Of a DNA stretch of 64,000 nt, positions 1 through 64,000 are shown one piece after another (position 1 is the first letter of the stretch; the number at the start of each line of letters is the position of its first letter). The notes beneath the pieces were generated by a model. It was given only the letters and a program-made list of their open reading frames with translations. It did not search any database and was not told the DNA's origin. Origin of the DNA: Chloroflexota bacterium (GTDB lineage: Bacteria > Chloroflexota > Anaerolineae > Aggregatilineales > Phototrophicaceae); NCBI GenBank assembly GCA_016223085.1, contig JACRPS010000006.1, positions 124,001-188,000 of the forward strand, written 5' to 3'. Both the position numbers and the translations under genes were made by a program.

Positions 1-476
1 CGCAGTTTGTGGTTGACGACAACACGCGGATCCGGTTGCCAGAGTCGGTAAAGCGGGTTATCAACGTGCATCAGACGCGGGATTGGGGAACAGTAGGTCA
101 GTCATATCCCTGGTCAGAAGCCCAGGCAGAGGATGGTCATTGGCATCGGTTGGATTGTATCGGGACTGCTGACCGGCACAACTGCCGTAAATTCTATCTG
201 CCCCCGGACGAACCGGTGAGTTGGGCCGCCCTACAGCAGGGCGATGACGGCGATTGGATACGGCTGTCGTGGGATGCGCGCAGCGTGCCGTATCTGGGAA
301 TCTGGGTGGACGAGGGAACGTACAACGCCGCCCCCACCGCCGCGCTTGAACCGGCAACCGGCTTTTACGATAGTCTTGATTGGGCGTGGCAGAACAACCG
401 CGTCATGCACCTGCCGCCCAACGAACCCATTCGCTGGTATCTCAACATCGAAGTCGGCAACGGAATGATCGAGTAA
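1..476 (+). CDS. C-terminal part of an aldose-1-epimerase-like (galactose mutarotase fold) protein, 5' truncated by the window
   Basis: The frame is open from the first bases of the window, so the GTG at position 9 is probably not the real start and the gene continues upstream. The visible part is rich in Trp and Pro. Its LGIWVDEGTYN and ALEPATGFYDSL segments resemble the late beta-sandwich strands of galactose-mutarotase-like proteins, where a Glu in such an EP motif is often catalytic. It ends convergently with the peptidase gene. The family assignment rests on motif resemblance only; it could be another carbohydrate-binding beta-sandwich. Confidence 0.5.
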   Translation, partial: QFVVDDNTRIRLPESVKRVINVHQTRDWGTVGQSYPWSEAQAEDGHWHRLDCIGTADRHNCRKFYLPPDEPVSWAALQQGDDGDWIRLSWDARSVPYLGIWVDEGTYNAAPTAALEPATGFYDSLDWAWQNNRVMHLPPNEPIRWYLNIEVGNGMIE

Positions 477-495
477 CCCAGGCACGAATCACAAG

Positions 496-527
496 ACACC
501 GGGCTGGCTGCTCATCCAACCCGGTGT
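496..527. terminator. Hairpin between two convergent genes
   Basis: An 8-bp perfect stem (ACACCGGG with CCCGGTGT) and a 16-nt loop lie in the 83-bp gap between convergent genes. There is no good T-tract on either side, so its role as a bidirectional terminator is inferred from position. Confidence 0.4.
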
Positions 528-559
528 TACATGTTACTATCACTTTTGTGCCAGCTTGC

Positions 560-1954
560 TTATTCAACCATTCGCAGCGCAAGGCGGGGGTTGAGCAGAT
601 ATGGCACCAGGTAAGCCGGGATATTGCTGAATGGCAGGACTTCCGGTTTGAGGCAAATACCCAGCACATCCTGCATGAAACGCCGCCGCGCCTGAATCCG
701 CCCCCACGCTTCCGGGTACTTCTGCTCAAATTCGGCGCGCAGCGCTTCGTCTGCCAGCGCAATGCCATCCTCAATATTGGTGCTGATATAAGGTGTTCCG
801 GTCGCTGGAATGATGTCAATTTGCAGCGCCATCCCCGACCGGAGCGGAATCTCCGACCCCTCAAAGACCGGCGAATTAACCCATTCATCCAGGTGGATGT
901 AATGACCGGGGTTCAGTGCCACGCCGAAAAATGGGTCGCCGATCCGCTCATGTACCAGGCGGTAAAGTTCGCCGCCCGTTACACCGATACCAACCGTCTC
1001 GTACCAGGCGGCAGCGGTGGCAAAGTAAGGCGCGACGAGTTTGTCCACGTAATCCCGAATCGCCGCCGGGAGTTCTTCAGTCCCTCCGACCAGAAAACCG
1101 GCGCGGGAAGTGAGCGCGCCCCACAGGCCGACGGCAGTCGTTAGATACTCGCCGCGTTGAATCACTCTCATGCTTGGACTGGGCAGCCCGTAGGCAGCGC
1201 GGGGACCGGCGGACAGCATGGTATGGACGGCCAGCGGCAGCGCCGGCAGATTCATGCGCTGCGATAGTTCCAGTTCTGTCATACCGGGTTGGACGGAAAA
1301 CAGTACGTTACGAACCGCCTGTGAAGCCCACGTCGCCGCGAATTCGAACGCCGCCAACTGATCGACTTCGTTGATAATCCGCAGCCCATCGGTTGCATTC
1401 ATCAGGATTGAGGTCGCGTTGACGACGTTTGAAGCGTCCCCCGACACTTCCCGCAGCACATCCGTGATAAAGGCAGGGACTTCGATCCACGTCTGGGGGG
1501 ACGCTGTTTCACGCCGATCAAAATACTTCCACCCGATCAAACCGATTCGCTGGCCGGACCGAATACCTGCGTTTCGAAAAATCTCAGCCAGACTCGGATT
1601 GCCAGCACGTGGCATACCCATCAGGCTAAAACTACGGTAGAGTACGCGCCGGATGGGTGCAGGGGAGAGTTCAGCATAACCCCAGCCTTCCAGTCCAATG
1701 ACCAACGTTGGCTCGTTTCCGGGAGCCAGTATCAGCAGGGCTTCCTCAAAGCGCGGGTCGTAGCCAGTCAGATAGGCGAGGTTGGCAAAGTGCTCCCGAT
1801 CTCCATACACAACCAGCGCGTCCAGGTTGACTGCCGCTGCGCGCTCCCGCGCTGTGGCGATTCGGTTCGCGTAAATGTCGCCCGACACCGTCGGTTGAAC
1901 GGTGGGCAGCCCAAACTCAGGCAGATCTATTGGTGTAAGTTCAACACGTGACAT
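560..1954 (-). CDS. M24/creatinase-fold peptidase-like protein, metal ligands mostly lost
   Basis: About 464 aa from the ATG at 1954, which has an AAAGG Shine-Dalgarno upstream; a longer frame up to 2041 lacks coding character. The N-terminal region (YANRIATARERA, then LVVYGDREHFANLAYLTGYDPRFEEALL) is the creatinase/prolidase N-domain. The C-terminal half is pita-bread like, with NPGHYIHLDEW and NIEDGIAL. In true M24 aminopeptidases two Asp ligands lie in a segment like D-x-G-x10-D; here the matching stretch, TAVGLWGALTSRAGFLVGG, has none, and the first Glu ligand is replaced in LQIDIIP. That suggests a creatinase-like, metal-independent hydrolase or a pseudoenzyme. It is chromosomal flank, outside the ICE. 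Confidence 0.8.
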   Translation of the reverse strand: MSRVELTPIDLPEFGLPTVQPTVSGDIYANRIATARERAAAVNLDALVVYGDREHFANLAYLTGYDPRFEEALLILAPGNEPTLVIGLEGWGYAELSPAPIRRVLYRSFSLMGMPRAGNPSLAEIFRNAGIRSGQRIGLIGWKYFDRRETASPQTWIEVPAFITDVLREVSGDASNVVNATSILMNATDGLRIINEVDQLAAFEFAATWASQAVRNVLFSVQPGMTELELSQRMNLPALPLAVHTMLSAGPRAAYGLPSPSMRVIQRGEYLTTAVGLWGALTSRAGFLVGGTEELPAAIRDYVDKLVAPYFATAAAWYETVGIGVTGGELYRLVHERIGDPFFGVALNPGHYIHLDEWVNSPVFEGSEIPLRSGMALQIDIIPATGTPYISTNIEDGIALADEALRAEFEQKYPEAWGRIQARRRFMQDVLGICLKPEVLPFSNIPAYLVPYLLNPRLALRMVE

Positions 1955-2165
1955 CCCATAACCTTTCATGTAGCTGCAATGAACGTGTGCAGCGGTCAGG
2001 AAACCCAGCATCCAAATTATTCTCCAGGTTCCGCGCTCCATTATAGTGGAATTACTCCGGGAAAGGGACAGAAAGGATTAGCTTGTATCCAATGGCAGTG
2101 ATGGCATTAACGCAAGCTTATCCCAAAAGCACAACTGCTCTGGCGCAAAGGTGACGAGTTTATTA

Positions 2166-2246
2166 TAACGTGAGTTAGGGTTAACAAACGGCCTCCAACT
2201 GTGTAAAGCCAGGTGAAGCGACGGTTTGCTGGGCTGATGGCAGTAG
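2166..2246 (+). repeat. Left inverted repeat of the IS3-like element
   Basis: Begins TAACGTGAGTTAGGG and ends GATGGCAGTAG. It is the inverted copy of 3417-3497 with a single mismatch (GGTGAAG here, GGCGAAG in the other copy). Confidence 0.9.
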
Positions 2247-2322
2247 TGATCTATCCCGCATAAAACTGTACCAAAGCGAGTGAGACGATCTGGATACCAT
2301 GATGGGGCGGGAGGATAGTTTC

Positions 2323-2667
2323 ATGGCCAGCAAGGGAACGCACTAGAGCGAAGCACAGCTCATCCGCATTCTCAAAGATGTCGAGAGCGGAACGAGTGTA
2401 GCGGAGGGGTGCCGGCAGTATGGCGTGGCCGAACAGACGGTGTATCGCTGGCGGAACAAGTATGGCGGGCTGGAGACGAGCGAACTGCAACGGCTGCGGG
2501 AGTTGGAGGCAGAAAACAGCCGGTTGAAGAAAATCGTGGCGCAGCAGGCGCTGGACATTGACGCGCTGAAAGAGCGGGTGGCAAAAAAGGGTAAGCCCTC
2601 GCAGCCGGCGACAGGCGGCGGAACACATGATGACAGGGCGAGGGCTGTCGCAACCTCATGCCTGTGA
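2323..2667 (+). pseudogene. IS3-family orfA (helix-turn-helix subunit) with in-frame stop
   Basis: Reading from the ATG at 2323 gives MASKGTH, then a TAG stop (2344-2346), then SEAQLIRILKDVESG, the normal start of IS3 OrfA. The rest (VAEGCRQYGVAEQTVYRWR followed by a leucine-zipper-like LRELEAENSRLKK) is the usual HTH plus coiled coil. The nonsense codon removes the helix 1 region from any product started at 2425. Confidence 0.8.
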
Positions 2668-3412
2668 GCTGGTGGGTGTCCACCGTTCGACGGCGCGATA
2701 CCAGTCTCATCCACGCGCTGACGAAGCCGAGACGGTGGCGTTGATCCGCGACTATGCCGAGGAACAACCGATGTATGGCTACCGGATTAGTGCCGCCATG
2801 CTGCAACACGACGGCTATCGCCTCAACCGGAAGCGGGTGTATCGCCTCTGGCGGCAGGAAGGGCTGCAATTACCGCGCCGCAAAGTGGCAAAACGTCGCT
2901 AGGGCGACGCGACGAACACGCTCCAACACGCCAGCCTGCGCATCCTAACCGTGCTGGATGAGTACACGCGAGAATGCCTGGCGCTTCACATCACCCGCTC
3001 GATCTCGTCGCGCCAGGTCATCCAGGTGCTGGAATGGTTATTCCTGCTACGTGGTGCGCCGGACTATTTGCGCAGCGACAATGGCCCGGAATTCGTTGCC
3101 TACGCCCTGCAGCAGTGGTTGCAGGAGCGGCACTGCCACACGCTGTATATCACGCCCGGCAGTCCGTGGGAGAACCCCTTCATCGAGAGCTTCAACGGGA
3201 CGTTTCGCACTGAATGTCTGGATCGCTGGCCGTTCACCAACGGCGCGGCGGCACAAATCATTATCGAGCAGCGTCGTCCACACAGCAGCCTGGGCTACCG
3301 GCCATCGGCTGCCTTTGCCGAGGTTCGACTCTCACTCCAACTGGTCGTTGGGGGCAGGTCACCCGCCATCGCAGTCCCGTCAACTTCTGCGTCAACCTGG
3401 TGTGTGGCCTGA
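2627..3412 (+). pseudogene. IS3-family orfB transposase, multiply deleted
   Basis: The first part carries the HTH_21-like region (YAEEQPMYGYRISAAML, VYRLWRQEGLQLPRR). A TAG at 2900-2902 then breaks the frame. The normal HPNHVWSYDF-type segment containing the first catalytic Asp is missing: HAS runs directly into LRILTVLDEYTRECL. The second Asp (RSDNGPEF) and the Glu (NPFIESFNGTFR) remain. A further short deletion removes the W-x-HYN segment before RPHSSLGYR. The transposase cannot be active. Confidence 0.85.
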
Positions 3413-3416
3413 TTGC

Positions 3417-3497
3417 CTACTGCCATCAGCCCAGCAAACCGTCGCTTCGCCTGGCTTTACACAGTTGGAGGCCGTTTGTTAACCCTAACTCACGTTA
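3417..3497 (-). repeat. Right inverted repeat of the IS3-like element
   Basis: Inverted copy of 2166-2246 with one mismatch. It ends AACCCTAACTCACGTTA. Confidence 0.9.
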
Positions 3498-3642
3498 AAA
3501 GTAGATGGGGCCAATCAACATCCCTCCAATCGGCGGTGGTGAAACAGGACACAGGCTGATGACACGACTCTTCGGATCCTGTAGAATATATGTTCTATTC
3601 TAACTGGGAGTTGGTGATCTGTCAAGGCGGTCAAATTGCGGG

Positions 3643-3670
3643 TTGAAAAGTCGGGGCTGGTCGGTATAAT
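3643..3670 (+). promoter_or_regulatory. Putative tRNA-Lys promoter
   Basis: TTGAAA (3643-3648), a 16-bp spacer, then a perfect TATAAT (3665-3670), 12 bases before the tRNA 5' end. Confidence 0.65.
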
Positions 3671-3682
3671 GACTCTTACGCT

Positions 3683-3754
3683 GGCCCCGTAGTTCAGTGG
3701 CAGAACAGGAGCCTTTTAAGCTCTGTGTCGTAGGTTCGAGTCCTACCGGGGTCA
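3683..3754 (+). tRNA. tRNA-Lys, anticodon TTT (probable ICE attachment gene)
   Basis: Full cloverleaf: acceptor GGCCCCG/CGGGGTC, D stem GTTC/GAAC, anticodon stem GGAGC/GCTCT with loop CTTTTAA (anticodon TTT, reading AAA/AAG Lys codons), T arm GTAGG-TTCGAGT-CCTAC, discriminator A. CCA is not encoded. The serine recombinase gene runs into it from the 3' side on the other strand, as expected if the tRNA 3' part is the attachment core of the element to the right. Confidence 0.95.
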
Positions 3755-5439
3755 CAAAAGCCGACCTGAAGTGAACGTCCAGTCCCATTGCGGCTGGATG
3801 TTTGTTTTCCAGCGCTGCGCGAGGATTTACTCTTCACTTGCTTGCCGCTATCACCCCCTGCTAACTGATGCAGGTAGACAAACGGCGATTTCAACTCCAG
3901 CCTCAACACCTGACCTCGAAGGTCAATGACAACCCTATCGACGACCTGCCGCAGGATGTCGCGCTGCCGCGCTGCCTCCTGCTGTCCGTATCGCTCCCCA
4001 ATCTGCGCGATGATTGCCAGCGCTGCATCAAGATTTGCGATAGTTTCTCTATTTTCCTGTTGAATCGCTTTTAATGCAAATGTGATGCGATCCTGCTCAT
4101 CCTGGTACTCACGCGCCAGCTTTTGGAATGTCTCGGCACGCATCCCGTGTTCGGTGAAGGCGCGCCACAGATTGAGTTCCCGTTCCTTTACCCGCTCTAA
4201 TGCCTGTTCAAGGGCTTGGATTTCTTTGGCGCGAGAGGATGAATGGCTGTGTATATCCGCCAGATAGGTCTGTCGAATTTGCGGGAGAATTGCCGGGCTC
4301 ACCTGGATATGGCGCAGGAACTGCCCGATTTGCTGGTCAACAGCGCTGCATAGGAAATTGAGGGAGCTGCTGGGTACGCAGTAGTAGGAAACCCCCTCCG
4401 GTGTGCGGGTGGCATTCGGTCGCGCACAGGTGAGCTTCACCAGTTCCCCGCCCGGCATCTGAAGGTAGATCAAGCCTTGCAGCAGATAGAAATGCTTCTT
4501 CTGCGGCACCGGTTTTCGATTGCGCCGGGCGAGGATGGCGAGACCCAACTCAAATTCCTCGGTCGATACCACAGGCTGCCAGTTGCCACGCAGCGTCTTG
4601 GGTGGGATATGCGCCCACTCATTCTCCGCGACCACCCAGCCAGCGTAAAACCAGTTGTGGAAAACCCGCGAGAGCGCCTGTTTGTTGGGGACTCGCTTCC
4701 CCCGCTGGTTCACGCGCACAAACGGACGACCATCGCGCAAGCGATAGCCACGCGCGAACAAAGCCTCGCAAATGTCCTCCAGCGTTGGCGCATCTTGTAG
4801 CAGCAAGTCCCAGGCATAGCGCCAGACCTGCGCCTGTTCCGGGTCAATCTCGACCCAACGCTTGTAGCGGGCATGGTGCAGCTGCTCTTCTCGCCCTAGT
4901 TCTCCAATCTTAACCTCTTTGTTGACGTAGCCATCAGGCGCGCGCCATGCCCATTCACCTCTGAGCAGCTTGGAGAGCATCCCGCCGGTGGTGCGCTTGC
5001 CGGTGATAGCCGACTCGCGCTTTGCCATGCCGAAGAGGATGTTGAAGTAGAGGCGGTCATCCGGGTCGGAAGGATCCAGATCGGGATGGGAAGCGAAACG
5101 CACTTTGATGCCCAGACCGGTCATCTCGTCAATGGCGCGCAACGCCTCGACATCATCCCGTCCGAAGCGATCCGGAGTGCTGGCGAAGACATGGGAGAAC
5201 TTGCCCTGACGCGAGTCGGATAGCATCTGCTGGTAGTGTTTGCGGTCGGCGGATGTGCCGGTGTAATTGTCGATGTATTCGCCGAGGTCTGGAAGCGAGA
5301 GATAGCTGACCAGCCGTTGGAAAATATCCCGGCGCTGGGCAGCCTGTGAGCGTTCCGGTGACTGCACTTCTTCGTCGCTGGTACGCAGATATTTGACGAA
5401 GCCGGAATCCGGCGTTAGACGTGGTCGTTTGCGCGCCAT
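3694..5439 (-). CDS. Large serine recombinase (site-specific integrase)
   Basis: 581 aa. The N-terminal resolvase domain starts VKYLRTSDEEVQSPERSQ, with catalytic Ser at about residue 21, and has the RFGR arginines near residue 92. A recombinase domain follows (GYRLRDGRPF...GWVVAENEW), then a zinc-ribbon-like Cys region (LTCARPN...YYCVPSSSLNFLC), a coiled-coil segment and a basic tail. The last roughly 19 codons (from DPGRTRTYD to FCH) and the stop are the antisense strand of the tRNA-Lys gene, so its 3' end changes with the integration state. It is the last gene of a minus-strand operon with 5471-5671 and 5668-5910. Serine integrases using tRNA sites are less common than tyrosine ones. Confidence 0.93.
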   Translation of the reverse strand: MARKRPRLTPDSGFVKYLRTSDEEVQSPERSQAAQRRDIFQRLVSYLSLPDLGEYIDNYTGTSADRKHYQQMLSDSRQGKFSHVFASTPDRFGRDDVEALRAIDEMTGLGIKVRFASHPDLDPSDPDDRLYFNILFGMAKRESAITGKRTTGGMLSKLLRGEWAWRAPDGYVNKEVKIGELGREEQLHHARYKRWVEIDPEQAQVWRYAWDLLLQDAPTLEDICEALFARGYRLRDGRPFVRVNQRGKRVPNKQALSRVFHNWFYAGWVVAENEWAHIPPKTLRGNWQPVVSTEEFELGLAILARRNRKPVPQKKHFYLLQGLIYLQMPGGELVKLTCARPNATRTPEGVSYYCVPSSSLNFLCSAVDQQIGQFLRHIQVSPAILPQIRQTYLADIHSHSSSRAKEIQALEQALERVKERELNLWRAFTEHGMRAETFQKLAREYQDEQDRITFALKAIQQENRETIANLDAALAIIAQIGERYGQQEAARQRDILRQVVDRVVIDLRGQVLRLELKSPFVYLHQLAGGDSGKQVKSKSSRSAGKQTSSRNGTGRSLQVGFCDPGRTRTYDTELKRLLFCH

Positions 5440-5470
5440 AAGCCTATGATCAAAACGTGGTTGAACATCT

Positions 5471-5671
5471 CTACTTTACCGGAAAATGACGTTTCACAGG
5501 TTTCGCAGTATCATCCGACTCCATTTCTACTGCCGGTATCATGGAATCAGATGGGTTGCCAGATAGCTCCTTTTCAGTGTTCGGCTCTGCCGGAGCGGTC
5601 AGCAGGCCGGCGACGCGCAGCACCCGTTCCAGCAGCTTTTCGGGCGGTGGGGGTGGTTGGCTAGGGGTCAT
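5471..5671 (-). CDS. Small hypothetical protein between HTH gene and integrase
   Basis: 66 aa starting MTPSQPPPPPEKLLERVLR. Its ATG overlaps the stop of the upstream HTH gene in an ATGA, indicating translational coupling, and it ends 31 bp before the integrase start. It has a proline run, a short amphipathic helix and an acidic then basic tail. I recognise no family. Position suggests a role in integrase control or excision, which is a guess. Confidence 0.55.
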   Translation of the reverse strand: MTPSQPPPPPEKLLERVLRVAGLLTAPAEPNTEKELSGNPSDSMIPAVEMESDDTAKPVKRHFPVK

Positions 5672-5910
5672 CCTTCCTCCGGCTGAGTGCCTGCTGAACG
5701 TCTCATCTGTTCCACCCGCATGGCGTTGTCCAAGCCGAGGCGGAATTTCCAGGCGTTGAACGACTGCTGCGTGATCCCCAAGGCCTGCGCTGCTGCCCGT
5801 TCTGTGCCATATTCGCAGTAGGCATCCAGCAGGATTTGCTCGATGGATTGGCCGGGATGATCGCGTTCGATGAGCTGCATCAGGAAGGTCTTGGCCTTGC
5901 GTCGGGTCAC
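5668..5910 (-). CDS. Small helix-turn-helix DNA-binding protein
   Basis: 80 aa. The core IEQILLDAYCEYGTERAAAQ followed by ALGITQQSFNAWKFRL reads as a helix-turn-helix of the kind in phage and plasmid regulators (helix, AAAQALGIT turn, recognition helix). It is the first gene of the integrase operon and is transcribed from a promoter that overlaps the likely operators of the divergent XRE gene. It could be an activator of the integrase or a recombination directionality factor; the sequence does not decide. Confidence 0.7.
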   Translation of the reverse strand: MTRRKAKTFLMQLIERDHPGQSIEQILLDAYCEYGTERAAAQALGITQQSFNAWKFRLGLDNAMRVEQMRRSAGTQPEEG

Positions 5911-5954
5911 AGCACACCTCTATCACACTAATCTAATCATATACCCATAAATCT

Positions 5955-5982
5955 AATATACGCCATTTTGCCCGTTTGACAA
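5955..5982 (-). promoter_or_regulatory. Putative integrase-operon promoter
   Basis: On the minus strand: TTGTCA (5982-5977), 16-bp spacer, TATATT (5960-5955). AATCTA half-sites at 5950-5955 and 5930-5935 fall on and just downstream of the -10 box. Confidence 0.55.
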
Positions 5983-5984
5983 CC

Positions 5985-5999
5985 CAATCTATTAGATTG
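5985..5999. promoter_or_regulatory. Palindromic operator for the XRE/HTH switch
   Basis: CAATCTA-T-TAGATTG is a perfect 7-1-7 palindrome. The half-site AATCTA recurs at 5930-5935, 5950-5955 and 6424-6429. The 11-mer AACCCAATCTA occurs identically at 5981 and 6419, before and after the XRE gene. Confidence 0.6.
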
Positions 6000-6025
6000 T
6001 CAGGTCTCGAATCAGAAACTACAAT
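5997..6025 (+). promoter_or_regulatory. Putative promoter of the XRE regulator
   Basis: TTGTCA (5997-6002), 17-bp spacer, TACAAT (6020-6025). The palindrome at 5985-5999 touches the -35 box, fitting autoregulation. Confidence 0.6.
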
Positions 6026-6053
6026 ATCATTGTCATAGTCAAGGTGATGGGGG

Positions 6054-6398
6054 ATGGTTCACATGAGCAGCGAAGCGAAGAAAAAACTGGGAGAACGCAT
6101 TCGGCGCGCTCGCCTGGATGCCGATCTGAAACAGTCCGACCTGGCAGAGAAGCTGGGGATCAGCCAGGGGGTCATCTCGAATGTGGAAACGGGCGTCTCG
6201 ACGATTGACGCGCCCGATCTGCCACGCTGGGCGGCGGCGCTGGGCAAGCCCATCATGTTCTTCTTCATCGATGAGGACATGACCCGGCATGAGCGCGTAG
6301 CGGCGGTGTTAAGCATGTTCCCGGAAGAGCGGGTCGATTTCGTCCTGCAAATGCTCGAAACACTGGCGCTGACCCTGCGCGAACAGAATGGATCGTGA
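6054..6398 (+). CDS. XRE-family (Cro/cI-type) transcriptional regulator
   Basis: 114 aa; a second ATG at 6063 is an alternative start. A single HTH_3 domain covers residues 10-65: LGERIRRARLDADLKQSDLA, then KLGISQGVISNVETG. A helical tail (VDFVLQMLETLALTL) probably dimerises. It is divergent from the integrase operon and shares an operator-rich gap of 143 bp, so it is likely the repressor that keeps integrase and excision genes silent. No peptidase domain for SOS-type self-cleavage is present. Confidence 0.85.
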   Translation: MVHMSSEAKKKLGERIRRARLDADLKQSDLAEKLGISQGVISNVETGVSTIDAPDLPRWAAALGKPIMFFFIDEDMTRHERVAAVLSMFPEERVDFVLQMLETLALTLREQNGS

Positions 6399-6433
6399 GG
6401 CATGTGGAAACATTCACCAACCCAATCTAAACC

Positions 6434-6467
6434 TTAACTGAACGTTAATGCGCCCCCGCAGTATAAT
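6434..6467 (+). promoter_or_regulatory. Putative promoter and inverted repeat upstream of the LuxR gene
   Basis: A perfect TATAAT lies at 6462-6467. An inverted repeat TTAAC-TGAAC-GTTAA (6434-6448) covers the weak -35 region and could be an operator. The leader to the LuxR start would be about 150 nt. Confidence 0.4.
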
Positions 6468-6623
6468 GAAAAGACAACAAAGTTTAATCTGACTGTTTTG
6501 CGCTGCTTCCAATCGGGGAGGTGTGCTGTTCACTGGGTCGTCGGTCTGAAAGACCCTCGCCCACGCTGAACCTTTGAAGTGATCAGGAACGAGCCACGGC
6601 AACAGCGGCGTGCAGGTACGGGT

Positions 6624-9311
6624 ATGGCAAATACCAATGATCTCGACACCAGTAGTAACCGTTACACCGTCTTCGCCACCAAAATCCAGCCCCCGCGTCT
6701 GCGCTCGCCCCTGGTTGTCCGTCCCCGGCTGCTTGACCGCCTGAAACCCCTTGCCCAAGCCAAACTCAATATCATCTCAGCGCCCGCCGGCTTTGGCAAG
6801 ACCACGCTGGTCGGGCAGGCGATCCAACAGTTGAAATGGGATGCCGCCTGGCTGTCACTGGACGAAAGTGACAACCACCCGGTGCGCTTCTGGTTCTGCA
6901 TCCTGCAAGCGCTGCGCGTGGTTCGACCTATCCTCACTTTTCCCAGTTCAGACATCCCGCACATAGATGCACCACGCCGCTTTGACCGCTGGTTGGCTGG
7001 TTTTCTGTCGGAGCTGGATCGCAGCATCAGTCCGCTGTTCCTGGTCCTCGACGATTATCATGTGATCAGCCATACCCCCATTCACGACGGGCTGTTCCGG
7101 CTGTTGGAGCGGTTGCCGCAGCACTTCCACATAATCGTGACCACGCGAGTGGATCCGCCCTTTCCACTGGCACGCCTGCGCGCCAATCGCGAGTTAATCG
7201 AATTAAACGCAGAAGAACTGCGCTTTCAGCCGGATGAAGCGGCTGCCTTTCTCCACCAGACGGATGCCCTCGAGATGAAGGAGGCGGACATCGATTTCTT
7301 CACCAGGCAAACCGAGGGTTGGGCTGCCGGGCTGCAGATGGCCTCGTTGTACTGCCGTGAAGTCGGCGAAGATGTCCGTAAGTTGCGCCGTTTCAATGGC
7401 AGTCAGACCTTTGTCGCCGATTACCTGACCGAAGAAGTAATGCAGCACCTGTCAAATGAGACCCAGCGGTTTCTGATGCAGACTTCGATCCTGGAGTCTC
7501 TGAACGCCAGCCTGTGCGACGCTGTCACGGGTCGCCAGGACAGCCGGCAGGTGCTGGAGCGGCTCGAGCGAAATAACATCTTCCTTATCCACCTTCAAGG
7601 GGAACCCGGTTGGTATCGCTACTATGGGTTGTTCGCCGATTTTCTTGTTCAGCGCCTCGAAGGCTTACAGCGTGAACAGGTGCCGGAGCTGCATCGCCGA
7701 GCAGCGGAGTGGTACGCCGACCATCAACAGTATGAACGCGCCGTTGTTCATCACCTGGCAGTAGCCGATTACACACAAGCGGCGGATTTCCTGGCGGCGG
7801 CAGCCAAAACACTACTGCTGCGCAGTGAGATGGTCGCGGCGCGCCAGTGGCTGCGGGCGCTGCCTGGGGATCAGCTCAAGACGCGCCCCACGCTGCTGCT
7901 GCTGGATGCCTGGGTGCATCTTTTTTCCGGGCAGGTTGAAGTCGCCGAGCAGCTCGTGCAACGGGTTGAGAACAATCTTGACCTACCGGCAGACGGGACG
8001 TTCCAGGGCGATATCCTGACGCTGCGTTCGGAAATCGCCCGGCTGCGCGGTGAGATGCTCCTGGCTGTTCAGTACGCGCAGCAGGCGGTGACCCTGCTCC
8101 CGCCAGAGGATGCTTTCAGACGGGGGATACTGCATATCAACCTGGGCTACGTTCACTGGACGAGCGGCGACCTGGACGCTGTTGACCGTATCTTCAAGGG
8201 TATACGCTCCCAAGCATCTAATGAGGATGAACGCCTGTTGAACTGGATTGCCCACCACAATCTGGCGCGGCTGCAAGCCGTCAGAGGCCACTTGCGCCAG
8301 GCGGGCACAATCTACCGTGAGACGCTCGTTCAGATCGAACCAGCGTCCTCTGCCCTTGAGCCGATTGCCGGCATGACACATTTAGGGCTGGCCGAACTCG
8401 ATTATCAATGGAACCGGCTCGACAGCGCTGCCCGGCATGCCCGGGACGGTTTGCGTCTGGGACAGGGGTGGATATATGTCAAATGCCTGCTTTCTGGCTA
8501 CTTTCTCCTGTCGGCCATCTACAGCGCCCAACAAAGCAGCCTGGATCCGAATGACCCGCTTGACGACGTTGAAGGCCTCATAGAGCAGGCCAGGTTGATG
8601 CCGATGCGCCGCCGGTGGTGGGCAGGCAAAGCCAGAATTGCACTCATTGAACCCGACCTCCCTCAAGCGGAGTATTGGCTGCAACACCTGGGGTTACACA
8701 CAGCCGCACAGCCGGGCTACGAGGAGGAATTCGAATACTTCACGCTCGTTCAGCTCCGTATCGCCCAGGGACGGGCCGGTGAAATCATACCGCTTCTCGA
8801 CCATCTGATCGCCCTGGCAGAACGCCAGGGGCGGGTGTGCAGTCAAATAGACGGGCTCGCATGGTCGGCGGTGGCGTGGCATACGCGGCGTGATCCGGAA
8901 CGGGCATTGCAGATGCTGTACCATGCCCTGAAGCTCGGCCAGCGCGAAGGGTTCATGCGTGTTTTCCTGGATAAAGGGGAGCGCATGGCGGATTTGCTTC
9001 GAATGGCATACGGCCGCGAGAAGGAGCAGGCCTATATTGAACGTCTGCTCAAGGCGTCTTCCGAGCCTGCGCTTCCCCAAACTCAAGCTGGGCAGTTAAC
9101 CCACCAATTCGACCCGCTCACCGGACGGGAACGAGAAATCCTGCTGCTGCTGGCGGATGGCTTAACTAACGAAGCCATCGCCGCCCGTCTGTTCCTGTCG
9201 GAAGCAACCGTCAAAACGCACAATCGAAGCATCTTACGTAAACTGGATGCCCGCAATCGCACCGAAGCGGTGGCTAAGGCGCGCCAGGCCGGGCTGTTGA
9301 TAACCCCCTGA
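6624..9311 (+). CDS. MalT-type LuxR-family ATP-dependent transcriptional regulator
   Basis: About 895 aa from the ATG at 6624 (a longer in-frame start exists at 6579). The N-terminus has the MalT signature FATKIQPPRLRSPLVVRPRL and the Walker A SAPAGFGKTTLV; LFLVLDDYHVI is Walker B. A long TPR-like helical sensor follows. The C-terminal LuxR HTH is LTGREREILLLLADGLTNEA, then IAARLFLSEATVKTHNRSIL. These proteins bind an inducer and ATP before activating promoters; the inducer here is unknown. It is monocistronic and followed by a hairpin. Confidence 0.93.
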   Translation: MANTNDLDTSSNRYTVFATKIQPPRLRSPLVVRPRLLDRLKPLAQAKLNIISAPAGFGKTTLVGQAIQQLKWDAAWLSLDESDNHPVRFWFCILQALRVVRPILTFPSSDIPHIDAPRRFDRWLAGFLSELDRSISPLFLVLDDYHVISHTPIHDGLFRLLERLPQHFHIIVTTRVDPPFPLARLRANRELIELNAEELRFQPDEAAAFLHQTDALEMKEADIDFFTRQTEGWAAGLQMASLYCREVGEDVRKLRRFNGSQTFVADYLTEEVMQHLSNETQRFLMQTSILESLNASLCDAVTGRQDSRQVLERLERNNIFLIHLQGEPGWYRYYGLFADFLVQRLEGLQREQVPELHRRAAEWYADHQQYERAVVHHLAVADYTQAADFLAAAAKTLLLRSEMVAARQWLRALPGDQLKTRPTLLLLDAWVHLFSGQVEVAEQLVQRVENNLDLPADGTFQGDILTLRSEIARLRGEMLLAVQYAQQAVTLLPPEDAFRRGILHINLGYVHWTSGDLDAVDRIFKGIRSQASNEDERLLNWIAHHNLARLQAVRGHLRQAGTIYRETLVQIEPASSALEPIAGMTHLGLAELDYQWNRLDSAARHARDGLRLGQGWIYVKCLLSGYFLLSAIYSAQQSSLDPNDPLDDVEGLIEQARLMPMRRRWWAGKARIALIEPDLPQAEYWLQHLGLHTAAQPGYEEEFEYFTLVQLRIAQGRAGEIIPLLDHLIALAERQGRVCSQIDGLAWSAVAWHTRRDPERALQMLYHALKLGQREGFMRVFLDKGERMADLLRMAYGREKEQAYIERLLKASSEPALPQTQAGQLTHQFDPLTGREREILLLLADGLTNEAIAARLFLSEATVKTHNRSILRKLDARNRTEAVAKARQAGLLITP

Positions 9312-9332
9312 CTGAGCGAAAATACGCCTTTG

Positions 9333-9363
9333 GGATGAGGGCATGAATGCCGTCTCATCCTTT
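9333..9363 (+). terminator. Terminator-like hairpin after the LuxR gene
   Basis: GGATGAG / CTCATCC outer stem and GGCAT / ATGCC inner stem with a GA loop, followed by TTT. It overlaps the upstream ATG at 9343, which argues against that start for the next gene. Confidence 0.55.
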
Positions 9364-9435
9364 GGAGTGACGAACCGCCAACGAGACCGCATTATCGTCT
9401 CTGTATCCGCACGATTTATGGGTGGAGCAGACACG

Positions 9436-9639
9436 ATGGAGGACTCGGATCGCCGAACAGAGATTAAGGAACGCATAACGAAGATTTTGCAGGATTTACC
9501 CGATGAAATGGTGGAAGTCTTGTTGGACGGTTGGCTGTGGGAAATGGATGTCCTGTTGAAAAATGACCCGGAACTGCTGCGCCGGATCGCGCGTGTTCTG
9601 GAGGAGGTTCATTCAGACACAGACTCATCACTGCCGTAA
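9436..9639 (+). CDS. Small acidic hypothetical protein
   Basis: About 67 aa from the ATG at 9436; in-frame starts at 9418 and 9343 are possible, but the latter lies in a terminator-like hairpin. The helical, charged sequence (TEIKERITKILQDLPDEMVE, VLLDGWLWEMDVLLKN) has no family I know. The Shine-Dalgarno is weak. It could be a small regulator. Confidence 0.45.
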   Translation: MEDSDRRTEIKERITKILQDLPDEMVEVLLDGWLWEMDVLLKNDPELLRRIARVLEEVHSDTDSSLP

Positions 9640-10306
9640 AATCGTAGCGTGAGGTGGAGGGCGCTGCGCGCCTACATTGGAGTCCCACCACCCACCCCCG
9701 GAGCGCCGCGCCGCTGGCATACCTCGCATGAGCAGCACCCACTCTTACGCCCATGAAATTGGCGGCGAAATGCGAACGTCGCAGCGGATCGCGCACCTTT
9801 ACCAGTGTGCTGTTGAACTGGTGCCCGCTGTCGTCAGCTGTCCGGGCTACCTGCGTCAATGCACGCCGTGGTCAGTCAGCCCGCACCACCTACCTGTCGC
9901 CCAACTTGAACTGTCGCCGCCATTTTGCCACACGCTGCCCTGCCCCTGCTGTTGCGCTCGGTGCGACCACTCCGGAAAGCTGTATACTGCCCTGCCTCAT
10001 GCCTTCTGGTCTCCAGATGGGTTGCTCTCATTGTTGTGGTTTACCATGTGGACAAATTGTTCCCCGTTGGCGCTGAAGGCGGCCCGCTGCGTCCCCGATC
10101 CAGACTGTGCGCGGAGTCTTGCCACTGTGGCACGTTCCGCCGTCGTGTCAAGGCGCTCGCTCCTGGCTTGCGCCGTTGCACTCACCGCGAGCGCCCTTCG
10201 GGTGCCCTTGACACGAACGGCTGAGGGAACGTGCCGAGGGCGTGGCAACTCCGGCACAGGGTCGGAGCGCAAGTAGCAGGCGCACAGCGCCGGGAGGTAA
10301 CGCATC
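9640..10306. other. 667-bp stretch without a convincing gene
   Basis: Open frames here have poor codon character, rich in Cys, Ser, His and Arg on every strand. The second half contains the long nested inverted repeat at 10131-10233. The stretch is GC-rich and may be the 5' leader or regulatory region of ssb. Confidence 0.6.
10131..10233. repeat. Nested hairpin element with conserved 26-nt loop, copy 1
   Basis: Outer stem CACGTTCC/GGAACGTG (8 bp), middle stem TCGTGTCAAGG/CCTTGACACGA (11 bp) and inner stem GGCGCTCGC/GCGAGCGCC (9 bp, sharing GG with the middle one). The 26-nt loop at 10161-10186 (TCCTGGCTTG...CTCACC) recurs with three substitutions at 22552-22577, there closed by stems of unrelated sequence. 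Confidence 0.8.
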
Positions 10307-10672
10307 ATGTCCTACCAAATCCACATCATTGTCGGCAACCTGGGGGAGACCCCCGAACTGCGTGAGGCCAGCGGACAGCCGGTCACCAGCTTCTCAGTAG
10401 CGGTGAATACCCGCCGCGGCGATAAGCAGACAACGCAGTGGTATCGTGTGACGGCCTGGAATGGGCTGGCGGAGACCGTCGTCAAGTACCTGGAGAAGGG
10501 GCGGCGGGTGCTGGTGGAAGGCAGCAGCCTGCGACCGAGCGCCTACATCGACCGCGAGGGCAACCCGCGTGCCAGCCTGGAACTGACGGCCAACCGCGTG
10601 CAGTTCATGGACAGCGCGCCGGATGATGAGGAAGGCGCGGAAGAGCCAGCAGGCAGCGACATTCCGTTCTAG
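10307..10672 (+). CDS. ssb: Single-stranded DNA-binding protein
   Basis: 121 aa with GGGAGGT Shine-Dalgarno. The OB-fold is complete: IIVGNLGETPELR, TSFSVAVNTRRGDKQTTQWY, KYLEKGRRVLVEG. The acidic tail ends SDIPF, matching the DIPF tip that recruits partner proteins. ICE and plasmid SSBs protect transferred single strands and help re-establishment. It lies just upstream of the mobilisation genes and is followed by a good terminator. Confidence 0.95.
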   Translation: MSYQIHIIVGNLGETPELREASGQPVTSFSVAVNTRRGDKQTTQWYRVTAWNGLAETVVKYLEKGRRVLVEGSSLRPSAYIDREGNPRASLELTANRVQFMDSAPDDEEGAEEPAGSDIPF

Positions 10673-10689
10673 CCTTCGCCTGCATCACC

Positions 10690-10724
10690 GGGCGGTCATC
10701 CGAATGGGTGGCCGCCCATTTTGC
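10690..10724 (+). terminator. Rho-independent-like terminator of ssb
   Basis: A 12-bp stem with two G-U pairs (GGGCGGTCATCC with GGGTGGCCGCCC), a GAAT loop, then ATTTTG. Confidence 0.65.
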
Positions 10725-10826
10725 GTGCTGGCGGCGCGGCGCATTTTCCACCCGCCAGATTCGATAAACCAATGCTTTCGTTTCAAAGCTTGTTCTCCTC
10801 ACGCAAAACCTCGGACTACCGCCGCC

Positions 10827-11023
10827 AAGCTGCTCTCGCCCTTCAGCAGCTTGTGTGATCGAGCAGTCGTTCGCGTTGACGGAGTTGTCTGCGGCGGCGG
10901 AGTAGCGGGCTAAACGCCCGCCCCTCACGCGCCGGGGGGCTTGGCGGAGCGCGCCTGCGCTCCGCCGCTGACAAGCGTCTTGCGCCGCTTGCCAGCGCGT
11001 GGGCGTGCGACAGCACGCCCACG
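10827..11023. other. Array of five hairpins in non-coding DNA: candidate oriT or replication start
   Basis: Successive inverted repeats: AAGCTGCT/AGCAGCTT (10827-10852); GCGGGC/GCCCGC (10905-10921); GGCGGAGCGC/GCGCTCCGCC with 4-nt loop (10943-10966); CGCTG-AAGCG/CGCTT-CAGCG (10966-10997); CGTGGGCGTGC/GCACGCCCACG with 4-nt loop (10998-11023). They sit in a 500-bp gene-free gap (10673-11180) directly upstream of two RHH genes and the relaxase-like gene, the usual place of a transfer origin. No known nic sequence is recognised. Confidence 0.5.
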
Positions 11024-11180
11024 TTCCGCACACGCAGCTCTGTCGCTCTTCAGAGTCTCCTCTCGACAGGTTGCTGGTTTCACACAACTTTCTGAGCCGC
11101 CCATCTCAGGGATTGGCGTTGCATCTCCAGTTGTACATCTCCCACAATGAGAAACAGAAGTTGTGCAACACGGAGAGGAC

Positions 11181-11381
11181 ATGTCTCAGAATTTCCCGCA
11201 TCATGTCGGCATTCGACTGACACCAGCCGAATATGAAGGGCTGCAAAAGCTGGTCGCCGCAGCCGGATACAACCAATCCGATGTGATCCGCTTTCTGGTG
11301 CGAACCGCCGCCCAGCGCCCGGACATGGTGGCCTCTGGTCTGCGTCGTGAGAAGGTGAAACCGCGTGAGCCGCAAAGTTAA
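11181..11381 (+). CDS. Small ribbon-helix-helix-like protein, probable relaxosome accessory factor
   Basis: 66 aa from the ATG at 11181 with GGAGAGG upstream; an in-frame ATG at 11163 lacks this site. HVGIRLTPAEYEGLQKLVAA, then GYNQSDVIRFLVRTAA, gives a beta-strand plus two helices as in MobC or RHH proteins. It overlaps the next RHH gene, and the relaxase-like gene follows. It probably binds the hairpin region to its left. Confidence 0.7.
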   Translation: MSQNFPHHVGIRLTPAEYEGLQKLVAAAGYNQSDVIRFLVRTAAQRPDMVASGLRREKVKPREPQS

Positions 11382-11784
11382 TCCGCCGCAGTCGGTACGG
11401 GTGTATGCGCGAATCACGCCCGAACTGTATACCCTCTTGCAGCAGGTGCGCGTCGCCAAACGCTTCGAGAACGATGCCGATCTCGTGCGCGCCGCGCTGC
11501 GCGCCTTTCTCGACGAGCAGTCTGATCAGGTTGCCAGCAAACGCCATTTCAACACCACCTTCCAGCGCCGCATGAACCGCCTTGACTGGCATCTGACGGT
11601 ACTCACCTATCTACTGGCGCAGGCGCTTGGAATGCTCATTGCCCACGCCACCGGACAGAAGCTGCCGGGTGATGCCCTGCTGGAACAGGCCATTCGTATG
11701 GCAGCGCAGAATCATCGGGTGCTGGCAGATCGCTTGGACGAGAGCCGCACCAGGCTGGAAGAAGCGGAACGTAAACCCCGATGA
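11365..11784 (+). CDS. Ribbon-helix-helix DNA-binding protein with helical tail
   Basis: 139 aa from a GTG that overlaps the previous gene by 17 bp. SVRVYARITPELYTLLQQVR, then NDADLVRAALRAFLDEQ, is a clear RHH pattern. Residues 60-139 are helical, with a hydrophobic stretch (LTVLTYLLAQALGMLIAHAT) and a coiled-coil-like end. ATGA overlap with the next gene couples translation. Probably a second relaxosome component. Confidence 0.72.
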   Translation: MSRKVNPPQSVRVYARITPELYTLLQQVRVAKRFENDADLVRAALRAFLDEQSDQVASKRHFNTTFQRRMNRLDWHLTVLTYLLAQALGMLIAHATGQKLPGDALLEQAIRMAAQNHRVLADRLDESRTRLEEAERKPR

Positions 11785-12500
11785 AGAAACACGCCCTCGT
11801 CTGCAATCTGATGTACAAGCAGGACTCCTACGAGCATCGCGGTGATCTGATTGGTCTATTGAAGTATATTCAGTATCGCGACGATAAGGACAGCCACATC
11901 CCCCAGGACGACGGCATGGAACGCTGGCATGATCGCGGACTGGGGAACTATTACCGCGTGATTGCCAGCAACCTGATGCAGATCGCCAACGACAAGACCA
12001 ACACCGACTCGGTGCTGGTGCGGATGATGGTCGTCTCCCCGCATCCTGATCTGTTGGCGGCGCTGCCGAGTTATCAGCGCGAACACGCTCTGCGTGACCT
12101 CACCGAAACGATGATGGAGCGTTACTTTGAGGCGTGTGACCTGCCGGTGCCGGAGTACGCCTTTGTCATCCACGATCCGCAGACCGAGAACGGTGTGCAG
12201 CGGTTGCATAGCCATGTCTTGTTTCCGGCGACGGTGCCTGATATTGAAGGCAGGCGGCATTACGACCTGCGTCGGGGGCAGATGCCGCTGTTTCACGAGG
12301 TGCGCGACCAGGCGATCACCGAGGTCTGGACGCGGCTGCTTGGCGCAGAGTGGGTCGCTGAGCTGGATGCCCGTCTGCTGACGGATGCTGAAAAACAGCA
12401 GTTGGCAGAACGCGCGGCGCAGACTGCCGAGCAGCCGCATGAGCGCGGCCTCAAAGATGAGTTGAACGAGCTTGACCGCTGGTTCGGTCCGAGACGGTAG
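11781..12500 (+). CDS. Putative HUH relaxase (mobilisation nickase)
   Basis: 239 aa. FVIHDPQTENGVQRLHSHV has His131, His143 and His145, matching the H...HxH metal-binding motif of HUH relaxases, followed by a beta-strand (LFPATVPD). Candidate nucleophile tyrosines are Tyr18, Tyr29, Tyr32, Tyr57 and Tyr58. At 239 aa it is only the catalytic core size and lacks a helicase or primase tail. The context (RHH proteins upstream, coupling ATPase directly downstream) supports the call. It is not an obvious member of a MOB family known to me; the assignment is motif- and context-based. Confidence 0.62.
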   Translation: MKKHALVCNLMYKQDSYEHRGDLIGLLKYIQYRDDKDSHIPQDDGMERWHDRGLGNYYRVIASNLMQIANDKTNTDSVLVRMMVVSPHPDLLAALPSYQREHALRDLTETMMERYFEACDLPVPEYAFVIHDPQTENGVQRLHSHVLFPATVPDIEGRRHYDLRRGQMPLFHEVRDQAITEVWTRLLGAEWVAELDARLLTDAEKQQLAERAAQTAEQPHERGLKDELNELDRWFGPRR

Positions 12501-12508
12501 GAACGGCA

Positions 12509-14425
12509 ATGTTCTACTGGTTGTTTACCGAAGGACGCAGCCTCGCCATTGTCACCGTTTTGCCGCTGATCTGTCTTGGGCTGGCATTCCCCATTGTCTA
12601 TGCAGTGACCGCCGGAGTAGGGGTGCGTCGAACCGATGAAACGTTGCCGATCAAACGCGGCAGGCTGCTCCGTGTGTTGGCGCATCTGGCATTGAGCGCA
12701 GCACTCTGTTCGCTCTTTGTGCTTGGATTGGGTGAAACAGCCGTCCAGCGCGGGCGGAATACCGTCAGCCAACCGCTGCTCCGCCTGCTGGTGGGAGCGC
12801 CGACCAGCATGGATGCGCAGCGGATACTGTGGTTCAGCATCGGCATGGCTGGATTGATTCTGGTCGCTAACCTCCTGTTGTCCGGGCAGCTTAAGCCGGG
12901 TTCGGCTTTCCGCGAGTGGATCGACAGCTTACGCAGCCCCAAGCGGCGGCGCGGCGAAGCGGGATCATCCCACTTCTGCACGCCCCGCGAATACAAGCGC
13001 TACCGGCGCCCCGACAAAGAGGGGGTGATCTTCCTCGGCGCATTCTGGGGCGAGCGCAGCGTCCGCCTTGATGCGGGACAGGGGCAGTTCTGCCTGAGCG
13101 GGGAGGACTCTGCGCGGGGCATTCTGACACTGGGTGGGCCGGGTTCGGGTAAAAGTCAGGCGGTCATTCTGCCGGTGATCGCTGATCGGATGCAGGCGGG
13201 GCATTCGCTCATCATTGCCGATCCTCAGGGGGAATTGACCGCCCACATCCTGCGTTTCGGCGCCGTCACCAGACATACCGTTGCCATCCATGATCCGACG
13301 CGCGGCGACATGCCGCGCTTCAACCTGGCGCAGGATATTGAGACGGTTTCCGATGCTAGGGCAATCGCCGAAGTGCTGGTGCCAGCCGCGCGCGGTGACA
13401 ACAAATTCTGGAGCGACTCGGCGGCGGCGTTGCTTTCTGCCTGCCTGCTGCGCTTCGACACGCTCGGCGATGTCTATGCCGCGCTCTCCGATTTGCAAGG
13501 ACTGGCAAACAAACTCAGCGCAAAACCCGATGATGCCTACCTGCTCGCCAACAGCTTCATCGCCAGCGTCAAGAGCGACGGCAAAGTTGCTTCCAACACG
13601 GTGGCGACACTGGCAACGGCGCTCACCGGCTGGGCGGCGCAGACCGTGCGCGAGACGACCTCTGGTTCGGATTTTGATGCCAGGATATTGGTGCAGCGCC
13701 CGACGGTGGCGGTGCTGACCTGTCCGGGACGGATGCGCCAGGTGTACGCGCCGTACCTCGGTGCGGTACTGCGAAAGCTGATGCTCGACCTCGATACGAT
13801 TGGCGAGACCAACGGCGGCCCACTGCCTGTACCCGTCGCGGTGGTGATGGACGAATTCCCGGCACTGGGCAAGCTCGACTCGCTGGTGGCGGATGTCAAC
13901 CTGGTGCGCAAGCGGCGCATTTCGATTGTCGTGGCGGCACAGACGAAGGGGCAGTTTCATCTGCTGTATGGCGAGGCGGGGACGGAGGCATTATTCACGG
14001 GGTTGGCGACACAAATCGTTTTTGGTGGCTGCGATGCCGACACCGCTGCTTACTACAGCCGAGCCAGCGGGCAGACAACCGAGAAGAGCAGCCGCAAGCG
14101 CGCCGACGGCACGAGCGATGAGTACCCCCGTCAGCGCCCGCTGCTGACCTCCGACGAGGTGCAGAGTCCGCCGCGTGGCAACAGCCTGATCTTTGCGCGT
14201 TACGTCGATGAGAACTACGCCGCGCAGGTGGTGCTTGCTGCCCGGCTGACCCGATTCTACGAACGCCTGGACTGGAAGCAGCGCTTGACAGTCGCAAAAG
14301 GCAAAGCGCCCGAACTGCTCAAACGGCGTGAATCAATACCAACGATGGCAGTGGCGAAACCGCCGACCATCATTCCAACCGTCAAACCACCGCGCGCATG
14401 GAGCATCAGCCGTGAACAAGACTGA
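12509..14425 (+). CDS. Type IV coupling protein (VirD4/TraG family ATPase)
   Basis: 638 aa. Two or three N-terminal membrane segments (LAIVTVLPLICLGLAFPIVY; HLALSAALCSLFVLGLG; FSIGMAGLILVANLLL) anchor it. Walker A is GGPGSGKSQ near residue 210; Walker B is PVAVVMDEFPALGKL; AAQTKGQF and the later region match the TraM-recognition/TraG C-domain. It links the relaxosome to the secretion channel and pumps DNA. It starts 8 bp after the relaxase-like gene and overlaps the HU gene by 14 bp. Confidence 0.93.
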   Translation: MFYWLFTEGRSLAIVTVLPLICLGLAFPIVYAVTAGVGVRRTDETLPIKRGRLLRVLAHLALSAALCSLFVLGLGETAVQRGRNTVSQPLLRLLVGAPTSMDAQRILWFSIGMAGLILVANLLLSGQLKPGSAFREWIDSLRSPKRRRGEAGSSHFCTPREYKRYRRPDKEGVIFLGAFWGERSVRLDAGQGQFCLSGEDSARGILTLGGPGSGKSQAVILPVIADRMQAGHSLIIADPQGELTAHILRFGAVTRHTVAIHDPTRGDMPRFNLAQDIETVSDARAIAEVLVPAARGDNKFWSDSAAALLSACLLRFDTLGDVYAALSDLQGLANKLSAKPDDAYLLANSFIASVKSDGKVASNTVATLATALTGWAAQTVRETTSGSDFDARILVQRPTVAVLTCPGRMRQVYAPYLGAVLRKLMLDLDTIGETNGGPLPVPVAVVMDEFPALGKLDSLVADVNLVRKRRISIVVAAQTKGQFHLLYGEAGTEALFTGLATQIVFGGCDADTAAYYSRASGQTTEKSSRKRADGTSDEYPRQRPLLTSDEVQSPPRGNSLIFARYVDENYAAQVVLAARLTRFYERLDWKQRLTVAKGKAPELLKRRESIPTMAVAKPPTIIPTVKPPRAWSISREQD

Positions 14426-14714
14426 ACTGGTGAAGCGCATCGCCCGCGAGAGCAAGGTTACGCACTCCCCGCTGACTCAGGCACAGGTGCAGCAGGTGTT
14501 GGATGCACTCTTTGCCACGCTGACCGAGGAACTCTCCCAACCCGGCGGACGTGTGGAGATTGAGCATTTCGGCGTGCTGGAAAGCCGTCTCATGAGGAAC
14601 AGCCCACACGGGCAGCTGATTGGACGGGATGGGGTAGTAAGGCAACCGCCAAGTGAACGACTGGTGATCACGTTTCGCTGCGCGAAACGAGTACGCCAAC
14701 TGAACAACCGTTGA
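14412..14714 (+). CDS. HU/IHF-family DNA-bending protein
   Basis: 100 aa from the GTG at 14412 (GGAG upstream). NKTELVKRIARESK and LTQAQVQQVLDALFATLTEE are the HU helices; GGRVEIEHFGVLESRLM is the first beta region, and the C-terminus retains GQLIGRDGVVRQPPSERLVI. It overlaps the coupling-protein gene, suggesting a role in relaxosome architecture. A 5'-truncated paralogue lies at 20454-20696. Confidence 0.85.
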   Translation: MNKTELVKRIARESKVTHSPLTQAQVQQVLDALFATLTEELSQPGGRVEIEHFGVLESRLMRNSPHGQLIGRDGVVRQPPSERLVITFRCAKRVRQLNNR

Positions 14715-14724
14715 TAAAGTCAAG

Positions 14725-15192
14725 CTAATATTTAGGCCGATGCCGAAAGCCCTCATCCAAGGGTGTCGCGTACATTGTCGGTCTAATTCCACTATCAGAA
14801 GCTGCGAGTTTCTGCTCTTCCAATTCCACAAACAACACGAGATACATCACAGCTGCACGGGCTATTTTGGTGGCAAAAATAACCTGGTTGGTAAAAGTGT
14901 CTTCCTGAGCGCGCGGTATATCTGGATTGGCTTGTTGGTCGCCTAAATTCATATCATGTAGAACCAAAAAGCGATGTGTCAAAGCATTGCGATGTTCATA
15001 GATAAAGCTCCAATCACCTGCTTTGGATACATCACGCGCAAGATAAAATAGGGCAAGAAGGTATGGATTCTCGAACGCTCTAAGGTGCTTTGGAAGGGTA
15101 TCACCACCACCCCAAATCTGTAGAAAACTTACTTTATCAGGGGCAGGTGTCTTCATAACGATGTAACTCAATCGAATTTCAAAAGCTTTCAT
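14725..15192 (-). CDS. LA2681-like HEPN-domain protein, probably N-terminally truncated
   Basis: 155 aa. IYEHRNALTHRFLVLHDMN holds the R-x4-H HEPN signature typical of RNase toxins, and the layout (LLALFYLARDV before, then an IFATKIARAAVMYLVLFVEL helix after) fits LA2681-type HEPN C-domains. Known members are several hundred residues with other domains in front, and no N-terminal part is seen upstream. Its AT-richer composition than neighbours hints at recent arrival. Function, if any, would be RNA cleavage. Confidence 0.6.
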   Translation of the reverse strand: MKAFEIRLSYIVMKTPAPDKVSFLQIWGGGDTLPKHLRAFENPYLLALFYLARDVSKAGDWSFIYEHRNALTHRFLVLHDMNLGDQQANPDIPRAQEDTFTNQVIFATKIARAAVMYLVLFVELEEQKLAASDSGIRPTMYATPLDEGFRHRPKY

Positions 15193-15250
15193 CCGGGCGA
15201 TGTTATGAACACTTTATCGCGTGTCTCGCCCCTTGATTTAGGTGGTTCTT

Positions 15251-15289
15251 CAGCCGCATCTACCGATGAGGAGTAGATGGGCTGTTTTT
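15251..15289 (+). terminator. Terminator-like hairpin before the parM-like remnant
   Basis: CAGCC-(G bulge)-CATCTAC pairs with GTAGATG-GGCTG, followed by TTTTTGTTTT. It lies just upstream of the start of the next plus-strand gene. Confidence 0.65.
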
Positions 15290-15309
15290 GTTTTATGGAG
15301 GCAGATCGA

Positions 15310-15650
15310 ATGAACAGGCGCAAGAACCAGAACACAACAGCAGAGTCGCAAGGGGTGTCGGGCGGCATTCTCACGGTGGGGTTAGACATCGGCTACGGTG
15401 TCACCAAAGTCGTGACGGATCAAACCGCGATTGCTTTTCTCTCGGTGGCGGGTCATGCCCGTGAAATCAAGTTCCATCAGGAGCACTGGCAGCAAAATAT
15501 CCCGGCGACCAGTTGACCGATGAAGACGGCTCCACCTGGTTTGTCAGCGATCTGGCACTGGCACAGCTTCCACCCGGTGAACTGCTGAGATTGCGAGGTC
15601 GCACCGCCAATGAAAAGACAATGGGCAACACCTTCCGCCTGCAGCTTCCG
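15310..15650 (+). pseudogene. ParM/StbA-like actin-type segregation protein, frameshifted and truncated
   Basis: From the ATG at 15310, GGILTVGLDIGYGVTKVV is the phosphate-1 motif of ParM-like actin ATPases. A frameshift near 15485 moves the frame, which continues LAAKYPGDQLTDEDGSTWFV then SDLALAQLPPGELLRLRG and stops being ParM-like after GNTFRLQL. About two thirds of a normal 320-350 aa protein is missing. It is a relic of a plasmid-type partition gene. Confidence 0.7.
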
Positions 15651-15957
15651 CCTGCCGCTGGCAAAAGCCGCGATTGGCAAGCTGGCGCAGGGTGTGTCTG
15701 GGCGCGATGTGGCGGAGGTGCTGGAAGTCATGGCGGAACTGTGGCTGCAAGTACTGGCACAGCCCGGTCAGACAGTGACAGTTGCCGATCTGGGCAAGCT
15801 GCTGGTCGAGGTGCAGACCTTTCGCAGCGGTGGCGCGGTAGGACGGCGAACCGTCAAGCGTGTGTACGTGCGTTTTCGTCCAACCGGGAAATTTCGCCAG
15901 CATGTGTTAAATGCCTATATACTGGAACAGCAGGCGAACACCGGGCGTATCGTATAG
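15651..15957 (+). pseudogene. HU-like domain remnant
   Basis: LAKAAIGKLAQGVSGRDVAE, then VTVADLGKLLVEVQTFRSGG and VRFRPTGKFRQHV, follow the pattern of divergent HU-like proteins in mobile elements. It directly abuts the ParM remnant without its own clear start (the first ATG in frame is at 15610, inside the parM-like sequence). It is probably part of a deletion junction. Confidence 0.5.
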
Positions 15958-15966
15958 AACTGGGCG

Positions 15967-16446
15967 GTGCTGGTCACAACCTACCAGATGCTCCGACAGT
16001 TTATGACGGAACTGGATTGCGACAATTTTTTACCCTCATGGCAGGACAGTATCGTGGAAATGGTGAAAGCAGTGCAGCAGGAACGAGCCGGGCAGGTCTT
16101 CATCGACACACTGGGGCAGCTTCTCGCCAGCGGTGAACTTATGCTGGCACGCGATATGCGTGAATCGGAAGAACCCTGACCCGGAACTACCATTGTCGGT
16201 TATCTCGACGAGCATTACGTGTATCTGCTGCCCGATGTCGCGCATCGCGCCGTTCTGCAGGTGCAACCACTCAAGTTCAATACCCCAGCGATTGGAGCGC
16301 AGTTGAAGGAAAATGGCTGGCTGATTCCCGGAACGAATAACCTGACCGTGCAGCGATGCATCCGGGGCATCCCCACACGACTCTGGCAGTTGAAGGCTGA
16401 TTTTCTGGGCTGTGAAGACTGTGACGGTGGTTCAGTGATAGCATAG
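15967..16446 (+). pseudogene. C-terminal remnant of a primase/helicase-type replication protein
   Basis: Frame 1 reads QDSIVEMVKAVQQERAGQVF, then IDTLGQLLASGELML, a TGA at 16177-16179, then VGYLDEHYVYLLPDVAHRAV and a winged-helix-like tail with TRLWQLKADFLG. The IGY-D--YVYLLP pattern is found at the C-terminus of plasmid primase-helicase proteins. The internal stop and missing N-terminus make it a pseudogene. Confidence 0.45.
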
Positions 16447-16518
16447 CTGTGCGAATCAGCGCAGTGAAGAAGCATAAAAGTGCCTGTTTCAGGTGTGACA
16501 CTGGTTCACTTGAGAGAG

Positions 16519-16536
16519 GCACTCTCTTTTTGTACC
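16519..16536 (+). terminator. Short terminator before the TetR cassette
   Basis: GAGAG-GCA-CTCTC followed by TTTTTG. A larger AGTGCC/GGCACT pairing further upstream encloses it. Coordinates are approximate to a few bases. Confidence 0.5.
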
Positions 16537-16599
16537 ACAGCTTAACTGACAATGAGTGTTGCTCTGGTTACATTGACAGCCATCTCTTCACGCCATATA

Positions 16600-16622
16600 A
16601 TTTTACCAAAATGTAAGTAAAT
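16600..16622. promoter_or_regulatory. TetR operator, copy 1 (in front of tetR)
   Basis: ATTTTACC-AAAAT-GTAAGTAAAT, 6 bp before the tetR start. The same arms with a different 5-bp centre occur at 17222-17244 in front of the ABC genes. Confidence 0.7.
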
Positions 16623-16627
16623 CAACG

Positions 16628-17206
16628 ATGCCGACCAACCAGACGCACCACCACATTCTGGATATCGCCGAAGGCCTGTTCTTTCAACGAGGCTATGCTT
16701 CGGTGCGCCTGCGGGATATTGCCGACGAGATCGGCATCAAACATGCGGCACTCTATTACTATGCGCCAGGGGGCAAGGAGGACTTATTCGTGCAGGTGCT
16801 GGAACGTAGTTTTAAGCGTCATCAGGAGGGGATGGAAGAGGCGATCCAGGCGGCAGGCGAAGATGTGCGCGCCCAGATGCAGGCAGTAGCGGATTGGCTG
16901 ATGTCCCAAGCGCCCGTCAATATCGCTCGCATGAGTGAGTCAGACTTTCACGCCATCAGTCCGGCGAACGCCGACCGACTCTCACAAATGATCTTTGATG
17001 CCCTGCGTCTGCCATTAACCGAAGCGCTGGAACGCGCACAGCAGGCCGGTATCGTGAACCTGGATAACCCCGGACTGGCCGCGATCACTTTCGTATCTCT
17101 GGTAGAGATGATTCACGGCGACAACGCACCCTATATGACGGGTATGAAAAGCATGATTATTGACCAGTTGATTAATATGCAGTTATATGGATGGCTGAGG
17201 CGTTAG
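16628..17206 (+). CDS. TetR-family transcriptional repressor
   Basis: 192 aa. The N-terminal HTH is AEGLFFQRGYASVRLRDIAD, then EIGIKHAALYYYAPGGKEDL, the usual TetR pattern; the C-terminal two thirds is the helical ligand/dimer domain. Operator-like repeats precede both this gene and the ABC operon 60 bp downstream, so it probably represses itself and the exporter and lets go on binding a drug-like ligand. Confidence 0.92.
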   Translation: MPTNQTHHHILDIAEGLFFQRGYASVRLRDIADEIGIKHAALYYYAPGGKEDLFVQVLERSFKRHQEGMEEAIQAAGEDVRAQMQAVADWLMSQAPVNIARMSESDFHAISPANADRLSQMIFDALRLPLTEALERAQQAGIVNLDNPGLAAITFVSLVEMIHGDNAPYMTGMKSMIIDQLINMQLYGWLRR

Positions 17207-17221
17207 TTTTTTTGCCTGTAA

Positions 17222-17244
17222 ATTTTACCGACTTGTAAGTAAAT
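17222..17244. promoter_or_regulatory. TetR operator, copy 2 (in front of the ABC operon)
   Basis: ATTTTACC-GACTT-GTAAGTAAAT; arms identical to copy 1, centre different. Confidence 0.7.
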
Positions 17245-17267
17245 TAGCTCAATAGAAAGGTCTTGTT

Positions 17268-18233
17268 GTGCAGCATAACGGAAAAATTGTAGTCGAGGGC
17301 TTGGTGAAGCGATTTGGTGATTTTGCCGCCGTGGACGACATCTCGTTTGCGGTAGAAGCCGGTGAGATTTACGGCTTCTTGGGGCCAAACGGCGCAGGCA
17401 AAAGTACAACCATCAGTATCCTGACTACGCTCAGCCTGCCCACCAGCGGATGCGCCACCATCGGCGGGTACGATGTGGTGACACAGGCCAATCAGGTGCG
17501 GCGCGTCAGCGGGGTGGCTTTGCAGGAAGTAGGGCTTGACCCGACCATGAAGCCGCTGGAACTGCTGACTCTGCAAGGCCGCACTTTTGGCAAGTCGTAT
17601 AAACAGGCATTAGCCCGCGCCCATGATTTGCTGGCACTGGTCAAGCTAACGCAATTTGTGGATCGTCAGGTCGGCAAGTTCAGTGGTGGGATGCGGCGCA
17701 GACTCGACCTGGCGCTGGCGCTGGTACATCAGCCCAGAGTGCTGTTTCTGGATGAACCCACCACCGGTTTAGACCCTTCCAGCCGCCGCGACATTTGGGC
17801 GGAAGTGCGCCGTTTAAACACTGAGTCAGGCATGACCATCTTCCTGACGACGCAATATCTGGAAGAAGCCGACCAACTGGCGGGCCGCATCGCCATCATC
17901 AATATGGGCAAACTGGCCGTGGAAGGCAAGCCCGCCGCACTGAAAGCACAGATCGGTGGCGGGGCGATTAATGTGGATTTGCGCGATAGCGATGCTGTTG
18001 CCCAGGCGCGGGAGGCGTTCAGCGACATGATGATACAGGCTCAGTCGGATGGTCACATCTTACGCCTGTATCTGCCGAATGCCGCCGAGTCTGTCGCTAT
18101 AGTGGTTAATCGCCTGCAAGCCATCGGGCTGACTCCTGGTGCATTGACTGTCACACAGCCGACCCTTGATGATGTCTTTCTTCAGGTGACAGGTCAACGC
18201 TTCAACCCGCAGTCCGAAGCGGCTATTGCTTAA
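17268..18233 (+). CDS. ABC transporter ATP-binding protein, DrrA-type drug exporter
   Basis: 321 aa from a GTG with AAAGG upstream. Walker A GPNGAGKST, Q-loop VALQEVGLD, signature FSGGMRRRLDLA, Walker B VLFLDEPTTGLDP and an H-loop position occupied by TTQYLEEAD. The TTQYLEEADQLAGRIAIIN stretch and the C-terminal extension are typical of daunorubicin-resistance ATPases (DrrA). The permease follows after 17 bp. Confidence 0.93.
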   Translation: MQHNGKIVVEGLVKRFGDFAAVDDISFAVEAGEIYGFLGPNGAGKSTTISILTTLSLPTSGCATIGGYDVVTQANQVRRVSGVALQEVGLDPTMKPLELLTLQGRTFGKSYKQALARAHDLLALVKLTQFVDRQVGKFSGGMRRRLDLALALVHQPRVLFLDEPTTGLDPSSRRDIWAEVRRLNTESGMTIFLTTQYLEEADQLAGRIAIINMGKLAVEGKPAALKAQIGGGAINVDLRDSDAVAQAREAFSDMMIQAQSDGHILRLYLPNAAESVAIVVNRLQAIGLTPGALTVTQPTLDDVFLQVTGQRFNPQSEAAIA

Positions 18234-18250
18234 CTTAACAGGAGATTGCA

Positions 18251-19072
18251 ATGCAAGTTTCAAATGCAGGTCTTATGGTAGATAAGGATGATAACCCCTC
18301 ACGACAACCGTTTTTGAGCGCCGTCTGGATGATGACGCGCCGCAGTTTAATGGCACTTCTGCGGGAGCCTGCGGAAGTCATCCTGCCGATATTTCTGGGC
18401 ATATTTTTCCTGATTGTGTACGAAAGTTCGCTACGGGGGGCAGCAGCGCTTTTTTTGGAAGGACAAAGCTATCTGGGCTTTATTCTACCTGTGTCGCTTA
18501 TCAGCGCTGGCTTAAGTGGCGCCGGTGTTGGTGGGCAGGCGATTATACGGGATGTGCAAAGCGGCTATTTTGACAAACTGCTGCTTACCCCGCTTCATCG
18601 TTCATCTATTTTGTTGGGTCCGATGATTGCCAGCGCTTTAGCCCAGGTCTTTCAGGCAGGAGTGATTATTGTGCTTGGATTACTGTTGGGTTTGCGTCCG
18701 TCCACCGGTATAGTGGGGTTGCTGATAATCCTCGGAATATCGCTTCTGTTGGGACTGGGCTTAGGTGGTTTCGTGATTGGCATTGCGCTGCGTACCAAAA
18801 GTGCCAGTCTCACGGGCGCATCGACGTTTCTGGTCTTTCCTTTAACGTTTCTCGCGCCGATCTTCACACCACTGGAACTACTGGAAGGCTGGATACGCAC
18901 TGCGGCTGAGATTAACCCGCTGACATACATTCTAGAGGTGGGACGCACACTGATTAACACCGGCTGGGATGCGGAAATCATCCTGCGAGGAATCACTGCA
19001 CCCACCTTACTGGGATTGGCAGGGTTTGCATTCGCTTATTTAAGCCTGAGGGCAGGCTCACGTCGCCGCTAA
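18251..19072 (+). CDS. ABC-2 type transporter permease, DrrB-like
   Basis: 273 aa with about six membrane segments (for example VILPIFLGIFFLIVYESSLR and GVIIVLGLLLGLRP) and the ABC-2 signature region PLTYILEVGRTLI near the C-terminus. It pairs with the preceding ATPase to form a drug or lipid exporter controlled by the TetR protein. Confidence 0.92.
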   Translation: MQVSNAGLMVDKDDNPSRQPFLSAVWMMTRRSLMALLREPAEVILPIFLGIFFLIVYESSLRGAAALFLEGQSYLGFILPVSLISAGLSGAGVGGQAIIRDVQSGYFDKLLLTPLHRSSILLGPMIASALAQVFQAGVIIVLGLLLGLRPSTGIVGLLIILGISLLLGLGLGGFVIGIALRTKSASLTGASTFLVFPLTFLAPIFTPLELLEGWIRTAAEINPLTYILEVGRTLINTGWDAEIILRGITAPTLLGLAGFAFAYLSLRAGSRRR

Positions 19073-19100
19073 GCGACACTTTAGATTTGGAGACAATGGT

Positions 19101-19988
19101 ATGTCAATAGAAGGTAAGATCACACTGGTTACAGGCGCAAATTCTGGACTTGGCAAAGCCACAACTGTGGGGCTGGCACAAATGGGGGCACACGTCGTTA
19201 TGGTATGCCGTGATCAGGTGCGCGGCGAAGCAGCACGCCAGGAAATTATAGAGCGTAGTGGAAACACTCATGTCGATTTGCTGATGGCGGATTTATCGTC
19301 ACAACAATCGATCCGTCAGTTAGTCAATACATTTCGGGCAAAGCATGCGCATTTACACCTGCTGATCAATAATGCTGGTGCTGTATTCATGCGGCGCACG
19401 CTCAGTGCCGACGCTATTGAGATGTCACTGGCTGTCAATCATCTAGCACCATTTTTGCTCACTAATTTGCTGCTTGATACGCTCAAGTCCAGCGCCCCTG
19501 CCCGCATTATCAACGTTGGCACACGCATCGGCACCTCTTTGAATCTGGAGGATTTACAATTCGAGCAGCGTCCCTATCGAGGATTACAAGCCTATGCTCA
19601 GACTAAGCTGGGCAATATTCTTTTCACTTATTCATTGGCGCAGCGACTGGTGGAAACCGGAGTAACCGTAAATTGTGTCCATCCGGGCGTATTCAAATCA
19701 AATTTGGGGAGTAACAATACCGATGAGCCGTTCCTATTGAAAATAGCTGGATGGTTGGGAAAGTTCATACTGCCCGATGCCGATCATGCGGCACAACGTA
19801 TCTTGTATCTGGCAGTTTCACCGGAGGTAGCAACCATCACGGGTCAGTATTTCGGCAATCGGAAGCCCCTTCAATCACCGTCCCAAACCTATGACATCAC
19901 CACTCAAGAACAATTATGGGAAATCAGCACAGCACTGACCTTAGTGAACACCAGTAATACAATGGGTGGATCAACCACTACAAATTAG
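19101..19988 (+). CDS. Short-chain dehydrogenase/reductase, retinol-dehydrogenase-like
   Basis: 295 aa. Cofactor motif TGANSGLG, NNAG motif in LLINNAGAVFMRR, catalytic Y-x3-K in YAQTKLGN. The usual catalytic Ser after strand 5 is replaced: IINVGTRIG in place of IVNVSS, so a Thr may serve or activity may be altered. Arg-rich MVCRDQVRGEAAR suggests NADP. It is 28 bp after the permease and probably co-transcribed; it might modify the exported compound. Confidence 0.88.
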   Translation: MSIEGKITLVTGANSGLGKATTVGLAQMGAHVVMVCRDQVRGEAARQEIIERSGNTHVDLLMADLSSQQSIRQLVNTFRAKHAHLHLLINNAGAVFMRRTLSADAIEMSLAVNHLAPFLLTNLLLDTLKSSAPARIINVGTRIGTSLNLEDLQFEQRPYRGLQAYAQTKLGNILFTYSLAQRLVETGVTVNCVHPGVFKSNLGSNNTDEPFLLKIAGWLGKFILPDADHAAQRILYLAVSPEVATITGQYFGNRKPLQSPSQTYDITTQEQLWEISTALTLVNTSNTMGGSTTTN

Positions 19989-20053
19989 AGCAATAGTGAC
20001 TATTAAGGGGTTCTGGATGTAGGTTCAGGTATTCGACGAGATCAACGACAGCC

Positions 20054-20287
20054 ATGAAGCGACAGGCTATCCCGGACGGACTTAGCCGCGTTCCACATCT
20101 TCACTGTCATATATATCCGCATACCCGGCAGATAATGCTGCCCTATCGCTTCAACTTCTACCAGATCATCCTGCTGGAAAACTCCGGCGATGCCCTGTTG
20201 CACATGAATAGCCAGCCGCTGGATGATCTCAGTGACAGCTTGTTATTCGCTTCGCCGGAGCATGTGCTAGCGTCGGCGCACATCTAG
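20054..20287 (+). pseudogene. N-terminal fragment of an AraC-type regulator
   Basis: 77 aa. HTRQIMLPYRFNFYQIILLE and LLHMNSQPLDDLSDSLLFAS, then PEHV, match the cupin arm of AraC-family proteins. The HTH domains are absent; the frame stops where the 125-bp repeat region begins. Apparently cut by that rearrangement. Confidence 0.6.
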
Positions 20288-20306
20288 CCACATGCGCTCG
20301 CGCTCT

Positions 20307-20433
20307 GCCTCCTGAGCTACATCTAGCCAATCCCCCTTATCTTTCATCAGGTCGATGTTTTCGGTGCGGACGAACGGCCACCGTAGCACGGCGCGCGCGC
20401 ACGTCCAGCCACAAGTGGTTGCTGCTTCGGATT
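20307..20433 (+). repeat. Direct repeat copy A (about 125 bp, about 90% identical to 22424-22550)
   Basis: Shares CCTGAGC...CATCTAGCCAATCCCCC, CATCAGGTCGATGTTTTCGG and GTAGCACGGCGCGCGCGCAC with copy B. In this copy the following hairpin loop is degenerate and runs straight into an HU gene fragment. Confidence 0.85.
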
Positions 20434-20453
20434 TGGCGCTCTGGTTGGTGCCG

Positions 20454-20696
20454 CTAACACAGGCACAGGTGCGGCAGGTGTTGGATGCGCTGTTCGCTGC
20501 CCTGACCGAAGAACTCTCGCAGCCCGGCGGGCGCGTGGAGATCGAGCATTTCGGTGTGCTGGAGAGCCACTTACTTCCTAACAGTGCTCAAGGAAAGTTG
20601 ATAGGAACAGATGGCATATCACGTCAGCCTCCAAGCAGGCGATTAACCACCACTTTTCGTGCATCCAAATCCCTTAAACAGAGAAAGACGAATTAG
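20454..20696 (+). pseudogene. 5'-truncated HU-family gene, paralogue of the gene at 14412
   Basis: LTQAQVRQVLDALFAALTEE and LSQPGGRVEIEHFGVLES are nearly identical to the HU protein at 14412-14714, but the first 20 or so residues are replaced by sequence read from repeat copy A. The frame from 20355 would give a hybrid with a meaningless N-terminus. The junction lies near CCGCT, a short match shared by both parents. Confidence 0.7.
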
Positions 20697-21184
20697 GGTA
20701 GTGGTGGCAACCGGGGTTGTACGGGCGAAGACTGAATAATAGATGTTGTTGTTGAACCATATAACAGGAAACGATCCAAAAGTTGATCGAGTTGATCCAT
20801 CGAAGGTATCAGAACTTTTAAGATGAAACAATCTTCTCCCGTTACACGATGACACTCAATGACTTCTGAAATCTGTTCAGCTAGCTCCGCAATTTTAGGT
20901 AGTTGTCCGGGGTTGGGTCGAACACGCACATAAGCTGAAATGGGTAAACCCAGTGCTGCCGGGTTGATCTCGATGCGATACCCCAGAATGATGCCAGCCT
21001 CCTCCATCCGGCGCACGCGTTCGGTTACTGCCGGCGAAGACATACCGATACGTCGTCCAAGCTCTACCATCGTTAACCGTGGGTCTTGCTGAAGTTCCCT
21101 AAGCAAACGCAGGTTAACCTCATCAAGAGATTTGTCTGTAGGTGTGTAGGTAAAGAGAGGATATCTTTTTAATTCTTGAGGCAT
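20693..21184 (-). CDS. Lrp/AsnC-family transcriptional regulator
   Basis: 163 aa. N-terminal HTH: LRELQQDPRLTMVELGRRIG, then MSSPAVTERVRRMEEAGII. C-terminal RAM/ASNC ligand domain with YVRVRPNPGQLPKIAELAEQ and VTGEDCFILKV. It is divergent from an EamA exporter, a common arrangement in which the regulator senses an amino acid and controls its export. Confidence 0.92.
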   Translation of the reverse strand: MPQELKRYPLFTYTPTDKSLDEVNLRLLRELQQDPRLTMVELGRRIGMSSPAVTERVRRMEEAGIILGYRIEINPAALGLPISAYVRVRPNPGQLPKIAELAEQISEVIECHRVTGEDCFILKVLIPSMDQLDQLLDRFLLYGSTTTSIIQSSPVQPRLPPLP

Positions 21185-21272
21185 TTTAGGTCTTTTGCCT
21201 TAATCTGTCCATGTTTCCAGACTTTCCACCATTGTATCATACAAGAGTTCTTCTCAAAGATGGGGTTCCAAG

Positions 21273-22145
21273 TTGACTTTGGACAAATTACTCGATCAAA
21301 CAAGAGTTTCACCTATCTTTTACTTTATTATCAGCGCTGTTTTCCACTATCTCGGTCCGGCGTTTGCGGTACTGCTTTTTGCTCGTCTTGAGGTTCTGGG
21401 GGTTGCCTGGCTTCGAATTGCAAGCGCCGCAATTATTTTTGCGTTGTGGCGACATCCCTGGCATGTGTTAGCCAGAGCAACGTGGGAACAACGCAGAACA
21501 CTTATCGCACTCGGCACTGTATTGGGATTAATGAACGCCAGTTTTTACCTTGCCATCGCTCGTCTCCCTTTAGGTACAGTCGGAGCAATCGAATTTCTGG
21601 GGCAGATTGCTATCGCAGCAGTAGGCGTTCGTACTCGCCGAAACTTCCTTGCTTTAAGTTTGGCAGTGGTGGGTGTTGCTTTGCTCACAAACGTTGAGCT
21701 AAGCGGCGAACCGGTTGGGCTACTTTTTGCTTTCGCTAACTGTGCCTTCTTTATGCTCTATGTCATCCTGGGACACCGCATCGCACAGGATGGTGGTAGT
21801 GCAGGTGTTGATCGTTTAGGTACAGCAATGCTAATCGCATTTTTCGTTATTTTCCCTCTCGGTTTTCAAGATGCCTTACCTGCATTGACAGATTGGCAAT
21901 TGCTTTTTGCTGGAATAGGTGTTGGTATTTGTTCTTCCGTCATTCCCTACATTGCTGATCAACTTGCAATGGCGAGGTTACCCCGCGCTACGTTCGCGCT
22001 CATGTTGTCGCTATTGCCCGCCGTTGCTGTCGCTATCGGCATTATCGTGCTTGGACAAGTGCCTTCGTTCGTTGAAATCATCGCGATTGCGCTCATTATG
22101 GGAGGTATCGCTCTTCATCAACAGATCAAAATAACTGGTGAGTAA
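21273..22145 (+). CDS. EamA/RhtA-type inner-membrane exporter
   Basis: 290 aa from a TTG (GGGG eight bases upstream). About ten hydrophobic segments in two EamA repeats; ASFYLAIARLPLGTVGAIEF and the GQVPSFVEIIAIALIMGGIA end are typical of RhtA-like threonine/homoserine exporters. The divergent Lrp gene 88 bp away is its likely regulator. A start further in would lose the first helix, so TTG is preferred. Confidence 0.88.
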   Translation: MTLDKLLDQTRVSPIFYFIISAVFHYLGPAFAVLLFARLEVLGVAWLRIASAAIIFALWRHPWHVLARATWEQRRTLIALGTVLGLMNASFYLAIARLPLGTVGAIEFLGQIAIAAVGVRTRRNFLALSLAVVGVALLTNVELSGEPVGLLFAFANCAFFMLYVILGHRIAQDGGSAGVDRLGTAMLIAFFVIFPLGFQDALPALTDWQLLFAGIGVGICSSVIPYIADQLAMARLPRATFALMLSLLPAVAVAIGIIVLGQVPSFVEIIAIALIMGGIALHQQIKITGE

Positions 22146-22423
22146 CAGTCAGCGAGATCCGCTCTATAAACTTTGCTTCAATAGCCATAAAGTACAACCT
22201 TCTGTAAGAAGAAATTAGACAGATGAAACTTTCAATCCAATTACGAACCTGTAAATGATAACTGGATTTGCCCTTACAGTGTCGTTGTTGTGAATATCGT
22301 TCTCCTCAGAGCATCGCAGTCCCATAATACTGCGTTTCAAGTTGATAAGCTTGGGTCTGCATTTCAATCTGCCACGCTAGCTCGGCGTAGGTGGGCATCC
22401 AGCCGTTCGTGGCTGGTGCTTTA

Positions 22424-22550
22424 CATCCTGAGCCACATCTAGCCAATCCCCCTATTGCTCATCAGGTCGATGTTTTCGGTGCGGACGAACAGCCACCGTA
22501 GCACGGCGCGCGCGCACGTCCAGCCGCAAGCGGCTGCTGCTCGGATTTTG
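22424..22550 (+). repeat. Direct repeat copy B
   Basis: About 90% identical to 20307-20433. In this copy it forms the left arm of the intact nested hairpin. Confidence 0.85.
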
Positions 22551-22625
22551 CTCCTGGCTTGTGCCGCTGCGCTCACCGCAAAATCCGGCAGGGACAAGCC
22601 GACGTGCGCTGTTGCCGCGCCGTGC
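22501..22625. repeat. Nested hairpin element with conserved 26-nt loop, copy 2
   Basis: Outer stem GCACGGCGCG/CGCGCCGTGC (22501-22510 with 22616-22625), middle stem GCGCACGTC/GACGTGCGC (22512-22520 with 22601-22609), inner stem CGGATTTTGC/GCAAAATCCG (22542-22551 with 22578-22587), all perfect. The 26-nt loop at 22552-22577 matches copy 1 at 23 of 26 positions. A side hairpin CAGCCGC-AA-GCGGCTG lies at 22521-22536, and GGCTTGT in the loop can pair with ACAAGCC at 22594-22600 (possible pseudoknot). Confidence 0.8.
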
Positions 22626-22983
22626 TGTTGGGGTGGCGTTCCGCACCTTAACAAATCATCGACCGAGCCTGATGCTGCTACGGGTGGATTGCAAAGCTCT
22701 GTGGCGCTGCGGATTATACGCAGCAGAAGCCCTAGCGAGCGGCAGCAGGCTCCAAGATGCAACCTCCTCCGAAGTCATCCAGTATCCCCGCTGGGTGATG
22801 GGCATGTTCGATGGTCGTGGACTGTGAGTCATCGATAGATGGCTTACGTCGGAAAGACCTCTGCATGTGGATCGAATCCTCTGGTGTACTGGCACTACAC
22901 CGTCGATCTGCCACGTCCGGGCCGCAACCGAGCATGATAGAGGAGTTTTCTTCGTTTCAGTCAATTTGACGAAGGAGGCATCC

Positions 22984-23382
22984 ATGCACCAACACACCTG
23001 CCGTGTAGGAACTGCGCGGATTGACTATCACGGTGAAAAACACCAAACCGTTCTCAACACCACCGTGAAGAGCGGTTCCGGCTTGGGTAAAGCCTTCGCG
23101 CCGACGTGGGACATGGTGATGGCGTTCAAGCGCGGCGACATCGACTGGCAAACCTACACGGTGCGCTATCAGGCGCTCATGCGTGAGCGTTATCGCCAGA
23201 ACCCGGCGGCCTTTCTCGAAGCGTTGAGCGGTGAGGAACTGATCGTGTGCTGTTACTGCAAAGACACACACGCCACGACGCGCCACTGCCATCGCTATCT
23301 GCTGGTCGATATGCTCGAAAAGGTGGCACATCATCACGGAATCAGATTCGAGCGTATCGGTGAAGTGTGCAACAGCCGTTGA
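22984..23382 (+). CDS. DUF488-like protein
   Basis: 132 aa from the ATG at 22984, placed by AAGGAGG just upstream; the in-frame ATG at 22867 has none. DIDWQTYTVRYQALMRERYR resembles the W-x-Y-x-RY part and LIVCCYCKDTHATTRHCHRY the cysteine-then-CHR motif of DUF488 proteins, which are small, of unknown function and common in mobile elements. Its five clustered Cys/His could bind metal. First gene of the long plus-strand array. Confidence 0.65.
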   Translation: MHQHTCRVGTARIDYHGEKHQTVLNTTVKSGSGLGKAFAPTWDMVMAFKRGDIDWQTYTVRYQALMRERYRQNPAAFLEALSGEELIVCCYCKDTHATTRHCHRYLLVDMLEKVAHHHGIRFERIGEVCNSR

Positions 23383-23400
23383 GGGAGCGGCTGTTTTTAT
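23372..23400 (+). terminator. Intercistronic terminator-like hairpin
   Basis: ACAGCCG / CGGCTGT with a 9-nt loop followed by TTTTATTTTC. It overlaps the stop codon of the DUF488-like gene and precedes the next gene by 40 bp. Confidence 0.65.
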
Positions 23401-23439
23401 TTTCAACCCGACCTTACAAAACTTATTGCGGAGGCAAGC

Positions 23440-24348
23440 ATGAATCCAATCATCATCCACACCGACGGAAGCTGTGAAACGCAGACTCGACTGGGCGGCT
23501 GGGCGGCCATCCTGCAATGCGGCGATCACTCCCGCGAACTGAGCGGCAGCGCTGTTGATACGACCGTCAATATCATGGAACTCACCGCCGTGATCGAGGC
23601 ACTGTCCGCCCTCAAGCACAACGGCGCGGCAGTGCAGATCATCACGGACTCGAATTATGTCGTCAAGGGGGTCAACGAGTGGCTGCCGGACTGGATCGCG
23701 CGCGGCTGGAAGACCGCAGGCAAGAAGTCCGTCGCCAACCGTGAGTTGTGGGAGCAGCTTCAGGGACTGCTTGCTCAGCACAACGTGATCTTCACCTGGG
23801 TGCCGCGTGAGCAGAACGCCGACGCGGACAAACTGGCGCAGGCAGCGCGCATCGCTCAGACCACCACTACCCAACCGCCTACTCTCCCTACACCCGTTCC
23901 AACAACGACACAGATCATGATCGCGGGCAGCCGCTACGCCACGCGGGAGATGCTCGACTACACCCGGAAGGTGGTTCGTCGCGCCCATGCGAAAGGCTTC
24001 ACCATCGTCGTCGGTGATAACCCAAAGGGTGTGGACATGGCTGTTGTGCAGGAATGTCGTCGGCTGAAGGCGAAGGTGCTGGTGGTAGGTGTTACCAATC
24101 GTCCGCGCAACGGCGGCTGCGGTCACGGCGGCTACGTCAAAGTCGAGCGTGATACCTACCGTGCGATGGGCGGCGACCTGCTCGACAAATACACCGTGCG
24201 AGATCGCTGGATGGTGGACAACGCCACGATGGGCATCTTCATCTGGAACGGCGACAGTCGCGGGACGAAGCAGGGGCACGATTACATGGTCAGCCGGGGC
24301 AAAGAAGCGCACCTGCTTACCTTCGAGAAAGGAGCGCGCCGTGGATAA
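23440..24348 (+). CDS. RNase HI fused to a SLOG/DprA-like Rossmann domain
   Basis: 302 aa. Residues 1-140 are RNase HI: HTDGSCETQTRLGGWA (first Asp), NIMELTAVIEAL (Glu), IITDSNYV (Asp), NADADKLAQ (last Asp). A Pro/Thr linker (about 146-160) leads to a second domain starting IMIAGSRYATREMLDYTRKV, with IVVGDNPKGVDMAVV and LKAKVLVVG, the pattern of SLOG nucleotide- or DNA-sensing folds. RNase HI removes RNA from hybrids and may process primers during ICE replication; the added domain's role is unknown. It overlaps the next gene by 8 bp. Confidence 0.85.
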   Translation: MNPIIIHTDGSCETQTRLGGWAAILQCGDHSRELSGSAVDTTVNIMELTAVIEALSALKHNGAAVQIITDSNYVVKGVNEWLPDWIARGWKTAGKKSVANRELWEQLQGLLAQHNVIFTWVPREQNADADKLAQAARIAQTTTTQPPTLPTPVPTTTQIMIAGSRYATREMLDYTRKVVRRAHAKGFTIVVGDNPKGVDMAVVQECRRLKAKVLVVGVTNRPRNGGCGHGGYVKVERDTYRAMGGDLLDKYTVRDRWMVDNATMGIFIWNGDSRGTKQGHDYMVSRGKEAHLLTFEKGARRG

Positions 24349-26227
24349 CATCCTTGCCATTGCCACGTATGGGGCGCAGCGCGTCAAGCATCCCCAGACC
24401 CAAAAGATGATCTCGGCGTACAAAATGGGCTACAGCAGCGCTGCCAGCGCGGTGCTGCTGGGACTTTACGGCGATAAAGCGCGGGACGTGTCATCAAAAC
24501 AAGCCTCGTATCATTACATCCAGGTGGATGGCGACGTGGTCGTCCGGCATGGTTACATCCTGCTCAAGGTGAGCAGTGAACTCCTCCGACAGGCAGAAAC
24601 CATCACCCGCCGGTTTCATCGCGCCGCTGTCTTCCTGTGGCGGGATAACAAATGGCGCGAACTGCCCACCAGCCGCCAACCGGAATACACTGAACCACTC
24701 CCGCGCTCCGGTCCTGACTTCAATCCGAGCAGCCTGCGCCTAGTGGATGCCGCCAGCGGCGAGAAAGACGCGGCTGTGGAAGGCATCAGCATCGAAAAGA
24801 GCCAGCGCGATCCCAATGAAAAGGCGTGGTTCTGGATTATGGGCGATACCTATCCCCACCGCGAACTGCTCAAACGCTGGGGCTGCCGCTGGAGCAAGAA
24901 GCGGCGCTGCTGGTACTATATCGGGTGGGCGCTACCGTCGGCAATTGAACAACTCGTCGAAGAATGTCAAATCCTCGATACTCCTGAAGCGCCTGACAGC
25001 GAAGTAGTTTCCGACGATGATCCCTGCACGCTAGAAGAAGCGGCAGACATCCTCGGCATGATCGTGAAACCCGAAGCGGATACAGTCGTTGAACCACCGC
25101 GATTGTATGCGCTCAACACTGTCGTCTACGCCCGCCACGACCTCGAAACCCCGGACGGTAAACGTATCCCCACTGGCACACGCGGCATCGTTACACGCCT
25201 CTACAACCGCAATGCCAGACACGGCTGGAGTTATGCTGTTCAGTTTGACGGCATCGGCGAAGGCTGGTACTTCCAGCGGGAACTGACTGACCTCGAATCC
25301 ATTCCCGGCATCCGTATCACGCGCGGCGCAGTCGTGCCGCCTGGTGCGGAACTGCCACCCACCGATGCGGACATCAAGCGCGCCCTAATCGAAACGGGTC
25401 AGCAGCCAGAAACGCTTCCAACTGGGGTAGAAGCTGGTCACTCAGACCACACTGAAGCGACTCCTGCTGATATAGACGAGGCACCCAAGATCGCAGCCAG
25501 CATCCGTGTGCTGAAACCGCAGTCACAGCCAGCCGACGGGGCTGAACCCGACGCGGTGCAAACGGCGATCCAGCAGGTCAAAGCCGCCCCGATGACACAG
25601 ACACTGTCTGTTCAACCCTCCGACGGCAAGAAGTCGCTGATTCCGATCCCACATCAGCCCGTTGGCGAACTAACCGGCAGCATCAGCGGGAATGTCTGGT
25701 GCTACGGGTATTCGGTTCATGAAGGTATTGCTATTTACATCAACCTCGGCGGCCCGCGCATGGCCGTCGAGGCAATCCGCGCCCGGCTTGCCAAAGGCGA
25801 GATTGTGAACTGCGTCCCGTGGGATGCTCCCGCTGTCGAACTCACCGCTGGCGAAGGGAACACGGGAAGGTACACCGCGTTTCTCCAGAACATCCCCGAA
25901 GCCAAGTTCACCAGCCTGATCCTGCTGCACGAGCAGGTAATGCAGCCCAATTACGGCGGCAAATCGACCACGTTCATCCTGCATGTGTCGGACGAACAGG
26001 CGACCCTACAACTCAAGCAGCATGTCACCGAGCTGGTCAAAGTGCCTGTGTTCGATGCCTGGGCGGATTACCTCTACTACGCCGGACAAACGGCGATGCT
26101 GGTACGAAAGACGCGCAGTGCAGGTGGATTAGATGTCCTCGCGGTTGATCTTGATGTGGATGCCTGGACACGGTTGCTGACCGGTGGGCTGGAACAAAGC
26201 ATCATTAACCTTCCCGCAAACTCCTGA
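24341..26227 (+). CDS. Large hypothetical ICE protein with KOW/SH3-like and basic modules
   Basis: About 628 aa from the GTG at 24341 (AAAGGAG eight bases upstream); an open frame back to 24089 is a shadow of the RNase H gene. IMGDTYPHRELLKRWGCRW, then SKKRRCWYYIG, is a recognisable short module of mobile-element proteins, perhaps nucleic-acid binding. LNTVVYARHDLETPDGKRIP, then TGTRGIVTRLYN, looks like an SH3/KOW barrel. A Pro/Ala-rich linker follows, then a C-terminal globular domain (GNVWCYGYSVHEGIAIYINL). Function unknown; a role in replication or maintenance is inferred from neighbours. Confidence 0.7.
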   Translation: MDNILAIATYGAQRVKHPQTQKMISAYKMGYSSAASAVLLGLYGDKARDVSSKQASYHYIQVDGDVVVRHGYILLKVSSELLRQAETITRRFHRAAVFLWRDNKWRELPTSRQPEYTEPLPRSGPDFNPSSLRLVDAASGEKDAAVEGISIEKSQRDPNEKAWFWIMGDTYPHRELLKRWGCRWSKKRRCWYYIGWALPSAIEQLVEECQILDTPEAPDSEVVSDDDPCTLEEAADILGMIVKPEADTVVEPPRLYALNTVVYARHDLETPDGKRIPTGTRGIVTRLYNRNARHGWSYAVQFDGIGEGWYFQRELTDLESIPGIRITRGAVVPPGAELPPTDADIKRALIETGQQPETLPTGVEAGHSDHTEATPADIDEAPKIAASIRVLKPQSQPADGAEPDAVQTAIQQVKAAPMTQTLSVQPSDGKKSLIPIPHQPVGELTGSISGNVWCYGYSVHEGIAIYINLGGPRMAVEAIRARLAKGEIVNCVPWDAPAVELTAGEGNTGRYTAFLQNIPEAKFTSLILLHEQVMQPNYGGKSTTFILHVSDEQATLQLKQHVTELVKVPVFDAWADYLYYAGQTAMLVRKTRSAGGLDVLAVDLDVDAWTRLLTGGLEQSIINLPANS

Positions 26228-26252
26228 AAACTATTTGATCGCCCTAATGACA

Positions 26253-26288
26253 GCCGTCTGCCTCGTATGAGGTGGGCGGCGGTTTTTT
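26253..26288 (+). terminator. Strong terminator-like hairpin
   Basis: A 12-bp stem (GCCGTCTGCCTC with GAGGTGGGCGGC, including G-U pairs), GTAT loop, then GGTTTTTTG. It lies between two co-directional genes. Confidence 0.75.
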
Positions 26289-26309
26289 GATTCCTGAAAG
26301 GACGACCAC

Positions 26310-26828
26310 ATGAGTCAGCGTAAACGCATTCCACACGTCTGTCCTGCCTGTGGACGGATTCGTTATCTGCAACCCTCGGATGCTGCAAAAACCAAACACT
26401 GCCAGCGCTGCCATTGCCAGCAGATCGCCAGTCTTGGCTTTCAGGCAACCGCCGCGAAGCGAGGGCGCGACTTTGCCATCCGCGCTGCCGCCAACAAGCG
26501 CAGGCAGCACCCCACCACCCTTGAGGCGCAGGTCGAAGCGGCATTGTGCGAGATTCCAAGTATCGCCTGGGAACGAGAATATGCCATCGAGCGCGAAGGG
26601 CGCAATCCGTACTACGTCGATTTTGCGATCCAGATCGGGCATTCGTTCATCGCCCTGGAAGTCAACGGGAGATTCGCCCATCGCCAGAGCAGCGACGCAG
26701 ACAGCCTCCGCATCGACACCTTATTTCTATATTTCGACGATGTGATTGTACTGACTGAAGAAGAAATCACATCCGCTGTTTTACTGCCCCAATACATCCG
26801 GCAGCAGCTATTTCAGACGAGTTCATAA
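26310..26828 (+). CDS. Zinc-ribbon protein with PD-(D/E)XK-like nuclease core
   Basis: 172 aa. The N-terminus has CPACG...CQRCHC, a zinc ribbon. The C-terminal part, EREYAIEREGRNPYYVDFAI, then FIALEVNGRFAH, places an Asp and a Glu in the beta-hairpin as in PD-(D/E)XK nucleases, although the motif ends EVN where EXK is usual. VIVLTEEEI resembles the final strand of DUF559-like Vsr-type folds. Good Shine-Dalgarno (GAAAGGA). It may be a nuclease acting in element replication or defence. Confidence 0.6.
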   Translation: MSQRKRIPHVCPACGRIRYLQPSDAAKTKHCQRCHCQQIASLGFQATAAKRGRDFAIRAAANKRRQHPTTLEAQVEAALCEIPSIAWEREYAIEREGRNPYYVDFAIQIGHSFIALEVNGRFAHRQSSDADSLRIDTLFLYFDDVIVLTEEEITSAVLLPQYIRQQLFQTSS

Positions 26829-26841
26829 GGAGAACACCGCC

Positions 26842-29800
26842 ATGTCCAGGATGGAAAACCGCGAGGTCATGGGCTTCTACCCCATCGAGCCTCGCCATTA
26901 CCCTGCAATCCTGTCCCTGGTCGCACCCGCCGCCTCCGCCACGAAAATTCTTGACCCTTTCGCCGGAGAAGGCGAATTTCTTGAAGCGGCGACAGTCCCA
27001 TGGAACGTTACCCCCTACGCCAATGAACTGGATGGCGAACGGGCTGCAAAATGCATTCAGCGCTTCGGCCCCAAACAGGCGGTGCGCTGCGATGCAGAAC
27101 GGCTGATCGCCAGCAACAACGCTTTTGGACTGCTGTGGTGTAATCCACCCTATGACCATGACGGCGCGGGCACACCCGGCAACAAGCGGATCGAACTACG
27201 CTACCTGCGCCACAGTTGGAAGTGGGCGGCTGTGGGTGGTTTAGTCCTGTGGGTGGTGTATCAGCAGCATCTCACCGAGTCCGCCGCTGAATTCCTCGCC
27301 CGCAACGTCAGCCGCATCGATGTCTGGGCGCTGCCGGGCAAACACCTGAATGAATATCAGCAGATCATCGTTGCTGCCATCAAGGGGATGTCGCCAAATC
27401 CTGAAGCGCTTTACGAACAGATCATGGCGCAGAAAGCGGAGCCGCATCTCCTGGAGGTGCAGCCCGAACCTGTCTACAGACTGCCCCCACCACGTCCCAT
27501 CAGCCGTTTTGTGTTCGCGCCGGACACGATTGACGAGCAGCAGGGCTTACGCCTGATCGAGGAAAACGGGGCATGGAAGACACAAGGCTTTCAGGCGCTG
27601 CTGCACATTCCCCAGCCACCGCCGCAGATCGAGCCTGTCGTCGCGCCGCGTCCCGGTCACATGGCGCTGGTGCTGGCCGCCGGGGTTGCCAACGGCGCGG
27701 TCATCGAAACTGAGGATTATGGACAGGTCGCCATCCGCGGCAAGACGCAGCACGTCGAGCAAATCGCGCGGGTGGAAGTAGAATCTGACCCCAATGACCC
27801 GGAACGACAGGTGAAGAAGACCACCGTTCGCCTGAAGCCCACCACCACGCTCACGCTGCTGGCGGGGGATGGCACAGTGGTCGAGATGGATGGTGATGAG
27901 GCACTATTGGGGTTTATCACCGCCAACAAAAAAGCCCTCGCGGATTACCTCAACCACAAGTTCAAGCCGATGTACACCTTCGACATGAACGGTATCGGCG
28001 GCTGGCTGGATCGCATCCGCCTGAAGGGCAAGTATCCGATGTATGCCGCCCAAAAGCATGTCGTCGCGGCAGTGACACGCGGCTTCCAGGATCGGGACAG
28101 CATCCTGCTCGTCGGTTCCATGGGTACAGGCAAGACGCTAATGGGCGGCTCCACTGCGACTGCGATTGCCTCCGGCGTGGTCAAGGCGCTTCAAGGGCAG
28201 ATGCGCCCGGATCAGATCTGTCTAATTGTCGCACCGCCGCACTTGATCGAGAAATGGAAGCGAGAACTCTACAGCATCAACCCCAACATTATTGCCGAGC
28301 GCCTGGATCGGCATGAAGATGTGAAAGTCTTTTTGCAGCGGGCGGAAACCATCGGCGGGAACATCCCCAAAATCGGGTTAATCAAGCGCGACATGACCAA
28401 GCTGGGCTGCGCCTGGGAACCTGCTGTCCTCTGGCGGGGCGAACCAATGGCGCTCTGGCGGCACGGTCAGCCAACCCCGGAAGGGTATGAGCCACAGCAG
28501 CGTATCGTCAAACAGCGCGTACCGAAGTGTCCACACTGCGGCTGCACGGTGATGCAGGAAAAGAAGGGCACGACTGCGCCTGCATCGGAAAGCTGGCTCA
28601 GAAGCGGCAAACGGCAGTGCGCGGTCTGCCTGAGTCCACTGTGGCGGGAAGCGCGGGATCGCGGTTCGCAGCTCAAAACGGGGGAGAAATACGCGACGAA
28701 AAACCCGCGCTATCGGCTGGATGAATACTTCAAACGGGTCTATCCTGACCGGCTGTTTCTGCTGATTTGGGATGAGGCGCATGAGGCCGCGCATGGCGAC
28801 ACCGGCAACGGCGAGTCGTTTGGGCGTTTCGCTGGGCTGGCGCACAAGGTGCTGGCGATGACCGGCACACCGTTCAACGGCAAGGCATCGTCGCTGTTCA
28901 ACCTGCAATATCACCTCAATCCCCGCGTGCGCCAACGTTACAATTGGGGTGGCGCGCCGCGCCTGAGCCGGAAAGTGCGCGGTGAACGGGGATATCAAGC
29001 GGTCATTGACGACACGGGCAAGCAGCGCGGGCGCGCCGAGTCGCAGTGGGTCAGCGCGATGGGCGTGCGTGAACAGGTCATCGAGGAGCGCCCCAGCTAC
29101 GACAGCGAAACCGGGGCTTTCACCGGAACGTCCACGTACCAGCGTCCTTACGAGGAAGCGCCCGGCATCTCACCGCTGTTGGTGGCGGAGATGCTGGACC
29201 ACACCATCTATTTTTCACTGGGCGACCTGGGCAAGTGGCTGCCGCAGTACGAAGAAATCGCGCTGCCGGTGGAAATGGACAGCGACACCTACGAGCAGTA
29301 TGACCGCACGCGCCAGCAGTTGAAGGATTACCTGATCCAGCGCAAGTGGGAGGGCGACGTGAGTTTTCGCGGCGCGTACCTGCAATGGGCGATGGGCTGG
29401 GTCAATGCGCCTTTTCGTCCCTGCGAAGTCATTCATAACCTCAAGCACCCGATCACCGGCGAGAAGCAGCCGCACACGGTGGCGCAGGTGCCGTCTTATG
29501 GCGAAGACCGGGTGTACCCCAAAGAACAGGCGCTCATCGATCTGGTGCGCGAGGAACTGGCGCAAAATCGCCCCTGTGTCATCTACATTCGTCAGACCGA
29601 CACCCGCGACATCCAACCGCGCATCGAGGCGCTCATCCGCCAGCATGTCCCGACGGCGAAACCCTTCATCCTCAAGAACACGGTGCAGGCGGAACGGCGT
29701 GAAGCGGTCATCGAAAAGGAAATCGCGGCAGGCACGAATGTCCTCATCACCAATCCCATCCTGGTGCAGACCGGACTCGACTTGATCCACTTCCCCACGC

Positions 29801-30777
29801 TGGTGTTCTACGAAATCACGTTCAACCTCTCGACGATGATGCAGGCGGCGGCGCGCTCGTACCGCTTAAATCAGACGCACGAACACTGCAAGGTGGTGTA
29901 CCTGTTCTACGAAGCCACGATGGAACACACTGCTGTGCAGCTCATGAGCCGCAAGCAGCGCGCCGCCAAACTGCTGACGGGTGATGTGGGACTGACCGGG
30001 CTGGACGCGCTCACCGAAGGCGAGACGGGGTTCGAGGAGGCGCTGCTGGATGCGCTCGCCCGCGAGGAACAGCTGCTCGATCCGGCGGCGTTGTTCAAAA
30101 CAGATCGCGTAGCGGGCGAACTGGACACCGAAGATGCCGGATACTGGAATATCGAGATGGCAGCGGAGGGCATTCCCGTAGAAGCCGGGTTGCTCGATCC
30201 AGATCCGCTCATCGAAACCGCACTGACGCTTGGTGGAACGATCATCACCGAAGAGCGACCACGTACGCCCTTCATCCTGCCCAAACCTGAAAAGACGAAT
30301 GGCAGCGCTCATGGCATTGAACGTGGTTGGACTGAAGCTGTGGCCGCCTATCTGGAGACGGTTCACCTGGTCGCTGACGAGGCGCGTTTCGTCAAACTTC
30401 ACGCACAACTCTTCGAGGTGCTGACGCACGGAGTCAATAAAGACGACAGTACATCGCCTATCATTGGGGTATGCCACGAAGATTGGCTGCCACAGCATCA
30501 GCCACCATTGACGAACTGGATCAGTGCGTGGCTCAGGCGCGAACGGATGGTGTTCGCGGGCTGCGAGGATGAGGTCGCTGCCCAACTCGTTCAACGGGCG
30601 CTGACCGCGTTGGAACAGACGGCCATCAAGCCGATCAAACCGCTGCTGGTCAAACGCCCCAGGCGCGATCTGCTCAGGCTGCCCGATGATGTGGGCGAGG
30701 TCGCGCCGACACCCGCCTCGTTTCGCCCCCGCCAGTCCCAAACCGAAGGCAGCGCTGTGCAACTGGCGCTCTTCTGA
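26842..30777 (+). CDS. Fused DNA methyltransferase-like and SNF2-type helicase protein
   Basis: 1311 aa with AAGGAGA upstream. The N-terminal 200 residues are a DUF6094-like adenine methyltransferase: LDPFAGEGEFLEA (SAM motif) and LLWCNPPYDHDG (catalytic NPPY). A helicase follows: GSMGTGKT near residue 427, a zinc-binding insert PKCPHCGC...CAVC, LLIWDEAHEA near 644, and C-terminal RecA-like motifs NPILVQTGLDLI and MMQAAARSYRLNQT near 970-1000. Such methylase-helicase fusions (phage P1 DarB is one) protect incoming DNA against restriction; that role here is inference. Confidence 0.85.
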   Translation: MSRMENREVMGFYPIEPRHYPAILSLVAPAASATKILDPFAGEGEFLEAATVPWNVTPYANELDGERAAKCIQRFGPKQAVRCDAERLIASNNAFGLLWCNPPYDHDGAGTPGNKRIELRYLRHSWKWAAVGGLVLWVVYQQHLTESAAEFLARNVSRIDVWALPGKHLNEYQQIIVAAIKGMSPNPEALYEQIMAQKAEPHLLEVQPEPVYRLPPPRPISRFVFAPDTIDEQQGLRLIEENGAWKTQGFQALLHIPQPPPQIEPVVAPRPGHMALVLAAGVANGAVIETEDYGQVAIRGKTQHVEQIARVEVESDPNDPERQVKKTTVRLKPTTTLTLLAGDGTVVEMDGDEALLGFITANKKALADYLNHKFKPMYTFDMNGIGGWLDRIRLKGKYPMYAAQKHVVAAVTRGFQDRDSILLVGSMGTGKTLMGGSTATAIASGVVKALQGQMRPDQICLIVAPPHLIEKWKRELYSINPNIIAERLDRHEDVKVFLQRAETIGGNIPKIGLIKRDMTKLGCAWEPAVLWRGEPMALWRHGQPTPEGYEPQQRIVKQRVPKCPHCGCTVMQEKKGTTAPASESWLRSGKRQCAVCLSPLWREARDRGSQLKTGEKYATKNPRYRLDEYFKRVYPDRLFLLIWDEAHEAAHGDTGNGESFGRFAGLAHKVLAMTGTPFNGKASSLFNLQYHLNPRVRQRYNWGGAPRLSRKVRGERGYQAVIDDTGKQRGRAESQWVSAMGVREQVIEERPSYDSETGAFTGTSTYQRPYEEAPGISPLLVAEMLDHTIYFSLGDLGKWLPQYEEIALPVEMDSDTYEQYDRTRQQLKDYLIQRKWEGDVSFRGAYLQWAMGWVNAPFRPCEVIHNLKHPITGEKQPHTVAQVPSYGEDRVYPKEQALIDLVREELAQNRPCVIYIRQTDTRDIQPRIEALIRQHVPTAKPFILKNTVQAERREAVIEKEIAAGTNVLITNPILVQTGLDLIHFPTLVFYEITFNLSTMMQAAARSYRLNQTHEHCKVVYLFYEATMEHTAVQLMSRKQRAAKLLTGDVGLTGLDALTEGETGFEEALLDALAREEQLLDPAALFKTDRVAGELDTEDAGYWNIEMAAEGIPVEAGLLDPDPLIETALTLGGTIITEERPRTPFILPKPEKTNGSAHGIERGWTEAVAAYLETVHLVADEARFVKLHAQLFEVLTHGVNKDDSTSPIIGVCHEDWLPQHQPPLTNWISAWLRRERMVFAGCEDEVAAQLVQRALTALEQTAIKPIKPLLVKRPRRDLLRLPDDVGEVAPTPASFRPRQSQTEGSAVQLALF

Positions 30778-31738
30778 GGTTTTATCAGAAACCCGCAACT
30801 TCCTTGCCGCACTTTTCGGACGCTGTGAGGCTTACCGGACAACCGCCTGCCTGACGCTCACCGCTATTCATCCCAGTGGCAGCGAACCGACACCATCACG
30901 GCATATCCCGCTCAACCAACCTGACCAACTTCACGAAGCACTCCAGCGATTGCACGCAGCAAACGGGCTTGGCTGGGGCGCATACTTCGCCGTCGGACTG
31001 CGACAGAAAGGGATGGGACGCTGGCGGCGCGGCGGCAAGAATGACATCCTCGCGCTGCCCGCGCTGTTCGTTGATTTGGATGATCACACCCAGTCGGCGT
31101 TGACAAACTTGAGAGCTTTTCCCTTGCCGCCATCGTGCATCGTGGACAGCGGGGGTGGCGGCTTTCATGCGTACTGGTGGCTCTGTCAGCCCACAATTGA
31201 ATTGGATCGAGCAAGGTGTATGCTGCAAGGGCTAACGGTCTACTTTTCCAGCGATACGCTCTCCGTCGCGCAGAGTTTGCGCCTGCCCAACACGCACAAC
31301 ACGAAACCCAATCGAGGAGGATTGTGCCATGTGCTTGATTTAGCCGACCAGCATTACACCCTTGCCGACTTTGAGGCACTGCTGCCAATGAGCGATGGGC
31401 AGCGACGAAAACCTGAAAAACCGTACATAACCCCACAAACCGTACATACCGTGCATCCCGGTCGCCCACTCAACCCGACACTGATTGAAGTTGTTATACA
31501 CAGGCTGTGCCGAGAGTACGGCGGCTATCGCAAGGAAAACGGCTATGTCGCTGCCCTGTGCCCCTGTGGTCACACACACGATGCGCCCGGCAAACACTTC
31601 AACTTTGACCCGACGCACGGTATCGGCATCTGTTTCGGCAGACACGGACGCATCCTACTCAAGGATTTATGCACCATCTTAGGTATCCAGCCCACTGATT
31701 ACGGTGGGCTTTTTGAATCTGAAAGGAAAGATACATGA
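30686..31738 (+). CDS. RepB/AEP-type DNA primase
   Basis: About 350 aa. LPALFVDLDDHTQ carries the D-x-D catalytic pair, SGGGGFHAYWWLCQP the G-x-HxYW motif and SLRLPNTHNTKP the RLP-T-N motif of archaeo-eukaryotic-type primases on plasmids. A Cys/His pair region (CPCGHTHD) near the C-terminus may bind zinc. The start is uncertain: there is no ATG/GTG/TTG between the 30686/30689 ATGs, inside the helicase gene, and the conserved ETRNFLAALFGR, so either a 92-bp overlap or an unusual start is used. It probably primes ICE replication. Confidence 0.78.
   Translation: MMWARSRRHPPRFAPASPKPKAALCNWRSSEVLSETRNFLAALFGRCEAYRTTACLTLTAIHPSGSEPTPSRHIPLNQPDQLHEALQRLHAANGLGWGAYFAVGLRQKGMGRWRRGGKNDILALPALFVDLDDHTQSALTNLRAFPLPPSCIVDSGGGGFHAYWWLCQPTIELDRARCMLQGLTVYFSSDTLSVAQSLRLPNTHNTKPNRGGLCHVLDLADQHYTLADFEALLPMSDGQRRKPEKPYITPQTVHTVHPGRPLNPTLIEVVIHRLCREYGGYRKENGYVAALCPCGHTHDAPGKHFNFDPTHGIGICFGRHGRILLKDLCTILGIQPTDYGGLFESERKDT
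31689..31714 (+). terminator. Terminator-like hairpin inside the 3' end of the primase gene
   Basis: AGCCCAC / GTGGGCT with an 8-nt loop, then TTTTG. It ends 24 bp before the stop codon. Confidence 0.5.
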
Positions 31739-32445
31739 CTCAACCGAAAGAAACACCCAATACTGTTCTCACGCTGACGCTGCCAACCCCCGAAGGCGGC
31801 GGCATCGCACCGGAACGGGCAACCGCAACGCTGCTCATTCAGCGCGGCGACCTCGCCCATGTTCGGCAGTTTCACTACAGCGGGCAGTTGGCGGATCTCA
31901 TCATCGCCATCCGCGAAGCCACCATTGAACTCGGTTTGCTGGAAGACAATCCGCCCATCATTCCCGAAACGCCAAAAGCCCTACCCAAAGCAGAAGCGAA
32001 GCCGAAGCCCACGACGAAGAAAGCCGCACCCGCTCCGCCTGTCGAGGAAGAGCCGACCATCGACATCCCGCTCAGGAAAGGGACAAAGACGGTCAGGATC
32101 AGCCATCTCAAAATTGTTGGTGGCGAAACGGATGCGGCAGCCTACAAACAGGCGGTGCTGATCGCCGCGAAGCTCATCGACGGCGGGTTGTGGGACGGTC
32201 AATCGCCAATCCGTATCGACGATGTGTATGCAACCCTGCGGAAGATGAAGCATCTCACCAACGCCGAGATGGGGCTGTTTAGCTTGACCGATTTTGTCCA
32301 GCTTGGCGAGGGCGGTCTGCCGCAGGATGCAGCCGGTGTTGTGGCGAGCGCGCCAGAGGAAGACGACCAGGACATTCTTGAAGTCGCGTCCGTCACCATC
32401 CCCGCATCGCTCGACGGTTTTCACCCGGATGACGAGTCCGAATAG
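31735..32445 (+). CDS. Hypothetical protein in the PRTRC protein E position
   Basis: 236 aa; ATGA overlap with the primase gene. A beta-rich start (TVLTLTLPTPEGGGIAPERA), a Pro/Lys linker (KAEAKPKPTTKKAAPAP) and a C-terminal helical domain. It sits directly before the protein C gene, where PRTRC cassettes usually carry protein E, whose N-terminus is also a simple beta-rich domain. The identity is tentative. Confidence 0.5.
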   Translation: MTQPKETPNTVLTLTLPTPEGGGIAPERATATLLIQRGDLAHVRQFHYSGQLADLIIAIREATIELGLLEDNPPIIPETPKALPKAEAKPKPTTKKAAPAPPVEEEPTIDIPLRKGTKTVRISHLKIVGGETDAAAYKQAVLIAAKLIDGGLWDGQSPIRIDDVYATLRKMKHLTNAEMGLFSLTDFVQLGEGGLPQDAAGVVASAPEEDDQDILEVASVTIPASLDGFHPDDESE

Positions 32446-32497
32446 CCCATCCCTCATTCGATTTCAGTCAGTGTATCTCATGAAAGGAAACCCAATC

Positions 32498-32713
32498 ATG
32501 TCCGAACAGACAACTCAGAAATCACGTGTCTTCAAGACTGGCACGGTTCGCATTGTGGAGAATGCCAGCATGTCGGGGCTGTCAAACGAAGAGGTTCGTT
32601 CGTTGCTCAAGTCCAGCTACCCGGAAGTCGCCAACGCCACCATCCGCGAGAGCCAGCTTGAGGATGGCACGCCGCTGATCGAATTTCTCCCGCAGCCTGG
32701 GCGGAAAGGATAG
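32498..32713 (+). CDS. PRTRC system protein C (small ubiquitin-like beta-grasp protein)
   Basis: 71 aa from the ATG at 32498 with AAAGGA upstream. RVFKTGTVRIVENASMSGLS, then NEEVRSLLKSSYPEVANATI and EFLPQPGRKG, fits the PRTRC_C family (short strand, M-S-EEVR helix, YPE-A-A strand, terminal G-KG). In PRTRC cassettes this small protein accompanies a ThiF/E1-like adenylating enzyme and protein B, both found 7-8 kb downstream here, beyond the transposon. Confidence 0.78.
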   Translation: MSEQTTQKSRVFKTGTVRIVENASMSGLSNEEVRSLLKSSYPEVANATIRESQLEDGTPLIEFLPQPGRKG

Positions 32714-32718
32714 TCACG

Positions 32719-32748
32719 ATGTTCGGCGCAGGCTTGACTGTGACTTAA
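32719..32748 (+). pseudogene. 5' stub of the gene struck by the Tn7-like element
   Basis: ATG-TTC-GGC-GCA-GGC-TTG-AC, then transposon sequence giving a TAA at 32746. AAAGGA before the ATG overlaps the stop of the protein C gene, so this was the original start of the gene now read from 38603. Confidence 0.85.
32734..32738. repeat. Target-site duplication, left copy (TTGAC)
   Basis: TTGAC immediately before the TGTGACTT transposon tip; identical to 38618-38622. Confidence 0.95.
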
Positions 32749-32811
32749 AGCATAAAATGTCCGTTTGGACACGTTATGCTTTCAAATCGCAGCGGACAGG
32801 TTATGGTTTCA
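32739..32811. repeat. Left transposon end with three TnsB-site-like repeats
   Basis: The terminal site is inverted (32739-32762). Then GGACACGTTATGCTTTCAAA (32767-32786) and GGACAGGTTATGGTTTCA (32794-32811) point inward. The first two face each other and form an imperfect hairpin at 32748-32782. Confidence 0.85.
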
Positions 32812-32936
32812 TCCGCGTCTCAATCGTAAACCCCATGCCCTAACGCGCAATTTACCGTTTTGCATCCTGCCAAGTATGCTCCATGCAGGCAGCCTCACCG
32901 CTGCTTCATAACCGTTTGGAGTAAAGGATTGGCAAG

Positions 32937-35498
32937 ATGACCTTCAAGGATGAAGCCGCTTTCGAGATGTGGTGCCGAAGTGCAGGATATGACACACGAA
33001 CGACTGCACTCATTCGACGCATTCGCACATCACCCCCATCGAGAAATGTAGGAGGCGGGCGTGGCAATGTTCGCGCTCGTCTTCCAAGCCACAAAATGGG
33101 GATGACCATCCAAAGTGAGAGCCGTACCGCCGAGAAACCGGGCATTCGCATCTTCTACGAGTACGACCACCTGCGGGAAACAGAGGTTGAGGCACAGGTA
33201 CTGGAATTCTACGACCAGCCTGACGCCATCGCTTTGCGGTATGTGACTGCTGCCGGACGGACGGTAAGTACCTGGCATACACCGGATTTCTTCGTCATTC
33301 GAGAAAACACCGCCGGATGGGAAGAATGGAAAACCGAAGATGAGTTGGTCAAGTTGGCGCACAAACAGCCTGTTCGCTACCACAAAGATGAAACTGGACA
33401 GTGGCGCTGTCTACCCGGAGAGGCGTATGCTGCCGGGTTCGGTCTGTACTACCGGTTACGCTCCAATGCGGAAGTCAACTGGACGCTGTTCAGCAATCTG
33501 GAGTTTCTGCATGAGTATCTCACCAGAGGATGTGAACTCGTGTCCGTCAACCGTCTCGCGCTGCTTGACCGGGTTCGCAACCAGGAGGGGATAACACTGG
33601 CAGATCTGCTGCATGAACAGTCTGCGGATGAGGTGTATCTGCTCATTGCCCAACGTCAGCTTTACGTAGACCTTCAGAGCGAGCGTCTGGCGGAACCAGC
33701 GCGAGTTCGGGTCCACAGCAGCCGAGCTGCTGCCGAAGCCTACCAGCACGTCAACGCCACAAAGCCCCTGTATATGGCTGCCACAGCGTCTGCCTCAGAT
33801 GCCTACTCTGCCCACTGGGTCACTGCCAGCGAACAGGACTACGCTGTTGCCAATGCCCGCTTACGGGTTTTGCAAGCACTGGATGCAGGCATGACGCTGG
33901 AACAGGCGTGGCAGGCGGATGATGTCCTCTCCGTGTTGGGCGAGGTGAAACATATTCGTACCGTGCGTCGCTGGCGTCGCGCCTTTCGAGAGTCCCAGTT
34001 GTCTGCAGGCAGTGGTTATGTCGGACTGCTACCCTATGTCCATCAGCGAGGCAACCGGGAGCGCAAACTCTCTGACGCTGCTTGGAAGCTGCTGCAAGAC
34101 TTCATTGAGAATCACTACGAAACCGCACGTCAGCCATATACCGCGTCCGTCTGGGCAGCCTACTGTCAGGCGTGCGAACGTGAAGGCATTACACCTGCCA
34201 GTTTAACGACGTTTGGGAAGGCCGTCAAGCAGCGTCCACAGGAAGTACAGACGCGCAAGCGACAGGGCAAGCGGGCGGCCTACCAAATCCAGAAGCGGTA
34301 CTGGTATCTGGAGGCGACTACCCCCAAACACGGGGAACGTATCTGGCATGTCGTGCATCTCGACCACACGCTGCTGGATATCCAACTCCGTCACACCCAA
34401 ACCGGGCAGGTGCTGGGGCGTCCCTGGGCGACGTTCGCGGTAGATGCCTACAGTCGTCGTCTGCTGGCGGTCATGTTGACGCTGGATGACCAACCCAGCT
34501 ACCGCACCTGTATGCTGGTTTTGCGCGAGATGGTGTCCCGGTTCGGACGTTTACCGCAAACGCTGGTGGTGGACAATGGCAAAGAATTCCACAGCACTTA
34601 CTTTCAGGCGCTGCTGGCACATTACGGAGTGGAGGTTGCCTACCGTCCACCAGGGCAGCCCCGCTTTGGCGATGTGGTCGAGCGTCTGTTTCGCACCGCC
34701 AACACCCAGTTCATCTACAACCTGACAGGCAACACCCAGCTCACCCGTCAGGTTCGTCTCGTGACCACCTCGCATGACCCACGCCAGCTCGCACTGTGGA
34801 CGCTGGAGACCCTGTATGGCGTGCTGCGGGAATGGGCGTATGAAGTCTACGACCAAGCAGTGCATTTCTCGCTTGGTCAGTCACCGCGTCAGCTCTACCA
34901 GGACAGTCTTACCCAGCATGGTGAGAGAGCGTTCCAGCAGTTGGATTACAGCACATTCATCCTGCAAGCGCTGCCCGCGCCCACCCACGGGCACTCCCGC
35001 AAAGTCCAACCCAGTGGAGTCAAGATTGAGCATATCTACTACTGGCATGACCTGATGTACCGACCGGATATTCTGGGAACGCAGGTGCCTGTTCGTTACG
35101 ACCCATTCAATGTCGGGATTGCTTACGCTTACCTCGACAAAACATGGGTGCGCTGCACGTCAGAACATTACGCGACCTTCCACAACCGTACCGAGCAGGA
35201 ACTCCAGATTGCGCGTGAAGAAATGGTTGCCAGCTACCGTGAGCGCGGGCGAGCAATTGGCACGCTCAATGCGAGATTGTTGGCAGACTTTCTGGAGCGA
35301 ACCACTTCTTCCGAACGCCTGCTGAGACAACAGCAGTGCGACGATGCCATGCAGTCCATCCGGTCAAGTGTAACCCAGTTAGCGCCTGTGACAGTGTCCA
35401 ATGCTGAGACAGAGATATGTTCCTCTGCGGATGGAGTAGACGGTGAGACTGCACTCAAACCGTCCTTTACCCATCTTCTGCTCCCGGACGACTTTTAG
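32937..35498 (+). CDS. tnsAB: TnsA-TnsB fusion transposase
   Basis: 853 aa with AAAGGA upstream. Residues about 60-140 are a TnsA-type PD-(D/E)XK nuclease: ETEVEAQVLEFYDQP, STWHTPDFFV (Asp117) and WEEWKTEDEL (Glu130, Lys132), which cuts the 5' strands. Residues about 200-440 are helical DNA-binding domains. The RNase H-fold DDE core has HLDHTLLDIQ (Asp476), LVVDNGKEF (Asp546) and GDVVERLF (Glu582); a Mu-type beta-barrel follows. The fusion should allow cut-and-paste transposition. tnsC starts 3 bp downstream. Confidence 0.93.
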   Translation: MTFKDEAAFEMWCRSAGYDTRTTALIRRIRTSPPSRNVGGGRGNVRARLPSHKMGMTIQSESRTAEKPGIRIFYEYDHLRETEVEAQVLEFYDQPDAIALRYVTAAGRTVSTWHTPDFFVIRENTAGWEEWKTEDELVKLAHKQPVRYHKDETGQWRCLPGEAYAAGFGLYYRLRSNAEVNWTLFSNLEFLHEYLTRGCELVSVNRLALLDRVRNQEGITLADLLHEQSADEVYLLIAQRQLYVDLQSERLAEPARVRVHSSRAAAEAYQHVNATKPLYMAATASASDAYSAHWVTASEQDYAVANARLRVLQALDAGMTLEQAWQADDVLSVLGEVKHIRTVRRWRRAFRESQLSAGSGYVGLLPYVHQRGNRERKLSDAAWKLLQDFIENHYETARQPYTASVWAAYCQACEREGITPASLTTFGKAVKQRPQEVQTRKRQGKRAAYQIQKRYWYLEATTPKHGERIWHVVHLDHTLLDIQLRHTQTGQVLGRPWATFAVDAYSRRLLAVMLTLDDQPSYRTCMLVLREMVSRFGRLPQTLVVDNGKEFHSTYFQALLAHYGVEVAYRPPGQPRFGDVVERLFRTANTQFIYNLTGNTQLTRQVRLVTTSHDPRQLALWTLETLYGVLREWAYEVYDQAVHFSLGQSPRQLYQDSLTQHGERAFQQLDYSTFILQALPAPTHGHSRKVQPSGVKIEHIYYWHDLMYRPDILGTQVPVRYDPFNVGIAYAYLDKTWVRCTSEHYATFHNRTEQELQIAREEMVASYRERGRAIGTLNARLLADFLERTTSSERLLRQQQCDDAMQSIRSSVTQLAPVTVSNAETEICSSADGVDGETALKPSFTHLLLPDDF

Positions 35499-35500
35499 CC

Positions 35501-36652
35501 ATGAAAGGGACACAGCTCATGGATACGCCTCAGTTCCCGCTGGAGCTACTGCAAGCATCCCCGGAAGCACGCAAAGCCTACTTCAACAGCAAAGTCGTTG
35601 CTCATCCCAGCATTGTTCATGCCCATACACTGCTCATGTCCGCGCTGCGTAATCCCACAGATGGGCAGATTGTCATGGTCATTGGTGCACCGGGCGTGGG
35701 CAAGACAACGGTTCGCAAAGCCATGGTACGCGACCTGACGGCGCAGTTTCTCGCTCAGGCTGAGCGTCATCCGGGTCATCTTCCGGTCGCAGGGATTGAA
35801 CTGGAAGCATTTGGAGGCGGGAATTTCAAGTGGAAACAGACTCGTCAGGCACTGCTGCACGCACTTCAGGAACCCATGGTGGACAAAAAAGTAGGGTATT
35901 CCACGACCATGCACGGTGAACATGCCGTTTTACAGCGCAGTACCCGCCTGTCGTCCGACGATTTAGGCGAGCTGCTGCTGGCTGTGCTGGCGCAGCGCGT
36001 GCCTCAGGCGTTGTGGTTCGACGAAGGGCAGCATCTCATTAAAGTAGCAGGTGCCAGAGGACTGCTCGACCAACTGGATGTCCTCAAATCTCTGGCAAAC
36101 CGCTCACGTATCCCAACGGTGTTGTTTGGCACCTACGAGATGAATGTGCTGCTCGGATTGAGTCCGCAGCTCGACCGACGCATTTTCCGCATTCACATTC
36201 CCCGCTACAAAGCCACCGACCCGGTAGACATTGCTGCCTTCCAACAGGTTTTGTTTGGACTGCAAAAACATCTCCCTTTCCCGGAAGAACCGCATCTGGT
36301 CGAGGATTGGGAGTATTTCTTCACCGGGTCACTGGGCTGTGTGGGTATCCTGAAGGACTGGCTGTACCAGGCAGCAGGTGCAGCCTTCGACCGGGATGAA
36401 CGAACGCTCACGCGAAGCATGTGTGAGACGTGGGCGAGAGAAACGGACGTGTTGGTGGACATGCTCCAGCGCATAACCAGCGGAGAGACGCAGTTCATAC
36501 AGGAACACAGCGCAACCGAGCTGCGAACGCTGCTCGGACTGTCGGTGACCGACAAAGCTGCATCGTCTTCGACCAGACCGAAAACCTCCACCCAAAAATC
36601 CCAACCGGGGACTCGTAACCCGGTACGCGACAAGGTGGTCGGTTATGGTTGA
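35501..36652 (+). CDS. tnsC: TnsC-type AAA+ transposition regulator
   Basis: 383 aa. Walker A MVIGAPGVGKTTVRK near residue 65, Walker B ALWFDEGQHLI, sensor-1-like PTVLFGTYEMN and an RR pair in SPQLDRRIFRIHI. TnsC polymers link the target selector (TniQ) to the transposase. It is translationally close to both neighbours: 3 bp after tnsAB and overlapping tniQ by 8 bp. Confidence 0.92.
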   Translation: MKGTQLMDTPQFPLELLQASPEARKAYFNSKVVAHPSIVHAHTLLMSALRNPTDGQIVMVIGAPGVGKTTVRKAMVRDLTAQFLAQAERHPGHLPVAGIELEAFGGGNFKWKQTRQALLHALQEPMVDKKVGYSTTMHGEHAVLQRSTRLSSDDLGELLLAVLAQRVPQALWFDEGQHLIKVAGARGLLDQLDVLKSLANRSRIPTVLFGTYEMNVLLGLSPQLDRRIFRIHIPRYKATDPVDIAAFQQVLFGLQKHLPFPEEPHLVEDWEYFFTGSLGCVGILKDWLYQAAGAAFDRDERTLTRSMCETWARETDVLVDMLQRITSGETQFIQEHSATELRTLLGLSVTDKAASSSTRPKTSTQKSQPGTRNPVRDKVVGYG

Positions 36653-38399
36653 GATGGAAACGACTGTCTGGGAGATGCTCACTCCAGCATACCCATCCAC
36701 CAGCGTCCTGTACCCGCTTGCACCGGTTGGCGTTGGAACGCCATTTGTCGAGAGCCTGACGGGCTATCTCAAGCGCCTGGCACAGGCGCACCATCTCAAG
36801 GTTGTGGATCTGGTGACGTTTTGCAGCACGCAAACCGACACGCACGTTTTACCCTCAACACTGCAAAAGCTGTCACGCATAGATGGCATGACCGACAGCG
36901 GACAAGCCTGGTCTGCACTGCTGGGAAAACTCACCTGCCAGGAGATGGTGGATTGCCTGACCATGAACTACTGGCGGGCGCGGCTCAACCCGTACCGGAT
37001 GCTGCGCCAACACCATGCCTGGTGTCCGCAGTGTTTTGCGGATGCAGCTCGTCGTGAAACGCCTCTTTACGAACCGCTGACGTGGCGCTTGCAGTGCGTT
37101 GGAGTCTGTACCGCTCACCAATGCTCACTCGTCGAAAGATGTCCGACCTGCGGCAGCCAGTTCACCACGCTCTCGAATTGGGCAGTGGTGAGCTATTGCC
37201 CGAAGTGTCAGAGTTGGCTTGGCGATTCAACACTCCAAGACCCACTACACCCCTGTAGTGAGGAGAACTACAAGCGAGCAGAGGCTGTTGGACGGCTCTT
37301 GTCGCTCGCTCCCTGGACGAACCCTGCACAGTGCAACCGTATGGCATATGTCGTTCCACACCTCGGACAGCAGCACCGAACGACCTATACCTATCTGGCA
37401 CAGGTTATGCACACCACAGCCAGCTCAGTCAGTACGCTGCTGGCAGACCGTCGCCACCCCAGTCTGGACATGGTTGCACGTTTAGCAGCCTATTCAGGGG
37501 AACCGTTTTGGCGGGCGCTAATCCAACCGGCTGCTCTGGCAGTGGGTTGCCCAACACAACCCAAAACCAGCGATCCGCTGGCTTACCCCGACCAGTTGCT
37601 CAAGTCGCCACAGCGGTTACCGTCGCTCCGTACCATTGCCCGACAGTGTGGCTTTGGCACGGTCATGGCCTTCCGCAAAGCGTTTCCTGCACACCATGAT
37701 GCACTTTGGCAGCGTATTTACGCGGAACAGCGCCAGATTCTGGAAGCAGCGCTGCACCAGGACCCACCCGTGGTGCTGTCCAAATGGGCAGAGCAGCATG
37801 GGTACCGAGCAGGCGATCTTTACTACCATTTTTACGACTTGTGTCTGCAAGTAACGCAGCGCTTTCTTACCGACAAGCACGAACGCTGTCGTCGCTACCT
37901 GAAAACTGTGCTGCAAAACCAGATGTTTCCCACCTTCAGTGAAATACGTACCAGCTTAAGCGTGGGTGACCATTATCTGCAACAGCATTTCGCGCACGAG
38001 CTTCAGGTTATTGAAACCAGGCGACAGGACCAACTTGAACATTTGCAAACGTCTGTCAAAGCGTACCTCGACCGGATTTTAGAGGAGGATGAAGGTGCTG
38101 TCTCCCTGGAGCAGATTGCCCAGACAGTTGGGAAAAGCACCCGCTATCTCAAAGACAATTTCCCCTCGCAGTCACAAACGCTCTTGAGTCGGCGGCGCGA
38201 CTACATTGCCAGACAAGTACAGGCGACCTGTGACCGCATTCGCCAGACAGTTTTCGACTTGCACCAGCAGGGCATTTATCCCAGTGTTGACCGTATCCAT
38301 GCGGTCATTGACAGTTGGATGGTACACGGGAAAGCCTACCGTCACGCCTACACTGAGGCGATGACGCGGTGCGGTTATCTTTCACCCGCTACACAGTAA
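36645..38399 (+). CDS. tniQ: TniQ/TnsD-family target-selection protein, long form
   Basis: 584 aa. The N-terminal TniQ domain has VESLTGYLKRLAQAHHLKVV and zinc fingers WCPQC, C-TAHQC, CPTCG and CPKC. The C-terminal 300 residues hold repeated helix-turn-helix-like segments (for example LPSLRTIARQCGFGTVMAFR and VSLEQIAQTVGKSTRYLKDN), as in TnsD proteins that read a DNA attachment site directly; CRISPR-associated TniQ proteins are shorter (about 400 aa). This suggests DNA-sequence-guided targeting. Confidence 0.9.
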   Translation: MVEMETTVWEMLTPAYPSTSVLYPLAPVGVGTPFVESLTGYLKRLAQAHHLKVVDLVTFCSTQTDTHVLPSTLQKLSRIDGMTDSGQAWSALLGKLTCQEMVDCLTMNYWRARLNPYRMLRQHHAWCPQCFADAARRETPLYEPLTWRLQCVGVCTAHQCSLVERCPTCGSQFTTLSNWAVVSYCPKCQSWLGDSTLQDPLHPCSEENYKRAEAVGRLLSLAPWTNPAQCNRMAYVVPHLGQQHRTTYTYLAQVMHTTASSVSTLLADRRHPSLDMVARLAAYSGEPFWRALIQPAALAVGCPTQPKTSDPLAYPDQLLKSPQRLPSLRTIARQCGFGTVMAFRKAFPAHHDALWQRIYAEQRQILEAALHQDPPVVLSKWAEQHGYRAGDLYYHFYDLCLQVTQRFLTDKHERCRRYLKTVLQNQMFPTFSEIRTSLSVGDHYLQQHFAHELQVIETRRQDQLEHLQTSVKAYLDRILEEDEGAVSLEQIAQTVGKSTRYLKDNFPSQSQTLLSRRRDYIARQVQATCDRIRQTVFDLHQQGIYPSVDRIHAVIDSWMVHGKAYRHAYTEAMTRCGYLSPATQ

Positions 38400-38415
38400 C
38401 CTATATGTGTTTTGC

Positions 38416-38447
38416 CAGAGCAGCGGTATGCCCACTGCTCTGTTTTT
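38416..38447 (+). terminator. Terminator of the tns operon
   Basis: CAGAGCAG / CTGCTCTG perfect 8-bp stem, then TTTTTG. Confidence 0.8.
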
Positions 38448-38474
38448 GTTCGCGTCGTGAATTTCGCAACGTTA

Positions 38475-38617
38475 GGACGTTTTATGCTTGAAATTTCACG
38501 ACTTTGGAAAGGATATGCTTCAAGATCCATGACTCAACGACCACAAAACCGCACCAATATCGCCCGATTAGGACAGGATATGCTTCAAAATGAGGACATC
38601 TTATGCACCAAGTCACA
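38475..38617. repeat. Right transposon end with four TnsB-site-like repeats
   Basis: GGACGTTTTATGCTTGAAA (38475-38493), GGAAAGGATATGCTTCAAG (38506-38524), GGACAGGATATGCTTCAAA (38571-38589) and the terminal site (38594-38617), all in the same orientation. Confidence 0.85.
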
Positions 38618-38872
38618 TTGACATTAACGAGCCTGCGGGAGTGCCTGGCACAGGTTGAACCGGTCAAGCTCCTGGGGATGGAACTGCTCAAGCAGGGCAG
38701 CACCCAGCCCCAGGGCAGCTGGTTCCCAACCGACATTCCTCGCAGTCAGATGGTCGAGGCGGTCACGGAACTGGTGGGCTACACCCGCCGCTGCGCTTAC
38801 GCCGCCTCACAGATCAGCCAGCTTGCTTCTGTGCCGCTGACATCCCTGCAACTGATGGAGTATGGCTTATGA
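38603..38872 (+). CDS. Hypothetical PRTRC-operon protein, 5' end rebuilt by the transposon
   Basis: 89 aa. Codons 1-5 (MHQVT) come from the transposon tip, with GAGGA six bases upstream also inside the tip; from TTG at 38618 on it is the original gene (LTLTSLRECLAQVEPVKLLG, then MVEAVTELVGYTRRCAYAA). Before insertion the protein began MFGAG and was also 89 aa long, so the transposon only swapped five residues and supplied a new ribosome-binding site. Family unknown; ATGA overlap with the next gene. Confidence 0.75.
   Translation: MHQVTLTLTSLRECLAQVEPVKLLGMELLKQGSTQPQGSWFPTDIPRSQMVEAVTELVGYTRRCAYAASQISQLASVPLTSLQLMEYGL
38618..38622. repeat. Target-site duplication, right copy (TTGAC)
   Basis: TTGAC immediately after the ...AAGTCACA transposon tip. 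Confidence 0.95.
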
Positions 38873-39732
38873 GCGATTTGCTTCAGGCTCAACACCTGCT
38901 TGTCCTGGGCATGAATGCCGATCCACTGCTGTGCCTGGCGAATGCTGTGGCCTGGTTGGATCCATTCTGGGACGAGTTTGCCGATGAAGACGATTATGGG
39001 GAGGACGGCGATACCCTCAGCCTGGCGCTGCGCGTGGTGCGCGACTCCTTTCCGGACATCTACGTGCAGGTGATTGAACGGCTGCGTTCCGGCAGTTCGT
39101 GGGCTGAGGTTGAACGCCTGGTGTGCGGCGAAATCGAGAAGCAGGGTATCCCGCTCGACAACCTCGAATTCATGCCCTACGGCATTCCGATGCCCGCTTA
39201 TGGCGTCACCCTCGAAGACCCGGAGTTCTATCAAAGCCATGCGGATGTTGTCCCCGTTGTGCAGGCGTTTGGGATTGATCCAACCACGCATCCCTACCAG
39301 GTTGAAGTTCCAGAATGCGCTCACATCGCCGGGCAGATCATCGCCGCCAGCCTGGAAGATCACCCGGATGAAGGCTATCGCAACCTGTCATGGTTAATGC
39401 AGTGGTTGTTCTCGTGTTCCGGCAACTCCACCATCGACTTCGATTATGAAACGATGTGCGAATTCCAACCGCTGTCCTGGGAGCGTGAGAACATCGATTT
39501 CGCCGCTGCCATCATCCACGAGGCAGATGAAATCATCGGTCATGCCCTCAATGGGCTGAAATTTCTGCAAACGCATCCCATCGTTCTAAACGCGCTGCGC
39601 GACAACGTGCAGCATATTTATAAAGCGATCAGCAAATTACCGAAGGAGAAACGCCATGACAACCCTCGCGTTCGATGTGTCTGGCCGAGCGTTGGATCGG
39701 GTATTGACCGAACAGCCCTCGCTTGTGCTTAG
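38869..39732 (+). CDS. Hypothetical protein, possible PRTRC protein F-like
   Basis: 287 aa, translationally coupled to the gene before it (ATGA). The C-terminal part, LMQWLFSCSGNSTIDFDYET, then SWERENIDFAAAIIHEADEI, recalls the LFG-SGN-L-DY and W---N--F---A-- patterns I associate with PRTRC protein F. The gene also sits where F is expected, just before B. The last 77 bp overlap the protein B gene in another frame, so the C-terminal tail may be unimportant. Confidence 0.5.
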   Translation: MSDLLQAQHLLVLGMNADPLLCLANAVAWLDPFWDEFADEDDYGEDGDTLSLALRVVRDSFPDIYVQVIERLRSGSSWAEVERLVCGEIEKQGIPLDNLEFMPYGIPMPAYGVTLEDPEFYQSHADVVPVVQAFGIDPTTHPYQVEVPECAHIAGQIIAASLEDHPDEGYRNLSWLMQWLFSCSGNSTIDFDYETMCEFQPLSWERENIDFAAAIIHEADEIIGHALNGLKFLQTHPIVLNALRDNVQHIYKAISKLPKEKRHDNPRVRCVWPSVGSGIDRTALACA

Positions 39733-40366
39733 ATTTTACAGCTATGGGGTGATGCTCGAAAAATGGGACGGTGACCGGGTGGCTGAATACCCGGTGGATC
39801 CGGCGCAGATCGCGCTGGCGCTCTCAGCAAAAGTCGGGTTCGACACCGGATTGATGATCGGGAATACATTGCTGGTGCGGTACGAAGGTGTAAAGAAAAC
39901 CGTCGTCGAGTATCGTCCGCCGGGTAAAACCGGATTGTATTTTGAAGGCTCGGAAACCCCGCTGCGCGTGCCGCTGCCCGGAATGCTGATGATCCGCGTG
40001 ACGGCAGACGACAAAACACCGCAGTATCAGGTCTACGCGGTGAAGCAGCGCCCCGACAAGCTGGACGTTCCCTTGTTTCACCTGCCGCTGCCGAATGTGT
40101 TTACCAGCGGCAGCATCTGCTGGGGCAGCGTACCAGTGGTCTCCGAGGCGGCCCTGAAAGGCAGTTCGCTGGCCGACGATTGGGCGATTTTCCTGGGCAG
40201 TCGCTTCGGCGATCACGGCTGTAATGGCAAGTCGAAATCACACCCGCAGGACATCCGGCAGAAGCTCATCCATCTCGAAGGGCGTAAAGCGCGCGTGTAT
40301 CCGAAGGCCGATTTGATTCCGGTGAAGAAAACCCTTGCCCAAGTGCTGGGTGATGATCGTCAGTAG
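39656..40366 (+). CDS. PRTRC system protein B
   Basis: 236 aa with GAAGGAGA upstream. VEYRPPGKTGLYFEG, VPLPGMLMIRVTADDKTPQY and LPNVFTSGSICWGSVPVVSE match the PRTRC_B pattern (R-P-P---G, P--lw-----, LPN(V/I)---G-ICWG). The family has been related to E2-like proteins, with the ICWG Cys of interest, but no enzymatic activity is proven as far as I know. It should act with the ThiF-like protein encoded 470 bp downstream. Confidence 0.75.
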   Translation: MTTLAFDVSGRALDRVLTEQPSLVLRFYSYGVMLEKWDGDRVAEYPVDPAQIALALSAKVGFDTGLMIGNTLLVRYEGVKKTVVEYRPPGKTGLYFEGSETPLRVPLPGMLMIRVTADDKTPQYQVYAVKQRPDKLDVPLFHLPLPNVFTSGSICWGSVPVVSEAALKGSSLADDWAIFLGSRFGDHGCNGKSKSHPQDIRQKLIHLEGRKARVYPKADLIPVKKTLAQVLGDDRQ

Positions 40367-40379
40367 AGGAGAGCAAACG

Positions 40380-40838
40380 ATGGGCTACGATTGTTACGCG
40401 ATCTTGCAGGCACAGATACCGAATGCAGCCATCGGACAAGCTGTTCTCGATGTGTTGGAAGCCGATGAGAACTGGGGCGTATTCCCGGTATCCGAGGTTG
40501 GGGACGACCATCTTTACTTTCAATGGGAAGGGCGCAACCGGGATGAAGAGAGCGTATATGCCCTACTCGAGCCAGTCGCGCTGCGCCATGCCATCACGTT
40601 TGAGGTGGAATACAGCAGCGATTACGACAGCGGGCTGCGGTTCTTCGTCGGGGTGGATGCTCAACGACTCAATACACTGCATCAGCTCGACCAGGTAATG
40701 GACGCGCTTCAAAATCTGTTGTCGCCGCCTCAGCAGCGGATCGCGGTATTGAAAGCATGGCCGCGGCGCGTTGACCTTGAAACGCTCCTGAACGCACTTC
40801 ACCAATTGCTCGCCGAGGCAGGAGAAACATCATCATGA
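40380..40838 (+). CDS. Hypothetical protein in the PRTRC cassette
   Basis: 152 aa from the ATG at 40380 (AGAGGAGAG upstream; a frame back to 40335 is not preferred). MGYDCYAILQAQIPNAAIGQ opens an alpha/beta protein with WGVFPVSEVGDDHLYFQWEG and a helical C-terminus. No family recognised. It overlaps the ThiF gene by 4 bp (ATGA). Confidence 0.6.
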   Translation: MGYDCYAILQAQIPNAAIGQAVLDVLEADENWGVFPVSEVGDDHLYFQWEGRNRDEESVYALLEPVALRHAITFEVEYSSDYDSGLRFFVGVDAQRLNTLHQLDQVMDALQNLLSPPQQRIAVLKAWPRRVDLETLLNALHQLLAEAGETSS

Positions 40839-41602
40839 ATGTCTTTGACCCTTTCATGCATCTCCAGACCGTGACTGTCGTGGGTCTGGGCGGTACAGGG
40901 TCGCAGGTGGCGCGCAGTCTGGCGCGGATGATCTATGACATGCGCCGCGCACGTCTGCATACGCCATCAGTCGTTCTCATTGACCCAGATGTTGTCGAAG
41001 AGAAAAATGTCGGCAGACAGATGTTTGCTGCAGGCGACATCGGACAGAACAAGAGTCGGGTGCTGGCGCGCCGCTTTAACCAGGCGCTCGGACTTGAGAT
41101 CGCCGCTGTGGATCAACCACTCGATGCCCGGCGGCATATTGAACGGCATGGCAACCTCGTGATTGGCTGCGTAGATAATCATCTCGCCCGCCGCGAATTA
41201 GCGAAAGTCGAAGGCATCTGGCTGGATGCAGGCAATCACTTTGACAGCGGCCAAGTGTGTATCGGCAATTCCACAGATCGGGATACGCTAATGCGGCACA
41301 TCAACGGCGACCAGGGCAAGTATCGCTATCTGCCCAGCCCGGCGCTGCTGTTTCCCCAACTACTCGAACCTGAGCCGCAGCCCACACCGCAACCAACTCT
41401 ATCCTGTGCTGATCTAGTCGCACGCGGCGAGCAGCACCTGCTCATCAATGATCTCGTCGCCTGCGTCGTGTCGGGTTACGTTTACAAACTGCTGCACCGC
41501 CAGCCCGTGACGGCCTTCGTCAGCTATATCAGCGTGGATGGGTTGTCCGTCCGCAGCCTGCCCATCTGCCGCGACGAACTCCTCCCTTATCTTCACGCCT
41601 AA
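40835..41602 (+). CDS. PRTRC ThiF-family (E1-like) adenylating protein
   Basis: 255 aa. Rossmann nucleotide motif VTVVGLGGTGSQVARSLARM; SVVLIDPDVVEEKNVGRQMF and DIGQNKSRVLARRF carry the Asp, Arg and Lys of E1/ThiF ATP binding; NLVIGCVDNHLARRELA is the usual second half. ThiF/E1 enzymes adenylate the C-terminus of a small ubiquitin-like protein; protein C (32498) is the natural substrate candidate. Cys172 to Cys215 hold possible thioester Cys (LSCADLV, LVACVVSG), unassigned. Confidence 0.85.
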   Translation: MNVFDPFMHLQTVTVVGLGGTGSQVARSLARMIYDMRRARLHTPSVVLIDPDVVEEKNVGRQMFAAGDIGQNKSRVLARRFNQALGLEIAAVDQPLDARRHIERHGNLVIGCVDNHLARRELAKVEGIWLDAGNHFDSGQVCIGNSTDRDTLMRHINGDQGKYRYLPSPALLFPQLLEPEPQPTPQPTLSCADLVARGEQHLLINDLVACVVSGYVYKLLHRQPVTAFVSYISVDGLSVRSLPICRDELLPYLHA

Positions 41603-41651
41603 TTTCTTCGATTTTTCTTGCACAACCGAATACGCAGAAAGGATGCACATC

Positions 41652-42491
41652 ATGCGTTTCTGGCAAGACATGCAGAGTAAATGGGGCTTCTCCGATGGCG
41701 ATGCCGTACCTGACGGTATTGAAGTTTACAGGACGATCTACATCCGCGCCGTGAATCAACTTGCAGAGCAGCTTGGCAGCAGCGTCCGCGCCGCTGCCTA
41801 TGACCGCTTTGGCGTTCATAACTGGTGTCTCATCCTGATATACAAACTCGCTGATTTACAGGCGCATGGTATCGAGAATTTCACAGCACACACCGATATC
41901 AACGCTGAAATTGCTGCTGCCGATGAGGCGATGGAAGAAGCCATCCGTCAGGCATATGAACTCGATCTGGACACCTTTGCTGAAGTCACCGTCACGCTGG
42001 CTGATGATTTTGAAGGCTTTATGATGCAACTTCGCCCAATCAAAGAGGGCGACCCATTGATCGCCCAGGTGAATGATGAGGCACAGCATTTCTATCCGGG
42101 TGGTCGAATTCGCCTGGTACAGGCTGTGACCGCCTTTGACCGCTCCGTGCTGCCGATAGGGAGCGAGTATGTCATCATCTGGATTGAACACCGGGCGGAG
42201 CTAATCGGCGTTGCCCTGGCAGCAGGTGAAAACCCCATCGCTTTTGCATCCGCCGCGTCCGCCATTGTTCTCGAAATCCCGGCTGAAGCTCGCGCCAAGA
42301 GTGAAGATTGTGCCGCCATCCCGCCTTATCACCTGCGAGACATGGAAGATGAAATCCTCGATCAGTTCGGTCAGTTTTACAGCCTACCGGAGGCGCTGGA
42401 GGGCGTGCAGCGCGCGGCCAATGTGTTGGGTACAGGCGTTCACTTGGTCAATGGCTATGGCAACAGCGTATTGTCCTGTGAACCAGATTAG
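41652..42491 (+). CDS. Hypothetical ICE protein
   Basis: About 279 aa; ATG at 41652 chosen because AAAGGA lies nine bases upstream (it overlaps an earlier ATG at 41643). MRFWQDMQSKWGFSDGDAVP and VYRTIYIRAVNQLAEQLGSS begin a largely helical acidic protein with a beta-rich middle (YPGGRIRLVQAVTAF, EYVIIWIEHRAELIG). No family recognised. It follows the PRTRC genes in the same direction. Confidence 0.6.
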   Translation: MRFWQDMQSKWGFSDGDAVPDGIEVYRTIYIRAVNQLAEQLGSSVRAAAYDRFGVHNWCLILIYKLADLQAHGIENFTAHTDINAEIAAADEAMEEAIRQAYELDLDTFAEVTVTLADDFEGFMMQLRPIKEGDPLIAQVNDEAQHFYPGGRIRLVQAVTAFDRSVLPIGSEYVIIWIEHRAELIGVALAAGENPIAFASAASAIVLEIPAEARAKSEDCAAIPPYHLRDMEDEILDQFGQFYSLPEALEGVQRAANVLGTGVHLVNGYGNSVLSCEPD

Positions 42492-42505
42492 GAAGAGGTG
42501 TAGTC

Positions 42506-42745
42506 ATGCTTCAATGCCAGCGTCAAAACTTCCATCATTCAAAACTGCCCAAACCCGGCGCAGTCGGGTGCATTATCGGACTGTCTACAGTCAATCCACG
42601 TCGGAAGTGCATCGTTGTTGCCTATCCGCTGTGCGACAGCGCCGACTACCGCTACAGCATCGGCATTCATACGATGTTCGTCAGGTTTCTCGACAACGGT
42701 GAAATCGCGCGCTTCAGCAGTATCTGGTTCGAGGCGCTTCAGTAA
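42506..42745 (+). CDS. Small hypothetical protein
   Basis: 79 aa with AGGAAGAGG upstream. The beta-rich sequence (GAVGCIIGLSTVNPRRKCIV, YRYSIGIHTMFVRFLDNGEI) reads like a small barrel. Unknown function; a terminator-like hairpin overlaps its stop. Confidence 0.55.
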   Translation: MLQCQRQNFHHSKLPKPGAVGCIIGLSTVNPRRKCIVVAYPLCDSADYRYSIGIHTMFVRFLDNGEIARFSSIWFEALQ

Positions 42746-42780
42746 CGGATTGCCAGTTTCCATTGGCAGTCCGTCATTTT
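42745..42780 (+). terminator. Terminator-like hairpin
   Basis: ACGGATTGCCA pairs with TGGCAGTCCGT (one internal mismatch), followed by CATTTT. Confidence 0.6.
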
Positions 42781-42902
42781 CCTCAATACGCTCCGCTGGC
42801 ACATCACGCGATCACCTGACCATGTCCACCAAAACTCGTCCGCCGATCCGTGCATAGCATCAGTTTCAATCAAATCTTTTAGCCATTTGAAGGGATAATC
42901 TC

Positions 42903-43523
42903 ATGACTCAAGACCCAAACACCGCTGCTATGCAGCAGTATCATGACCGCTTTGACAACGCCCACTACACCGCGATTGCCGAATTCGTTGCTTCCAATCT
43001 GAACGCAGACCGGGACGATGAGCGGGTAATCGATCTATTGGTCGCTGTCCAGAATGCCGCGTTCGAGCTGTGCGGTCACTCGCTGCACGCCGGCGCATGG
43101 CACACGCTTGCTGTCCGCTGTGGGCAGCACTTTCTCTCGTCTCACACCGTCGATGCCATCCGCGACTTCCTGCGCTTGTTCGCGCCGGATGATGTGCGGA
43201 TCGACGATTTCGAGGCGACGGCAAAAGCCATGCTGCGGGCATACAGCGGACTGGATGATCTCAAGACCGCGACGGCACACGCAAATGGTGTTCACTCGTG
43301 GCAGGGTCGCATGGCATATGAACTGCTTGCCGCTGTCGATTACCTGACTCACGCCGCGATCCTGCTCCTGGCGCATGAGGACGATGGGTATATTCGGGAG
43401 AAGCTGCACAAAGGCTTGAACCGTGTCACGGGCGGACTGTACGAGGGTATCCGTCACAGTCCCCAGCCAGAGCAGTTTAGCTTCAGAAGCATCTACTTCC
43501 CGACGGAAAAGGATCGCTTCTAG
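42903..43523 (+). CDS. Hypothetical ICE protein
   Basis: 206 aa with GAAGGGA upstream. It is all-helical (ERVIDLLVAVQNAAFELCGH, YELLAAVDYLTHAAILLLAH), Asp- and His-rich. No family recognised. Last gene of the plus-strand array; it converges on the DUF4058 gene with 3 bp between them. Confidence 0.6.
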   Translation: MTQDPNTAAMQQYHDRFDNAHYTAIAEFVASNLNADRDDERVIDLLVAVQNAAFELCGHSLHAGAWHTLAVRCGQHFLSSHTVDAIRDFLRLFAPDDVRIDDFEATAKAMLRAYSGLDDLKTATAHANGVHSWQGRMAYELLAAVDYLTHAAILLLAHEDDGYIREKLHKGLNRVTGGLYEGIRHSPQPEQFSFRSIYFPTEKDRF

Positions 43524-43526
43524 CGC

Positions 43527-44600
43527 CTATTCCAGATCAAGATCAAGCGAGTTTATGGGCGTAAAATCATCGGAGGTTAGCACCCGCTGCACCACTTCCG
43601 GGCGACGGCGCAGGCTGTCGAGCAGGTGGGAGTCAACCGGATAAGGGCCTTGTGTCAGGTTGGCACCCTCGCGATGCAGCTTTTGCACCGTTAGCATCCG
43701 CGCGGCAATCGCCGCCTGATCGCGCAGATTGTAATTGCGCTCCACCGCTTCGGGCGCAGCCGCATAATTCACCGCCATGCCAAAGGCTGGCTGCGCCCGG
43801 AAGGTCTGGTGATAGATCGCGTTGAAATCAAACGTGAGATGGTCGCCCTGGTTCAGCGGGATACTAAGCGCCGGAATTGGCTGGTCAACATCAAACGCCG
43901 CAATCGCCGCGCTTTCCGGTTCATCTGGCGGTTGGCGCGGGTCAATCAGCCAGAGGTGATAGGGATGGGCTTCGTCACGGGGCTTCTGGTCGCGTCCCGG
44001 CGGGCGATAATCAGGGACGGTTTCCAACGTGGTTGAAACGCCATGCAGATAATCCAGCTCGACAAACACCAGCCAGTTCGCCAGTAACGCTTCGCGCTTG
44101 GCAACATAATTCGTATAACCCGAGCCGGACTTGTTGGATGGCGAGAGCAGTTCAATCCAGGCGACGGGCTTTTCGCGCTGACTACCGCCCGGTTCCGCTT
44201 GTAGTTCGTAAATCTTGATGGCCGTCGGGCGCTTCACGTCCACTGGCTCACGTTCCAGCAGGGTTGAGGCAGGCACGTTGAAGGCGGTCTGAGCCTGGGG
44301 CGTGGTGAAAGTACGGACAGCAGCGCGCTCACCGACACGGGGCAGGTCGCTAATTAGAACATCCGAAATCGGAGAGAGAGATTCGTCAAAGTGGCGGATT
44401 TGCAAAGAGCGTTCCTGCCGCGCGATGTAGCCCATTGCCGGCAGATGAGTATTCATCGCCCGCGTCAGGTCAGTAATGTGGCTGCTGTGAAACTCTTCCC
44501 AGCCTTCGGTTTCCGAATGCAGGAAATGGCTGTGCAGATGGGCGTTGATGCCAAGATACTGATTGACGGTTGAGATTAATCGCTGCTCTTCCCTTGCCAT
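43527..44600 (-). CDS. DUF4058-family protein
   Basis: 357 aa. HSHFLHSETEGWEEFHSSHI and AMNTHLPAMGYIARQERSLQ are the hallmark opening of DUF4058, and VAWIELLSPSNKSGSGYTNY, then FVELDYLHG, its core; the E-x-LSP-NK and VE-D pattern is like a PD-(D/E)XK nuclease fold. The family is common in cyanobacteria and Chloroflexota and of unknown function. It marks the left edge of the restriction island. Confidence 0.85.
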   Translation of the reverse strand: MAREEQRLISTVNQYLGINAHLHSHFLHSETEGWEEFHSSHITDLTRAMNTHLPAMGYIARQERSLQIRHFDESLSPISDVLISDLPRVGERAAVRTFTTPQAQTAFNVPASTLLEREPVDVKRPTAIKIYELQAEPGGSQREKPVAWIELLSPSNKSGSGYTNYVAKREALLANWLVFVELDYLHGVSTTLETVPDYRPPGRDQKPRDEAHPYHLWLIDPRQPPDEPESAAIAAFDVDQPIPALSIPLNQGDHLTFDFNAIYHQTFRAQPAFGMAVNYAAAPEAVERNYNLRDQAAIAARMLTVQKLHREGANLTQGPYPVDSHLLDSLRRRPEVVQRVLTSDDFTPINSLDLDLE

Positions 44601-44775
44601 AGGCTGAACTCACATCTCCTATTTCATCTATTATATGCCTTTCCGAGTGAAACACCGCCAATCTGAGATCCGATTGTAACCAATTTTAACGGTAATCGAC
44701 TGTGAAATGCGGTACTATGGTAAAATGAGGGGTTCGCCCCGCCACGCTTGCTCACGTTCAATCGGACAGCATGAT

Positions 44776-46896
44776 ATGAATAATTTTAGCGAAAAAGTCA
44801 ATTTTCTCTGGTCAATTGCCGAACTTATCCGAGATGTAGTAAAACGTGGCAAGTATCAGGATGTCATTCTACCGTTTACTGTCCTGCGCCGCATCGACAG
44901 TGTGCTTGCCCCAACGCGCCAGCAGGTGCGGGAGGTTTACGCCAGCATTGATGACCGGCTGAAAAATCGCGACGCGCTACTGACAAAAGCATCTGGATTC
45001 GCCTTTTACAACACCTCCAACTACGACTTTGATTCCCTGCTGGGCGATTCCAGGCAGCTTGCGCGCAACCTCCGCAATTACATCAACGGCTTCAGTCCGA
45101 ACATGCGTGAGGTGCTGGAAAAGTTCGACCTATACAACACGATTGCCAAGCTCGATGAAGCCGGGCTGCTGTTCAAAGTCATGGAGCAGTTCCGCAAAAT
45201 CGACCTGCATCCAGATCGCGTCTCCAACCTCGAAATGGGTTACATCTTCGAGGAACTGATTCGCCGCTTCAACGAGGCTTTGAACGAGAACCCCGGCGAA
45301 CACTTCACCCCGCGTGAAGTCATCCAACTGATGGTAGAACTGTTGCTCTTGCACGAAGCCGAACGGCTGGCACAGCCTGCTTACGTGGCGCTGGTGTATG
45401 ACCCGTGCTGCGGCACCGGCGGCATGTTGACCGTTGCCAAAGATCGCATCATGGGCATCAATAGTGCTACCAATGTTGCGCTCTATGGGCAGGAAGTGAA
45501 CCCGGAAACCTTCGCTGTTTGCAAATCTGACCTGTACATGAAAAGCGCCGACGGGCGCGATGCCGAGAACATTATGTTCGGCAGTACGCTGCGCCGCGAC
45601 CAACATGACAAACGCCGCTTCGACTACATGATCGCCAACCCGCCCTACGGCAAGGACTGGAAGCAGGATGAAGAAGCCGTATTAGAGGAAGCGGGGAAAG
45701 GCGCTAATGGGCGTTTCCCGGCAGGAACACCACGCATCAGCGACGGGCAAATGCTCTTCTTGCAGCACATGCTCACCAAGATGCGCGACCCACAGGAAGG
45801 CGGCAGTCGGGTCGCCATCGTCATGAACGGCTCGCCCTTGTTCACGGGCGACGCGGGCAGCGGTGAGAGCGAAATCCGACGCTGGATACTGGAAAACGAC
45901 TGGCTGGAAGCGCTCATCGCCCTGCCTGAGCAGCTTTTCTATAACACAGGCATCTCCACGTATATTTGGATTCTCAGCAACCGCAAGCCACAACACCGCG
46001 CCGGGAAAGTGCAGTTGATCGATGCTTCGGGGTTCTGGTCGCCGATGCGGAAAAGCCTGGGGCAGAAACGGCGCGAAGTCTCGCCGGACAATATCCGCCA
46101 GATTCAGGCGCTTTACCGCCAATTTGACCAGGCTGACCCTGCCGTGTCGAAGGTGTTTGACACCATCGACTTTGGCTACCGCAAGGTGACGATTGACCGT
46201 CCGCTGAAGCTGAACTTCCACGCCAGCCCGGAGCGCATCGAACGGCTGCGCGAGCAAACCGCTTTCCAGAACCTCGCCAAGAGCAAAAAACGCGACCCAG
46301 AAGAACGCGAGGCTGAAGAAGCTGCCGGACGCGCCGAGCAGGAACGCATCCTGACCATGCTGGCCGACCTGCCCGGCGACCTCTTCAGGAGTCGTTCGGC
46401 GTTTGAGAGGGTACTGAAACAGGCGGTGGCAAAGCATGATCTGAAACTATCCGCCCCAATTCACAAAGCAATTCTGGCGGCGCTGAGCGAGCGCGACGAA
46501 AGTGCCGAAATCTGCCGCGACAAACAGGGCAGACCGGAAGCCGACTCCGACCTGCGCGGCTATGAATACATTCCGCTGCCGGTGGTCGAGGCAATGGAAG
46601 GCTACACCACCACCTATATTGAAGACCCCATCGCGGTAGAGCGTGTGCCGCTGCGCGAGTCGATCTACGACTATTTCAGCCGCGAGGTGCAGCCCTATTT
46701 TGCTCAGGGCGAAGTGTGGATCAACACTGACATCCGGGATGACCGGGATGGCGAGGTCGGCAAGGTCGGCTATGAAATCAACTTCAACCGTTACTTCTAT
46801 CAGTACCAGCCGCCGCGCCCGCTGACCGAGATCGAAGCGGACATCAAACGGCTGGAACGCGACATCCTCGACATGCTGCGGGAGGTGACGGAATGA
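44776..46896 (+). CDS. hsdM: Type I restriction-modification system, methyltransferase subunit
   Basis: About 706 aa from the ATG at 44776 (an earlier in-frame start at 44707 is not conserved). N-terminal HsdM domain KVNFLWSIAELIRDVVKRGK, then VLRRIDSVL. Motif I YDPCCGTGGML binds SAM, and MIANPPYGKDWK is the catalytic NPPY of an N6-adenine methylase. The C-terminal 200 residues are a helical extension used to hold HsdS. ATGA overlap with hsdS. Confidence 0.95.
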   Translation: MNNFSEKVNFLWSIAELIRDVVKRGKYQDVILPFTVLRRIDSVLAPTRQQVREVYASIDDRLKNRDALLTKASGFAFYNTSNYDFDSLLGDSRQLARNLRNYINGFSPNMREVLEKFDLYNTIAKLDEAGLLFKVMEQFRKIDLHPDRVSNLEMGYIFEELIRRFNEALNENPGEHFTPREVIQLMVELLLLHEAERLAQPAYVALVYDPCCGTGGMLTVAKDRIMGINSATNVALYGQEVNPETFAVCKSDLYMKSADGRDAENIMFGSTLRRDQHDKRRFDYMIANPPYGKDWKQDEEAVLEEAGKGANGRFPAGTPRISDGQMLFLQHMLTKMRDPQEGGSRVAIVMNGSPLFTGDAGSGESEIRRWILENDWLEALIALPEQLFYNTGISTYIWILSNRKPQHRAGKVQLIDASGFWSPMRKSLGQKRREVSPDNIRQIQALYRQFDQADPAVSKVFDTIDFGYRKVTIDRPLKLNFHASPERIERLREQTAFQNLAKSKKRDPEEREAEEAAGRAEQERILTMLADLPGDLFRSRSAFERVLKQAVAKHDLKLSAPIHKAILAALSERDESAEICRDKQGRPEADSDLRGYEYIPLPVVEAMEGYTTTYIEDPIAVERVPLRESIYDYFSREVQPYFAQGEVWINTDIRDDRDGEVGKVGYEINFNRYFYQYQPPRPLTEIEADIKRLERDILDMLREVTE

Positions 46897-48257
46897 CCCA
46901 GGTACGCCAGCGCGAAGCCCAGCGTATCTTTGAAGCGGCAGTCGCCCGCTATCAGATGTATCCGGAATACCGTGACAGCGGGGTTGAGTGGTTGGGCGAG
47001 ATTCCAGCACATTGGGAAACACGCCGCCTAAAATTTCTGGCAAACGACATCAATCAGCAGAGAGTTGAAGTTGATGAAAACGAAGTGTATTTACAGCTTG
47101 AAAATATAGAAAGCTGGACAGGAAGATATACTATTCCTGAAAACGCGATTTCCAACTTTGAGAGTTCAGTAAAAGCCTTTCAATCCGAAGATGTGTTGTT
47201 CGGTAAGCTGCGTCCCTATTTGGCAAAGGTGGTCGTATCAAGGCATTACGGTGTGTGTGTGGGCGAACTTTTGGTGCTGCGTGTACGTGAAAACACAATA
47301 TTGCCGAAGTTTTTGGCTCTCCGCTTGCTCACAAAGGAATTTATCGACGTTATTGATGCCTCAACCTATGGGGCAAAAATGCCGCGAGCCAATTGGGGAT
47401 TTATTGGCAATCTGGAAATTCCCTTTCCCCCCGATCCTGACGAACAACGCGCCATCACCACCTTCCTTGATCGCCAGACGGCGAAGATTGACGCGCTGAT
47501 CGCCAAAAAGCGCGGACTGATCGCCGCTCTGCACGAGCAGCGCAGCGCCATCATCAGCCACGCCGTCACGAAGGGGCTGAATCCCGACGCGCCGATGAAG
47601 GACAGTGGGATTGAGTGGGTAGACAGCATTCCTGCTCACTGGCAGGTTCAACGTCTGAAGTTTGTCTCAGATGTTCGGAGTGGCGTTGCAAAAGGTCGCA
47701 AGTTTGAAGGCGTAAAAACGGTAGAACTGCCTTATCTGCGTGTTGCAAACGTGCAGACAGGACACATAGACCTGTCAGAAGTTGCTGAAATTGAGGTCAC
47801 AGTAAGCGAAATTGAGCGTTACTCCTTGAAAGTTGGCGATGTTCTGATGAACGAGGGTGGCGATTATGATAAGTTAGGGCGCGGCGCGGTCTGGCAGGGG
47901 CAGATTGAACCCTGTCTGCATCAAAACCATGTATTCGCAGTCCGTCCCTATCAACAAAGTCTCTCACTCTGGATCACCACGCTGACGCTTGCCCAATATG
48001 CACGATTCTACTTTATGATAAATTCAAAGCAGAGTACCAATCTGGCTTCGATCTCGTCACGTAACCTCAGTGAGTTCCCGGTGATTATGCCGCCCCAAAG
48101 CGAACGTGAGCAGATACTTGGTTATATTGAAGATGAAACCAGGCATATTGACCGTTTAACTGCCAAAGCTGAAGAAACTATCGAGCGCCTGCAAGAGTAC
48201 CGGGCGGCGCTCATCTCGGCGGCAGTCACAGGCAAGATCGATGTGAGAACCGGATAA
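46893..48257 (+). CDS. hsdS: Type I restriction-modification system, specificity subunit
   Basis: 454 aa. Two target-recognition domains, each opened by a repeated DSGVEWLGEIPAHWETRRLK-type sequence (near residues 26 and 232) and closed by coiled coils (TTFLDRQTAKIDALIAKKRG; ETRHIDRLTAKAEETIERLQ). The two half-sites they read define a bipartite target. Intact; its TRDs are AT-richer than flanking DNA, as often for recombining hsdS genes. Confidence 0.95.
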   Translation: MTQVRQREAQRIFEAAVARYQMYPEYRDSGVEWLGEIPAHWETRRLKFLANDINQQRVEVDENEVYLQLENIESWTGRYTIPENAISNFESSVKAFQSEDVLFGKLRPYLAKVVVSRHYGVCVGELLVLRVRENTILPKFLALRLLTKEFIDVIDASTYGAKMPRANWGFIGNLEIPFPPDPDEQRAITTFLDRQTAKIDALIAKKRGLIAALHEQRSAIISHAVTKGLNPDAPMKDSGIEWVDSIPAHWQVQRLKFVSDVRSGVAKGRKFEGVKTVELPYLRVANVQTGHIDLSEVAEIEVTVSEIERYSLKVGDVLMNEGGDYDKLGRGAVWQGQIEPCLHQNHVFAVRPYQQSLSLWITTLTLAQYARFYFMINSKQSTNLASISSRNLSEFPVIMPPQSEREQILGYIEDETRHIDRLTAKAEETIERLQEYRAALISAAVTGKIDVRTG

Positions 48258-48262
48258 ACGTA

Positions 48263-48285
48263 GTGCCCATATCAGGGCGCTTTTT
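48263..48285 (+). terminator. Terminator after hsdM-hsdS
   Basis: GTGCCC-ATATCA-GGGCGC (one G-U pair) followed by TTTTTC. Confidence 0.65.
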
Positions 48286-48288
48286 CGC

Positions 48289-49494
48289 CTACAATTGATC
48301 CTCTTCTACGTCAACTAGAAAGTATTTGGTTGTTGTTTCATCGGTTGCAATCTTCCGAGTGACCACTTGACGAAGCTGTAGAATATAACGCTTTCCAAGC
48401 TGGGCATTATTGATGATGTCAGATGCTTCGACCGTCAATGCCTGATTATCTAATCTTCCTCTATAAACTTGGTCACGAGTCTCGACCTCAAATTCTCGAT
48501 CTGTAAACGCCCCTGTCAGCTTGCCCGTTACGCGAATAAAATTTGTTTCGGTGACAACCATTTGCTCGATGGTATCAATAGTAGAAATGACGGTTGGCGA
48601 GGTCAATACGGATTCTCCCACACGTTGACCGTTGGCTGAAGCCCATCGAAGATTGGCTCGATCAATGCGTGAATTACGGATAGATTTCAGAAGTTTCAAA
48701 TAATCTTTAGGTACACTTGATTTCAGTTCTGTAAATGCAGACTGGAGTTCTTCCTCGTTGCTGCCGATGGCGATGATACGTGCCAGTTCCTGTAACGCAT
48801 CACCGAGCAGGGTATCCCCGAACATATCAGATTGTTCGATGGAAGCCATTTCAAGTTTGAATGAACCCGCGCTGACATCCAATAGGGCAAGTTCCATTTT
48901 TTCGACTAAATCTCGCGTTGGAGACTTGCTATCTTTATGAAAATCACTGATAGTATGCCCAATCGAAATTAAGGTGTCTTGTAAATACCGCATAATGTCG
49001 CTTAACACGGAAATAGGAGCTTCAGTGCGTCTTTGCCCCGGAAACTCCAAAGCCATTTCTACATATTCACGATACAGTTGGGCAGCGCGCCGTTGAACCG
49101 AAATTTCTTTCTTTTCAAGCGTCGCTGTTTCTAAATTTAAAGCCTCGCCACTTTCAGGCAGTTGCTCATCCTGCAATTGGTCTGTTGGCACCTTTGTAAT
49201 TACAGATGGAATTTGGCGATCACGATAGAGCTTCACTAAAAAGACGAAGCCATCTTCAGCATTTTTGAAGGCGTTATATAAATCTATGCCCCCGGAGCGA
49301 ACCTGAGCAAAACGTGCAGGGGACATGCTGGCATAAAGCCAATTTTCGAACTCATCTTCTTCATCTTCCAGTACAACAAGATAGAGATTATCCGAGGCAT
49401 TTCGACATGCAAAAAGTAACGGCTGATCGTAATGCTCATATATTTCAATTATTTCTAGTTTTCCCAATAGGGTATTTGTCGGAAGCACGCTCAT
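48289..49494 (-). CDS. Hypothetical protein, DUF6575-like, in a restriction island
   Basis: 401 aa. LGKLEIIEIYEHYDQPLLFA, then NLYLVVLEDEEDEFENWLYA, is a beta-rich opening that resembles DUF6575 proteins. The middle is helical with a long predicted coiled region (EKKEISVQRRAAQLYREYVE), and the end is a beta-barrel-like domain (FIRVTGKLTGAFTDREFEVE). It is second in a two-gene antisense operon between hsdS and hsdR. Low GC compared with the ICE. Possibly a defence component; unproven. Confidence 0.65.
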   Translation of the reverse strand: MSVLPTNTLLGKLEIIEIYEHYDQPLLFACRNASDNLYLVVLEDEEDEFENWLYASMSPARFAQVRSGGIDLYNAFKNAEDGFVFLVKLYRDRQIPSVITKVPTDQLQDEQLPESGEALNLETATLEKKEISVQRRAAQLYREYVEMALEFPGQRRTEAPISVLSDIMRYLQDTLISIGHTISDFHKDSKSPTRDLVEKMELALLDVSAGSFKLEMASIEQSDMFGDTLLGDALQELARIIAIGSNEEELQSAFTELKSSVPKDYLKLLKSIRNSRIDRANLRWASANGQRVGESVLTSPTVISTIDTIEQMVVTETNFIRVTGKLTGAFTDREFEVETRDQVYRGRLDNQALTVEASDIINNAQLGKRYILQLRQVVTRKIATDETTTKYFLVDVEEDQL

Positions 49495-49910
49495 GATGTT
49501 CTGTCTTCCGGCAATTCAATTAAGCGAAACACTTTCCATGGTTCTTCACCAACCGGTATCCACCATGTGTGATGCGATTTATGAGTGGTACTGGGTGTAT
49601 TTTTCATCTTGCCGTGTTTTGGTGTCAGCTTGCCTTCAATCACCTTCTTTACTTTATGTGATTTACTACGTTTTTTGCCCGGCACACGTCGTAAAAGGCG
49701 CTCAATCCCGGCAATTTCAGTAAATACAGATAACCCACATGCTATACATTCTGGTACGCCATCCCAATGTCCGTCTGGATACATTTCTCGATACGAAAGA
49801 AAATCGGTTTCGTCAAAGTTTTTTCGGCTAGCCAACCGATAAACGACTCCATTAGTTGGAATGGCATCGTCAGGCGGACATTCATTCGGTAGGTGGTCTC
49901 TCCACTTCAT
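49491..49910 (-). CDS. Small hypothetical protein coupled to the DUF6575-like gene
   Basis: 139 aa, ATGA overlap with the next gene. WRDHLPNECPPDDAIPTNGV, then VVYRLASRKNFDETDFLSYR, Cys pair in PECIACGLSVF, a basic linker (KKRSKSHKVKKV) and a C-terminal HHTWWIPVGEEPWKVFRLIE. The N-terminal composition recalls small toxin- or antitoxin-like proteins of defence islands. No family recognised. Confidence 0.6.
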   Translation of the reverse strand: MKWRDHLPNECPPDDAIPTNGVVYRLASRKNFDETDFLSYREMYPDGHWDGVPECIACGLSVFTEIAGIERLLRRVPGKKRSKSHKVKKVIEGKLTPKHGKMKNTPSTTHKSHHTWWIPVGEEPWKVFRLIELPEDRTS

Positions 49911-50089
49911 GTAATGATATACTTCCTGTCAAATGTGATGAAGCGCTTTAATGAGATCGATTGTAAGGTTAATTATCGTTTTGCGAAAATCTTCATGTGA
50001 AGACTTGAATTTTGCTTGGTTCGCCGACACCGTCAGCCTCTGTAAAACTCATTGTGCAGATATGCGAAGGAAAGTCAATTTTAACGCAC

Positions 50090-53029
50090 ATGGTCGATAC
50101 AAGTGAAAAGAACTTTGAAGCCACGATAGAAGCGCATCTGCTCAACGTCAATGGCTATGAGCGCCGCACCGCTGCCGATTACGACGCGGAGTTGTGCCTC
50201 ATCCCGGACGATGTAATCCGCTTTGTGCAATCCACCCAACCGACGGAGTGGGCAAAGCTCAGGCAGCAGTATGGCGAAGCCGCCCGCAGCAAGTTTTTGT
50301 ACCGCCTGTGCGAGCAGATCGAAAAGCGCAGCACGCTCGATGTGCTGCGGAAGGGCTTCAAGGATGTCGGCGCGCGCTTCCAACTGGTGTTCTTTCGCCC
50401 CGCCAGCGGCTTGAATGCCGAGACGCAGCGGCTCTACGCGGCGAACATCTTCAGCGTTGTGCGCCAGCTTTATTTCAGCCAGAAAGACCGCAAAAGCCTC
50501 GACCTGGCGATCTTCATCAATGGACTGCCCGTATTTACCGCCGAGTTGAAGAACCCCTTCACCGCGCAGACGGTGCAGAATGCCATGCGCCAGTATAGGC
50601 GAGACCGCGACCCCCGCGAGCCGCTGTTCGCGTTTGGGCGCTGCCTGATTCACTTCGCGGTTGACCCCGATCTGATCTACATGACCTCGCGTCTGGACGG
50701 CGAGAAGACCTTCTTCCTCCCGTTCAATCGCGGGCGCAGTAACGGCGCAGGCAACCCGCCGCGTCATGATACCTTCGCCACCGCTTATCTGTGGGAGGAC
50801 ATCTGGACGAAAGACAGCGTACTAAATCTGCTCGATCAGTTCGTACAGGTGGTCGAGGTCGAAGATGACAAAGGCAAGAAAACGGGCGAAAAGCGCCTTA
50901 TCATTCCGCGCTATCACCAGTTGGATGCGGTGCGGCGGTTGATTGTGGATGCGCGTGAACGCGGGCCGGGTCAGCGTTATCTGATCCAGCACAGCGCGGG
51001 CAGCGGCAAGAGCTTCTCCATCGCGTGGCTGGCGCACCAGCTTTCCACCCTGCACAATGACCACGACGAGCGAGTGTTTGATTCGGTCATCGTCATCACA
51101 GATCGGCGCATCCTTGACCGCCAGTTGCAGCACACCATGCGCCAGTTCGAGCAGGTGATGGGAACGGTCGAAAACATCGATGCGACCTCGCGCCAGCTTC
51201 GGCAGGCGCTGGAGGATGGCAAGCAGATCATCGTCACGACGCTGCAAAAGTTTCCGATGATCGTGGCGGAAGTCGGTCAGCTTCAGGGTAAACGCTTCGC
51301 CATTATTATCGACGAAGCGCACTCCTCGCAAAGCGGCGAGAGCGTCAAGAGCCTGAAAGCGGTGCTGCAAACGTCCGATCTGGACGAGGCAGAAGCCGAG
51401 GAAGGCGACGCTGACCCGCCAGACTATGAAGATGTAATTGTCGAGGAAATGCGGAAGCGCAAGCATCAGCCCAATACCAGCACGTTTGCCTTCACCGCGA
51501 CTCCGAAATCCAAGACGCTGGAACTGTTCGGGACGAAACGCCCTGACGGCAAGTACGAGGCGTTCAGTCTGTACAGTATGCGTCAGGCGATTGAAGAGGG
51601 TTTCATCCTCGATGTGCTGGAGAGCTATATCACCTATAAAGCCTACTGGCGTTTGCTCAAAACCATCGAAGATGATCCGCAGTACGAGAGTGGCAAAGCC
51701 AAATCGCTGCTGCGCCGCTTCGTCGATTTGCACCGCCATACGATTGACAAGAAGATCGAGATCATGGTGGAGCATTTCCATAACCACATCGCTCACCAGA
51801 TCGGTGGCAAAGCCAAAGCGATGATCGTCACGCGGTCGCGCCTGCACGCGGTGCGCTATTTTCTGGCGCTGCGGAGCTACCTGGCGAAAAGTGGGCATCC
51901 CTATCAGGCGATGGTCGCCTTTTCCGGTGCCGTCAAAGACGGCGCTGGCAGTTACACCGAGTCGGGACTGAACGGCTTTCCCGAAACGCAAACGGCGGAG
52001 ATGTTCAAGCGGGATGAGTATCGCTTCCTCGTCGTCGCCAACAAGTTTCAGACCGGCTTTGACCAACCGCTGCTGCACACGATGTATGTGGACAAGCTGT
52101 TGAGCAGCGTCCACGCCGTGCAAACGTTGTCCCGGCTCAACCGCACCCATCCGGGCAAGAGCAGCACCTGTGTGCTGGACTTCGCCAACGACGCCGATCA
52201 TATTCAGGCGGCTTTCGCGCCCTATTATGAACGCACGCTCTTAAGCGAAAGCACCGATCCCAATCTGCTTTATGATCGTGAGACCGAACTCAAGAGCTTT
52301 GAACTCTTCACGGATGCCGAAGTCGATCACTTTGCCCGGCTTTATTTCACGCCCGGCACGACACAAGACCGCCTGCACACACCGCTTGATCCGGTTGTAG
52401 AACGTTTCAATGACTTGAGCGAAGAGGCTCAGGGGGATTTTCGCAGCAAGCTAATGGACTATATCCGGCAGTATGCATTCCTGTCGCAAATCCTGCCGTT
52501 TGAAGACGCTGACCTCGAAAAGCTGTACGTATTCGCCAAATTCCTCCGCCGCAAGCTGCCTATTGAGCGCGATGAACTCCCGCTCGAAGTGCTGCAAAGC
52601 ATCGACATCGAGTCTTACCGCATCCGGCAAACTGGCAGCGGCAATTATACGCCCGATCATGGTGATCCCAACCTCGATCCGCTGTCGGGTGTAACGGGTC
52701 GATTCCGAAATGACGATCCGCGTGAGGCGTTGTCGCGCATTCTTCAGGAACTCAACGAACGTTTTGGCGTGGAACTCACCGAAGCAGACCGGGTGACGAT
52801 TGAATATGTGCAGGAGCAAATTGCCCAGAGTGGAGCTGTGAGTGACAGCCTCAGAGTCAACCCCATTGACAAAGTGCGGTTGACGTTTGAGCATGTCGCG
52901 GGCGATGTTATTCAGGATGTGTACAAATCGAACTTCAATTTCTATCGTCTCGTGAGCGACAACGAGTCGTTTCGTGATGCGCTGTTTACTTGGCTTTTCG
53001 AGCGATATTTAGAAAGCAAGGCATCCTGA
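50090..53029 (+). CDS. hsdR: Type I restriction-modification system, restriction/translocase subunit
   Basis: About 979 aa from the ATG at 50090 (a TTG at 50012 extends it). The N-terminal nuclease has LDLAIFINGLPVFTAELKNP, with the D...ExK pair. SF2 motor: HSAGSGKSFSIAWLA (Walker A), IIIDEAHSSQSG (DEAH box), TFAFTATPKSKTLELFG (motif III), VVANKFQTGFDQPLLH and TLSRLNRTHPGKSS (motifs V-VI). It cuts DNA far from the site after translocation. Separated from hsdS by the antisense cassette and with its own transcription. Confidence 0.95.
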   Translation: MVDTSEKNFEATIEAHLLNVNGYERRTAADYDAELCLIPDDVIRFVQSTQPTEWAKLRQQYGEAARSKFLYRLCEQIEKRSTLDVLRKGFKDVGARFQLVFFRPASGLNAETQRLYAANIFSVVRQLYFSQKDRKSLDLAIFINGLPVFTAELKNPFTAQTVQNAMRQYRRDRDPREPLFAFGRCLIHFAVDPDLIYMTSRLDGEKTFFLPFNRGRSNGAGNPPRHDTFATAYLWEDIWTKDSVLNLLDQFVQVVEVEDDKGKKTGEKRLIIPRYHQLDAVRRLIVDARERGPGQRYLIQHSAGSGKSFSIAWLAHQLSTLHNDHDERVFDSVIVITDRRILDRQLQHTMRQFEQVMGTVENIDATSRQLRQALEDGKQIIVTTLQKFPMIVAEVGQLQGKRFAIIIDEAHSSQSGESVKSLKAVLQTSDLDEAEAEEGDADPPDYEDVIVEEMRKRKHQPNTSTFAFTATPKSKTLELFGTKRPDGKYEAFSLYSMRQAIEEGFILDVLESYITYKAYWRLLKTIEDDPQYESGKAKSLLRRFVDLHRHTIDKKIEIMVEHFHNHIAHQIGGKAKAMIVTRSRLHAVRYFLALRSYLAKSGHPYQAMVAFSGAVKDGAGSYTESGLNGFPETQTAEMFKRDEYRFLVVANKFQTGFDQPLLHTMYVDKLLSSVHAVQTLSRLNRTHPGKSSTCVLDFANDADHIQAAFAPYYERTLLSESTDPNLLYDRETELKSFELFTDAEVDHFARLYFTPGTTQDRLHTPLDPVVERFNDLSEEAQGDFRSKLMDYIRQYAFLSQILPFEDADLEKLYVFAKFLRRKLPIERDELPLEVLQSIDIESYRIRQTGSGNYTPDHGDPNLDPLSGVTGRFRNDDPREALSRILQELNERFGVELTEADRVTIEYVQEQIAQSGAVSDSLRVNPIDKVRLTFEHVAGDVIQDVYKSNFNFYRLVSDNESFRDALFTWLFERYLESKAS

Positions 53030-53031
53030 TC

Positions 53032-53430
53032 TCACTCTATTTCATGATCATAGAACTTCGGCGGTTGAGCGCGCTCCGGCAACAGGTCATCTTCGCTGAT
53101 TTCCCGCCAATCCTGGATATGCGCGCCGTGTAATCGTCCCCAGGTTTTGGCTGCGCGTTCTGTTCGTTCGGGTCCTGCCTCTGCCAGCATCCGATTGAAT
53201 TTTTCGGTAGCATCCCCCATGTAGACGCGGCCATCTTCCCCCTGCATCCGCATCAGTTCGAGATGTTCAAATCGCAAGGAACCATCGGTATTTTCGTGAT
53301 AGCGCACCACATCCAGGCTGTAGGTATCGGGCGCAGTGTCAGTGATGTGGGGTGGATTCAAGACCGGGCCTGCGCGAAAGCAGTAGTTTTCACTGCGTCC
53401 GCCCAGATCAGGTAAAATCGTCGTCGTCAT
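53032..53430 (-). CDS. Repeat-module hypothetical protein, paralogous to part of 55578-56630
   Basis: 132 aa. YCFRAGPVLNPPHITDTAPD, then FNRMLAEAGPERTERAAKTW and GAHIQDWREISEDDL, aligns with YYFRAGPALDQG, FNRLMDDHGVGPAVSAANTW and GAQPALEWQEVDAAQL of the larger protein. Its start overlaps the stop of the topoisomerase gene by 4 bp, so it is co-translated with the transfer module. Function unknown. Confidence 0.65.
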   Translation of the reverse strand: MTTTILPDLGGRSENYCFRAGPVLNPPHITDTAPDTYSLDVVRYHENTDGSLRFEHLELMRMQGEDGRVYMGDATEKFNRMLAEAGPERTERAAKTWGRLHGAHIQDWREISEDDLLPERAQPPKFYDHEIE

Positions 53431-55319
53431 CGCGTTTTCCTCCGTTTAGAAGATGAACGGTGAATGGTGTTAGCAGTTTCCAGCGGACGGGTGTAGCGGC
53501 AGTCAGGATAGCCTGAGCAGCCGAGGAAGGTGCCGTTTTTGCCTGTGCGTCGCATCAACGATTGACCACATTCGGGACAGACTTCACCCGTCGCTGACGG
53601 CTGCTTTGGGGATGTTGTGGAGACTGCCTCAACCATCTGAAGCTGTGACTGAAGGGTCTGCCAGAAGCGGCGCAGCACTGCCACCCAATCGGCGCTGCCA
53701 GCGGCAATGGCATCCAAATCACTTTCGAGCCGCGCCGTAAAGTCATAGGCGAACAGGTCGGCGAATTGTTCGGTCAAATACTTGCAAATCGCCATCCCGC
53801 GCGCGGTGGGTATCAATTTGCGTTCTTTGCCAATCTCCACATAGCCGCGTACTTTGAGGGTAGCGAGGGTGCTGGCATAGGTCGAAGGTCGCCCGATGCC
53901 TTGCTTTTCCAATGCCTGAATCAACGCCGCTTCGGTGCAGCGTCCCGGCGGACGGGTAAAGCGCTCCACCGGACTCCAGCCCGTGAGCAGCAGCCCTTCA
54001 CCCTGTCGTATTTCGGGCAGCGGCTTGATGTCAGGGTTGTCATCCGAGTCAGCCTTTTCCTCCTCATGGGCGTAGACGCGCAAAAACCCATCGAACAACG
54101 GTGTTCGCCCTCTGGCACGAAACACGGCATCATCGGCACCGACCATAACCGTCGTTTCGGCAAACTGCGTTGCTGCCATCTGACTGGCGACGAAGCGGCT
54201 CCAGATCAGGGCGTACAGCGCGTAGAGGTCATCGGACAATACCCCTTTCAACTTATCTGGCACGTGCGTGACCGCGGTCGGGCGAATGGCTTCATGCGCC
54301 TCCTGCGCGGACTCCTTCGCCTGGTAGCTGGGTGGCTTGGCGGGCAAATAAGCATCGCCATAGGCAGCGCGGATGAAGTCGGCGGCGGCGCGCTGCGCCT
54401 CTGGCGCGACCTGAACCGCATCGGTTCGCATATAGGTGATGAGACCGAGATGCCTGCCATCCAGGTCAACCCCCTCGTAAAGTTCCTGTGCCAGCCGCAT
54501 GGTTTTTTCAGGGGAGAAGTCCAACAGGCTCGAGGCGGCCTGCTGCAAGGTGCTGGTGGTAAAGGGCGGCTGTGGGCGACGTTCTTTCTCCTGATGCATG
54601 ATGGATTGCACCGACCAATGGGCAGCGCCCAGCGCCGTCATGATCGCGCGGGTCATCCCCTCGTCCTTGAGCGCGATGTCCGTTCCGTGCCAGCGCACCA
54701 ATCGGGCAGTGAACGTCCCATCGCGCGCTTCAAAATCCGCATCCAGCGTCCAGTAGGCTTCTGATGTAAACGCCTGAATCTCCTGTTCGCGTTCGACCAC
54801 CAGCCGCAGCCCAACCGTCTGCACCCGCCCGGCAGACAACCTCTCGCCCTCAAAGCGTCCCCACAGCAGCGGCGAAAGCTCATACCCGACCAGCCGATCC
54901 ACGATGCGGCGTGCCTGCTGTGCATTGACCAACGCGCTGTCAATACGTCGTGGCGACAGGATCGCCGCTTTGACCGCCGCTTCGGTGATGGTGTTGAAGG
55001 CGACGCGGTAGACCGGACAACGGGGCTTGAGGACTTCGACCAGATGCCAGGCAATCGCCTCGCCCTCCCGATCCGGGTCGGTGGCGAGGTACAGCACAGC
55101 CGCCCCCTTCACCAGTCCCTTGAGCCGCCTGACGATCTCGCTTTTGCCCGGCAGCACTTCATAGTGCGGGCGAAAGCTGTCCGGCTCAACCCCCAGTTCA
55201 CGGTCAGGCAAATCACGGATATGTCCCAGCGAAGCGGCAACGATAAAGTCGTCGCCCAGGAAGCCGCGAATCGTTTTGACCTTCGCCGGGCTTTCGACGA
55301 TCAGCAGTTTCTTAGCCAT
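53427..55319 (-). CDS. DNA topoisomerase I (type IA), element-borne
   Basis: About 630 aa from the ATG at 55319; the longer frame up to 55439 is in a neighbour. Toprim domain LLIVESPAKVKTIRGFLG and YLATDPDREGEAIAWH; the catalytic Tyr is in LGLITYMRTDAVQ near residue 295; a zinc finger CPECGQSL...FLGCSGYPDC closes it. Type IA enzymes of conjugative elements relax or decatenate DNA during transfer and replication. It overlaps the previous small gene by 8 bp. Confidence 0.94.
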   Translation of the reverse strand: MAKKLLIVESPAKVKTIRGFLGDDFIVAASLGHIRDLPDRELGVEPDSFRPHYEVLPGKSEIVRRLKGLVKGAAVLYLATDPDREGEAIAWHLVEVLKPRCPVYRVAFNTITEAAVKAAILSPRRIDSALVNAQQARRIVDRLVGYELSPLLWGRFEGERLSAGRVQTVGLRLVVEREQEIQAFTSEAYWTLDADFEARDGTFTARLVRWHGTDIALKDEGMTRAIMTALGAAHWSVQSIMHQEKERRPQPPFTTSTLQQAASSLLDFSPEKTMRLAQELYEGVDLDGRHLGLITYMRTDAVQVAPEAQRAAADFIRAAYGDAYLPAKPPSYQAKESAQEAHEAIRPTAVTHVPDKLKGVLSDDLYALYALIWSRFVASQMAATQFAETTVMVGADDAVFRARGRTPLFDGFLRVYAHEEEKADSDDNPDIKPLPEIRQGEGLLLTGWSPVERFTRPPGRCTEAALIQALEKQGIGRPSTYASTLATLKVRGYVEIGKERKLIPTARGMAICKYLTEQFADLFAYDFTARLESDLDAIAAGSADWVAVLRRFWQTLQSQLQMVEAVSTTSPKQPSATGEVCPECGQSLMRRTGKNGTFLGCSGYPDCRYTRPLETANTIHRSSSKRRKTR

Positions 55320-55575
55320 CGGGGATGCGCTCCGGCACGAACAGCCCATATGCTTTAAGCAGGGCGATGTCTTCCGCCACCGAATCAGGCACGGATTCCG
55401 GCGGCGCTGCGTCTTCACGGCGTGATGACAGGCTGGCAAAGGCCGCTGCGGGAAGATGCTGGCGCAGCTGCCGCAGCCGCAGTTTGAGGAACAGCGGCCA
55501 CTCGCGGTAAGCGTGATAGGCCTGCTCTTCCAGTTCCTGCCAGGGACTGAGGGGAGATGAATTGCGGCGTGCCAT
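55312..55575 (-). CDS. Small hypothetical protein of the transfer operon
   Basis: 87 aa from the ATG at 55575, two bases after the preceding gene's stop. LEEQAYHAYREWPLFLKLRL, then RQLRQHLPAAAF, is amphipathic and basic; the C-terminus is acidic (SVAEDIALLKAYGLFVPERI). No family recognised. It is tightly packed between the repeat protein and topoisomerase genes. Confidence 0.6.
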   Translation of the reverse strand: MARRNSSPLSPWQELEEQAYHAYREWPLFLKLRLRQLRQHLPAAAFASLSSRREDAAPPESVPDSVAEDIALLKAYGLFVPERIPDG

Positions 55576-55577
55576 CC

Positions 55578-56630
55578 TCACAACTCCAGCTCATCGCGGG
55601 TGACAGCCGGGAGCGGCTGCGTATCCATCTCCATCGTCGGCGTGGTCGGCTGATGCTGACGGTCCAGCTGTGCCGCGTCCACCTCCTGCCATTCCAGCGC
55701 CGGTTGTGCGCCGTGTTCGCGTGTCCAGGTGTTAGCGGCGGACACTGCCGGTCCGACCCCGTGATCGTCCATTAGACGGTTGAATTTGCCCGCCGCGTCG
55801 TCGATATACCCGGCATCTTGCACGTCCACCCGCAGGTATTCGACCTGAGAGAAGCGATAGTCTAGACCCTCACGCTCAATATTGACCAAATTGAGGCTAT
55901 ACGCCTTAACCGTCTCGCCCTGATCGAGCGCCGGACCCGCGCGGAAGTAGTAGCCCATGTTGGCTTCCAGTGCCTCTTGCCGTTCGGTCTTGAATGGATC
56001 GGGCGGCCCTTCGGTAAACAGACGCGGATCGGCGCGCCGGTCGTCGAGGACACCGTTTTCAACGGCGAGACGCTCCACCTCGCGCATCTCAGCCACCAAT
56101 CCCTGTTCTTTGCCCAGCGTCTGCAGCATTTCCTGTTCGGCACGGGCATCGCTGGAACGGTCGTACTCGCCCAAGGCGATGGCTTGCAGTCCGCGTTCGC
56201 CATCGACTTCCCAGGTCTTGATGCTTTGCAGTTCCACCGTCCCCTGCGGCTGGGCGACGATGTCGTAGGTATAGGTCAAGCCCTGAAGTTCCTGCTCACG
56301 CAGGGTGGTGAAGGGGTCGGGCGGCCCTTCGGTGAACAGCCGCCCATCGGCGCGCGTTGGGTCGAGTTCGCCCGCCTCCACCGCGCGTCGTTCTGCCTCG
56401 CGCATCGCCGGTTCCAGCCCCTGATCGGCTTTCAGCTCAACCAGTTCCATCTCAGCATCCAGCGCCTCCTGGAACTGGTCATAATGCCCGACGATCAGCG
56501 TCTGCTGTCCTTGCGGCCACGACTTGGTGAGTTCGACCAGCGGTCCCTCGCCGGGGTTGATGCCGCTGGCAAAGTAGTAAATGGTACTCTGGTCGTCCAG
56601 TTCAGGATGAACTGGGGAAATCTCGCTCAT
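55578..56630 (-). CDS. Repeat-module protein of the transfer operon
   Basis: About 350 aa from the ATG at 56630 (AAAGGAG six bases upstream). Three related modules: IYYFASGINPGEG, LTYTYDIVAQPQGT and MGYYFRAGPALDQG each open a beta/alpha unit of about 100 residues. Two are joined by the near-identical RLFTEGPPDPF (separated by about 115 residues). No enzyme motif. It could be a scaffold or DNA-binding protein. Its third module is duplicated as the separate gene at 53032. Confidence 0.65.
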   Translation of the reverse strand: MSEISPVHPELDDQSTIYYFASGINPGEGPLVELTKSWPQGQQTLIVGHYDQFQEALDAEMELVELKADQGLEPAMREAERRAVEAGELDPTRADGRLFTEGPPDPFTTLREQELQGLTYTYDIVAQPQGTVELQSIKTWEVDGERGLQAIALGEYDRSSDARAEQEMLQTLGKEQGLVAEMREVERLAVENGVLDDRRADPRLFTEGPPDPFKTERQEALEANMGYYFRAGPALDQGETVKAYSLNLVNIEREGLDYRFSQVEYLRVDVQDAGYIDDAAGKFNRLMDDHGVGPAVSAANTWTREHGAQPALEWQEVDAAQLDRQHQPTTPTMEMDTQPLPAVTRDELEL

Positions 56631-56650
56631 GGGAATACTCCTTTCATGGG

Positions 56651-58804
56651 TCACGTCATGCGAAAACGGTGAAACTCGCCTTCTGAAGGTCGGTTGTAGA
56701 GATACCAGATGCCCTCTTCCTGCACGTCAAGCAGGAAGTGAAAACGGGGCAGATTGGCGATGATCTCACGGTGCTGAGCGTTGAAGTGTTGAAACGCGGC
56801 ATCCTCGTGGAAAACGTTCAAGCCCTGCCGCTGGTTGAAAATCACACGGATCGGACAGTTCTCGAACACCAGCCGCGCTTTCTGTTCGAGGAACACACTC
56901 ATCTGCTGATCGATCACCACCAATTTTTTTCTGCGGGTGCGGAACGTTTTGGCTGCTTCAATCAGAAAGTCGAGCAGCGAAGGATGGCGCATCAGGCGGT
57001 AGACCTCATCGACAGCGATGATGCGCGGCTGTTCATCGGACAGGCTGTCGCGGCGAATCGCGCTCAGGACCTGGGTGTAGGCAATCGCCAGCATGATCGG
57101 ATCCTGTTCCATCTCGTGGAAGGAAAAGACCTGCGGCTGTGCCTTGAAGCGCGACGAGAGGTCGAGATTGGTCGTCCCGTTGACAAAGCCCGCCCACGGA
57201 CCCTTGCCCGTACACAAGCCCGCGATTTCGTCAGACAGGTCGCGGGCGATCTGCTGGATGTGCGGCTTGTCGCCCAGCCCGCTCAGGACATCACAGACCG
57301 TCTCGGTTAAGGGAGCGATGTCGGGCGTGACCGCCATCAGATCGGCGAAGCCGCTGTAGAGCGTTTCCAGCGCCTCGCCGAGCAGCGCGCGTTCCTGGTT
57401 CGCCTTCTGAGTGCCCGAAAGCTGCCGCCCCAACAGGGTTTCGTAGAGCCGGATGGTGTGCGCCTTCTGCTCGACCAGCGTCGGGAACATCACATCCTGC
57501 GGATTGAGGCAGGTGTGCTGGGCACTCATCACGTACCAGGGCAGTCCGAAGGCTTCGGCGACGTGCCGCCCGTGTCCCATCGGTTCGAGCAGGGTAAAGG
57601 GCACCCCTTCCTCGGCGTATTGGCGGGTCAGCAGGCAGTTGAGGGCAAACGTCTTCCCGTACCCGCTCACGCCGACCCAAACCTCATGGGTTGCCCGTCG
57701 ATCGCGCCACGAGTTATGGAAAACCGGGTAGCGCCCGCCTGCCGCCTCCCCGCGCAGCGTCCCTTCCAGGCTTGCCAGTTTGCGATAGCCCAGCGGCGCA
57801 AACAGCAGCGCCAGTTCGCGCGAAACCAGCGGCCACGTCGTGTGGGGAATCAGGATGTCCTTTGATGGGGTTGTGGTGAAGCACTTCGCCGCTTCCGACT
57901 GCGCCTCGCCAATCTCCGCCCGCAGCAGAAACCAGGGCTTGACGAGATGAACCACCTCATCCACGCGCTTCCTGAGCGTCCTGCGATCCGGGGCGGCCAC
58001 CGCGATCACGATCTGCGCGTCGTGCAGGGCATCGCCCAGGTTGAGTTCTTCCAGCGCCTGACGGCAGTCGATCACCTTCTTGACCGAGCGGCTGTCCTCG
58101 CCGCGCGTCGTCGCCAGATGCACCGAATAGGCCTGCACAACGCTTTCGATCTCGTTGATGGCATCGTTGCGATCCCAGGTTTTGGGGATGTCCACGCACA
58201 GCGCGAGCGGAAAATCCGTTCGTAAAAGCTGCGCCAGTGGACGACCAAAATCCCAGATCGTCGGCTGGAACTGGTAGCTGGAAAGGAAGGCAAAGTAGAA
58301 CCGTCCACCCGGACGACCGGTCGGCGCAAGATGCCAACCGCGATAGCCGCCCCCCGGTTCGCACAGTTCATAGTCGCCTTGAAACAACGCCGGCCAAGGC
58401 GACTCCACCGCCGTCGTATCAAATGACCCGGACACCGAGCGGGCGAGTGTCCGACCACTTTCGTTGACATCCAGCCACACCGCCAGTCCGCAAATGGCGC
58501 GCTGATAATCGGCCTCCTGCTGGAGCAGTTCGTAGTGGCGGCGGTATTCCATCAGCAGGGCTGCCCGCTGCGGTTCAAGTGCCGTCTGCGCCATCGTCTT
58601 CACCGACTCGATGCGCGGCGAGAGATCGGCGGGCAGCTGCCAGGTGACGAAACGGGCAGGTCCCTGTAACCCGCGCAGCCACAGGCTGAAGCGATTTTGC
58701 AGCGCCTGTAACCCTTCCGGTGTGCCATGCAGCACGATGTCGAAGGGTTCGATCAGGACGGTGCGCGGGACGCGCTGTTCACCGCGCCGCAGCCGTGCCA
58801 CCAT
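56651..58804 (-). CDS. VirB4/TraC-family conjugation ATPase
   Basis: About 717 aa from the ATG at 58804 (GGGAAGGGGGG upstream); the frame above it up to 58921 is not preferred. Walker A VWVGVSGYGKTFALN near residue 377, Walker B RIIAVDEVYRLMRHP near 595, then KKLVVIDQQMSVFLE and a final FLLDVQEEGIWYLYN. VirB4 powers pilus assembly and substrate transfer. It overlaps the end of the VirB3/PrgI-like gene by 26 bp. Confidence 0.92.
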   Translation of the reverse strand: MVARLRRGEQRVPRTVLIEPFDIVLHGTPEGLQALQNRFSLWLRGLQGPARFVTWQLPADLSPRIESVKTMAQTALEPQRAALLMEYRRHYELLQQEADYQRAICGLAVWLDVNESGRTLARSVSGSFDTTAVESPWPALFQGDYELCEPGGGYRGWHLAPTGRPGGRFYFAFLSSYQFQPTIWDFGRPLAQLLRTDFPLALCVDIPKTWDRNDAINEIESVVQAYSVHLATTRGEDSRSVKKVIDCRQALEELNLGDALHDAQIVIAVAAPDRRTLRKRVDEVVHLVKPWFLLRAEIGEAQSEAAKCFTTTPSKDILIPHTTWPLVSRELALLFAPLGYRKLASLEGTLRGEAAGGRYPVFHNSWRDRRATHEVWVGVSGYGKTFALNCLLTRQYAEEGVPFTLLEPMGHGRHVAEAFGLPWYVMSAQHTCLNPQDVMFPTLVEQKAHTIRLYETLLGRQLSGTQKANQERALLGEALETLYSGFADLMAVTPDIAPLTETVCDVLSGLGDKPHIQQIARDLSDEIAGLCTGKGPWAGFVNGTTNLDLSSRFKAQPQVFSFHEMEQDPIMLAIAYTQVLSAIRRDSLSDEQPRIIAVDEVYRLMRHPSLLDFLIEAAKTFRTRRKKLVVIDQQMSVFLEQKARLVFENCPIRVIFNQRQGLNVFHEDAAFQHFNAQHREIIANLPRFHFLLDVQEEGIWYLYNRPSEGEFHRFRMT

Positions 58805-59270
58805 CGTGCCCCCCTTCCCATTCCACCAGCCGCAGCCCGCCCGCGCCTTCCAACTCGTCGAGGCTGGCAAACAAGGTCCATTCACCCGGATCGCCATCGA
58901 CGGACTGCATCGAAGCGGCAAACAGGCGTTCGCCGCGCAGGTAGGCAGCTGCCGGGTTCAGGCTCAACACCTGCGCCAGCTGCACGGCGAACCCGTCACG
59001 CCGTTTGGCAGCGCTCAGGACAATCCCGCCGCGCCAGCCCAGCAGCACCCGCTGCCACAGTGGCAGACCTCCACGCGCCCCTGACAGGATCAGCAGCCCG
59101 GCAAAAACCGCGATCAACGCCGGCAGCGACAGTCCAGCCAGCGGGGTCAGGCGCAGCAGCATGAACATCAGCACCGCGCCCACGCCGCAGAAGATCAGGC
59201 GTTTCATCGAGATGCTGCCGAAGCCTTTTTCCTCGCGCAGGCGGACATTGGACTTAAAGTGCGCTGCCAT
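58779..59270 (-). CDS. VirB3/PrgI-like membrane protein
   Basis: 163 aa. Short basic N-terminus, two membrane segments (KRLIFCGVGAVLMFMLLRLT; SLPALIAVFAGLLILSG), then a soluble C-domain. Size, topology and the position directly before VirB4 match PrgI or VirB3 inner-membrane partners of VirB4. The assignment is by topology and context. Confidence 0.65.
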   Translation of the reverse strand: MAAHFKSNVRLREEKGFGSISMKRLIFCGVGAVLMFMLLRLTPLAGLSLPALIAVFAGLLILSGARGGLPLWQRVLLGWRGGIVLSAAKRRDGFAVQLAQVLSLNPAAAYLRGERLFAASMQSVDGDPGEWTLFASLDELEGAGGLRLVEWEGGHDGGTAAAR

Positions 59271-59335
59271 CGGTATGGATAACCTCCTTTCTGGGAGGAC
59301 ACTGGTAATTGCAATGCCCTCTCACCGGCAGACCT

Positions 59336-59584
59336 TCATCCGCCAATCCCCAGCGTCGCCAGCCCGCCGCCGCCGACGAAGATCAGCAGCAGCAGGCCAA
59401 TTGTCACCTGACTGGCGGCTTTGGGATTGTCGCGCTTCCAGTCAGAGATCAGGGGCCATGACGAGCCGAGATACAGAATCGCCAACCCGATCACGCCGAT
59501 GACCGCCAGACTGCCGCTGACCAGCAGCAGCAGCGCCTCGAATTCGGTGAAAAAACCTTCAATCGTTGTCCCTAAGTCACCCAT
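59336..59584 (-). CDS. Small two-helix membrane protein, VirB2/TrbC-like pilin candidate
   Basis: 82 aa. Two hydrophobic stretches (ALLLLVSGSLAVIGVIGLAI and SQVTIGLLLLIFVGGGGLAT) separated by a short charged loop (DWKRDNPKAA), the layout of processed VirB2-type pilins or of a small channel subunit. No signal peptide is obvious. It is located right before the VirB3-like gene. Confidence 0.6.
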   Translation of the reverse strand: MGDLGTTIEGFFTEFEALLLLVSGSLAVIGVIGLAILYLGSSWPLISDWKRDNPKAASQVTIGLLLLIFVGGGGLATLGIGG

Positions 59585-59644
59585 CTGTCGTCTCCTTCAT
59601 GTGTCTGATTCATCGGTGCCCCAGAAAAAAAGTGGAAGTAGACA

Positions 59645-61318
59645 TCACCCCCCTTCGTTGATATGCAGGGCGTATTCGCGTCCCAGCAGGAACAGCCGCC
59701 CATAGGGTTCCCCGCTGTAGGCGAAGGTCAGCGCCAGGTCAAAAGCCGCATTGGCACCGACGGAGTCGGGCAGTTCTCCCGCGATGGGCGGTGACTGCGG
59801 ACCGAGCGGCAGCGGCGCGTAGCCCAGCACCAGCCAGTTTTCCAGCGCCTCCAGCGCGACCGGACTGGCTTGTGGATTGAACACGCGCGCCTCAACGTAG
59901 ACCGCCGTCGCGTCCGTGCTGACTCGCCGCATCTGTACATCCAGCCCTTCAACGGTTGGGGGTTCAGGCGGTAGAGTGAACCCGACGGCGAACACCGTTA
60001 CGTCACTGCCGACACCGACCAGCAGTCGGGCATCGGTCAGGTCTCGCTGCGCCAGGAAGCCGAGGGTCACGGTCAGTACGGTGTTCGGTGGAATGTTCCC
60101 CGGCAGTGCCCCAAATGCGCCCTGTGCCGAAGCCAGGGCATCGGGGTTGAAGCGGCTGCCAGCGGCATCCTCCAGCGTCCAGTTCACGCCGCTGGTTTGC
60201 AGACCCACCGTGTCCGTAACGATTTCCAGATCGACCAGCGCATAAGCCAGGTCAGCGGGCAGCGTTTCCGGGGTCGCTAGCATCGTGCCGACAACCATAA
60301 GACGTACATCATCCAACCCGATGATTGCGCTACTCTCACCCGGCGCGATGATTGCCGCCAGTTCACCCGCGCGCAGACGCTCGACTTCCTGCTCCACCGG
60401 ATAGGCTGCTGTCACGACCCAGCGCGTTTCGGTCAGCGCCCCTTCCGGGTCGGTCTCGCCAATCAGCACCAGCGCCAGCCCCGGTTCGACCTGGGTAAAA
60501 ATCGCTGCGTCCTGTCGCGCCACCTGGCTTGTGTCGCGATAGGTGAAGTCCAGGACAGCCCCGGTGTTCATTTGCAGTGCAAAGCGTGCACCCGGCGCGA
60601 GCGTCGTCAGCAGGTCGCGGTTCTCCGGGCTGAAGGGCAGCCCCAGCACCGGGCGCACCAGCAGACCCGACACCCAGGAAACGACATCGGGATTGGGATC
60701 GAAATGCCAATCGGCGGTCTGCACGGCGCGTTCCTGCACCACGAACACACGCGGGGCGCTGCCGTCTGCCGGGTAGACCTGCAGCAGCACCGGGTAGTAA
60801 TTGCGACGGCGGCTGTCCCCGGCGCGAATAACCGGATCGGACTGCTCCAATGCCAGCGGCGTCGGCGTGGGGCTGATTTCCGGCGTTGGCGTGAGGGTTT
60901 CGGTTGGGGTGGTCAGGGCCGCGAGCGCGTCCGCTTCATCACGGCTTCCTCCAATCAGCGCGAACAGGCCAAAGAGCAAGAGTCCAGCCAGCGGCAGGAG
61001 CAGCAGCGCCAGCGCTTTCGGCGGACCTGAAGGACGAGTGACATCACTGTGTGCCTCCGGTGCATCCAGCGGCTTGCCCTGCCGGGCAGCCGCGCGCACC
61101 CGCTCCGGCACACTCGCCCAGCGCGACCCGACCGGCACCAGCGCCTGTTGGCGGTAGGCATCGATCAACCGGCGCAGTACGTCCAGTTCGGCGGCATCGT
61201 CGGTGCTGGCTCCGGCGGCGCGGACTTCCCGCTGATACACGCGGCGGTAGTAGTCCTGGCGTTCGGTGGGAACGGCATCCCACTGCGCCAGCAGTTTGTC
61301 GCCCTCGCTGCGCGTCAT
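59645..61318 (-). CDS. Membrane-anchored surface protein of the transfer system
   Basis: 557 aa. About 100 cytoplasmic residues (starting MTRSEGDKLLAQWDAVPTER) precede one membrane helix (KALALLLLPLAGLLLFGLFA), then a Thr/Pro linker (PTETLTPTPEISPTPTP) and a long beta-rich outer domain. It overlaps the VirB6-like gene by 4 bp. It is plausibly a VirB8/VirB10-like or adhesin part; no specific family is recognised. Confidence 0.65.
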   Translation of the reverse strand: MTRSEGDKLLAQWDAVPTERQDYYRRVYQREVRAAGASTDDAAELDVLRRLIDAYRQQALVPVGSRWASVPERVRAAARQGKPLDAPEAHSDVTRPSGPPKALALLLLPLAGLLLFGLFALIGGSRDEADALAALTTPTETLTPTPEISPTPTPLALEQSDPVIRAGDSRRRNYYPVLLQVYPADGSAPRVFVVQERAVQTADWHFDPNPDVVSWVSGLLVRPVLGLPFSPENRDLLTTLAPGARFALQMNTGAVLDFTYRDTSQVARQDAAIFTQVEPGLALVLIGETDPEGALTETRWVVTAAYPVEQEVERLRAGELAAIIAPGESSAIIGLDDVRLMVVGTMLATPETLPADLAYALVDLEIVTDTVGLQTSGVNWTLEDAAGSRFNPDALASAQGAFGALPGNIPPNTVLTVTLGFLAQRDLTDARLLVGVGSDVTVFAVGFTLPPEPPTVEGLDVQMRRVSTDATAVYVEARVFNPQASPVALEALENWLVLGYAPLPLGPQSPPIAGELPDSVGANAAFDLALTFAYSGEPYGRLFLLGREYALHINEGG

Positions 61319-63912
61319 ACATCGCCTTCCATTTCCAGTGCGGTCATCACCGCGCCCGGCTGAATCTCAGGGCGAATGGATATCGGCTGAACTCCCGGAA
61401 CGGGTGCTGGCTGGACGCTGCCCGTGACGACTCCACGCGGCAGGGCGCGCGCAGCCGCTTCCAGCGCACGCAGCGCGCCGTTGAGTTCATCGGGCGAGCT
61501 GCCCCGCTGCGCCGGGCTAGACCGCAGCGACTCCCACAGCCCGTCGGGGAGCTGTCCGCCCTGGCGCACCTCGACCACCACCTGCGCCGCCTGTTGTGGG
61601 GTGAGGTTGAGCGCCACCGCCTGCGAGACGAAATGCCCGACGGCGGCGGTGTGGCTGCCGAAGGGATAGGGCTGATTCGGTGGCAGCCCCGCGCTTTGCG
61701 CGACAGTGGATGCGGCCTGCTCAAAGGACAGCGGCGCAGCCCCGTTGGTCTGACGATAGCCGCCCACGGCTGCGCCAATCGCCTGTGCCAGCGACGGCAG
61801 GTCAATCACCTGCTGCCCCGGATCGGCAATCAAGCCCCGTGTCAGCGTCCGCAGTGTGTCCGTACTCAGCGGGGCAGAAGTCGTCCCGACCACCTGCGTT
61901 TTGAGGGCGCGCAGGAACTCGTCTGAGTTGGGGTTCAGGTTGGGCTGTGTGGTCTGCAAGTTACGGATGGCCGCGGCGACCTCCGCCATATCGTCTTCGG
62001 TGTGGGCATCCAGAACGCGGGCAACCTCCGGTGCGGCGACGGGACCGACGGCATTCTGCAATCCAGCATAAGCGGTTGCCCGATCTGGCGCGGCGTAGTA
62101 ATCGCGCACCGCGCGCTCCGTGGCGGGCGGTTCATGGGCAGCCTCACGTCCCAGACGCTCACGCTCGGCGGGCAGCGCGCCGGAGGCGGTGATGACCAGC
62201 CGCAGGTCTTCTGCTGAAAACGCGCGGGTAGTTTCATCAGGCAAGCGCTGCGCTACGGCTGATTGAAAAGCCGGGCTGCTGGCGGGCAGCGCTGGGTTGG
62301 CGGCGCGAACGGCTTTCACCGCTGAAACGATCTCCAGCAGTTCATCTTCGCTGTGCGAGTCCATGATGTGCGCCATCTGCGGCGCAGCCGTGCCAAATGC
62401 CCGCTCCATACGGATTTCGCGCGCCTTTTCCGAACGTGGATGGTAATAGTCGCTGACCGCTTCTGCCGGGTCACTAGCTGCCGCGCGCTGGGCATCGGCG
62501 CGACGGCGTGGAACAACAACGCCGCCAACGATAGGGCCTAATGCCGAACGCGCAATTGCCCCTTCGGTGAACTCACCCGCGAACTGCCCGATGCGGGTTT
62601 CCCGCAGACCCGGCAGCATCGAGGTCATATAGGCGGCGCGCGACAGCGTGGGGTTGTTGCCAAGCGCGATGCCCGCCGCCTGCGTCAGGTTGCTGCCTGT
62701 TGCCAGCGCCATCGCGCCACCGGCGGCCCCCAACGCCGCACCAGTCGCCATTCCGGCTGCGCCTGCGGCGACACCGCCGGGGGACAGCATCGTCCCACCC
62801 GTCACCTGTCCCATCGCCCCGAACAGCCGGTTGATACCGTTCCAGATGGCTTTGAACGCCGCCAGCAGCAGGATGAAGACCAGCACCAGCCCGACCAGCA
62901 CCGTGCCCAGCGTGACGACGGCGTTGCCTGTCACCGCCCCCACCAGCACAAAGCTGATGATGAGCGACAGGAACAGCGACATCAGCACCGACTGGACCAA
63001 CAACTCGATCACCAGGTTCAGCACACTCCACACCAGCACCTCGGTGTGTTTGAAGAAGGCAAACAGAATGGCGATGAAGGCGGAGGCAAACGCCAGCCCC
63101 ATGGCAATCGCCAGCGCCAAGTGGATGATCTGCTCCAGCACCCCGAAAACGGAAATGAAGCCGCCCATGAACAGCCGGGCGATGCCCTGTACAGCGCGCG
63201 CCAGCGATGCTTCACGGGCCTCACGGGACAGATCACCGAAGAACGCCCCACTGGTGGCAAAATCGAAGTAACCGTCTAGCGCAAGATACGACCAGGGCAG
63301 ACGGTCAATCGGGTGCGGCGGGTTGGGCGGCGCAATCACGTCATAGGCATCCGCGCCGAGGTAGCTCATCGCCACATCCAGGCCATCCACGTACTGGTCG
63401 CTGGGCAGAAACGCCCCAAACTGATTGGTCGGCGCGGTGATATCGGCTTCCGCGCCGCTGCCGACCTGATCCAGCGCCGCCAGCGCGCCGCCGCCTTCGC
63501 TGAGCAGGTTCAGCCCTTCCTCGTAGAACGCGCCAGCAATGCCGCGCCGCATCTCCTCGACACCCTGATAGAGCTGCGGGCCGCCCTGAAATAGCAGCAG
63601 CGCCACCAGGAACCAGACCACCGCGCTCTTGAACTCGACCACGCGAATCCGCAGGAACACGCCCATCAGGTAAGTGCCCGCCAGCACCAGCAGCGCAATG
63701 GTGAACACCGGGCCGAGAAACACCTCGGTCTGTGCCCCCAGCGAACTGAGCAGCGGCGTGAAGGCCTGGTTGATCAGCCAATCGGTGATCGCCATCACGA
63801 CATAGCCGGTCAGCAGCACCGCCCGCTGCAAGCCCCACAGCACGGCAGCGATCTCATAGAGAAAGCTGTAGAGCATCTGCATTACCGGGACGACAATCGC
63901 GCCATCGAGCAT
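61315..63912 (-). CDS. VirB6/TrbL-like polytopic channel protein
   Basis: 865 aa with AGGAGAGG upstream. About seven membrane segments in the first 430 residues (for example GYVVMAITDWLINQAFTPLL, VLVWSVLNLVIELLVQSVLM and GTVLVGLVLVFILLLAAFK), then a Gly/Ala segment and a long soluble C-terminal domain with helical repeats. This is the arrangement of VirB6/TrbL inner-membrane pore proteins with an extended tail. ATGA coupling with the next gene. Confidence 0.75.
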   Translation of the reverse strand: MLDGAIVVPVMQMLYSFLYEIAAVLWGLQRAVLLTGYVVMAITDWLINQAFTPLLSSLGAQTEVFLGPVFTIALLVLAGTYLMGVFLRIRVVEFKSAVVWFLVALLLFQGGPQLYQGVEEMRRGIAGAFYEEGLNLLSEGGGALAALDQVGSGAEADITAPTNQFGAFLPSDQYVDGLDVAMSYLGADAYDVIAPPNPPHPIDRLPWSYLALDGYFDFATSGAFFGDLSREAREASLARAVQGIARLFMGGFISVFGVLEQIIHLALAIAMGLAFASAFIAILFAFFKHTEVLVWSVLNLVIELLVQSVLMSLFLSLIISFVLVGAVTGNAVVTLGTVLVGLVLVFILLLAAFKAIWNGINRLFGAMGQVTGGTMLSPGGVAAGAAGMATGAALGAAGGAMALATGSNLTQAAGIALGNNPTLSRAAYMTSMLPGLRETRIGQFAGEFTEGAIARSALGPIVGGVVVPRRRADAQRAAASDPAEAVSDYYHPRSEKAREIRMERAFGTAAPQMAHIMDSHSEDELLEIVSAVKAVRAANPALPASSPAFQSAVAQRLPDETTRAFSAEDLRLVITASGALPAERERLGREAAHEPPATERAVRDYYAAPDRATAYAGLQNAVGPVAAPEVARVLDAHTEDDMAEVAAAIRNLQTTQPNLNPNSDEFLRALKTQVVGTTSAPLSTDTLRTLTRGLIADPGQQVIDLPSLAQAIGAAVGGYRQTNGAAPLSFEQAASTVAQSAGLPPNQPYPFGSHTAAVGHFVSQAVALNLTPQQAAQVVVEVRQGGQLPDGLWESLRSSPAQRGSSPDELNGALRALEAAARALPRGVVTGSVQPAPVPGVQPISIRPEIQPGAVMTALEMEGDV

Positions 63913-63927
63913 GTGAGCCTCTCCTGC

Positions 63928-64000
63928 CTACTGACCGCACCAGGTACACCAGGGCGGGTACTGCGGGGTCCGTGAAGGGGTTGGGGTGGGAGCCAGCCCG
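63928..64000 (-). CDS. C-terminal end of the next transfer-operon gene, truncated by the window
   Basis: On the minus strand the frame reads LAPTPTPSRTPQYPPWCTWC, then GQ and a TAG at 63928-63930. The PT-rich tail resembles that of the surface protein at 59645. The Shine-Dalgarno of the VirB6-like gene begins just after its stop. Too short for identification. Confidence 0.45.
   Translation of the reverse strand, partial: GLAPTPTPSRTPQYPPWCTWCGQ

Follow-up and report, generated by a model that had tools for sequence, protein, structure and literature searches.

Tn7 is brought to its chromosomal site by TnsD, which binds the end of glmS, and inserts about 20 bp past the glmS stop codon (PMC2918618, available to us only in part). 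In the part of PMC11406308 available to us, the TnsD sites mentioned are chromosomal genes, namely glmS, parE and tRNA genes, and mobile DNA is reached via TnsE, via CRISPR guides or, by Tn5053, at plasmid resolution sites. Table 1 of the same source gives Tn5053 as a case of a TniQ-family selector aimed at mobile DNA; presumably it is TniQ that Tn5053 uses for this targeting. The available text also places unstudied non-CRISPR targeting modes in the branch of Tn7-like elements with fused TnsA and TnsB.

Here we analyze a 64,000-nucleotide stretch of Chloroflexota DNA, referred to as the window. It contains a Tn7-like transposon just downstream of a gene for PRTRC-C, in a region that resembles an integrative conjugative element (ICE). 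We think it very probable that this transposon homes, guided by a TnsD-type selector, to PRTRC-C of conjugative elements.

Anatomy of the element

The element spans positions 32739..38617 on the + strand (5,879 bp), as defined by its two ends and a matching target-site duplication (TSD), TTGAC, at 32734..32738 on the left and 38618..38622 on the right. The tnsAB-side end (32739..32811) is proximal to PRTRC-C, and from the gene order we take it to be the counterpart of Tn7's right end. It contains TnsB-like repeats at 32745 (-), 32767 (+) and 32794 (+); the tniQ-side end (38475..38617) contains four, at 38475, 38506, 38571 and 38594. Together the ends hold seven 18-mers resembling TnsB sites. 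The same scan averaged 1 match per sequence when the element was mononucleotide-shuffled 20 times, and it gave 19 matches in the remaining 58,121 bases of the window. The two ends are identical at 20 of 24 positions. TGT...ACA ends, several TnsB-type repeats and a 5-bp TSD, the length that Tn7 makes, are the marks of Tn7-like ends, and all are present. The duplication, the 20 matching positions and the seven repeats had been described in the original prediction and were recovered here.

Three tns genes occupy 32937-38399 without an internal stop, leaving 198 and 218 bp outside, and every other listed open reading frame of at least 100 aa in the element overlaps them. The element contains no Cas effector genes or CRISPR array, and hence does not qualify as a CRISPR-associated transposon (CAST), and no cargo genes, as had been proposed. 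No Rfam family reached its gathering score.

The first gene (32937..35498, +) encodes a TnsAB fusion of 853 aa, a TnsA endonuclease joined to a DDE transposase; the second (35501..36652, +) encodes a TnsC AAA+ regulator of 383 aa, whose Walker A motif is at residue 62 and whose Walker B-like motif is at 171; the third (36645..38399, +) encodes a TniQ of 584 aa. Pfam matches comprise TnsA-like N-terminal, rve, Mu-transpos_C, AAA_22/TniB and TniQ. The catalytic residues of TnsA (D117, E130 and K132) and of TnsB (D476, D546 and E582) are where they had been predicted. Members of the Tn5053/Tn402 group lack the TnsA endonuclease; the TnsA domain with its three residues sets this element apart from them. 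With homologues of TnsA, TnsB, TnsC and TniQ and intact catalytic motifs, it qualifies as Tn7-like. The prediction of a complete Tn7-like transposon with fused TnsAB and intact TnsC and TniQ is therefore borne out by anatomy, ends, TSD, Pfam domains and Walker motifs. It had also called the element apparently fully functional. For this there is only indirect support, from independent insertions of relatives.

Searched against the PDB, TnsAB scored 661 bits with 9bw1, compared with 61 bits for an artificial PseTnsAB fusion and 17 bits for Tn7 TnsB; TnsC matched 9g0f and 8fcu best (E about 1e-67). By title, 8fcu is from a type I-B CAST and 8v32 is a TnsD-TnsC-DNA complex; we assume that these entries from among the best matches (9bw1, 9g0f, 8fcu and 8v32) are I-B2/PmcCAST entries. 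Judged by these matches, the closest relatives with a solved structure are proteins of type I-B CASTs, and the element fits the fused-TnsAB subfamily that gave rise to the I-B2 and I-D CASTs.

A TnsD-type selector

TniQ consists of a TniQ domain with CxxC motifs, an XRE-like helix-turn-helix (about residues 227-300) and a C-terminal array (residues 311-575). The first half of its AlphaFold model is of low confidence, and only residues 311-575 (block means 67-92) were used. We read this predicted region as about five tandem helix-turn-helix-like modules; the module count is our own interpretation. By sequence, TniQ matches the TnsD of 8v32, C terminus included. The same structure is the top Foldseek match of the model (E 6.4e-10, TM-scores 0.34-0.40), and alignment with VIA-align gave a Z of 9.9 and an rmsd of 17.3 over 342 residues. 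Given the low TM-scores and large rmsd, we count the likeness at the level of domains. In fold, TniQ comes nearest to the TnsD seen in a TnsD-TnsC-DNA complex, and its predicted C terminus is modular. A TniQ domain followed by a TnsD-like C-terminal DNA-binding extension is what defines a TnsD-type selector, a role that the original prediction had not assigned to the long TniQ.

The PRTRC cassette and its surroundings

The predicted nesting in an ICE agrees with the surroundings. A serine recombinase adjoins tRNA-Lys, and the region also holds a T4SS coupling protein, a type I RM system, PRTRC-like genes and a weak TraG-like match. The inferred target gene, PRTRC-C (32498..32713, +), matches NCBIfam TIGR03738 over nearly its full length (E 3.7e-5), yet below the curated cut-off; it is also entered in our table of PRTRC-C sites. 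Its stop codon lies at 32711-32713, and after 25 more bases the element starts. The only tRNA detected in the window is at 3683-3755, so that the tRNA homing typical of I-B2 and I-D elements does not apply. Beyond the element, the cassette continues with the interrupted 89-aa gene (38603..38872, +; original start at 32719, before the element), for which Pfam gave no match at E 0.01. A PRTRC system protein B-like gene follows (39656..40366, +); its match to NCBIfam TIGR03737 (E 3e-15) covers the final two thirds of that profile and falls short of the curated cut-off. Next comes a PRTRC system ThiF-family gene (40835..41602, +), whose match to NCBIfam TIGR03736 (E 1e-41) narrowly misses its curated cut-off.

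One insertion site across the order

The full-type tnsAB-side end is present in 10 of 154 genomes of the order (9 distinct). In all ten loci the element lies 3' of the PRTRC-C stop codon in a single orientation, the tnsAB side towards PRTRC-C. The offset is 25 bp in eight loci (one being the G077 duplicate of the window), 24 bp in G044 and 28 bp in G071. One att site, one distance and one orientation are the signature of TnsD-type targeting, and it is found in these ten loci. The tniQ-side end, queried alone in 200 relatives, was found in 9 genomes, always within the ten PRTRC-C loci. Apart from these loci, a single weak match, covering 34 of 75 query bases, lies near tRNA-Leu in G042. A search of related genomes for the same ends with other targets had been suggested as a check; in the genomes of the order, full-type ends were found at no other target. 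That the site is fixed, 25 bp after PRTRC-C, had not been part of the original prediction. Some loci are imperfect: G071 has no matching TSD in addition to its 28-bp offset, G044 has its tniQ-side tip cut by a contig end and a frameshifted TnsAB gene, and in G065 the tniQ-side tip is missing. The loci that bear names come from draft or MAG records, and the remaining genomes are often fragmented.

PRTRC-C was found at 78 places, 73 of which form the site table (G008:C655, G133:C27, G043:C1 near 2134440, G129:C199 and G026:C69 are not included). At 50 of the 73, the cassette passes into its next gene without interruption; 13 of the 63 unfilled rows are not plainly uninterrupted, having tandem C genes, other spacers or missing data. 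Natural empty sites exist, and two of them bear on the TSD: G008 has a single TTCAC, the pre-insertion sequence of G013, where TTCAC lies on both sides of the element, and G077:C118 has TTGAC at the insertion point. Absence of such a single copy would have refuted the prediction, which passed this check. A PRTRC-C DNA motif occurs at 8 of 9 filled versus 22 of 50 empty sites (Fisher p 0.026), or, with all 73 rows, at 9 of 10 versus 24 of 63 (p 0.004). The motif was picked after the sites had been seen, and relatedness confounds its enrichment; G071 lacks it, and many sites that have it are empty.

Could the element insert more or less anywhere and survive only at a harmless spot after PRTRC-C? 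Neighboring genes stay readable after insertion, so purifying selection could favor the site. Survivorship alone, however, yields neither so tight a ruler, with all ten full-type loci at one gene and eight at exactly 25 bp, nor a single orientation, and it leaves the TnsD-like selector out of account. We regard this explanation as very unlikely.

Repeated insertion

A matching 5-bp TSD flanks seven of the eight two-ended elements. Six different sequences are represented: TTGAC, TTCAC, TTCAG, CTCGG (twice), CCCTC and CCTCT. The elements of G063 and G065 are 93.1% identical (1706/1833), whereas the adjacent flanks are 61.6% identical (149/242). In a quick tree of the flanking genes with 52 rows, filled and empty sites are interleaved; the 7 filled rows need 6 changes, 5 of which are forced by starred branches. 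The tree has weak points: clustering of the filled label does not exceed that in shuffles, of which 127 of 500 were equally low, two rows are under half filled, and long branches meet at G143. It took 52 of 70 loci; the 18 omitted beforehand were the filled loci G044, G065 and G077:C141 (the duplicate) and L028, L069, L087, L089-L095, L134, L135, L138, L149 and L150, on grounds of missing downstream genes, odd spacers or divergence (some with PRTRC-B present).

These data bear on whether the element inserted just once, long ago, and has since been passed on together with its conjugative element, so that the shared site would reflect common descent instead of targeting. The identical site and orientation in all ten loci would be expected under that explanation, and one pair of sister rows, G067 and G073, has the same TSD, CTCGG, and may derive from one event. 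TSDs that vary among loci yet match on both sides, the G063 and G065 flanks, far more diverged than the elements they border, and the flank tree are incompatible with it, and we reject it as extremely unlikely. As far as can be told from comparing sequences, insertion at the PRTRC-C site has been repeated and independent. The copy in G077 (L008) is not counted as independent evidence: 14,940 bp are 100% identical to the window, which may be due to misbinning or to very recent copying.

Five of the ten loci contain non-autonomous elements, not part of the original prediction, at the same PRTRC-C site, one with a beta-lactamase-family gene. We infer that the short elements, which have both ends and no tns genes, were mobilized in trans. 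These copies also bear on whether the tns genes were domesticated by the conjugative element for its own integration or maintenance. Within the genomes of the order, full-type ends are confined to the PRTRC cassette, as domestication would have it. It does not account for copies without tns genes at the same site, for the uninterrupted majority of tabulated sites, for the element's own ends and TSD, or for the separate serine recombinase in the window's region, and we find it scarcely tenable.

A possible in-frame restart of the interrupted gene

The terminal TnsB-like repeat on the tniQ side coincides with a Shine-Dalgarno-like GAGGA and an ATG (38590..38605, +; ATG at 38603-38605), 15 nt from the tip, a feature that had escaped the original prediction. 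The ATG is in frame with the interrupted gene in all seven elements that adjoin it; in the window, the element replaces the first five codons of the 89-aa gene. The insertion distance is fixed and the gene often starts 5 nt past the stop codon, so the gene would be restarted in frame. In G044, with an offset of 24 bp and a gene start at +6, a restart would be out of frame. The in-frame position, like the anatomy, site and orientation, is read directly from the DNA; use of the ATG for translation is inferred. By supplying a start codon at a fixed spot, the transposon appears able to travel on a mobile element and leave it intact.

At four tabulated loci of genus g31, a lone 20-bp block resembling a TnsB site lies right after PRTRC-C. 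It scores 21.3, compared with 12.1 for the 99.9% level of shuffled sequence; a lone block in G031 is weaker (13.1). A match at the unfilled site G105 (17.2) is within the next coding frame and is probably due to chance. One could imagine a Tn7 lineage that merges the two classic aims of Tn7, a safe site and a transfer vehicle, by having its single TnsD site on conjugative elements; its terminal TnsB site would double as a translation start, leaving the host cassette unharmed, and some cassettes might answer with a decoy TnsB site that confers target immunity. This is speculation that we think rather unlikely.

Relatives elsewhere

The tRNA-Leu-proximal end in G042 (G042:C1087, L118/L131) carries inverted TnsB-like sites that are related (85% identity over 34 bp) and lie close downstream of the tRNA gene. 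This target is unlike PRTRC-C, and the placement resembles the homing of CyCAST 30-33 nt past a tRNA described in the part of PMC10293859 available to us. No TnsAB match was reported in the G042 genome at E 1e-20. Related TnsAB is present at L012-L016 (Anaerolineales and Bacillaceae), with TniQ-family matches on both sides of tnsAB at L013-L016; no tRNA was found in these five loci. Among 400 genomes across the phylum, 7 had a TniQ match, all but the element's own at 29-36% identity.

Plasmid tblastn with TniQ gave 25 records; all stayed below 60% identity, and in none did the match reach 80% of the query. TnsAB gave 4,390, again all below 60% identity; 39 of them reached 80% coverage, and most of the best rows were from cyanobacteria. 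Viral contigs scanned with TnsAB yielded no relative. In a TnsAB/TnsC tree, four PRTRC-site elements fall on one side of a branch. Support is only 51, there are no CAST reference rows and the Caballeronia row is very long, so the group is placed only roughly. The Caballeronia region, one of five opened after these searches, has no annotated genes.

Discussion

We propose that the TnsD-type TniQ would bind the 3' end of PRTRC-C (coding FLPQPGRKG) through its tandem helix-turn-helix array and recruit TnsC. TnsAB would then excise the element and place it about 25 bp downstream of the stop codon, among the opening codons of the following cassette gene. The tnsAB-side end would always face PRTRC-C, and a 5-bp duplication would be made. 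GAGGA and ATG in the terminal TnsB site of the tniQ side would restart the interrupted gene in frame, and short elements without tns genes would be moved in trans. Excision, TniQ binding of PRTRC-C and transposition itself are inferred; no binding or transposition experiment has been done.

If the proposal is correct, homing of a TnsD-type selector to a protein gene on conjugative elements would constitute a new class of target and would combine safety and spread in a new way. A transposon end that also serves as a start codon would illustrate how an operon can be entered without being broken, and the lone TnsB-like sites in some cassettes pose a testable question of natural immunity to Tn7-like elements. 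With a minimal three-gene system, tns-less derivatives, sites both filled and empty, and a tight ruler, modular TniQ recognition can be tested directly. In the literature searched, PRTRC was found together with Tn7 in rhizobial papers, two of which concern a laboratory strain and a plasmid name, and no mention of PRTRC was among the matches listed in a wider search; absence from print is not established.

Compared with known systems, the element is closest to the type I-B2 CAST (PmcCAST, Tn7744) and type I-D CAST, with which it shares fused TnsAB, TnsC and a TnsD-type TniQ. Unlike them it has no CRISPR-Cas and one TniQ instead of two, its TniQ is 584 aa long compared with 462 aa in 8v32, and its att site follows a gene for a mobile-element protein, not a tRNA gene. 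Tn5053 also aims at mobile DNA, but the element described here is directed to a protein gene's 3' end. With Tn7 at glmS, as described in the accessible part of that literature, the element has in common a fixed orientation and a fixed site, which follows a conserved gene's stop codon by about 20-25 bp. In contrast to Tn7, TnsA and TnsB are fused and there is no space for a TnsE gene; the target is on a conjugative element instead of in an essential chromosomal gene; and the insertion falls within the 5' end of the next gene, with a start codon carried on the transposon end.

A Tn7-like element within an ICE-like region

TTGAC flanks the element (window 32739–38617) on both sides, as the original prediction had described; its terminal bases agree at 20 of 24 positions, and seven TnsB-like 18-mers are present. 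Three genes on the same strand encode the predicted TnsAB fusion (853 residues), TnsC (383 residues) and long TniQ (584 residues). TnsAB has all the catalytic residues that had been listed for it, and TnsC carries Walker A and Walker B-like motifs. The three tns genes leave no space for CRISPR-Cas or cargo, neither of which had been expected. Among solved proteins, TnsAB is nearest in sequence to 9bw1 (E 2e-197), TnsC to 9g0f and 8fcu (E about 1e-67) and TniQ to 8v32, a TnsD (E 4e-38). The PDB title of 8fcu names a type I-B CAST complex, that of 8v32 a TnsD-TnsC-DNA complex. An Rfam scan gave no family at or above gathering score.

The surroundings are ICE-like, in keeping with the proposed nesting in an ICE. 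They contain a serine recombinase (3697–5439) beside a tRNA-Lys, a T4SS coupling protein (12509–14425), a weak match to TraG-like proteins (56654–58921), a topoisomerase and a type I restriction system. The predicted tRNA-Lys (3683–3755) overlaps the 3′ end of the recombinase ORF, and this overlap likely marks one end of the ICE. On either side of the element, PRTRC-C (32498–32713) and PRTRC-ThiF (40835–41602) match their NCBIfam profiles over nearly full length and PRTRC-B (39656–40366) matches the last two thirds of its profile, all below the curated cut-offs.

The insertion site after PRTRC-C

In three loci whose TnsAB is 77–81% identical to that of the window (L009, L010 and L011), the element lies directly after PRTRC-C. 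PRTRC-C is present in 40 of 200 related genomes, at 78 places; the named relatives of the window's genome are Anaerolineae/Chloroflexota. The sequence 3′ of the stop codon was tabulated for 73 of these places: 10 are filled by an element and 63 are unfilled, and at 50 of the latter the sequence continues into the next gene without interruption. The 75-base tnsAB-side end, used as query, matched 11 of the 200 relatives, the same 11 being found among 154 genomes of the order. Ten of these matches are the filled PRTRC-C loci; the eleventh, of 34 bases, is close to a tRNA-Leu gene in genome G042. The tniQ-side end matched nine genomes, all among the ten loci. The tnsAB-side end faces PRTRC-C at every filled locus, and the element starts 25 bases past the stop codon in eight, 24 in G044 and 28 in G071. 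Because the copy in G077 (contig C141) does not differ from the window across 14,940 bp, there are nine distinct filled loci.

Several observations point to repeated independent insertion. A matching 5-bp duplication is found in seven of the eight elements with both ends available (TTGAC, TTCAC, TTCAG, CTCGG, CTCGG, CCCTC and CCTCT); the G071 element has none. G143 (L101) holds two short elements in tandem at one PRTRC-C site, with different duplications, the outer one nearer PRTRC-C. Identity between G063 and G065 is 93.1% inside the element (1706/1833) versus 61.6% just outside, across 242 aligned bases. On a quick tree of PRTRC-C, the gene for a 287-residue protein and PRTRC-B (52 of 70 loci), at least six changes are required for seven filled rows, with starred branches forcing five, and the filled label clusters no more than in shuffles.

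Natural empty sites present the target in its pre-insertion state. The site in G008 reads GCAGGC-TTCAC-ATTGACGAGCC, and at its counterpart in G013 a copy of TTCAC stands at either side of the element. A second, on contig C118 of G077, reads GCAGGC-TTGAC-GTTGACGAGCC, with a single TTGAC at the insertion point; the other TTGAC, within GTTGACG, corresponds in the alignment to ATTAACG in the window.

No match to tns proteins was found at five of the ten filled loci. The elements there measure 302 bp (G013), 304 bp (G067), 345 bp (G073), 349 and 304 bp (the G143 tandem) and 1,513 bp (G071). Six or seven TnsB-like repeats are retained in the three that were scanned, and we infer that the tns-less elements are moved in trans by TnsABC-TniQ. 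The element family can carry cargo, since the G071 element holds a 340-residue beta-lactamase-family (serine hydrolase) ORF (L100:1109–2131).

Proposed restart of the interrupted gene

The insertion point falls within the opening codons of the cassette gene that comes next. All seven elements directly adjoining that gene have a GAGGA-like sequence (GGGGA in the inner G143 copy) in the tniQ-side end, together with an ATG located 15 nt from its tip. This ATG falls within the terminal TnsB-like repeat and, in all seven, opens a frame of 85–89 residues into the interrupted gene; in the window, MHQVT takes the place of MFGAG at the N-terminus. We suggest that the gene is restarted from the end-borne ATG, the actual use of which is inferred. 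The first ATG lies 5 nt past the PRTRC-C stop codon at 23 of 50 uninterrupted and 8 of 10 filled sites, and a fixed ruler therefore often preserves the frame; G044 is a case in which the frame would be lost.

TniQ and proposed target recognition

TniQ residues 8–195 and 453–572 match the TnsD chain 8v32_J in sequence, and residues 227–300 resemble XRE-type HTH domains. AlphaFold modelling on an alignment of nine rows gave a mean pLDDT of 68, with block means of 67–92 over residues 311–575; from our reading of the model's helix list, this region may comprise about five repeat units, each made of short helices plus one long helix. Foldseek ranked 8v32 first for the model (E 6.4e-10, TM-scores 0.34–0.40). 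In the available portion of one account, Tn7 TnsD binds the glmS end and insertion occurs about 20 bp past the glmS stop codon (PMC2918618). By analogy, the C-terminal codons of PRTRC-C would be the obvious counterpart of the glmS end. A strict PRTRC-C DNA motif, picked after the sites had been seen, occurs at 8 of 9 distinct filled versus 22 of 50 uninterrupted sites (Fisher p 0.026), a comparison confounded by relatedness.

Four tabulated loci of genus g31 (L091, L092, L093 and L094), with otherwise unfilled cassettes, have an extra 20-bp block in a hairpin about 20–40 bases past the PRTRC-C stop; it is missing from two relatives. The block scores 21.3 against the TnsB site (true sites, 18.7–28.1; shuffled 99.9% level, 12.1), and its 19-mer, with up to two mismatches, occurs in those genomes only beside PRTRC-C (five places, four genomes). 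Two hypotheses for the block are a scar and a decoy conferring target immunity. G031 has a weaker match after PRTRC-C (13.1), and one in G105 (17.2), inside the next gene's frame, is probably due to chance. A weaker lone TnsB-like site follows PRTRC-C at locus L135.

Comparison with known systems

TniQ-family matches flank tnsAB on both sides in Bacillaceae relatives (L013, L014, L015 and L016), the second in L015 being short; tnsAB is split into more than one piece in L014–L016. In G042 (contig C1087, L118/L131), tRNA-Leu(taa) is followed at a short distance by a related transposon-like end near 1393–1440, a hint that a sister element might home to tRNA; at E 1e-20, this genome gave no reported match to TnsAB. 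We found no paper tying PRTRC to a Tn7-like element, in a literature search whose coverage was incomplete and did not include a highly relevant paper.

The window element belongs to the fused-TnsAB subfamily of Tn7-like transposons. As far as the accessible part of one paper describes it, this subfamily includes I-B2 and I-D CASTs with a tRNA-targeting TnsD, plus unstudied non-CRISPR modes, and Tn5053 is a TniQ element that targets mobile DNA, at resolution sites (PMC11406308). The window element is not a CAST and, unlike the I-B2 and I-D systems, does not home to a tRNA.
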